A stretch of 33,211 bases of DNA from an uncultured Armatimonadota bacterium (GTDB lineage Bacteria > Armatimonadota > Fimbriimonadia > Fimbriimonadales > Fimbriimonadaceae), in assembly GCA_903833215.1 (NCBI GenBank), contig CAILEM010000079.1, positions 1 to 33,211 on the forward strand, written 5' to 3'. Position numbers and translations under genes: made by a program. The notes under the pieces are model-generated. The model ran no database searches. It worked only from the letters and a program-made list of their open reading frames with translations, and was not told where the DNA came from. This document shows, piece after piece, positions 1 through 33,211 of this stretch. How positions within the stretch are numbered: the stretch's first letter is position 1; each line of letters begins with the position of its first letter.

Positions 1-258
1 ACTCTATGGGTAGCCTCCAGGCTCCGCTATCGCTCCGGCTGGAGGCATCATCGTAGTAGGTGGATATAGGTTCCTCGAGTCCGAGCACTCTATGGGTAGC
101 CTCCAGGCTCCGCTATCGCTCCGGCTGGAGGCATCATCGTAGTAGGTGGATAGAAGTTCCTCATGTCCGAGCACTCTATGGGTAGCCTCCAGGCTCCGCT
201 TTCGCTCCGGCTGGAGGCATCATCGCCGGTCGTGGTTATGAGTTCCTCGTCCCCATTG
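1..258. repeat. 86-bp tandem repeat, three copies, each with a hairpin
   Basis: Three head-to-tail units begin at 1, 87 and 173, each starting ACTCTATGGGTA. Each holds an inverted repeat GCCTCCAG...CTGGAGGC (13-46, 99-132, 185-218) with a GC-rich interior. Units 1 and 2 differ at only a few bases; unit 3 diverges after the hairpin and fades out near 258. The array may continue to the left of the window. The same hairpin and flank recur at about 16.0-16.7 and 27.0-27.2 kb, so this is a dispersed REP-like element that has also amplified in tandem. No coding function is credible; short ORFs across the hairpins only translate the repeat. Confidence 0.9.
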
Positions 259-291
259 AACACAACCCTTCAATCCGCGTAGGATAGGTGC

Positions 292-1230
292 GTGAAGCAT
301 CGACTCCTTGTTTTGTTCTCGGCGGTATCCCTTCTCAGCTCGATTGGGTGCACTCAACCGCAGGCGGGAGCGAACTCTTCGCTTCCTGCGAAAGCCCCTG
401 GGCGATATGTCGAATCGCTGACAAGTGCAGGGATTCCACGCTCCTATATCTTAAGGGTTCCTCGGGGTTACGATGGAAAGAAACGGCTGCCTTTGGTGGT
501 ACTGCTCCATGGTTGGACGGGGAGCGCAAAGACTTCCGAGATGTCCACACGAATGGGAATCAAGGCCCAGCAAGAGGATTTCGTTCTTGCCATCCCCGAT
601 GGTCTCGGAAATCCCCAAGGGTGGAATGCAGGCTTTATCGACCTCTCAGGCAAGAAGCAGGATGACGTTGCATTCATCGATAAACTCATCGAGCAGGTTG
701 AAAGCGAAGTGGGCATCGATCCAGATCGCGTCTATGTAGCGGGCCATTCCAACGGGGCGATGATGACGAACCTCATTGGGGCGAAGCTCTCCCATAAGGT
801 CGCCGCGATCGCTGCCGTTGCAGGCTCAATTGGTGTGCCTAAGAAAGAGGGCGGATTCAATTCGATTCCTGAGCCGGTTGGGCCAGTTTCAGTTCTCTTG
901 ATTCATGGCAAGCAAGACAAGATGGTGCAATACGAGTCAACGGCTCAAGCCCTCCTGCATGTCATTGGTGCGATGGATTCGGCGAAGTGGTGGGCAAAGA
1001 ACAATGGCTGCAAGTTGGAGCCGAAAGAAACCACCAGCACAAACGCCAATATCATTACCACTACATTTGAGCGTGGTAAGGATCGAACAGAGGTGAGCCT
1101 CATATCTATCCTGAATGGAACGCATGACTGGCCAGGTGGCATTGGTCTGAATGGGGTCGAAATGGCGACGGGTCTCAACGCTACCGATGTGATCTGGGAC
1201 TTCTTCAAATCTCACCCTAAAAAGCATTGA
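292..1230 (+). CDS. Secreted LpqC/PHB-depolymerase-type esterase (lipoprotein candidate)
   Basis: A 312-aa alpha/beta hydrolase of the polyhydroxybutyrate depolymerase / feruloyl esterase (LpqC) group, expected to hydrolyse ester bonds outside the cytoplasm. The N-terminus is a hydrophobic signal ending SSIGC at residue 20, an imperfect lipobox (Ser at -3), so lipid anchoring is probable rather than certain. LLHGWTGS (71-78) supplies the oxyanion region, GHSNG (151-155) the nucleophile Ser153, GKQD (206-209) the likely acid Asp209, and GTHDWPGG the catalytic His278. The GTG start at 292 is preceded by AGGAT 6-7 nt upstream and gives an intact signal peptide; an overlapping frame from 288 is a shadow. 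It stands alone between the repeat array and a hairpin at 1241. The natural substrate cannot be told from sequence; alternatives are a polyester depolymerase or a carbohydrate esterase. Confidence 0.88.
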   Translation: MKHRLLVLFSAVSLLSSIGCTQPQAGANSSLPAKAPGRYVESLTSAGIPRSYILRVPRGYDGKKRLPLVVLLHGWTGSAKTSEMSTRMGIKAQQEDFVLAIPDGLGNPQGWNAGFIDLSGKKQDDVAFIDKLIEQVESEVGIDPDRVYVAGHSNGAMMTNLIGAKLSHKVAAIAAVAGSIGVPKKEGGFNSIPEPVGPVSVLLIHGKQDKMVQYESTAQALLHVIGAMDSAKWWAKNNGCKLEPKETTSTNANIITTTFERGKDRTEVSLISILNGTHDWPGGIGLNGVEMATGLNATDVIWDFFKSHPKKH

Positions 1231-1240
1231 AATTGATCGA

Positions 1241-1271
1241 TTTAAGTTGAGCCCGTAGGACTCAACTTAAA
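1241..1271 (+). terminator. 11-bp perfect inverted repeat after the esterase gene
   Basis: TTTAAGTTGAG (1241-1251) pairs exactly with CTCAACTTAAA (1261-1271) around a 9-nt loop, 10 bp after the esterase stop. There is no T-run after the stem, so it is a weak intrinsic terminator at best and could be a 3' stabilising hairpin or an operator. Confidence 0.5.
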
Positions 1272-1321
1272 TGAGTCTCAGGTGCGCAAAATCGTGCTAA
1301 CGAATTGTTGCGAAAATGAGT

Positions 1322-1359
1322 CATAATAGTGGGCCTCGGGTTTTTTCGTGAGACCCGAG
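1322..1359 (+). promoter_or_regulatory. Possible -10 box and 5'-terminal hairpin of the DEAD-box helicase mRNA
   Basis: CATAAT at 1322-1327 is a plausible -10 box; I see no good -35. A start 7-8 nt further on would place the RNA 5' end at the base of a stem CTCGGGT (1335-1341) / ACCCGAG (1353-1359) with a U-rich loop. The ATG follows 7 nt after the stem through TTTATTT, with no Shine-Dalgarno sequence. A 5'-end hairpin next to a U-rich, SD-less start could control stability or cold-dependent translation; that role is inference. Confidence 0.35.
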
Positions 1360-1366
1360 TTTATTT

Positions 1367-2647
1367 ATGTCCGAAACAGAAAACCAAACTAAGGCAGGCT
1401 TTAAGGCGCTGTCAATTTCACCACAGCTCCTGTCTGTCCTTGACCGACTCGAATTTACGACCCCCACCCCAATCCAAGAGCTCGCCATTCCTCATGCCAT
1501 CGAGGGACGCGACGTTACCGGCATTGCCCAAACAGGCACCGGAAAAACTCTCGCTTTTGGTTTGCCGATACTCGAGAGGCTGAAAACTGAGCCTGGTATC
1601 GCACTCATCCTGGCGCCAACTCGCGAGTTGGCCATCCAAATCGACGAGACTTTCCAGAAAGTTGGACGCTCTCTCGGATTCCGAACGGCCGTACTCATCG
1701 GCGGTGCCCCCATGGGCCGCCAAATCAGCCAGATTCGGGCTAATCCTGACGCCATCATCGCGACACCTGGCCGCTTGAAGGACCATCTTTACCAAAAGAC
1801 CCTTAGTCTGAAGAACGTGAGTATCGTTGTTCTTGACGAAGCGGACCGAATGCTTGATATGGGCTTTGCGCCGATCATCAAGGACATTCTTTCTCAGGTC
1901 CCTGCGAAGCGACAGACAATGTTGTTCTCCGCTACGATGCCTCGCGAAATCGAAGACATCGCCAACTCCTATATGAACAACCCGATTAGGGTCGAGGCGA
2001 CACGGCCTGGCATGACTGCCGAGCTCGTATCGCAGGAACTCTACGTCGTTAAGCACGAAGACAAGGGTGATCTCTTGGCCAAGCTGCTTTACGAAAACAA
2101 GGGAAGCGTTCTCGTTTTCTCCAGAACGCGACACGGTGCCCGAAAGGTTGCCCGACACGTTCACATGATGGGTCACGCTTCGGCAGAGCTTCATGCTGAT
2201 CGAACGCTAGCCCAGCGACGAGCCGCGCTTGAAGGATTCAAGCGAGGCGAGCACCGAGTGCTCGTTGCGACGGATATCGCCGCTCGTGGCATCGACGTCA
2301 AGCAGATCTCGTTGGTCATCAACTACGATCTTCCTGACAATCCTGAAGACTATATCCACCGAATCGGTCGAACCGGCCGAGCCGGAGAAACCGGTCATGC
2401 CATCACCATGGCAACTCCCGAGCAGTGTCGAGACGTCCGAGATATCGAGCGCTTGATCAAGCAGGAGATTCCTGTCTCGCCTCACAGCGAGCACAAGATG
2501 GAGCGACAGGTTCAGCATGCACGTCCGCCATTCGGACGAGCACAAGCATCGCGCGGACGTCAGTCTTCGCGACCGCAAATGGGTCGTCCGTTTAACAGCG
2601 GTGGCCAACGCAGCGGTCCTTCGCCTGCGCGTTCATCTAACCGATAA
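1367..2647 (+). CDS. DEAD-box ATP-dependent RNA helicase (RhlE-like)
   Basis: A 426-aa cytoplasmic RNA helicase that remodels RNA duplexes, typically in ribosome assembly, RNA decay or cold adaptation. All core motifs are present in order: Q motif around FTTPTPIQ (30-37), motif I AQTGTGKT (54-61), Ia PTRELA (84-89), Ib TPGR (133-136), motif II DEAD (157-160), motif III SAT (188-190), motif IV VFSRT (250-254), motif V ATDIAARGID (301-310) and motif VI HRIGRTGRAG (331-340). The last 45 or so residues are an Arg/Gly/Ser/Pro-rich basic tail, the usual non-specific RNA-binding extension of RhlE-type proteins. The ATG at 1367 lacks a Shine-Dalgarno sequence but gives the expected short N-terminus. 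The gene is monocistronic, bounded by the leader hairpin and the strong terminator at 2656. RhlE versus DeaD/CsdA cannot be settled by eye, though the short tail argues against DeaD. Confidence 0.95.
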   Translation: MSETENQTKAGFKALSISPQLLSVLDRLEFTTPTPIQELAIPHAIEGRDVTGIAQTGTGKTLAFGLPILERLKTEPGIALILAPTRELAIQIDETFQKVGRSLGFRTAVLIGGAPMGRQISQIRANPDAIIATPGRLKDHLYQKTLSLKNVSIVVLDEADRMLDMGFAPIIKDILSQVPAKRQTMLFSATMPREIEDIANSYMNNPIRVEATRPGMTAELVSQELYVVKHEDKGDLLAKLLYENKGSVLVFSRTRHGARKVARHVHMMGHASAELHADRTLAQRRAALEGFKRGEHRVLVATDIAARGIDVKQISLVINYDLPDNPEDYIHRIGRTGRAGETGHAITMATPEQCRDVRDIERLIKQEIPVSPHSEHKMERQVQHARPPFGRAQASRGRQSSRPQMGRPFNSGGQRSGPSPARSSNR

Positions 2648-2655
2648 ACGCAATT

Positions 2656-2699
2656 TAGCCCTTAGGCTCCTACCAAAGTGGGTAGGAGCCTAAGGGCTA
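2656..2699. terminator. Perfect 19-bp stem terminator between helicase gene and uvrB
   Basis: Bases 2656-2674 pair perfectly with 2681-2699 around the loop AAAGTG. TTTCATTT follows on the plus strand, so termination of the helicase transcript is convincing. Because the genes converge, the same stem probably also ends uvrB, although the minus-strand tail is less U-rich. Confidence 0.9.
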
Positions 2700-2705
2700 T
2701 TTCAT

Positions 2706-4781
2706 TTATCGGCCACCAGCGTATCGCTTGAGCTTGCGCTTACCGGACCCTAGTTTTCCGTCCGACGTGCCGAGCAGGGCCCGAAGAGACTGAATCTCGT
2801 CGCGGACCGTCGCCGCCTTTTCGAACTCCATGGCCTTGGCGAGGTCTTTCATGTCTTTCTCGAGACCATCGATCAGGATGGGGATATCCTCCACTCGAAT
2901 CGGAGCGCCGTCCTTTCCGATCTTGGACCGAGTCTCCTCGCTGTACTGCGAGATGACTTCAGCGACGGCCTCTTGGCTCCTGACGGTTTCGCGAATAACC
3001 TTGAGAACGGTGGTTGGGGCCGTCCCGTGCTCCTCGTTATATCGCCTTTGGGTTTCACGGCGACGATTCGTTTCTTCTATCGCGCGCTGCATCGAGCCCG
3101 TCATCACGTCGGCGTACATGATGACCCGACCGTTGATGTTTCTTGCCGCACGTCCAATGGTTTGAATGAGGGAGGTTTCTGACCTCAGGAATCCTTCTTT
3201 GTCGGCGTCCAGGATGGCGACAAGGGTGACCTCCGGCAGGTCCAAACCTTCTCTCAACAGGTTCACACCGACGATGACATCGTACACGCCCAGACGTAAG
3301 TCGCGTAAGATTTCAGGGCGTTCGAGGGAGTGAACGTTTGAGTGGATATATTGAACTTTCACTCCGAGATCTTGAAGGTAACCCGTCAAGTCCTCCGACA
3401 TCTTCTTGGTGAGCGTCGTAACCAGCGTCCTCTGCTTGAGCTGCACTCGCTCCTGAACTTCACGGATCAAATCGTCGATTTGCCCCTTTGTGGGCCGAAC
3501 GTCAATCTCTGGGTCCACAACGTAAGTGGGTCGAATGATCTGTTCGACGACCTGACTCTCGGTTTCCTTTTCAAACGGGCCGGGAGTTGCACTTACGTAG
3601 ACGACCTGTGGGACTCGCTCCAGAAACTCTTCGAACTTGAGTGGTCGGTTGTCGAGAGCACTTGGAAGTCGAAATCCGTAGTCGACCAAAACGGACTTGC
3701 GCTGCTTGTCGCCGTTGTACATTGCCCTCACCTGCGGCAAGGTTTGGTGGCTCTCGTCGATGAAAACGATGGCATCGCTGGGTAAGAAGTCGAGCAGTGT
3801 GTATGGCGCGGTTCCGGGTGCTCGGCCATCGAAGTACCGCGAATAGTTTTCGATGCCGCTGCAGTAGCCGACCTCTTTCATCATCTCGATGTCGAAGTCC
3901 ACTCGCTGCCTAAGTCGTTGCGCTTCGAGGAGCTTGCCTTGGGCGGCGAACATGGCGCATTGAGCTTCCATCTCCGCTTTGATCAATTCGATGACGTCGT
4001 CCATTCGCTCCCACGGGGTTACGTAGTGGGTGGCGGGGAAGACAGAGACCTTCGTCGGCTCGTCGAGGACTTCCGCCGTGAGGGGGTCGAATAGTCGGAT
4101 TCGCTCGACGGTGTCGCCAAAGAACTCAACTCGGGTGACGATCTCCTCGTCCTTGGGCTGGATTTCGAGAGTATCACCTCGAACGCGGAACGTGCCACGG
4201 TCAAGCACCATCTCGTTGCGGGTGAACTGCATGGCAACCAGCTTCTTCAGGGCTTCGTCGAGATCGAACGTTCCACCCGTTTCGAAAGTCAAGACGGCTT
4301 CGGCGTACTCGCTCGGAGAACCCAGACCATAGATGCAGGACACCGATGCGACAACGATGATGTCACGTCGTTCAAGCAAAGCGTGGGTTGCGGCGTGACG
4401 TAACCGCTCAATCTCTTCGTTGGTCGAAGAGTCTTTCTCGATGTACAGGTCAGCTCCCGGAACGTACGCTTCAGGTTGGTAATAGTCGTAGTAGCTGATG
4501 AAGTACTGAACCGAGTTGTCGGGAAAGAAGGCCCGAAATTCCTGGCACAGCTGGGCAGCAAGGGTCTTGTTATGGGCAAGGATCAGCGCTGGACGTTGAG
4601 TCTCAGCGATCACGCTGGCCATGGTGTAGGTCTTGCCGGTACCGGTTGCGCCAAGCAGAGTCTGAAATCGATAGCCTGACTGGAGCCCCTCAACCAACCC
4701 CGCGATTGCGGTTGCCTGATCGCCCTTGGGCTCGAAGTCCTTGGAAATCACAAGGGGCTGATTGAACTGAACGATAGACAT
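2706..4781 (-). CDS. uvrB: Excinuclease ABC subunit B (UvrB)
   Basis: A 691-aa UvrB, the damage-verifying helicase-like subunit that joins UvrA and recruits UvrC in nucleotide excision repair. Full length for the family. Walker A GATGTGKT is at 44-51, the strand-clamping beta-hairpin (YYDYYQPEAYVPGAD) at about 97-111, DESH (Walker B) at 342-345, RPTKGQ at 429-434, LLREGLDLPE at 508-517 and QTIGRAARN at 540-548. The C-terminal UVR motif that contacts UvrC lies at about 633-668. The ATG at 4781 sits 10 nt after a perfect TATAAT on the same strand, which implies a nearly leaderless message and its own promoter, although modB lies upstream in the same direction. No LexA-like box was obvious. Confidence 0.98.
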   Translation of the reverse strand: MSIVQFNQPLVISKDFEPKGDQATAIAGLVEGLQSGYRFQTLLGATGTGKTYTMASVIAETQRPALILAHNKTLAAQLCQEFRAFFPDNSVQYFISYYDYYQPEAYVPGADLYIEKDSSTNEEIERLRHAATHALLERRDIIVVASVSCIYGLGSPSEYAEAVLTFETGGTFDLDEALKKLVAMQFTRNEMVLDRGTFRVRGDTLEIQPKDEEIVTRVEFFGDTVERIRLFDPLTAEVLDEPTKVSVFPATHYVTPWERMDDVIELIKAEMEAQCAMFAAQGKLLEAQRLRQRVDFDIEMMKEVGYCSGIENYSRYFDGRAPGTAPYTLLDFLPSDAIVFIDESHQTLPQVRAMYNGDKQRKSVLVDYGFRLPSALDNRPLKFEEFLERVPQVVYVSATPGPFEKETESQVVEQIIRPTYVVDPEIDVRPTKGQIDDLIREVQERVQLKQRTLVTTLTKKMSEDLTGYLQDLGVKVQYIHSNVHSLERPEILRDLRLGVYDVIVGVNLLREGLDLPEVTLVAILDADKEGFLRSETSLIQTIGRAARNINGRVIMYADVMTGSMQRAIEETNRRRETQRRYNEEHGTAPTTVLKVIRETVRSQEAVAEVISQYSEETRSKIGKDGAPIRVEDIPILIDGLEKDMKDLAKAMEFEKAATVRDEIQSLRALLGTSDGKLGSGKRKLKRYAGGR

Positions 4782-4791
4782 GCTTCTACGT

Positions 4792-4797
4792 ATTATA
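4792..4797 (-). promoter_or_regulatory. Consensus -10 box upstream of uvrB
   Basis: On the minus strand TATAAT ends 10 nt before the uvrB ATG. The -35 region is poor (TTATAG at 17-bp spacing). If used, transcription would start about 3-5 nt before the ATG, giving a near-leaderless mRNA. Confidence 0.5.
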
Positions 4798-4863
4798 CGC
4801 TGAGAGAAATGGTTCTATAAGCAGCGAAAATGCGTAGCGGATCGGTGAATTTAACGAAACCGG

Positions 4864-5613
4864 TTACTGCTTTCCGAACGCCCTAACGACAAGGATCGCG
4901 AGAAATGCGATTCCTAACATGATCGCCGAAAGTGTGATTGCTTGGTCTAGGTCGTTTTCCCATCCGATATAGATGGCGAGTGGCATTGTCTGGGTTCGGC
5001 CGGCGAGATTGCCGGCAAAAAGGATTGTCGCCCCGAACTCACCCAGAGCTCTCGCCCAAGAGGTTACGGCTCCACTAGCGAGTTGCGAACTGCACTGCGG
5101 CATAACAACTTTGGCGAAGACCTCAAGTGGTCGGGCTCCTTCGAGCGCGGCGCATTCTTCGATGCCGGTGTCAGTTGCCGAGAAAGCGTTGATTGCTGCT
5201 CGCAGGTAAAAGGGGCTGGAGACAAAGCACTGGGCCATGACGACCGCGATCGAGGTTGCCCCAAAACTGGTTGGAATCAGCCCCTCTCTACCAAACGCCA
5301 GAAGCAATGCGATGCCAGCCGCTGCCGGTGGAAAAACGATAGGAAGGTCGAAGAGCACGTTCACTGCCTTACGAAATGGGAACTGGTATCGCGCGATCGC
5401 GAACGCAAGGGGTGTTCCGAAGACGACGGTGACAACGATGCTTGCCAGGGATGTCTCAAAACTCAGACGAATCGCATCATTGAATTCGGAGGATGTGGCA
5501 ATTCGGTTCCCAACCGATTTGAGGATTAACGCGACGACGGGAATGGCCAAGAACGCCAGCAAAGGCAATCCTGCCAGGAGCCACCACCACCATCGGCCAA
5601 CAATTCGACTCAT
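4864..5613 (-). CDS. modB: Molybdate ABC transporter permease ModB
   Basis: A 249-aa inner-membrane permease that forms the molybdate channel and docks with the ModC ATPase. About six hydrophobic segments are visible. The cytoplasmic EAA loop is at about 153-171 (EECAALEGARPLEVF) and the family signature GEFGATILFAGN at 191-202, followed by RTQTMPLAIY. Its ATG overlaps the modA stop as ATGA (5610-5613), the classical sign of translational coupling. No ATPase gene follows: after an 82-bp gap the next gene is uvrB. ModC must be encoded elsewhere, or the permease must share another ATPase. Tungstate transport is a possible alternative specificity, but the neighbouring ModA-type protein favours molybdate. 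Confidence 0.93.
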   Translation of the reverse strand: MSRIVGRWWWWLLAGLPLLAFLAIPVVALILKSVGNRIATSSEFNDAIRLSFETSLASIVVTVVFGTPLAFAIARYQFPFRKAVNVLFDLPIVFPPAAAGIALLLAFGREGLIPTSFGATSIAVVMAQCFVSSPFYLRAAINAFSATDTGIEECAALEGARPLEVFAKVVMPQCSSQLASGAVTSWARALGEFGATILFAGNLAGRTQTMPLAIYIGWENDLDQAITLSAIMLGIAFLAILVVRAFGKQ

Positions 5614-6410
5614 GTGTGTTTCTTCGATTGGCTCGGCTGCCTCACGTTGCCCTTGACGGGGACTGGAGATCCGAATCCGTGCTTCATCAAGGCTTGTCGG
5701 GCCGCAGGTTGGAATAGGAAATCCGTGAAGGCACGTGCCAATGTCGAATTGGAGGAACCTCCAAACCGGACAACCGGATACATGGCGGTAACTGCGAAAC
5801 GCTCTGGTATCGGAATCAGGCGGACTTTGTTCTTAGCGGTCAAATAGTCGGTGACATAAACGATTCCAGCATCCGCTTCCTTGAGAGAGACCTTTGCCAG
5901 TACGGCACGAACATCTTGCTCCCGAGAAACGATCGCGCTATTAACCGAGTTCGCCCAGGATTGGCCGTACTCCGATTTTGCCTTGGCAAGCATTTCTTCG
6001 GCATACCTGCCAACCGGGACATGTCGGTCAGCAACGATGAGGCGAATGCCACTTGATAAGTCCCGAAGGGACCTCACCTTGCCTAAGCCGATAGGAACGA
6101 CGATTGCTAGGTGATTGGTGGCAAAAATGCGTTGCGAGGATCGGTCGTATCGTAGAGAGCGTAGCGATTCCGCACCGGCAGTGAGCAGCACATCGACAGG
6201 GGCTCCCTGACGAATCTGGGCTACGAGTAGTTGAGAACCTCCAAAATTGAGGTTGACCTTGCAGGTTGGATGCTGACGTTCAAACGAACGGGCTATTTCA
6301 GATACCGATTCCTTCAGTGACGCGGCCGCAAAAACGTTAAGCGACTGGGCGTGTACCGACACCGTGCCAAGCACCAAACCTAACCAGATCGTGCTCGCTC
6401 GGAATCTCAT
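5610..6410 (-). CDS. modA: Molybdate-binding periplasmic protein ModA
   Basis: A 266-aa periplasmic solute-binding protein that delivers molybdate to ModB. The signal peptide ends at about VHA-QS (21/22). The mature protein begins LNVFAAASL, the ModA hallmark containing an oxyanion-binding serine; FGGSQLLVAQIRQGAPVDVLL (starting at 56) matches the second ligand-binding block SS/GS...QI..GAP.D, and FGGSSNSTLARAFTDFL is the usual C-terminal hinge region. GGGGA lies just before the ATG as a fair ribosome-binding site. The last paralogue of the array stops 24 nt upstream on the same strand with no terminator between, so modA may be the distal part of a seven-gene transcript. No molybdenum-cofactor riboswitch fits in that gap. 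Confidence 0.93.
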   Translation of the reverse strand: MRFRASTIWLGLVLGTVSVHAQSLNVFAAASLKESVSEIARSFERQHPTCKVNLNFGGSQLLVAQIRQGAPVDVLLTAGAESLRSLRYDRSSQRIFATNHLAIVVPIGLGKVRSLRDLSSGIRLIVADRHVPVGRYAEEMLAKAKSEYGQSWANSVNSAIVSREQDVRAVLAKVSLKEADAGIVYVTDYLTAKNKVRLIPIPERFAVTAMYPVVRFGGSSNSTLARAFTDFLFQPAARQALMKHGFGSPVPVKGNVRQPSQSKKHT

Positions 6411-6434
6411 TCCCCAAACTGTACTTGATGGCCG

Positions 6435-7664
6435 TTATTTGTGAACGGGCAGAACAATTGTCTTGGTCGAAACTTTCACCCGATTCGATATGCGAACGCG
6501 AATGGTGAGGTCGGGGATATCGGTGACTTTGGGGCGTCCCGCTTTCGTCTTGGCCTTGAGAATAGAGCGGAAGCCGCCCCTCGACACATTTTTAACATTG
6601 ATGGTCGCCAACTCGAGTTGAAGCGAGTCGAACCCCATTTCTTCAAGCGACGGGGAAATTCCAATAACTTCGCCAGGTCGCGTGTCGAGAATAATGTCCA
6701 AGGGAATGGGCTTGGTCTTAGGGGATGGGATTGCTGACCACAGGAGTTCCAGCGACTCATTGGACGGGATAGGCGCTGCCATTTGTTTTTGCCGATCGAT
6801 GGGAGCCTTGCTGTAACCGGTGACGCCAAGTCCCTGCATCTCACCCATGAGCTGCTTGTCTGGCAACCAAAGGTAATTTCTGCCGTTCGCCGTCACAATT
6901 TTGGCGTTCTTGTAATGGAATTCGAAGTCGTGTGGCACTCTGCGGTATCGCTTTAACATAACCTCGATCGCGTCGAGTCCATTCCATTCAGAACTGACTA
7001 TCCGTCCACGGCCTTCGCCATACCGACCATAGGATGTATCTTTTGTCGTCGCATACTCATCTATGTCTGGAGGGAGGGGATGGACGATTTTTACATCCAC
7101 TTGACCTTGATCGCGGTTTAGTTTCGCGGTTGCGATTTTTTCCACTGCTACGGCGGCAGATCCCGTTGGGGGAGTCAAAACGCGAACCGGTTCTGCAAAT
7201 TTTGAAATGTGAATGACTGAAGTTTTCTCACTGTGAAAGGAACTGGTGATCTTAACGTCAACCGTTTTTGGCTTGACCGCAAATCCACATTTGATACAGA
7301 CAACATTGATAGGACCCTTTGTCGTAATCGACGCCTGATAGTCGTTTCGCTCCGAATCTCTTGCCGACCTGACGATTGCCGGTAAAGGCGTGCCCTTCGA
7401 TTTGTCCTCAAATGTAAAAACTGCCACTGCGGCGTCTTCTGGGGTGCAGACATATTTAAAGACTTCGGAGCCATCGGGCCCCTTGACCCGAATGGTCTTT
7501 CCACTCATTGCTTCGTCTTCAGCCAGGATCTCAACTTTCGGATCGGGATCAGGAAATTGGCCATGCACACTTGCGACCTTTTCTGCTGGCTTTGGGAGGC
7601 TGAATAAAGCGGCAGCGATCACGACAATAGCAATGACAGCGACGGTAACCGATTGAATTTTCAA
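6435..7664 (-). CDS. Array paralogue 5 (most downstream): membrane-anchored protein of unknown family
   Basis: I do not recognise this family. The protein has one N-terminal hydrophobic segment (about 6-23 from the TTG) and an extracytoplasmic body predicted by eye to be mainly beta. Blocks shared with the four upstream genes: VEILAEDEAMSGKTI, a cysteine in KYVC (Cys73) followed by TPEDAA, GFAVKPKTVDV, FAEPVR..TPP, LPPD, KRYRR, YKNAK, the run LPDKQLMGEMQGLGV, SPSLEEMG and terminal TKTIVLPVHK. Extra cysteines occur in VCIKCGF. An open frame extends to a GTG at 7679, but TTG at 7664 aligns with the paralogue starts (MK-x-Q) and has GTGAGG 6 nt upstream, so I prefer it (409 aa). The modA start follows 24 nt after the stop. 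Confidence 0.8.
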   Translation of the reverse strand: MKIQSVTVAVIAIVVIAAALFSLPKPAEKVASVHGQFPDPDPKVEILAEDEAMSGKTIRVKGPDGSEVFKYVCTPEDAAVAVFTFEDKSKGTPLPAIVRSARDSERNDYQASITTKGPINVVCIKCGFAVKPKTVDVKITSSFHSEKTSVIHISKFAEPVRVLTPPTGSAAVAVEKIATAKLNRDQGQVDVKIVHPLPPDIDEYATTKDTSYGRYGEGRGRIVSSEWNGLDAIEVMLKRYRRVPHDFEFHYKNAKIVTANGRNYLWLPDKQLMGEMQGLGVTGYSKAPIDRQKQMAAPIPSNESLELLWSAIPSPKTKPIPLDIILDTRPGEVIGISPSLEEMGFDSLQLELATINVKNVSRGGFRSILKAKTKAGRPKVTDIPDLTIRVRISNRVKVSTKTIVLPVHK

Positions 7665-7679
7665 GAATAGCCTCACCAC

Positions 7680-7753
7680 CTATAGCGATAGGCTCCATCC
7701 AATGACGGAATGGATGGCAAGTTGGTTCTAGCAAGAACCCAGACACTGGGCTC
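7680..7753 (-). promoter_or_regulatory. Spacer with small hairpins between array genes 4 and 5
   Basis: Read on the minus strand the spacer has CCCAG-TGT-CTGGG, GGTTCT-TGCT-AGAACC and CCATCCA...TGGATGG in succession. None has a T-run, so they are not clear terminators. CATTCCGTC in this spacer also occurs in the spacer upstream of gene 4, probably a trace of the duplication. Confidence 0.3.
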
Positions 7754-8974
7754 TTACTGATGGACGGGCAGGATGATTTCCTGTGTCGATACCTTCTCTT
7801 GGTGCGTCATGAGCACCTTGATCCTTAATTCTTGGATCTCCGCTTTCTTAGGAAGTTCAGACTTTTTTGTTGCCTTTATCATCGCGCTAAGGCCCGCACG
7901 GTATCGGTTGTCGATATTTCCGCTGGCTAGATTGAGCCGGAGCGAATCTAGCCCCATATCTTCGATACTCGGGGAAATCGCTGCAACTTGACCCATCGAA
8001 TAGCCTCCATTGGGGTCCTGTAAAGTTGCGTGGGTCTTGGGAAATGGAATAACAGACCAAGCCAAATCCAGTTGCTGATTGGAAGGGAGATTCTTCCGGG
8101 CACTCTTGCCTTTCTCGGCTGGCGCGCGATTTCCACCCATAACACCTAGGCCCTCCATTTCACCCATCAGTTGCTTCGTTGGCAACGAAAGGAAGTTGGT
8201 TCCATTTAAGTGAAGGACTTTGGCATTCTTGTAGATCAGCTCATATTCGATAGGAATCCTTCGATACCGACGGAGCCGTACTCTCACGGCGTCGGGGCAA
8301 TCGGCCAGGATGCCGAAGCCCATGATGGCGGGTCCAAAAGAAGTGTCGAGTAAGTCAACATATTCCACCATATCGGGGGGAAGGGGCCGGACAACTTTTA
8401 CATCGATGTACTTGCGATCCCTAACGAATGTTGCACGGGCGATTTTTTCAGCCGCAGCGGCTTTTGCGCCACGTGGAGGTACGAAGAGGCGAACGGGATC
8501 TGCAATTTTCGAGAGAGGAATAGTGACTTCTTTGGAACCTAGAACATGCCCATTACCGACGTTGACATTGACAACTTTGGGTTTGACCGCAAATTCACGC
8601 TTGAGAGACAGGACGCAAATGGGGCCTCCTACGCTGATCGACGCCGAGTAATCACGCTGATTCGTATCCTTTGCCGACTTTATCATCGCTGGGATTGCCT
8701 CGCCACTCTCCTTATCGCGAATCGTAAAGACGGCGATGGCAGCATCGTCGGCGGTGCAGGTGTACTTAAGAGCCTCGGCACCGCTGGCTCCTGATATGCG
8801 GATGATTTTCCCCGGCGTGGCCTCCTCTTGTGCCAGTACATCCACTTGAAAGTCTGGGTCTGGGAGCCTCGGTGGCCCATGAGGAGGTTCAGCGGTCGAT
8901 CGTCGATTGATCAGGATTGCGGCAGCGACAGCCACAACGACGATAATGGGTACATAGATGGTTTGCGGTTTCAA
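7754..8974 (-). CDS. Array paralogue 4: membrane-anchored protein of unknown family
   Basis: A 406-aa protein of the same unrecognised family. A single hydrophobic segment at about 6-22 (IYVPIIVVVAVAAAILI) is followed by an Arg-Arg pair and a proline-rich linker, with no clear signal-peptidase site, so it probably stays anchored with its body outside the cytoplasm. Conserved blocks: FQVDVLAQEEATPGK (42-56), KYTC with Cys73, RDKESG, FAVKPKVVNV, KIADPVR..VPP (156-167), PLPPD (197-201), RLRRYRR, IYKNAK (247-252), KQLMGEMEGLGVMG (267-280), SPSIEDMGLDSLRL, ending ILPVHQ. It is closest by eye to paralogue 5. The start codon is TTG, aligned with paralogues 3 and 5. A 106-bp spacer separates it from paralogue 3. 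Confidence 0.8.
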   Translation of the reverse strand: MKPQTIYVPIIVVVAVAAAILINRRSTAEPPHGPPRLPDPDFQVDVLAQEEATPGKIIRISGASGAEALKYTCTADDAAIAVFTIRDKESGEAIPAMIKSAKDTNQRDYSASISVGGPICVLSLKREFAVKPKVVNVNVGNGHVLGSKEVTIPLSKIADPVRLFVPPRGAKAAAAEKIARATFVRDRKYIDVKVVRPLPPDMVEYVDLLDTSFGPAIMGFGILADCPDAVRVRLRRYRRIPIEYELIYKNAKVLHLNGTNFLSLPTKQLMGEMEGLGVMGGNRAPAEKGKSARKNLPSNQQLDLAWSVIPFPKTHATLQDPNGGYSMGQVAAISPSIEDMGLDSLRLNLASGNIDNRYRAGLSAMIKATKKSELPKKAEIQELRIKVLMTHQEKVSTQEIILPVHQ

Positions 8975-9080
8975 TTCAATCCATTCCGACGGAAGTGTTC
9001 AATGTGCCTAGACGCCGTTCTCTTTCACGACGGAATGAGAGGCTCGAACGTTCTTCGAATCGGATTGTGATTGCTGCTGT

Positions 9081-10322
9081 TTACTTGTGAACGGGCAGAA
9101 CGAGGGTTCGGGATGAGATCTTTTGAAGGTGCGTAATGCGAACTCGAAACTCAATTTTGGGGATGTCTATCACAAGGGGATGAGTCGATTTTTGCTGAGA
9201 CCGCAAAACTTCGGTAAAGCCGCTGAATCGTCGACCTTGCATGAACGCATCGTTAAGCGAAACCCGTAGAGTGTCCAACCCCAAGTCATCGATTTTCGGC
9301 GAAACACTCAGCAACTCCAACTCCGGTGGTGGCACGGCTTTCGTAGGGTCAACTCTCTCGCCGCGCTTGCGCCGGAATTTCCATTGAAGTTCAATGACCT
9401 GGTTGGATGGAGGGGACTGGAGACGGTGTCCCCCAAATTCCAGCGGCGGCTTGTTGGAAGCGACGATTAAGGCTCCCTCTATTTGTCCGAGTTCTTGCCG
9501 CTTGGGTAGGGAAACGAAGTTCCTTCCATTCACTTTCACGAGCTTCGCGTCTTTGTAAGTCAGAACCACTTCGCGACTCTGTTTGTGGAATCGGTCGAGG
9601 CGAACCTTTACGGCATCAATGCTTACAGCGGACGTGTTTGGCAACGGCCAAAAGCCGAAGGGTCGGCGAGGGAGGATGAACGGGAAATAAGATGAATCCA
9701 CCAAAACTGCTTTTTCGACTTGATCGGGCGGCAACGGTGTGCGACATTCCACCGTCACGAAGGTCCGGTCGTGGTTTAATTTGGCAAAAGCTGATTTCTC
9801 AGCTTCGGCAGTAGTTGTATCCGGTGGAGGGACTACGTCACGAACTGGGTCGGCAATGTCCTCGATCCGAATGGTCCCTCGCCGGCGGCCGGTCACTCCA
9901 GCATTCGCGATTTCGACATTGACCGCGTCTGGCTTGGTCGAGAATCCCCTTTTAAGGGCAAGAACCTTTACGGGGCCATTCGACATCACAACCCCAAGGT
10001 AGTTTCGGGAGACCATATCTCGAGCGGTTGAAACTGCTGCTCTCAAACTCTGACCGCGGAACTTATCGCGCATCGTGAAAATCGCAATTGCCGCGTCATC
10101 GGGGGCACAAACATACTTCATGACCTCGGAGCCGTTGGGATCTGTGACCTTAAACACCTTTCCTGGAGTTGCTTTCTCCTGTTGGAGAACGTCCAGTTGA
10201 AAATCTGGATCATAAAAGTTGTAGCCATTCCAATGTCGGCGGTGTGACCGAGGAATGCTAAATACTCCGGCGATCGCCGCAGCGAAAACGACGATCGCAA
10301 TGGTGATGGTTTGGACCTTCAA
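9081..10322 (-). CDS. Array paralogue 3: membrane-anchored protein of unknown family
   Basis: A 413-aa member of the family. The hydrophobic anchor is at about 5-22 (TITIAIVVFAAAIAGVF). Conserved blocks: FQLDVLQQEKATPGKV (41-56), KYVC with Cys72, APDDAAIAIFTMRDK (73-87), VKVLALKRGF (118-127), IEDIADPVR (153-161), PLPPD (196-200), DAVKVRLDRF, YKDAK, NFVSLP..QELGQIEG, SPKIDDLGLDTLRV, ending SSRTLVLPVHK. The TTG start overlaps the stop of paralogue 2 as TTGA (10319-10322), which points to coupled translation of the two. The stretch between conserved blocks at about 210-232 is Pro/Phe-rich and specific to this copy. Confidence 0.8.
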   Translation of the reverse strand: MKVQTITIAIVVFAAAIAGVFSIPRSHRRHWNGYNFYDPDFQLDVLQQEKATPGKVFKVTDPNGSEVMKYVCAPDDAAIAIFTMRDKFRGQSLRAAVSTARDMVSRNYLGVVMSNGPVKVLALKRGFSTKPDAVNVEIANAGVTGRRRGTIRIEDIADPVRDVVPPPDTTTAEAEKSAFAKLNHDRTFVTVECRTPLPPDQVEKAVLVDSSYFPFILPRRPFGFWPLPNTSAVSIDAVKVRLDRFHKQSREVVLTYKDAKLVKVNGRNFVSLPKRQELGQIEGALIVASNKPPLEFGGHRLQSPPSNQVIELQWKFRRKRGERVDPTKAVPPPELELLSVSPKIDDLGLDTLRVSLNDAFMQGRRFSGFTEVLRSQQKSTHPLVIDIPKIEFRVRITHLQKISSRTLVLPVHK

Positions 10323-11644
10323 TGCTTACTCAAAGGTGTCGTCGGGGCCACGCGTTGCAGCCTTCGATGCACGGGGAGAAGTACCGTTTTAGAGGAAACG
10401 TTTGACTGCGTCACCGCTCGGATGCTAATTCGCAACTCGGGAATGGTGCGAACCAGTGCGGTGCTAGAAGGATTCGTTGAGTGGATTGTACTGTCGAGAC
10501 CGCTGACGGGTCCGCCAGACAAGAGGGCCCCTGGGATGACGATGCGAAGAGAACCGAGTCCCATCTCAGCAACCGTCGGTGTGATAGAGACAAGCTCTAG
10601 CATTGGGATCTTGATGCGGTGACTGGGCGGTGCACCTGGCCGCAGATTTTCCTTAGGGTTCCAACGGAAAGTGAGCGTTTGGTTGTTAACATGGGCACCC
10701 GGTTTCGAACTTTTTTGGGTCGTGCTTGGGGCTGTGTTTCCAATCATGAGCGTGTGTCCGTCGACGGTGCCGACATCCTGCATAACCGGAAGTGAGAGGA
10801 AGTTATTCCCGCCTATCTGGATGATTTGTGCATTTCTGTAAATCAGGGTTGAAGCAACGTAGTCATTTTTCTTGCGGTCGATTCGCACTTTGACGGCGTC
10901 GATATTCTCAATGTAGTGCGGAGGCAAGCTGTAATAGACTTCGCCCATAGGAAGGTAAGTGGAGTCAATGATCGATGGTATTTCGAATTGGCCTCGCGGT
11001 GGCTTTTCTTTGAGCGTAATTTCTACGTAGCCACGATCGACGTGCAGATCGGCTCTCGCAACCTTTTCAGCTTCGACGAGTTCTTTGCCTTGGGGCGGTG
11101 ACAGGTGTCGAATGGGATCAGCGATTTCGGTGACTTGGAGGCTCTCGGGCTTGGAGCCATCGGCTTCGTCACTTTGAAATTTGACTTCAACTCGTGACGG
11201 CTTCTTAGCGAAGCCTCTTTTAAGTGCCAGCACTTTGACGGCGCCTGAACCGGACTCAATCGTGGCGAAGTACTCTCGGCCCTCGGGATCCTGAATTGTC
11301 GTGATTGTAGGAAAGACATCTGCACCGTTGGCAATATTCCTCATCGTGAACAGAACGATGGCGGCATCCTCGGGTTTGCACTTGTACTTGAGGAGTTCAA
11401 CCCCATGTTCATCTTGGGCTTGAATGACTTTTCCTGGCACCGCAATTTCCTGCCTGATAACATCTACTTGGAACCTAGTGGGCTTTCGCCTAACAGGCAC
11501 GAAATTTCCAATCTGCTTCAGGATTCTGCGTGCGTCGGGTAACTCGTCCGGCTTGATGGCAAAAACCCAGATCGCACTCAACCCTAATACGAGAGTCAAG
11601 CTGATGACGAGGACCTTGAGCTTGGTTTCGTTCAGTCTGGGCAA
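10319..11644 (-). CDS. Array paralogue 2: membrane-anchored protein of unknown family
   Basis: The longest member, 441 aa. The anchor is at about 9-29 (LKVLVISLTLVLGLSAIWVFA). Conserved blocks: FQVDVIRQEIAVPGKVI (58-74), LKYKC with Cys89, KPEDAAIVLFTMRN, VKVLALKRGFAKKP, ITEIADPIR-type block, RGYVEITLKEKPP, DAVKVRIDRK, IYRNAQ, NNFLSLPVMQDVG, TPTVAEMGLGSLRI, and SSKTVLLPVH. Unlike its relatives it carries 12 or so extra residues (RRLQRVAPTTPLSKH) after the LPVH motif. The start is TTG with GAGGA 7 nt upstream, a good ribosome-binding site. A 47-bp spacer follows paralogue 1. Confidence 0.8.
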   Translation of the reverse strand: MPRLNETKLKVLVISLTLVLGLSAIWVFAIKPDELPDARRILKQIGNFVPVRRKPTRFQVDVIRQEIAVPGKVIQAQDEHGVELLKYKCKPEDAAIVLFTMRNIANGADVFPTITTIQDPEGREYFATIESGSGAVKVLALKRGFAKKPSRVEVKFQSDEADGSKPESLQVTEIADPIRHLSPPQGKELVEAEKVARADLHVDRGYVEITLKEKPPRGQFEIPSIIDSTYLPMGEVYYSLPPHYIENIDAVKVRIDRKKNDYVASTLIYRNAQIIQIGGNNFLSLPVMQDVGTVDGHTLMIGNTAPSTTQKSSKPGAHVNNQTLTFRWNPKENLRPGAPPSHRIKIPMLELVSITPTVAEMGLGSLRIVIPGALLSGGPVSGLDSTIHSTNPSSTALVRTIPELRISIRAVTQSNVSSKTVLLPVHRRLQRVAPTTPLSKH

Positions 11645-11691
11645 AGTGGATCCTCGAAAATCGATGCGGGAACGAACAGGCCGCCTATTCG

Positions 11692-12954
11692 TTAATGTGC
11701 AACGGGAAGTGTGATCGTCTTTGAGCTTATCAAATGTCGCCGTGATTCCGTCACTTCAAGGCGAAACTCCGGGATGATTCGCCTTTGAACGTAAGTATCC
11801 CTTTTGGCCGGCGCAAATACGCCCGAAAACCCAACCGATTGGCCGTCAATATTTTTGCTAGGAAGGTCCACTTTCAAAATATCGACCCCTATGGACTCGG
11901 GAGCAGGAAAGAGGCGGTTGACCTTGAGGTAGCAAGGTTCGGCGGTACGTAAGGATTTGCGATCTTTCTGCGGAGAGTCAGTGGCCCATTTGAAGACCAA
12001 GGGCTGGGTAACGCGCAGGGATTTCGTCACTCTATGTTTGCTTTGTTTTGGAAGCGAATTCTGGAGGGTGATTTTCCGCCCATGAATTGAGCCAACGACC
12101 TGCTGTTGCTTGAACAGCAGGAAGCTGTCTTTGTTGGACTCAACGACTTCGGCATTACGGTAGATCAATGCGTACGGAATCGTCTCGTTCTTGAATCGAT
12201 CTATCCTGACCTTCACCGCTTGCATTTCCTTTCCGTAAAACGGAGGAAGTGGCGAATGCACTTCATCTGGCATGCAGTAGCTTGTTCCTAGTTGCGTAAC
12301 CGACTCGGATTCATCCCTCGGAAGTTGACTCCGAAGTCGGATATCGACGTCTCCAGATTTGGGATTCCACCTTGCTGACGCCATCTCAAGAGCTTGCCGA
12401 GCCTCGCTCGCAGTCGGAGGCGGAACAAAAAGAGTTGGGTCGGCTATTTTAGTGAGGTTCACAGTTACGAATTGCCGTGAGCCCGCATAACTACCGGAAA
12501 GGGTCACCGAAACAGACTTGGGCGTGCGACTGAAACCGCGTTTCAACAGGAGTAAAGTGGCACCGCCCAAAGGGAAAGGATCCACTCGGTAAGCATTACC
12601 TTCAGCGTCAACGGCTGATTGGACACTTGGGACGATGTGCGTTTTGTCAAACGGGTCGTCTGCGGTAATAATCGCGAGCGCAGCATCGTTCGGTCCGCAG
12701 ACATACTCCGATTCCTTGGGATCGTCTTTAGAGGTGAGTTGAAGCCGCATGCCCGGAAAGGCAGGGTACTGTTGCATCACGTGAACTGCCATAACAGACC
12801 GGCGTCGGTTGATCTCCTCGTTTTCGCCATCCCGCAATTTCACAAAGCCGACGACCAATACCGTGATCATTACGATGATCGCGATGTTCTCTGAGCGGCT
12901 CAGTGGCTTTGTAATGCGAAGAGGCATAGAAAGAAGTGATCCTTTAGGTGACAT
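11692..12954 (-). CDS. Array paralogue 1 (first gene): membrane-anchored protein of unknown family
   Basis: A 420-aa protein, the most divergent member and the presumed first gene of the transcript. The anchor lies at about 23-38 (NIAIIVMITVLVVGFV). Recognisable family blocks: EYVC with Cys86, GPNDAALAI, LLLLKRGFSRTPKSVSV, TKIADPTLFVPPP, QAVKVRIDRFK, LIYRNAEVV, QQQVVGSIHG, APESIGVDILKVDL and terminal SSKTITLPVAH. ATG at 12954 gives the longest form; an internal ATG at 12927 (residue 10) has AAAGGA 12 nt upstream and is an equally reasonable start. The 117-bp region upstream is shared with the divergent Vps10-like gene and should contain the array promoter. Confidence 0.75.
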   Translation of the reverse strand: MSPKGSLLSMPLRITKPLSRSENIAIIVMITVLVVGFVKLRDGENEEINRRRSVMAVHVMQQYPAFPGMRLQLTSKDDPKESEYVCGPNDAALAIITADDPFDKTHIVPSVQSAVDAEGNAYRVDPFPLGGATLLLLKRGFSRTPKSVSVTLSGSYAGSRQFVTVNLTKIADPTLFVPPPTASEARQALEMASARWNPKSGDVDIRLRSQLPRDESESVTQLGTSYCMPDEVHSPLPPFYGKEMQAVKVRIDRFKNETIPYALIYRNAEVVESNKDSFLLFKQQQVVGSIHGRKITLQNSLPKQSKHRVTKSLRVTQPLVFKWATDSPQKDRKSLRTAEPCYLKVNRLFPAPESIGVDILKVDLPSKNIDGQSVGFSGVFAPAKRDTYVQRRIIPEFRLEVTESRRHLISSKTITLPVAH

Positions 12955-13071
12955 TGAATTCGACGCTAAATTGAAGTCCCAGGGTTCTGGTGGTTTGTCG
13001 TGACCATATAAGTGAGATTCTCAGAGATTTCTTGCGAATTCTGGGAAGGCACCAAGGTAGAACGATTCCTA
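12955..13071. promoter_or_regulatory. Divergent intergenic region driving the array (minus) and the Vps10-like gene (plus)
   Basis: Plus-strand TATAAG (13007-13012) and minus-strand TTATAT overlap at the same AT-rich spot, both without convincing -35 boxes. An 11-bp odd palindrome TGAGATTCTCA sits at 13013-13023 next to them and could be an operator. Functional assignment is tentative. Confidence 0.3.
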
Positions 13072-16008
13072 ATGCGTTCTTACCATTGGCTGCCCTTCCT
13101 TTCGGCACTCTGCCTAGCCAGCATCGCAGTAGCCCAGGTTGATCCGGACGAAGCTCCGGATGGTCCATCGAAACGCCTTTCAAAACAAGAACAGCGTCAG
13201 AAATTCCATCCAACTGCGATCAAAGGAATGCCTGCGTCCGTGTGGCAGGATGGATACAAGACACACCTGAAACTGGAATCAGAGAGCCCATTTGGTGGCA
13301 TCGCATGGCGAAGCGTCGGTCCCGAAAAGCAGAGTGGTCGTGTCAATGTTATTACGGCAGCAGCAGGGGACCCGAGCAAGCTCTATGTCGCTTTTGCGAC
13401 AGGGGGCCTTTGGCGAACAGATGATGATGGAGCGACTTGGACGTCTCTTTTCGATAACCAAAGCGCATTCAGCATAGGAGCGGTGACGCTCAGTCGAGAT
13501 GGCAAAACGATTTGGGTTGGAACCGGGGAAGAGAACAGCCAGCGAACAAGTTATGCGGGCACGGGTGTTTTCAAGAGCACGGATGCCGGCAAAACATGGC
13601 AATGGATGGGGTTGCCGGAGAGCCACCATATCGGCAAGATCGTCATTGACCCTAAGAACGAGAACATTGTTTATGTCGCCGCGCTAGGTCACCTCTATTC
13701 CGATAACCCAGAGCGAGGCGTTTACAAAACCATAGATGGTGGGAAGTCTTGGGACCAGGTCCTCAAGGTTGATGCATCTACCGGCGCCGTTGACATGGTC
13801 CTTGATCCTCGCAACCCCAGCATCGTCTACGCGAGCATGTGGCAGCGCCACCGTCACGCTTGGGACTTTCTTGAGAGTGGCCCAGGAAGCGCACTCTATA
13901 GATCATCCGACGCAGGAAAGAACTGGAGAAAAGTCTCTGACGTACCTTCGGGTGATGCTGCCGGCAGAATTGGCCTCTCCATTTGCACAAGTCATCCCGA
14001 CACCGTGTATGCATTCGTCGACAATCAATCGGAAGACGATGGTTGGGCAGATATGGACGAAACGGTGCCGTCGGGTCGATTGACTCCACGGCGATTTGTA
14101 CACCTTGACGAGGAAAAAATTATCCAATTCGACAAGGCGAAACTTACGACGTTCCTCCACGCCTACGATAAAGATATGAAGGTGGATGACGTCCTTCAGC
14201 AGATTAAGGATAAAAAACTCACCGTCCTTCAACTGACTGAGCGACTCAAAGAAAAGTCGCCCAATGCATTTTCAGCAGAAACGGGAGCAGAGCTTTATCG
14301 GACAGACGATGCCGGTAAGTCTTGGCATCGAACGGACCGTGGCCAGTTTGGGGCGTTTGGCGGCTACTACTGGGGCAAAGTCTGGGTGAACCCCAGCGAC
14401 GCGAATGATGTGTACGTGATGGGACTACCATTGCTCCGATCAAAGGACGGCGGTAAGAACTGGACATCCGTTTTCCAGCGGGCGCACGTCGACTATCACG
14501 CAGTCTGGAACGATCCTCGGGATCCCCGGAAAGTGTGGGTGGGCAATGACGGTGGCTTGTACCTGTCTTTTGATGGTGGAACGACCATTCGCCACTTGAA
14601 TAACCTCGCCGTCGGGCAGAGCACAACGCTCGCCGTCGACAACAAGACGCCCTACAACATCTACACGGGTCTCCAGGATAACGGAACCATGAAGGGACCA
14701 AGCAGTTATCGGCCTGGAGTGAGTGATCCCAATCTGTGGAAAGAAATTTTTGGTGGAGACGGCAGTTGGGTTGCTGTCGATCCTCGGAATGACGGCGATA
14801 CTGCCTACGTCGCCTATCAGTTTGGTGAGCACTCAGCGATCAGCCAGGTCAATGGCAGTTCGTGGGGTGTTCGGGCGGAGCCGCCCAAAGGCGATCCTGC
14901 TCCTCGATGCAACTGGATCTCTCCGCTTGTGATCTCTCCGCACGCCCCAGACATTTTGTATTTGGGTGCCCAGCGACTCTATCGGTCGTTTGACATGGGG
15001 CATAAGTACAAGCCGATCTCCTCCGATCTCACAAAGAACAAAACGAACGGCAATGTGCCATTTTCGACAATCAAAGACGTGAGCGAGAGTCCCGTCCGGT
15101 TTGGCCTGATCTATGTCGGATGCGATGATGGCAATGTTCAGGTAACCCAAGATGGCGGATATCAGTGGACAGCGATCCCGACGCCGACGCCAGATAAATG
15201 GGTCTCACGGGTCGTGGCAAGCAAGTGGGATGAGAAGACCGTTTATGTCGCTCAAAGCGGATATCGCGAGGATGATTTCGCTCCGTACTTGTGGAAATCC
15301 ACGGACTTTGGCAAGACTTGGAAGTCGATCGTAGGCAATCTGCCGACCGAGACGGTGAACGTCATCCGCGAGGATCCGAATCGCAACGACGTGTTGTATG
15401 TCGGAACCGATATGGGCGTCTACATCACTTTTGATGGCGGCACAACGTGGGAAATCCTCAACGGGAGCCTTCCTCACACTCCGGTACATGACCTCGTTGT
15501 TCAGGCATCTGAGAAGGATCTTGTTATTGCCACTCATGCCCGCAGTGTCTGGGTGCTTCACCTCAACAAGATCTTGAGCATTACTCCCGAGCTACGCAAA
15601 ACCGATTTGAAACTCGACTCTGTCGATGACATGACGACATCGAATACTTGGGGCTACGACCGGAAGGAGAGGTGGGATACCTCGGCTCCTCGGGCCCCGA
15701 AGGTGACTGGTGCCTTTTGGACCAAAGAGGCGGGGAAGGCGACTTTCGTGATCAAAGACAAGGCTGGCAAGGAAGTGAAGAAGAAAACTTTCGATGCTGT
15801 GAGAGGGTTTAACGATCTCACAATTGACCTTGAACTCACCGCGGCCAAACCTTCCACGCAAAAGAAGATCAAGTTGGCGAAAGCCGACGATGTGCTCGTT
15901 GATCCCTACTTGTCCGATCGAGCCACGTATGTGCCGGTTGGGGAGTACACGCTGGAGTTGACGGTGGGAAGTCATACCGTGACCCAGAAGTGGAAAGTTA
16001 CGAAGTAG
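13072..16008 (+). CDS. Secreted Vps10/sortilin-like BNR-repeat beta-propeller protein
   Basis: About 978 aa from the ATG at 13072, which opens a clean signal peptide (MRSYHWLPFLSALCLASIAVAQ). The frame is open back to a GTG at 13012, but that would put 20 charged residues before the signal, so I reject it. The body is a chain of Asp-box (BNR) motifs, S/T-x-D-x-G-x-T-W: STDAGKTW, TIDGGKSW, SSDAGKNW, TDDAGKSW, SKDGGKNW, STDFGKTW, TFDGGTTW, in a pattern like the ten-bladed Vps10/sortilin N-domain; such proteins are often labelled glycosyl hydrolase although catalysis is usually unproven. The last 150 or so residues form a Lys-rich region with a beta-sandwich look (KATFVIKDKAGKEV...YTLELTVG). An internal charged helix at about 340-400 interrupts the propeller. 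Divergent from the paralogue array; no close downstream partner. Confidence 0.88.
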   Translation: MRSYHWLPFLSALCLASIAVAQVDPDEAPDGPSKRLSKQEQRQKFHPTAIKGMPASVWQDGYKTHLKLESESPFGGIAWRSVGPEKQSGRVNVITAAAGDPSKLYVAFATGGLWRTDDDGATWTSLFDNQSAFSIGAVTLSRDGKTIWVGTGEENSQRTSYAGTGVFKSTDAGKTWQWMGLPESHHIGKIVIDPKNENIVYVAALGHLYSDNPERGVYKTIDGGKSWDQVLKVDASTGAVDMVLDPRNPSIVYASMWQRHRHAWDFLESGPGSALYRSSDAGKNWRKVSDVPSGDAAGRIGLSICTSHPDTVYAFVDNQSEDDGWADMDETVPSGRLTPRRFVHLDEEKIIQFDKAKLTTFLHAYDKDMKVDDVLQQIKDKKLTVLQLTERLKEKSPNAFSAETGAELYRTDDAGKSWHRTDRGQFGAFGGYYWGKVWVNPSDANDVYVMGLPLLRSKDGGKNWTSVFQRAHVDYHAVWNDPRDPRKVWVGNDGGLYLSFDGGTTIRHLNNLAVGQSTTLAVDNKTPYNIYTGLQDNGTMKGPSSYRPGVSDPNLWKEIFGGDGSWVAVDPRNDGDTAYVAYQFGEHSAISQVNGSSWGVRAEPPKGDPAPRCNWISPLVISPHAPDILYLGAQRLYRSFDMGHKYKPISSDLTKNKTNGNVPFSTIKDVSESPVRFGLIYVGCDDGNVQVTQDGGYQWTAIPTPTPDKWVSRVVASKWDEKTVYVAQSGYREDDFAPYLWKSTDFGKTWKSIVGNLPTETVNVIREDPNRNDVLYVGTDMGVYITFDGGTTWEILNGSLPHTPVHDLVVQASEKDLVIATHARSVWVLHLNKILSITPELRKTDLKLDSVDDMTTSNTWGYDRKERWDTSAPRAPKVTGAFWTKEAGKATFVIKDKAGKEVKKKTFDAVRGFNDLTIDLELTAAKPSTQKKIKLAKADDVLVDPYLSDRATYVPVGEYTLELTVGSHTVTQKWKVTK

Positions 16009-16027
16009 CAAGTTAGCAAGCTGTGAT

Positions 16028-16144
16028 GCCTCCAGCTGAGAAGGTAGCGAAGCTTGGAGGCTTGCACCAGCTGCTTCCGCCAGCTACCCTGGGAACATTA
16101 CTCGCGCTGATGCCTCCAGGCGGAACGAAGTGGAGCCTGGAGGC
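16028..16144. repeat. Two copies of the GCCTCC hairpin element
   Basis: GCCTCCAGCT (16028-16037) faces AGCTTGGAGGC (16051-16061), and a perfect 10-bp pair GCCTCCAGGC (16112-16121) / GCCTGGAGGC (16135-16144) follows. Interiors differ from the 1-258 copies while the stems persist. The first lies 20 bp after the Vps10-like stop and may serve as its terminator hairpin. From 16009 to 16949 the only other things I can support are the two small coding remnants and the copies at 16603-16738. Confidence 0.85.
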
Positions 16145-16229
16145 TTGAACCAACTACTGTCGATGGCGAGGGCACGGTTGGGTAGCGTATCAGTTTGAAA
16201 CGGGAAGTAAACAAATTGCGGTTAGCGAT

Positions 16230-16367
16230 TCACTTGACAAAGTTGTTTTGAGCAAATACCCATCGCCAAAACAAAAGTACACCGATCTGCAACGCGAAAA
16301 ATAATATCGCGATCACGATAACCGTCATCCGTATGAACTTGGGTGATGGACGCCAGCACGGTTTCAC
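16230..16367 (-). CDS. Possible 45-aa single-pass membrane protein
   Basis: A short minus-strand frame from GTG at 16367 encodes 45 residues: a basic N-terminus (KPCWRPSPKFIR), one strongly hydrophobic segment at about 14-38 (MTVIVIAILFFALQIGVLLF) and a short polar tail. A later ATG at codon 14 would give only the helix. GAGGGA lies too close to the GTG to be a good ribosome-binding site. It starts 28 nt after the stop of the fragment at 16396. The hydrophobic pattern is more protein-like than random, but with no homologue recognised it may be a decayed gene end. Confidence 0.35.
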   Translation of the reverse strand: MKPCWRPSPKFIRMTVIVIAILFFALQIGVLLFWRWVFAQNNFVK

Positions 16368-16395
16368 TCCCTCAGTATAAGGAGAGTTTGGGATT

Positions 16396-16605
16396 CTATT
16401 CAGGCAATTCGTTCGATTCTGGAGGTTGGAGAATTTTGGGCAAGTACACGAGCGCTTGGCTATCCCTCTCTGCGAAATACGCTTGTGCTTTCTGTGGAAG
16501 CCATGTGTAATGGAAATATCTTCGAAAATTTGCTAGGACCACGTTCGGATACAGCTTCGCATAAACAACTCTGCCATCTGAGTAAACACGGTTGCCTGCA
16601 TAGCA
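16396..16605 (-). pseudogene. Truncated coding remnant abutting hairpin repeats
   Basis: The minus-strand frame ending at 16396 encodes about 70 residues with normal protein composition (for example VVYAKLYPNVVLANFRRYF and QAYFAERDSQALVYLPK), then upstream of about 16605 runs straight into the palindromic repeats, where the translation is only repeat peptide. No start codon lies between the repeat and this segment other than ones inside the repeat. I read it as the 3' end of a gene whose 5' part was lost when the repeats arrived. No family recognised. Confidence 0.4.
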
Positions 16606-16738
16606 CTCTATGGGTAGCCTCCAGGCTCCGCCGTTGGCTCCGGCTGGAGGCATCATCGCAGATGGTGGCAGGAAGTTCTCCCTCCCGAGCACTCGGCACT
16701 CGAGCCTCCAGGCTCCGCCGATGGCTCCGGCTGGAGGC
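16603..16738. repeat. Tandem pair of GCCTCCAG hairpin elements with GCACTCTATGGGTA flank
   Basis: Hairpins at 16617-16651 and 16704-16738, 87 bp apart, reproduce the spacing of the 1-258 array. The first is preceded by GCACTCTATGGGTA, the second by the altered GCACTCGAGCC. The interiors read CCGTTGG / CCGATGG instead of CTATCG, so the loops vary. Confidence 0.9.
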
Positions 16739-16949
16739 ATCACCGCAGGGTGTGACTGGAGGCTTTTGGGGCTGAGGCGAATTGCACGACCAAGACCTCA
16801 ATGGTCTACCGAGTCAAACTTTGGAGGCAGTGCGGGGTCGCCTAAGACGAACCTAAACTGCGTTTTGATTCCCTTGTCACGTAAAACCGTGAATTGGTTC
16901 GAACACTGTAATAGACCACTATTAATGTGGAATCGCAGGATCCAATTCT

Positions 16950-17558
16950 ATGCCTCCAAAATATCTCTTTACGGATCTTGGCGGAGTTCTTTTAACGAAC
17001 GGCTGGGACCACAGTTCGCGGAATCGAGCGGCCGAGCACTTTGAGCTTGACCCGCACGAATTGCAGCGCCGCCATGAGGCGGTGTTCCCGAATTATGAAC
17101 AGGGATTCAACACGCTGGAGGAGTACCTGCAATTCGCCGTATTCCATGAACCTCGTAAGTTCACTTCAGACGTCTTCATTGATTTCATGAAGAGGCAGTC
17201 GCTGCCGTATCCAGAAATGATTGACTACGTCAAGGAACTCAAGCAGAAAAATGGTTTGAAGGTTGTTGCCGTAAGCAACGAGGGGCGAGAGCTTGCCCAA
17301 TATCGAATTGATACTTACGAACTAGGTTCCTTCATTGATGCTTTTGTCGTTTCTGCCTTTGTCGGACGGCGCAAGCCGTACGATGACATCTATCGATTGG
17401 CGCTTGAAGTTGCCGGTGCCCAAAAATCCGAGGTGGTATATCTCGACGATCGACAGATGCTCGCTCAGGGCGCACAAGTTTTTGGTTTGGATTCCATCTG
17501 GCATCAGGGATTGGAGTCAACACGTCAAGCTTTGAGCGATCGGGGGCTCAGAGTCTAG
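16950..17558 (+). CDS. HAD-superfamily hydrolase-like protein
   Basis: A 202-aa cytoplasmic HAD-like protein of the IA/YihX-like type. Motif I is DLGGV with nucleophile Asp9; the usual second aspartate (DxD) is replaced by Gly, which occurs in several branches of this subfamily and makes phosphatase activity less certain. Motif II is SN (109-110), the motif III lysine is Lys142 in GRRKP, and motif IV is YLDD (164-167). A helical cap lies at about 20-90. The ATG at 16950 has AGGA 9 nt upstream. 93 bp separate it from the kinase gene in the same direction; co-transcription is possible. The substrate cannot be predicted. Confidence 0.82.
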   Translation: MPPKYLFTDLGGVLLTNGWDHSSRNRAAEHFELDPHELQRRHEAVFPNYEQGFNTLEEYLQFAVFHEPRKFTSDVFIDFMKRQSLPYPEMIDYVKELKQKNGLKVVAVSNEGRELAQYRIDTYELGSFIDAFVVSAFVGRRKPYDDIYRLALEVAGAQKSEVVYLDDRQMLAQGAQVFGLDSIWHQGLESTRQALSDRGLRV

Positions 17559-17651
17559 GAGTTTTTGCTTGGAAATGGGCTGAAGAGTGAAAACTCGGTG
17601 CGCCCTTCGTTCGGGTCAAAACTAACCGTTTTACAAATAGGAATTTATCAT

Positions 17652-20504
17652 ATGGCCACTCAATCCGCAAAACGCGGACATCAATTCTCTAAGATCATGA
17701 TCAACACGGTGTCGCTCTTCGTGGCGATGTTTGGAATGGTCGTGCTTGGAGCGCATCAATTCCTGTACTCCGAAACGGAAGACAAAGCCCAATGGTTAGT
17801 CGCGATGAACCCCACCGTCGCACTCATGCTTGTCCTCATAGCATGGGCTTTTCGTTTGAAGGCACTCCGCGAAGACAGCAAATTCAGCGGCATCGCGAAC
17901 TTCATCAGTCTCTTCATCGGCGCGTTGGCGGCGACCAAGATTTTCGGGTGGTTTACGAACAGCAACTTCGGAATCGATGAATTGTTATTCTCACAGCGAT
18001 TTGCGGACTCAAGCCCCTATAAAGACCACTTGATGGAACCGCTGACCGCGCTTTGCTTTACGGCGTCGGCTTTGGCAATTCTGCCATTGAATGCCAAGAA
18101 GACCAGCAGCATTCGGTCCTATCAGATTTCTTCATTGCTCGTCCTCTGCGTGTCGATGGTGTCTCTGCTCATCTTTGCCTACGGCACGATGGCGATGTAT
18201 ACAACGACAAGCCCGGCCCCGATGTTGCTGCAAACCTCAACATGCTTTGCGCTTCTCGCGATTGGCCTTCTCGCCGCACGATCCGATGTTGGCATCATGC
18301 AGCTCTTTACGGGCGAAGGGACGGGAAGTATTCTGGCTCGCCGAGTTTTGCCGCTTGCGATTGCTTTGCCTTTCGGATTGGGTGCGCTTAGAATTCTCGG
18401 TGAGCGAACGCATATCATCAGTGTGGACTTAGGTGCCGCGCTCGTTGTGGTTCTGACTGTTGTCTTGATGGCGGGCACGATCGGTTCTGCCGCGGCCTAC
18501 CTCAATCGGACTGACGAGCAACGTCGCCGAGCTGTGAAGGAGCAAGAACTGCTCACGGTCAACTTGCGAGACGCATTTGAACGGGCCGAAGAAGCCAGCC
18601 GAACGAAGTCCGAGTTCTTGGCCAATATGAGCCACGAAATCCGAACGCCTATGAACGGCGTCATCGGAATGACAGAATTGTTGCTTGGCACTCCCTTGAC
18701 GCTTGAGCAACGGGCCTATGCGGGAACTATTCAGCGCAGTGCGGACGCGCTTCTAACGATTATCAACGACATCTTGGACTTCTCGAAGATCGAGGCAGGC
18801 AAGATGACGGTTACTCCCGTTGATGTTAACCTGCGTTCGTTGATTGAGGAAGTTGCCCGACTTCTTGCACCGAGGGCCCACGAAAAAGGGCTAGAACTCA
18901 GCGTCACCATTGATCCAAGCTTGCCTTTGGATGTGAGCGCCGACCCCGTCCGACTGAGACAGATTCTCACGAACCTGGTTGGAAATGCGGTCAAGTTCAC
19001 CGAACGGGGCGAGGTCACGACTCGGGTTACACTCAACGGCATCGAGGATGATCGCATTTCGGCGCACTTCGAGGTTTCGGATACTGGCGTTGGAATTCCG
19101 AACGATCAGCTTCAAACGATTTTCGAGAGCTTTACGCAGGTTGACGGAACATCTACTCGCCGATTTGGTGGGACAGGTTTAGGACTTTCAATTACCAAGA
19201 ATCTTGTCGAAATTATGGGCGGCAAGATGGGAGTTCGTAGCGACCTCGGCAAGGGAAGCACCTTCTGGTTCGATTTGGCGTTTGAGAAGGGAGTTCCCAT
19301 TGATGAAGGCGTGCCAGCCGATTTTCCTGGTCTTCGCGTTCTCGCTGTCGATGATAATCCAACGAACCTTTGGGTCCTTCGAGAGTTGCTGAAGTCGTGG
19401 GGAATGGTTGTGGTGGAGGCTGTTTCGGGTCAACAAGCCCTCACCATTCTCAGACAGGATGGTGCCGAAGGCAAGATTGATTTGGTTATCGTGGACCATC
19501 AAATGCCGGAGATGGACGGCGTTGCGGTTGCTCGCGCGGTTTCCAGGGACTACACGATCAACAAGATCCCAATGATCTTGCTTTCCTCTTATGGGTACTA
19601 TGCTTCACTTGAGGAACTGCAAGAGGTTGGTTTTGTGGGTGCGCTGGTCAAACCCGTTCCCAGCACGGATCTACGGCGATTGATTCATGACGCCGTCTAC
19701 CGGGCTACGAATACCGAAGAAGTCGAGATGATCGACGTCAACGAACGTCAGTTGTCTGACTTCCGTGCCTTGATTGCCGAAGACAATATCATCAACCGCG
19801 CCGTAGCTGCTTCGATGCTTGAGCGTTGGGGCTGCCTGGTCATCCAAGCAGAGAACGGAGTTGAGGCAGTTGAAGAGGTTCGAAAAGCGAATTTTGACTT
19901 TGTGTTGATGGACTGCCAGATGCCTGTAATGGATGGATTCGAGGCAACCGCAGCCATTCGACAGATGGAAGCGGGTACGGGGAGGCACACGACAATCATC
20001 GCCCTAACCGCCAACGCAATGGAAGGGGATCGACAAAAATGTCTTGACGCAGGAATGGACGGATACGTGTCGAAACCGATTGATGCCAAGATACTTTTAA
20101 CAACGGTTTTGAAGCTCTGTGCTCAGTCACAATCTCAAAACGTTGAGAGGAATATGAGCACTGAAGGAACGATCGACTTGGAAGGCCTGCTGGAACGATG
20201 TGGTGGCAGTAAGGATCTGGTTCACAAAATTGCCCAGAAATTTGCGGAGACGGGGCCGGGAATGGTTTCGCAGGTTCGCGAGGCAATCGAGAACCGTGAC
20301 GCAGATGCGGTATATCGAGCTGCTCACCAGCTTAAAGGCGCCAGTGCAACGATGGGGGCCATTAAGCTAGCTAGCATCGCCGCCGATATCGAAATGTTAG
20401 GTCGTGAAGGGAATGTTTCTGCGGCAGCCGACCGCATCGCATCGCTCGAAATGGAATTCCAGAGAGCGGTGCCCATGCTCCTGTCTGCTTCCCAAGCCAT
20501 CTAG
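17652..20504 (+). CDS. Hybrid sensor histidine kinase with two receiver domains and Hpt (BarA-type)
   Basis: A 950-aa membrane phosphorelay kinase. Seven or so hydrophobic segments occupy about 13-285 (an integral-membrane sensor without a recognised name), then a coiled coil (286-318), HisKA with [10 protein letters not shown] and phosphorylated His328, and HATPase_c with N box [11 protein letters not shown] (439-449), DTGVGIP (477-483) and GGTGLGLS (506-513). Receiver 1 (560-680) has DD 567-568 and Asp615; receiver 2 (703-822) has ED 710-711, Asp754 and Lys808. The C-terminal Hpt domain has [12 protein letters not shown] with His892. All phosphorelay residues are present, so His-Asp-Asp-His transfer to an unlinked response regulator is expected; none is encoded nearby. 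ATG at 17652 has AGGAA 8 nt upstream; the open frame back to 17565 is rejected. Confidence 0.93.
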
Positions 20505-20520
20505 TCACTCAAACACTGTC

Positions 20521-20551
20521 GGCTTGCTGTTTAGATTTTGAACAGCGAGCC
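20521..20551 (+). terminator. 11-bp hairpin after the histidine kinase gene
   Basis: GGCTTGCTGTT (20521-20531) pairs with AACAGCGAGCC (20541-20551) with one G-T pair, followed by GATATTGTTT. It probably ends the kinase transcript; it also sits 12 nt before the next ATG, so it could instead be a leader hairpin of that gene. Confidence 0.6.
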
Positions 20552-20563
20552 GATATTGTTTGT

Positions 20564-21079
20564 ATGCGACGCTTTAAGAAGAACCTAACTTTGGGATTGA
20601 GCCTAACCATGGCGATTCTGGTTCCAGCGCTCGCATCCTGCCAAACCGTATTCAAGTATTTCGCGACCGATTACAAGACAATCACCGCCACTCAGCCAGG
20701 ACCATTGACCATCTCGGTGGGAACGTTGATTATCGTCCAAGCGGATCCTTCCACTCCCGTAGCGCAAGTCGCCACCCGAACGTTTATTGCTCGATTCCGC
20801 CCACCGCAAACCGACCAACCTCGCCTCATTCAAGCTACGGTTGAAAACCGCGCGGTAGGTATCCAGATATTGCGAAGCAACATTGACGGCGAAATGGAAG
20901 CTGCTGTGGAAATCCCGATCAGCGCAGGTCCTAATCCGACCCTAAAGATCGACTGGAATACAAAGAACTCCGGCGTTCTTGAAACAAGTATTGAGCCAAC
21001 GTTGCAGGTTTTGGATTCCCGTCTGCGAAGTCAGAAATCGAGTGTGAGATACCACGCTCTCACTGCGAACGACTGCTAA
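20564..21079 (+). CDS. Putative lipoprotein of unknown function
   Basis: A 171-aa protein not recognised beyond its export signal. MRRFKKNLTLGLSLTMAILV is a basic-plus-hydrophobic signal, and LASC (23-26) is a canonical lipobox with Cys26. The mature part is short, rich in Thr/Ile/Val/Pro and beta-like, with no repeats or catalytic motif seen. The start ATG lacks a Shine-Dalgarno sequence and lies just after a hairpin. 41 bp later an outer-membrane barrel gene begins on the same strand, so both may belong to one envelope unit. Confidence 0.7.
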   Translation: MRRFKKNLTLGLSLTMAILVPALASCQTVFKYFATDYKTITATQPGPLTISVGTLIIVQADPSTPVAQVATRTFIARFRPPQTDQPRLIQATVENRAVGIQILRSNIDGEMEAAVEIPISAGPNPTLKIDWNTKNSGVLETSIEPTLQVLDSRLRSQKSSVRYHALTANDC

Positions 21080-21120
21080 ACAGGCTTTTCGAGAATCAGT
21101 CACAAGTGTATTATTGAGCG

Positions 21121-21963
21121 ATGATGTTGCCGCTCATTTCAAGTTTGCTTGTTCTTGTAGGTCCAATTGTTCGCACCGATGACTTACCGCAAGGGGATAT
21201 GCTTGCCAAGACCGCCGGGAAAGTGCAGGCTGAAAAGGAAAAGCAGCGCGACCCGATCAACCCAGACCGCCCCGGCATCGCTGACGGTAGCTCAGTTGTT
21301 GGCAAGGGTGTATTTCAAATTGAAGTTGGCGCACAGCACGAAAATCACGATATTGCGGGGGGCGGTCACCAGCGACTGGCTCTTACCCCAACCTTGCTTC
21401 GATACGGCCTCGATAGTCGGTACGAATTGCGTGTTGAGTCGCTTGGATATAACGGCTTTTGGCAGAACGGCCAATCCGCCTTGGCGGGGTATGCGCCCAT
21501 TTCGCTAGGCATGAAGCTACAGTTCCAGCAACCTTCCGATAAGAATGATCAGCTTTCGCTTGGCACGATCGCGCGCGTATTCGCACCAGTTGGCAGTGCC
21601 GGGTTCCAAACCCAACACACGACAGGTGACGTGAGATTAGCCGCCGATTGGACGGTTGCGCCTCACTGGTCTGTCAATCCTAATTTGGGAGTTGGCTTTT
21701 ACGAGTCTAACGGGAGTTCGTTCACCGCGCTCGTTGGTGCGTTGACGTTGAGCCGCGATCTCGACAGTCGGACTCAAGCCTTCATCGATGGCGGCGTGCA
21801 AAACCCCGAGCTTTGGGGTGGAGCTACCGCAGCGATTTTGGACATCGGGATTGCATTCCTTCCAACGAACGACACTCAGCTTGACCTGAGTATCGGCAAG
21901 GGGATAAGCGGGACGACAACGCCTCATCCTTTTATCGCGCTGGGATATAGCATTCGGTTCTAG
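21121..21963 (+). CDS. Outer-membrane beta-barrel protein (Phenol_MetA_deg-like 'transporter')
   Basis: A 280-aa protein with a short hydrophobic N-terminus and a body of alternating amphipathic strands. The motif NPDRPGIADGSSVVGKGVFQIEVG (starting near 48) is typical of the family annotated as MetA-pathway phenol-degradation proteins or 'transporter', and the C-terminus ends in FIALGYSIRF, a terminal-Phe BAM insertion signal. It is expected to form a 12- or so-stranded outer-membrane barrel. Its natural cargo is unknown. The start ATG (with a second ATG directly after) is 41 bp downstream of the lipoprotein gene. Confidence 0.8.
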   Translation: MMLPLISSLLVLVGPIVRTDDLPQGDMLAKTAGKVQAEKEKQRDPINPDRPGIADGSSVVGKGVFQIEVGAQHENHDIAGGGHQRLALTPTLLRYGLDSRYELRVESLGYNGFWQNGQSALAGYAPISLGMKLQFQQPSDKNDQLSLGTIARVFAPVGSAGFQTQHTTGDVRLAADWTVAPHWSVNPNLGVGFYESNGSSFTALVGALTLSRDLDSRTQAFIDGGVQNPELWGGATAAILDIGIAFLPTNDTQLDLSIGKGISGTTTPHPFIALGYSIRF

Positions 21964-22069
21964 GTTAAAGTTTATCGGGTTCGTTGTCCTCGAGATTGCT
22001 TGCGTTTTCCTCGACGTCATTCCTGCGATTGGCTATCGTCTTGGTCCTTCGGTTCATCTACCTGGTAGC

Positions 22070-22290
22070 TGGTATGGACCTCGGGGAGCCTGTCCGCCGT
22101 AGCTCTGCGGAGGAGGGAGACGAGTTGGACTTTGCTTTACCGGAGCCCTGTGGGTGACCGCGGTCTGAGAGATCATTCCACCGGCTGAACCGGTCCGAAA
22201 GCACCAAAGGTGCGCCCATTATTGCGAAGATGCCCTGGAGTGCTTTTCTCCAAAATAACGGAGGGCAACACCCTGGTAGCCTTGGAGGAT
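22070..22290. repeat. Palindrome-rich intergenic element, copy A
   Basis: The gap 21964-22292 has no credible gene. From about 22090 it holds CCGC...GCGG (22094-22110), ACCGG-CTGAA-CCGGT (22180-22194), GCACC-AAA-GGTGC (22201-22213) and AGGGC-AAC-ACCCT with one broken pair (22262-22274), followed by GGTAGC. The last two units occur in reverse orientation at 23421-23461. It ends directly against the next gene. Confidence 0.75.
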
Positions 22291-22292
22291 GA

Positions 22293-22913
22293 GATAAATC
22301 ACAACGCGGGGATAAATCACGGATTGAGGGATTCAGCGACAATATATTTGGCATTGCCCTCACGCTCTTGGTGTTAAATATCAAGGTTCCCACACTGCCG
22401 ACTGGCGATCAGCCAATGCTTTTGCTGCAACAGTTGGCTGCGGAATGGCCGGCGTACCTCACCTACGTCATAAGCTTTTTGACCGTGCTCCTCATGTGGA
22501 TTAACCACAATGTGATGTTTGAGAGAGTACGAAAACCCGATCATGCTTTGATGTTCCTGAACGGCATGATGCTGCTTCCTGTCACCCTCGTGCCATTCCC
22601 GACTTCACTCTTATCCGTTTATTTAGTGCACCCCCAAGCGCGATATGCCGCCGGTCTTTTCGCCGGCTCGTTCGTCATGATCGCTGGCCTGTACTACTTG
22701 GTTTGGGTTCACATCACGCGCATGAACAAGACCCAAGGAGTGAACGAGGATTTGGTCCATCTGCGGAGGTCGACGCGAAAGGTACGTCTTGTTTTCGCTC
22801 TCTACGTTGGGGCGTTCTGCGTGGCGTTCATTTATCCACTCGCGTGCATCGCCGCCTGCTTCATGATTTCGATTTACTTAGCCTTGCCGGTCATGCGTAA
22901 CGCGCCTGATTAG
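22293..22913 (+). CDS. TMEM175-family potassium channel-like protein, normal start codon missing
   Basis: A six-helix DUF1211/TMEM175-type membrane protein, in the known cases a tetrameric potassium-selective channel. The diagnostic helix-1 signature R-x-x-x-FSD is present as RIEGFSDNIFGIALTLLVL at about 22320-22376. The first ordinary in-frame start codon is TTG at 22368, after this signature; translation from there (181 aa) would lose most of helix 1. Between the in-frame TGA (22290-22292) and 22368 there is no ATG, GTG or TTG; only ATT/ATA-type codons such as 22323. An ATG at 22289 is out of frame by one base: deleting A22292 would give an M-D-K-S... start and a protein of about 208 aa, the family length. 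Later helices (MLLPVTLVPF, GLYYLVWVHI, LYVGAFCVAFIYPLA) look intact. Either a recent start-loss mutation, a rare start, or a base error. Confidence 0.7.
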   Translation, partial: DKSQRGDKSRIEGFSDNIFGIALTLLVLNIKVPTLPTGDQPMLLLQQLAAEWPAYLTYVISFLTVLLMWINHNVMFERVRKPDHALMFLNGMMLLPVTLVPFPTSLLSVYLVHPQARYAAGLFAGSFVMIAGLYYLVWVHITRMNKTQGVNEDLVHLRRSTRKVRLVFALYVGAFCVAFIYPLACIAACFMISIYLALPVMRNAPD

Positions 22914-22988
22914 GGAATTGGTTAAGAATGCTATCTGTCACGTAGCAAAATATAATTTCGAGACGAAGATGGGAGAGAAGAGTCAAAG

Positions 22989-23285
22989 ATGACCGGACTG
23001 CGGCTGTTGTGTGAGGTCGAGTTGGTGGCGGTCCTCATCCTGTTTGGCATCGATGGCTGGCGCATGGTGCAGTCCGACGGGATGGCCAAGACGGTCAGGC
23101 ATCAGATCGTTATGTTCATTGGGCTCGTGGTCGGAATTGTCTTGACGAGACATGCGATCGATTTACGCCGCGACAATCAAGATGCTGCAGCCCAGTCCAT
23201 GTTCATTGCGTCGATCGCCTGGTTGACGCTAATTGTGTGCTTGCGGACATTTGTTCGCAAGCGTGCAAAACACAGTGAGGAGTGA
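22989..23285 (+). CDS. Small three-helix membrane protein, unknown function
   Basis: A 98-aa protein with three hydrophobic segments (about 5-24, 40-59, 68-87), a short cytoplasmic-looking stretch RRDNQD between helices 2 and 3, and a basic tail RKRAKHSEE. GGAGAG lies about 12 nt before the ATG. It follows the TMEM175-like gene by 75 bp and may be co-transcribed. No family recognised. Confidence 0.65.
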   Translation: MTGLRLLCEVELVAVLILFGIDGWRMVQSDGMAKTVRHQIVMFIGLVVGIVLTRHAIDLRRDNQDAAAQSMFIASIAWLTLIVCLRTFVRKRAKHSEE

Positions 23286-23345
23286 TGAGCGAATTTGGGC
23301 ATGAGTTCAGTAGTTGAAGATAGCGTGGACTTTTGAATTCAAACT

Positions 23346-23480
23346 AGGGTCGGCAGGCGGCGCCTACCGACGTGATGGATCGCCCTTACAGGGCTCTTGA
23401 TTTGGCGGTCGCACGGTACCAGGGCGTTGCCCTTTGCTACTATGGAGCGCACCCTTGGTGCTTTCAGAGGCGAACGAAAG
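23346..23480. repeat. Palindrome-rich intergenic element, copy B (inverted relative to copy A)
   Basis: The stretch 23286-23726 has no credible gene apart from a doubtful upstream extension of the next frame. It holds GTCGG...CCGAC (23349-23371) and three perfect 5-bp stems with 3-nt loops: GCCCT-TAC-AGGGC (23382-23394), AGGGC-GTT-GCCCT (23421-23433) and GCACC-CTT-GGTGC (23449-23461). The last two match copy A in reverse-complement order, including the flanks TACC and GCTTTC. Confidence 0.8.
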
Positions 23481-23726
23481 GACGCTACTTCAGCAATTCC
23501 TAAATGCGTTAAGCATTTTCACGGTTAACGATGAAAAATCATGCCGAGAAATGACCTAAGGGGTATTGGGTAATTTCAGAAGTTCTGACACGGAAAGCCG
23601 CCTTCTGATTGCGTCTATTTCAACTCAAATAGATGCTGAAATGTGAGGTTCTTACTCCTTTTTGAGCCTCTGATCAGTCTTTGCTTTACTGGACGGATTA
23701 AATCCGAATCCAGACTAGTGATTTAC

Positions 23727-26700
23727 ATGGTCAGTGAGGTTCCTAACCCATCTCCGCGCAACGGCGAAAACCGTCCTTGCCTTAAGTCTATTAATTCATT
23801 AGCCAGGAATCGATGCCTCCGGTTAATCAGTCTTGCCGCTTGCTCGTTGCTGGCTTTGAGCGCGAGCGCTCAACTCTCCCAGTCTGCCTGGCCCAAGTTT
23901 CACGGCAGCCCTTACAACAGTGGGCTCTCGGCAGCTTCTGGGGCCACCAACGTGCTCAAGTGGACCTTCAAGACCGGGAACTCGGTTGTGTCCTCACCGG
24001 CAGTTGGCCCGGATGGCACAGTGTACGTTGGCTCGAATGACGGCAACCTCTATGCTTTGAATGGAGCGACAAGGAGCAATCAATTGGTTCTTCGCAACGG
24101 GTGGGCCCGTCATTTCCTCGCCAGCCATCGCAAAAGACGGCACGGTTTACGTCGGTTCAAATGACGGCAACTTGTACGCAGTGAATGGATCGACCGGAAC
24201 TGCGAATTGGGCTTTTAGCGCGGGTGCGGCCATTGAATCGTCGCCAACGATTGGCACGAATGGCAACATTTACTTCGGAGCCGATAACGGCACTGTGTAC
24301 GCGCTGAACCCGACGACAGGTGGAGCCAACTGGACGTTCTCAACAGGCGGCAATGTGGTGTCCTCACCGTCTCTTGGGAATGATGGAACGGTCTATGTGA
24401 GTTCTGAGGATGGCAATGTCTATGCCCTAAACGGTGTGCTCGGAACCGAGAACTGGGTTTTTCAGTCGGGTGCCCCCATCGAGTCTTCTCCGGCAGTGGG
24501 CCTGAACGGCAATGTCTATGTGGGTTCAGATGACGGTACGGTGTACGGGCTTAACGGCACTACTGGAGCAATGATCTGGGAGCGAGCCGTTTACGCGCAG
24601 TTTGTAAACACATCGCCTGCCATCGGCCCTGACGGCACAGTGTTCATCGGAGCAAACTCCAACCTCGGGTTCTTCTATGCCATTGACGGTGCCACCGGAG
24701 CTGTCAAGTGGAACTTCGCCAGTGGCCAGTATGTCGAATCGTCTCCTGCCGTCGCTGCGGATGGAACGGTCTACTTCGGTGGCTCCACGAGTTCAGGAAC
24801 GGGCGTGATCTACGCTCTGAACGGCACGACTGGTGTCCAAGAGTGGGCATTTGGAACCGGGGATACGTCAGGCATTTTCTCCTCGCCAGCGATAGGTGGG
24901 GACGGCACCGTCTATTTCGGCTCCAATGACGGCAACGTCTACGCCCTCGTAGGTGTTCACGCACAGTCGCTAGGCATCTATCCATACGAGATTACCGGTG
25001 GCAACTCGACACTCGGAACCGTGTCTATCAGCGCACCTGCACCTGCAGGCGGTGTCACCGTTTCACTCGCTAGCGACACGGCATCGGTAGTTGTTCCGGC
25101 TACGGTTTTGATCCCGGCTGGGCAGTCTGTCGCCACGTTCACTATTTCGACTTCGGCAGTGGATGCCTACACTTCGGCAAAGATCACGGCATCCTTTGGT
25201 GTGATTTTGTCCGCTACTCTCACAGTAGATCCAGCATCCGTCTGGTCATTAACACTCGATCCATCCTCGCTGTTGGGAGGTTCCTCCTCGACGGCGACGG
25301 TTACACTTGATGGCCCAGCAGGCCCATCTGGAGTGGTGATCAATCTCTCTTCGAATAACATCGCAGCGACGGTGCCTAATTCGATCACTTTCGAACCGGG
25401 CCAGACTTCAGGCACCTTCACTGTCTCAACGACGGCGGTAACGGGCCAGGTTTCCGCAGACATCACGGCTGCGATCGGCGGGACATCTCAGACAGCGACG
25501 CTCAAGGTCTTGTCACCGGCGGTGCTCTCACTGACATTGGCTCCCCCAACGCTTACCGGCGGCAGCACTTCGACGGGTACGGTAACCATCAATGCACCAG
25601 CTGGACCTGATGGTGTGGTCGTCTCGTTGTCAACTGGCACGACTACAGCGACAGTGCCCCCTACGGTTACGATTGCCCCAGGCGACACAACGGCCACTTT
25701 CCCAATCACAACGGCAAGCGTCAGCAACCAGACAACGGTGGTCGTCACCGCTGCGATCGGTGACAACTGGCAGACAGCGAACTTGACGATTAATGCTCCG
25801 CAATTGGTCTCAATCTCTCTCAGCCCAGATTCAGTGGCACAGGGTGCTTCGACGACGGGAACGGTGACGATCAACGGACCCGCACCATTCAGCGGTGTTG
25901 TGATTCTACTGACGAGCAATAACTCGTCGGCGAGAGTTCCAACCTCAGTCACGATCGGATCCGGACAAACCTTTGCCACGTTCCCTGTAACAACATCCAC
26001 GGTGACCAAGCAGGCCGTAGCTGTTATCACCGGTTCGGTAAACGGCAGCGTGCAAAGCACCAACCTAACGCTGATGACGCTGGGTGTGTCTTCGATCACA
26101 CTTAATCCGTCAACGGTTGCCGGTGGGACCGCAGCGACAGGAACGGTGACTCTGAACGGAATTTCTCCAAAGGGTGGCACGGTTGTTCTCCTAACGAGTA
26201 ACTCTCCTTGGGCTCGCGTTCCGTACTCGGTTTACGTGGCGGCTGGAAAGGTCAGTGTTGTGTTTAACGCGACAACATCGCCGGTGGCAACCCAGAAGGT
26301 GGTTACGATTACGTGCAGGGTCGGGAGCTCGACTCCGTCAGCGACTTTGACGATCACGCCTCCAACGGTGGTCGCGGTCAGTCTCAAGCCATCAACGGTC
26401 CCGGGCGGGAAGTCCTCGGTTGGCACGGTTACCTTAAGCAGCCCAGCCGCAGCCGGCGGCGCAGTCGTTCAGCTTTCCAGCAGCAATTCGGTCGCTACTG
26501 TTCCGACAACGGTAACGGTTGGCGCTGGTGGCACGAGTGCTACATTTACTGTGAAGACATCGGCAGTGGGTGGGCAAGCTACCTCCACGATCAAGGGTAG
26601 TTTGAACGGAGGATCGGCCTCAGCGACCTTAACCGTTACCTCGCCTGTCATCGTGTCGCTGAAGTTGAACCCGGCGACTGTCGTTGGCGGAAAGTCTTCG

Positions 26701-26925
26701 ACGGGAACGGTGACCGTTAGTTCTGCGGCTCCAACCGGTGGTTTGGTAGTCTCCTTGGCCAGCACCTCCGGCTCCGCCACCGTGCCCGGCTCCGTGACGA
26801 TCGCAGCCGGAAAGACGTCGGCGACGTTCTCGGTCGCAACGACGAAAGGCAGTGGCAAGACCACGGCAACCATCACTGGAACGCTTGGGACTTCCGCAAA
26901 GGCGGCGGTTCTGACGATTAACTAA
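23727..26925 (+). CDS. Secreted PQQ-propeller / Ig-like repeat protein, interrupted by a single-base frameshift
   Basis: Repaired, this is a 1065-aa exported protein: a signal peptide (hydrophobic core LISLAACSLLALSASAQ), eight PQQ-type propeller blades with the pattern W-x-F-x-TG...SSPA(V/I)G.DGTVY.GS.DG..YALNG.TG, then seven Ig-like repeats of about 93 residues. In frame one, after LYALNGAT, an extra A at 24071/24072 changes ACA-GGA-GCA to ACA-AGG-AGC; the first frame runs out at 24164 while the second is open from 24061 to 26925 and continues blade 1 into blade 2 exactly. PQQ-type blades in such proteins usually act as an eight-bladed scaffold rather than an enzyme, and I see no catalytic signature; likely surface or extracellular. 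ATG 23727 was chosen because it precedes the signal peptide; GTG 23643 is an alternative. If the base is real the product is truncated. Confidence 0.82.
24961..26922 (+). repeat. Seven tandem Ig-like (Calx-beta-like) coding repeats of about 280 bp
   Basis: Each unit encodes about 93 aa with the plan S-L-x-L-x-P-x-x-V-x-GG-x-S-x-TGTVTL-x-x-PAP-x-GGVVV-x-LSSN, then ATVP-x-SVT-x-AG-x-TSATF-x-V-T, then IT-x-x-x-G-x-x-x-x-ATLT(V/I). The last two units are lysine- and serine-richer than the first. This domain often occurs in tandem in large adhesin-like surface proteins, where it acts as a stalk. Confidence 0.85.
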
Positions 26926-26926
26926 A

Positions 26927-26948
26927 GGCTGGTCGAATACCACCAGCC
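26927..26948 (+). terminator. Short hairpin after the PQQ/Ig protein
   Basis: GGCTGGT (26927-26933) pairs with ACCAGCC (26942-26948) around 8 nt, immediately after the stop codon. No T-run follows, so termination is uncertain. Confidence 0.4.
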
Positions 26949-26954
26949 GTCGAT

Positions 26955-27260
26955 GCCTCACGCCTGAGCCCTAGGCGAAGTCGTGAGGCTATTCATAGAG
27001 TGCTGGCAGAAGAGTAACTACCATCCATCACTTGCGCTGATGCCTCCAGCCGGAGCCATCGGCGGAGCCTGGAGGCTAACCATAGAGTGCTCGGAAGGCC
27101 AATGTGCCTTCGTAGCCGAAGGCTGTCGGTTCAAGCCTCCAGGCTCCGCTTTCAGCTCCGGCTGGAGGCATCATCGTAAGTGGTATTCCTCGATCTGCCC
27201 GCGCGGGGTAGTCGGTTTCATGGCCTTTCGGCATCGGCCTTGTCTCCGGCTGGAGGGATC
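26955..27260. repeat. Three hairpin elements (two inverted, one direct) plus a half copy
   Basis: GCCTCACG/CGTGAGGC at 26955-26989 and GCCTCCAG/CTGGAGGC at 27042-27076 are each followed by (A)CATAGAGTGCT-type sequence, the reverse complement of the GCACTCTATG flank, so they are inverted. A third at 27135-27169 is in direct orientation followed by ATCATCG. CTCCGGCTGGAGGG at 27247-27260 is a decayed half. The gap 26926-27271 contains no supportable gene. Confidence 0.85.
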
Positions 27261-27271
27261 AGGGCAAGTAG

Positions 27272-27314
27272 CACCACCATGCAGAAAAGATGCTATCTTT
27301 TCTGCATGGTGGTG
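27272..27314 (+). promoter_or_regulatory. Perfect 19-bp inverted repeat enclosing the VOC start codon
   Basis: Bases 27272-27290 are the exact reverse complement of 27296-27314, with loop TGCTA. The downstream arm contains the ATG (27306) of the VOC gene, so in RNA the start would be buried in a very stable stem; in DNA it could be a dyad operator. Shine-Dalgarno sequence is absent nearby. Confidence 0.7.
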
Positions 27315-27680
27315 ACTGGGCTTCATACGACGATTTGTCAGGTGTCGGACATGGATCGTTCGGTGGCATTTTATCGGGATGTTCTGGAACTCACTCCAGG
27401 TTCCATCTCTCCATATTGGTCGGATTTCACGCTTCCCGACGGCAACAGAATTGGGTTGCATCCACCATTCGAAGATGCCAAACCGTGCAATGGTTCCGGG
27501 TGGGTGCTCGGGATTCAAGTGGATGACCTTCTCGGTCTCAAAGCGATACTGGCGGCTTCGGGCCACTCGCTGAGCGCGTTTCACGATGTTCCGGGCGGGG
27601 TCATTGCCAACTTCTCCGATCCCGACGGCTATCCGATCCAGGCAATCCAAGTCGGAATCACTTCTAAGGATCTCTCGTAG
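27306..27680 (+). CDS. VOC (glyoxalase/bleomycin-resistance fold) family protein
   Basis: A 124-aa single-domain vicinal-oxygen-chelate protein. LHTTICQVSDMDRSVAFY (6-23) is the classical first beta-alpha unit with a potential metal ligand His8; the mid-region FTLPDGNRIGLH provides His52, and the second half ends FSDPDGYPIQAIQ, where the usual Glu ligand of the DPDGN-x-x-E motif is Gln112. That makes metal-dependent catalysis doubtful, and ligand-binding or another chemistry possible. The frame is open much further upstream through the palindromes, but family homology begins at MVVTGLH. tsaE starts 2 nt after the stop. Confidence 0.82.
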   Translation: MVVTGLHTTICQVSDMDRSVAFYRDVLELTPGSISPYWSDFTLPDGNRIGLHPPFEDAKPCNGSGWVLGIQVDDLLGLKAILAASGHSLSAFHDVPGGVIANFSDPDGYPIQAIQVGITSKDLS

Positions 27681-27681
27681 T

Positions 27682-28095
27682 TTGGAGATTCGACAACTCT
27701 CCGATGACGCGGATACGCGGGCCTGGGCAGCGGAACTCGCCCAACGCTTTGTGGCAGGAGATGTGGTTCTTCTGGAGGGCCCTTTGGGAGCGGGGAAGAC
27801 GACTTGGGTGCGGGGTCTGCTCAGTGGCATTGGCTATCTTGGGCCAGTTCGGTCTCCCACCTTCAACCTGATCCAGACGTTCGATACCCTGCCACCCGTA
27901 ATGCACGCCGATCTGTACCGCGTGAAGTCCTTCGAGGGCATTGGACTCGAGGACTATCTGGACACTCATCTCTGCCTTATTGAGTGGCCGGACCGAGCAG
28001 AAGGCTTGATCGATCCGGCGGATTGTTGGCGTTTGGATATCGAGTTTGAGGGAGATGGACGTCGAGCAACCCTTTGTCCACCTGAAAGCCCTTAG
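27682..28095 (+). CDS. tsaE: tRNA threonylcarbamoyladenosine biosynthesis protein TsaE
   Basis: A 137-aa P-loop ATPase that works with TsaB-TsaD to make the t6A37 modification of ANN-decoding tRNAs. Walker A GPLGAGKTTWVRGLL is at 33-47, the SPTF switch region at 58-61, HADLYR at 75-80 and the Walker-B-like LIEWPDR at 99-105; length is normal. The start is TTG at 27682, one base after the VOC stop, with AAGGA 11 nt upstream, suggesting translational coupling. An ATG at 27586 inside the VOC gene is open in this frame but adds non-homologous residues. The TsaB/TsaD genes are not in the window. Convergent with the GH127 gene, only 9 bp away, with no clear terminator. Confidence 0.93.
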   Translation: MEIRQLSDDADTRAWAAELAQRFVAGDVVLLEGPLGAGKTTWVRGLLSGIGYLGPVRSPTFNLIQTFDTLPPVMHADLYRVKSFEGIGLEDYLDTHLCLIEWPDRAEGLIDPADCWRLDIEFEGDGRRATLCPPESP

Positions 28096-28104
28096 CAGAC
28101 GCCT

Positions 28105-30567
28105 TTACTTCACTTCCCAACTCAAAATGCCGGACGAGTAATTCGGCTTGAGTTGCACCTCAATTCGGAAGGACTTGCTTTTCACGGGAGTGAAGTCGAT
28201 GGCGTTGAAGGCATCGAGCTTGACACTGTAGTGGCCCTTCGTCTTCACTTCTGTCCACTTTTCGCCGTCGTTATACAACAATTTCCAGGACTGAGGAACC
28301 CGGCATCCGCCACCGGAACTGCGGTCGTCGAACCAGTAGACCTTCGCTTGGTAGAGAGTTTTGGCAACAGGGAAGTTGTATTCGACCCACTCGGTCGTGC
28401 CTTTGTGGTCCCACCAGGTGAATCTTGGAATCGACTGGTCGTTGGAGTTGACAGGCCGAAATCCCTGGCTAAGGGCATTGACTGAGTCACCGCCAAATAC
28501 ATGTGAAGCAGAAGCTGGAATGGGCGTTTTGGGGACGTGGGGACCCTTCCAGGCATGGGCTGTCGGAGATGAACTCACGGTCGGGAAGTCCGCGATTCTA
28601 AGCCGAGTCGCGCCCATGGGAATCAAAGTAACGGTCTCAGTCGGTCTCGATGACTTTGCAGGCATCGCTTGAAGAAGCCCGACTAAGCCCAAGTGGTCCA
28701 TTTTCCAGTTATCGATCTTCTGTGCCTTGGCGGTGATAGAGATCGGCGCATTGGCGGGAGCAAAAGGCTGCGAGTCTGGCGCGAGCGCCTTCTTGCTGAC
28801 TTTGAAATCTTGATTGGAGGTAACCAGTCCGTAGTTCCAAGGGGTCGTCGGGTGGATTTCGAACGATGGGAACTTGTCGGTTCCACCCATCCGAACATAC
28901 TTCTCACCGATCTTGAGAGAGTAGGACAGAGGACCACGTTCGACAGAAATCGAGCCGTTGTATCGCGGATGAGTTTGGACTTTCATCGGAAGCGTCAACT
29001 CCACCTCGTCATGGTTCCGCCACGTCCGATTGACGATGATGTAACCGCCTGGGGTGCCGCTGAGCTTAAGGGGTTTTCCGTTAACCTTGAGGTTGGGCCT
29101 GTCGCACCAAGATGGCCACCGAAGCGTGAGCGGGAATGCCACGGAACGCGATGTACCGATTCTGAAGCTCACCCTTTCGTCGAAGGGATAGGTCGTTTTC
29201 TCATTGATGGTTACATTGGTTCCACTTCCAACTTTTGCAGTCACGGTGCAAGGGGCGTACATGACTGCGGCCAGTCCGTTGTTTGCGGCCCCGAGCCACA
29301 GATGCTCGGCATAGTAGGGCCAACCATGCGAAGTGTTGTGCTGACAGCAACGGTGATCGTAGGCGTTGAACAATAGCATCGGCCCGCCGTTCTCGAGCCC
29401 CGGTGATTTGCTCGCCTTGTCGATGAGGATCATGTTCGGCGAGGTCAAATAGTGGAGAGATTTGAGATCGGGCGTCATCGACGCGGGCAAGGAATTGAAA
29501 GCGATATCTTCGCAGCGCTCGGCCCAAATGGGATCTCCCGTTATGTTGAGAAGCATTTCATCGGACAGCATGAGCTCAACCATCGTGCAGGTCTCGGTTG
29601 CTTGCCTAGGGTCGCTGAAGCCGCGTCTTGCATTCTCGTCGGCACCATAGCCGCCACCAGGAACCTGACCGTACATGCGGCGCATGGTTTGGTAGTCGCG
29701 CTCGGTTGCATCGATCAGCGATTTGTCATGGTTGAGTTGAGACACCTCGGCAGGCTCTCGAAAGGCCTGTGCCATGTTCACGCCATGCCAGTTCGCAACG
29801 CCCTTGCTCCACTTCGCCCCACCACGGTCCAGCTTGTCCACCAATTCGAAAAGCGACTTGTCGCCGGTGCGATTGTAGAGCCAAAAGATGCTCGCGATGT
29901 TATCGCCGACGCGCTGGGGCTCCCAATAGGAGAGCAAGAAATCCTTGTCCGGAATGGTCAGTTCCCACTTGAAGTAGTGGGTCATCATGTCCAGTACACG
30001 ACGGTCCTGTGAGACCTCGTAATACGATTGGAGGGCGAACAGCATGACCATGTTTGGCCACACGTCAGGCTTGCCGTTGTTGGCGGTCAGGTTTGATTCC
30101 GGCCCGAAATAGCCGTTCGGGCGCTCACTCGACAAAACGTTCTCAACCCAGAAGATCGCCTCTTGAGAAATACGCCGGTCCCGCAAAACGTAGCCCAGGT
30201 CCCCGAAACCCTTGAGCCAATAGGGGACCTCTTCCCAGCCGTTCTTCCCGGCGCCGTTTCGGCTGAGCCAAGCGTTGTCCGTCTTGTTGAGCCATGGGCT
30301 AATCTCGGTGAGTCGTCCGGTGAAGCCTTCTGCCTCCAATTGAAGTTGTTTCTTGACCCAGCCATTGGGATAAATCCATCCGATCGGGAGCTTTCGGAAT
30401 GGACTTGGTGTGAGGGGCGCCTTGTTCCCGACGGCATAGGCATAGACTCCTGCATCTGGTTTTTGAACATGCCGGACCGTAGTGTCGTCTGCACGAACTT
30501 GTGAGGACAAGCCCAAAGCAATCGCTAGCGAACAGAAGATGAGACGATCAGCAGGAGTAATGCGCAT
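28105..30567 (-). CDS. Secreted GH127-family beta-L-arabinofuranosidase-like glycosidase
   Basis: An 820-aa exported glycosidase (DUF1680/GH127) that in characterised relatives removes terminal beta-L-arabinofuranose from plant glycans. A signal peptide covers about 1-26 (cleavage near VRA-DD). The (alpha/alpha)6 catalytic core has the zinc/cysteine-nucleophile site: Glu325 and Cys327 in ATETCTM, and Cys407-Cys408 in RCCQHN, matching the Glu-Cys-Cys-Cys set of HypBA1, in which the first Cys of the pair is the nucleophile. Beta-sandwich domains follow, and the last 140 or so residues (FTWWDHKGTTEWVEY...FRIEVQL) resemble a discoidin/CBM-like module. It starts 9 nt after the GH2 gene stop, so it is the second gene of that operon. 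Substrate assignment beyond the family is inference. Confidence 0.9.
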   Translation of the reverse strand: MRITPADRLIFCSLAIALGLSSQVRADDTTVRHVQKPDAGVYAYAVGNKAPLTPSPFRKLPIGWIYPNGWVKKQLQLEAEGFTGRLTEISPWLNKTDNAWLSRNGAGKNGWEEVPYWLKGFGDLGYVLRDRRISQEAIFWVENVLSSERPNGYFGPESNLTANNGKPDVWPNMVMLFALQSYYEVSQDRRVLDMMTHYFKWELTIPDKDFLLSYWEPQRVGDNIASIFWLYNRTGDKSLFELVDKLDRGGAKWSKGVANWHGVNMAQAFREPAEVSQLNHDKSLIDATERDYQTMRRMYGQVPGGGYGADENARRGFSDPRQATETCTMVELMLSDEMLLNITGDPIWAERCEDIAFNSLPASMTPDLKSLHYLTSPNMILIDKASKSPGLENGGPMLLFNAYDHRCCQHNTSHGWPYYAEHLWLGAANNGLAAVMYAPCTVTAKVGSGTNVTINEKTTYPFDERVSFRIGTSRSVAFPLTLRWPSWCDRPNLKVNGKPLKLSGTPGGYIIVNRTWRNHDEVELTLPMKVQTHPRYNGSISVERGPLSYSLKIGEKYVRMGGTDKFPSFEIHPTTPWNYGLVTSNQDFKVSKKALAPDSQPFAPANAPISITAKAQKIDNWKMDHLGLVGLLQAMPAKSSRPTETVTLIPMGATRLRIADFPTVSSSPTAHAWKGPHVPKTPIPASASHVFGGDSVNALSQGFRPVNSNDQSIPRFTWWDHKGTTEWVEYNFPVAKTLYQAKVYWFDDRSSGGGCRVPQSWKLLYNDGEKWTEVKTKGHYSVKLDAFNAIDFTPVKSKSFRIEVQLKPNYSSGILSWEVK

Positions 30568-30576
30568 GAGAGTTAT

Positions 30577-32805
30577 TTATTGGGCTCGGTAGATGCCAGC
30601 ATCGATAAATTGACCGCCCTTAATCTGGCGGCAGTGAATCGCTAGGGTGTGATTTCCTGGCTTCAGCGAGTCGGTGATCGCTTGCGGGACCTTGAAGTAG
30701 TTGTACGACGTGAGGTAGCCAGCAGATTTGATGACAAGTTTGCCGTTCAGGTAAACCTCGACATCATCGTCGTGATGCATTCGGAGATAGAGCTTGGTGC
30801 CTTTCTCGATGCTGCTCAAGTCGATCTCACGACGAAGCCATATGTCGTCTGATTTCCATTCAGTGCCAATGACGGCGCCCGGGGTGTTCGTCGTCCCGAA
30901 ACCGCCCTTTCCCTTAGCCCAATTTCCATCGTCGAACTTGGAGTCTGCCCATGTCTTCGCCGGGGTGGTTGTTGCGTACTTCCATTCCTGAGCTTGTGCC
31001 TCCGATGTTGGTGCAACGGGAACGAGGACGAGCGGCAACTCGAATAGATCCTTGATCGCCTTGCGAAGTTTCTTCTCGTCGACCTTGAGCATGGCTCGGT
31101 CGTACGTCATCAAGCCATTGGCCTCCGTCTCTACGTCCGTGGTTTGGGTGTAAACCGCCGCGGATAGTCCGGGGGAACCAATGAGGAATCGGAGCCTCTC
31201 AAAGAGCCCGACGCAGGCATCGGTAAGTTCGGCGTTCGTCTTGAACGACTGATATCCCCAGTTCTCCTTCTGCCACATATGACCGGGAGTCGGCAAACCC
31301 AATCCGCCGAATTCGCCGAGAACCGCCGCTCGTTTTGGCTCCGGTTTGGGGGAGCCTGGGCCCGGATAAACGTGCCAGTCAAGCATGTCGCCGACGCCTC
31401 GGTCTGCCCAACCGGTGGTGCTATCGATGAGACGGGAAGGATCCAGAGATCGAATCAGGTCGGTGATGCGTGCAGTGTCGTACTGGCCCCAGCCCTCGTT
31501 GAACGGAATCCAAGTGACGATGGATGGGTGGTTGTACAGGGCATCGATCATCGCCTTGAGTTCGGTCTCGTATTGCTGAGCCGACTCCGGCTTTCGCTTC
31601 AGGTCAGGGTCTTGCGGGGCGATGAAGCCATCACCACTTGGCATATCTTGCCAAACAAGCATGCCGAGTTTGTCGCACCAGTAGTACCAGCGATCTGGCT
31701 CGACTTTGACGTGCTTGCGGATCATGTTGAAGCCAAGGCGCTTGGTGACTTCGATATCGTATTTCAACGCATCGTCGGTCGGCGCAGTGTAGATTCCGTC
31801 TGGCCAAAAGCCTTGGTCGAGAGGCCCTACCATGAAGCACGGCTTGTCGTTGAGGAAAAGGCGTGTGACACCTGACTCGTCACGTCCCACACGAACATCT
31901 CGGAAGGCGGTGTAGCTGTTCACCGAATCTACGACTTTTCCTTTCGGCGTTTTGATTGCCAAGCGAAGTGTGTAGAGGAACGGTGACTCTGGGCTCCAGA
32001 GCTTCGGGAACATCATCGGTAGGTTGATGTTGGGTGTTTCTGAATCCAAATTCGACGCCACGACCTCGGATCCGTCGAGAAGTTGAACGGAGTACTTCAA
32101 GCCGTCATTTCCTCCGCGAAGCTTGAATTCGATATGAAGTCGGTTCTGGGTTGCCTCCGGTTTGATGACCACTTTCTCGATCGAGGTTTGGGGCACGGCT
32201 TCCAACCAAACCGTCTGCCAGATCCCGCTGGTGGAGGTGTAGAAGATTCCGCCAGGTTTGTTGACTTGCTTGCCACGAGGCTGTGTACTGCCGTCGGTCG
32301 GGTCGATGACTCGGACTTCGAGCAATTGATCCGGTTTTGTGGTGAGCGCATCAGTGATGTCGAATGAGAACGGGTCGTAGCCACCTTTGTGGCCTCCGAC
32401 TTCCTTTCCGTTTACGTAAACCGTGGTCGCAAAGTCACTAGCACCGAAATGAAGCAGAACTCGATCACCGGCCGGTCGAGTGAAGTTTCTTCGATACCAT
32501 AGCTCGCTTTCTTCTGGAACGTGCATCGCCAGACCGGAGAGCGTCGATTCGGCAGGGAAAGGCACAAGGATTTTCTTGTCGTATCGAACGTGACTTCGGT
32601 CCAATGGATGGGTGACGGTGAAGTCCCATTGGCCATTGAGGTTGGTCCATCCCTTCCGCACCATCTGAGGTCGTGGATATTCTGGATGGGGAGCAGACTT
32701 GGACACATGGTCCGCCCACCGAGTCTTAATTCGCTGAGTCGGTTGAGCAATTGAGGACATGGCGAGAAGGAGAAGCGGCAGGACGGTAAGCGTACGCTGG
32801 ATCAT
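30577..32805 (-). CDS. Secreted GH2-family glycosidase
   Basis: A 742-aa exported glycoside hydrolase family 2 enzyme (beta-galactosidase / glucuronidase / mannosidase-like). ATG at 32805 opens a signal peptide (IQRTLTVLPLLLLAMSSIAQ); the frame is open to 32880 but that extension is not signal-like. Domain order: sugar-binding jelly roll (ELWYRRNF, VYVNGKEVGGHKGGYDPF), Ig-like domain, TIM barrel with acid/base Glu437 in WIPFNEGWGQ and nucleophile Glu498 in LGEFGG, then an extra C-terminal galactose-binding-like domain (about 600-742, with LRREIDLSS and DDVEVYLNGK). First gene of the GH2-GH127 operon, suggesting stepwise removal of arabinose and another sugar from plant arabinogalactan or related material. 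Confidence 0.9.
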   Translation of the reverse strand: MIQRTLTVLPLLLLAMSSIAQPTQRIKTRWADHVSKSAPHPEYPRPQMVRKGWTNLNGQWDFTVTHPLDRSHVRYDKKILVPFPAESTLSGLAMHVPEESELWYRRNFTRPAGDRVLLHFGASDFATTVYVNGKEVGGHKGGYDPFSFDITDALTTKPDQLLEVRVIDPTDGSTQPRGKQVNKPGGIFYTSTSGIWQTVWLEAVPQTSIEKVVIKPEATQNRLHIEFKLRGGNDGLKYSVQLLDGSEVVASNLDSETPNINLPMMFPKLWSPESPFLYTLRLAIKTPKGKVVDSVNSYTAFRDVRVGRDESGVTRLFLNDKPCFMVGPLDQGFWPDGIYTAPTDDALKYDIEVTKRLGFNMIRKHVKVEPDRWYYWCDKLGMLVWQDMPSGDGFIAPQDPDLKRKPESAQQYETELKAMIDALYNHPSIVTWIPFNEGWGQYDTARITDLIRSLDPSRLIDSTTGWADRGVGDMLDWHVYPGPGSPKPEPKRAAVLGEFGGLGLPTPGHMWQKENWGYQSFKTNAELTDACVGLFERLRFLIGSPGLSAAVYTQTTDVETEANGLMTYDRAMLKVDEKKLRKAIKDLFELPLVLVPVAPTSEAQAQEWKYATTTPAKTWADSKFDDGNWAKGKGGFGTTNTPGAVIGTEWKSDDIWLRREIDLSSIEKGTKLYLRMHHDDDVEVYLNGKLVIKSAGYLTSYNYFKVPQAITDSLKPGNHTLAIHCRQIKGGQFIDAGIYRAQ

Positions 32806-32860
32806 GGCTAACTCGTCGGAGGTTACCGCCAAAAACGCCGCCGGTGTTTTGTCCACAAAG

Positions 32861-33211
32861 CCCAGTGTTGAGCCCCGCAAGGGGTGTTCGCTGGGTTATT
32901 GCATGGACCCAATCTAAAACCCTGAAGGGGTTTCGTCCCTGACTGTTCAGATATGTCTCGCCTCAGGGTTTGCGACGCTTGGCTGCGACCCGACCCAAGG
33001 TGGCAATGCAGCCTTCGGCCCTCGGGACGGAACACTTTCAGCGTTCGGGATGGTGGGTGATTGAAGGTGTCCCAGGGTAGCTTCGCAACCCTAGTAAGTT
33101 AATGAGCGGGACCACTCGGGACCAAGCCGCGTTCAACCCTTGAAGTTTAGCTTCGTAGCCCAGATCGCGGACCCGAGTGCGCTCACGGTTTCGGATGACT
33201 ATCGTGGAAGT
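32861..33211. repeat. Palindromic repeat cluster at the window end
   Basis: No supportable gene lies from 32806 to the end, but the stretch is dense in hairpins: CCCAG...CTGGG (32861-32895) enclosing CCCC-GCAA-GGGG with a GNRA-type tetraloop, ACCCTGA/TCAGGGT (32919-32969), and the paired motifs GTAGCTTCG at about 33077 and TTAGCTTCG at about 33149. It resembles the 22.2/23.4 kb elements in style but shares no long sequence with them. The promoter of the GH2-GH127 operon should lie in 32806-32860 or within this cluster; none was clear. Confidence 0.6.

Follow-up and report, generated by a model that had tools for sequence, protein, structure and literature searches.

Some bacterial lineages carry tandem clusters of genes for paralogous lipoproteins or for surface proteins with an anchor, the lpl clusters of staphylococci being an example, and tandem orphan immunity genes occur in contact-dependent antagonism systems. 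The window analysed here, 33,211 nucleotides from an uncultured member of the Armatimonadota, carries on its minus strand, at 6435-12954, a head-to-tail run of five intact paralogues of 406-441 aa each. These belong to a real, previously unnamed protein family that is undescribed in the searched libraries, has a narrow distribution and has an anatomy of a known general kind. With a probability of roughly 40%, the genes may be read as old tandem duplicates of a genus-restricted orphan family of tethered two-domain proteins, forming an envelope binding or assembly set without fixed partners.

Five paralogues in one run upstream of modA

In order of transcription the genes, all on the minus strand, are P5 (11692-12954), P4 (10319-11644), P3 (9081-10322), P2 (7754-8974) and P1 (6435-7664), each encoding a transmembrane-anchored family member. 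The TTG start of P3 and the stop of P4 share 4 bases. The frame of P1 is open from a GTG at 7679, but the TTG at 7664 is the more likely start, because GGTGGTGAGG lies ahead of it and its register matches that of the P2 and P3 starts. Taking 7664 as the start of P1, the intergenic spacings going downstream from P5 to P1 are 47, -4, 106 and 89 bases. A further 24 bases separate P1 from a modA-like binding protein gene (SBP_bac_11; 5610-6410, minus strand), which in turn overlaps a modB-like permease gene (BPD_transp_1; 4864-5613, minus strand) by 4 bases. The spacing from P5 through P1 and modA to modB is operon-like, as the run had been called from its sequence, which falls short of proving an operon. 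Promoter-like sites in the region number 6, where 5.8 are expected from shuffles.

The similarity among the five is far above chance. A search of the bacterium's own genome with P2 recovers P1 at 46% identity (E 8e-109), P3 at 40% (E 1e-85), P4 at 35% (E 2e-59) and P5 at 30% (E 4e-37). The sequence-only reading had described five consecutive paralogous minus-strand genes of 406-441 aa, with the last three transcribed most alike and the first most divergent. The open reading frames and this search agree with the description, and search and tree alike place P1-P3 closest together and P5 furthest away. A sixth copy lies outside the window, at G000:C72:42622-43890, and with the members found in three related genomes the family numbers 12, all with full-length open frames.

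The same reading had recognised no known family in these proteins, and the library searches concur. Pfam, NCBIfam, PHROGs and PADLOC gave no match at curated cut-off or significant E-value, only sub-threshold matches of single members, and PDB sequences gave no match. The profiles of the two predicted domains described below show no relationship to each other.

Predicted architecture and the conserved cysteine

Each window copy has one hydrophobic N-terminal segment, with a mean hydropathy of 2.2-2.7 against less than 1.4 elsewhere in those proteins; in P2 the transmembrane segment is residues 4-22. None of the five, nor the sixth copy, carries the lipobox cysteine of a bacterial lipoprotein. 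In two relatives, L010 (VSGC) and L007 (LCGC, unusual at -2), lipobox-like cysteines replace the transmembrane segment. The single hydrophobic segment, together with these cysteines, suggests that the body of the protein lies outside the cytoplasm, in the periplasm or at the cell surface. The charges flanking the segment do not fix the topology, P2 and P3 being slightly more positive after it.

An anchor, one cysteine and a fixed order of motif blocks had been proposed as the common anatomy, and hydropathy and alignment uphold it with small exceptions. In the motif Y-x-C-x-x-D-A-A, the cysteine (residues 72-89) and the aspartate are invariant in P1-P5. The block ADP(V/I)R..PP is found in P2-P4, and is AEPVR in P1 and ADPTL in P5; LPPD is found in P1-P3, and is LPRD in P5 and PPRG in P4. 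Y(K/R)NA is present in four of the five copies (YKDA in P3), TxxLPV likewise in four (EIILPV in P2), and SP..E.MG in a loose form in all. Across all 12 members, the residues that are invariant besides the start are G55, C73, D77, D103, G271, P335, G341 and L402 (P2 numbering). The invariant cysteine is the sole conserved one. P4 and the sixth copy possess no other, which excludes an intrachain disulfide as a family-wide feature. No hypervariable patch that might mark a specificity surface was found, strands and loops differing little in conservation.

An AlphaFold model of full-length P2, the reference copy, made from a 12-row alignment, has a pLDDT of 82.8. It begins with an N-terminal helix and a linker of low confidence; an Ig-like sandwich follows at about 38-157, in which the model places the invariant Cys73, and then a C-terminal all-beta region (158-406). 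Ten residues of the first domain are invariant or nearly so. Superposed on known chains, this domain (38-160) finds its best Ig-like partner at Z 7.1 (rmsd 4.3, 107 aligned) and many others, aligned over about 90-107 residues, at Z 5-7; all stay below 8, and such scores are common for unrelated models. Pfam and PDB profile searches reveal no similarity to Ig-like domains. The C-terminal domain, predicted alone, has a pLDDT of 85.8 and long strands; its best structural match has a Z of only 3.8. For neither model did Foldseek find a PDB match at E 0.001, and the C-terminal model gave no viral match either. The absence of a structural match does not amount to proof of a new fold. It could be imagined that this domain has an all-beta fold not seen before and that the five paralogues build a disulfide-linked hetero-oligomer of the envelope, found in this Fimbriimonas lineage alone, a combination that would be improbable.

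A family variably present at conserved loci

With a profile of the 12 members, the family is found in four of the 20 genomes of the window's genus, Fimbriimonas in the broad sense, and in no other genome of the phylum (291 searched), a count that leaves out short spurious matches. There are six copies in the window's own genome, three in G012, two (unlinked) in G004 and one in G019. A profile of the first domain, run against 85 genomes of the taxonomic family, agrees with this distribution. No relatives were found among plasmids or viral contigs, nor by two pattern scans of 84,980 bacterial and archaeal species, which reach close relatives only. The matches set aside as spurious include those in G026 and G032, which lie inside a conserved coiled-coil gene and cover about 63-77 profile positions at 15-17 bits, and one of the same size in G131. 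Another, in G251, is a short partial match within a protein of repeated beta domains, and the matches at E 0.02-0.9 in other members of the genus are of the same short kind. In an AroC tree of eight genomes the four carriers fall, weakly, on one side of a branch (56/64). This grouping fits a single origin of the family, a point that the esterase tree does not resolve.

The array lies in a conserved neighbourhood. The gene order is uvrB (2706-4781, minus strand; about 93% identical in G004, G012 and G019), modB, modA, the five copies, a divergent gene for a Sortilin-Vps10/BNR repeat protein (13012-16008, plus strand; also a marker of the locus in all three relatives), a HAD hydrolase gene and a hybrid sensor kinase gene. 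G004 has the same order from uvrB to the BNR gene (contig C62), with one family copy, bearing a lipobox-like cysteine, in place of five. In G012 and G019 modAB occupies the interval from uvrB to the BNR gene but no family gene is present there, and their family copies are single and elsewhere; compared with the window and G004, modAB is inverted in both (L043, L044). At 266 aa, the modA product of the window is shorter than its relatives in G004, G019, G012, G007 and G017, which have about 355-366 aa. The longer proteins (for example L029 10066-11166 and L043 9165-10247) are extended at the C-terminus by about 100 aa, a stretch that matched nothing in Pfam in the two scanned. A 19-pair inverted repeat at 2656-2699, between uvrB and a convergent DEAD-box helicase gene, is probably a shared terminator.

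Proximity to modA raises the idea that the array is an accessory of ModAB, for instance a tethered receptor or scaffold that aids capture of molybdate or tungstate. The operon-like run ending 24 bases before modA would fit such a role, as would the single copy in the same position in G004. However, G012 and G019 keep modAB at the locus without a family gene whilst carrying family genes elsewhere, and G007, G016 and G017 have a modA relative and no family member at all. Rfam finds nothing in the window, such as a molybdenum-cofactor riboswitch. The link to modAB thus holds in two of the four family-bearing species and fails in the other two, rather than being constant across genomes as for a ModABC component, and an accessory role is hard to credit. 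Similar arrays beside modAB might have been expected in related genomes; what exists is the lone copy in G004, and no comparable multi-copy array. One copy there, and none at the locus in G012 or G019, argue that the array is a lineage-specific tandem expansion rather than a modAB component.

Two further loci show the same pattern. At the first, the window's own genome (C72), G004 (C57) and G012 (C72) have one copy each beside a carboxylesterase gene, in a shared gene block that includes GH127; G019 has the carboxylesterase-GH127 block without the family copy. At the second, beside aroC, a copy is found in G019 only. Within the window, genes for GH127 and GH2 family glycoside hydrolases adjoin at 28105-32880, and relatives of this GH127 gene also adjoin the sixth copy and the corresponding copies in G004 and G012. 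Also in the window, at 23830-26925, a PQQ/ACSF4-type beta-propeller gene is apparently split by a frameshift near 24070, the repeat continuing from the frame at 23643-24164 into a different one at 24061-26925; a sequencing error or a broken gene is possible.

By gene order, members of the family come and go one gene at a time between conserved neighbours, and the window's lineage has a tandem set of them at modA. The 12 copies are not surrounded by direct repeats suggestive of mobility, and no common upstream or downstream motif among them exceeds shuffles. Patchy single genes and a tandem array of diverged copies would also be seen if the products were immunity or self-recognition proteins. 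However, no toxin or secretion gene is recognised beside any copy and PADLOC gives no match, leaving this a very improbable account.

In the protein tree, P1 and P2 pair (100/97) and are joined by P3 (98/97), and all copies at the modA locus, that of G004 included, group together (86/90). The position of the G004 copy relative to P4 and P5 is not settled, and holding the window's five together gives a p-AU of 0.096. Its placement leaves room for some of the duplications to be older than the split from G004, with loss there. The three esterase-locus copies do not form one clade (p-AU 0.006), possibly because of long branches or replacement.

Between pairs of window copies pS is 0.75-0.82, which is saturation, and pN is 0.36-0.53. 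Saturated synonymous sites together with restrained replacements imply old copies on which selection acts at the protein level, and DNA repeats within the array amount to short degenerate similarity only, which argues against recent conversion. Frame-disrupting decay would have told against the sequence-only reading, and it is absent. The narrow distribution, and the absence of copies from the same loci in sister species, could still be taken to mean that the duplicates of this orphan gene are neutral to selection or in decay. With every member full-length and replacement changes fewer per site than the saturated synonymous ones, this is the least credible explanation considered.

That five diverged copies should all stay intact in one run, with synonymous sites saturated, could alternatively mean that each is a separate obligate subunit of a single hetero-oligomer at the surface or in the periplasm. 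The invariant lone cysteine could form intermolecular disulfides in such an assembly, and the strand lengths of the C-terminal model would suit it. The idea is weakened by G019, where one copy per genome suffices, and by G004, whose two copies are unlinked; the family as such does not come as a fixed set of several subunits, and obligate subunits are therefore unlikely. The sequence-only reading had also put forward binding proteins of differing specificity as a possible account of the array.

Proposed role and relation to known systems

The preferred reading, of old duplicates forming a set of tethered envelope proteins, can be drawn out as follows. Each protein comprises an N-terminal tether, a short variable linker, one predicted Ig-like sandwich and a larger predicted all-beta C-terminal domain. 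The Ig-like domain may act as a stalk, possibly cross-linked through the invariant cysteine, whilst the C-terminal domain may bear the binding or assembly surface. The copies at the modA-BNR locus would have arisen by repeated duplication of one ancestor or a few, and divergence of sequence with retention of architecture would then yield related proteins for binding or assembly in the envelope, with no need for a fixed set of partners. Judged by anatomy, the role of a member is most likely that of a tethered envelope binding or assembly protein.

The family adds an unnamed, structurally modelled group of proteins to a poorly studied phylum, and offers a clear difference in copy number, from one to five, at a fixed locus in related species. 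It may serve as an entry point to how lineage-specific envelope proteins arise and diversify, a matter of modest general interest as long as function is lacking.

Three known systems bear comparison. The ModA/ModB molybdate ABC transporter shares strand and operon-like spacing with the family in the window and G004, but the family is no transporter component by sequence, and G012 and G019 lack it at their modAB locus. Generic Ig-like domains, such as those of the DUF4426 protein PA0388, the MG domains of alpha-2-macroglobulin, the S-layer protein SbsC and filamin repeats, superpose on the first domain at Z 6-7, within reach of unrelated models; profile searches of Pfam and PDB show no sequence similarity to it, and the attached C-terminal domain has no match above Z 3.8. 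Clusters such as the staphylococcal lpl genes are likewise tandem sets of paralogues that have diverged, are tethered at the N-terminus and differ in copy number from one close relative to the next. Family libraries showed no sequence relation, and the window copies have transmembrane tethers instead of lipoboxes.
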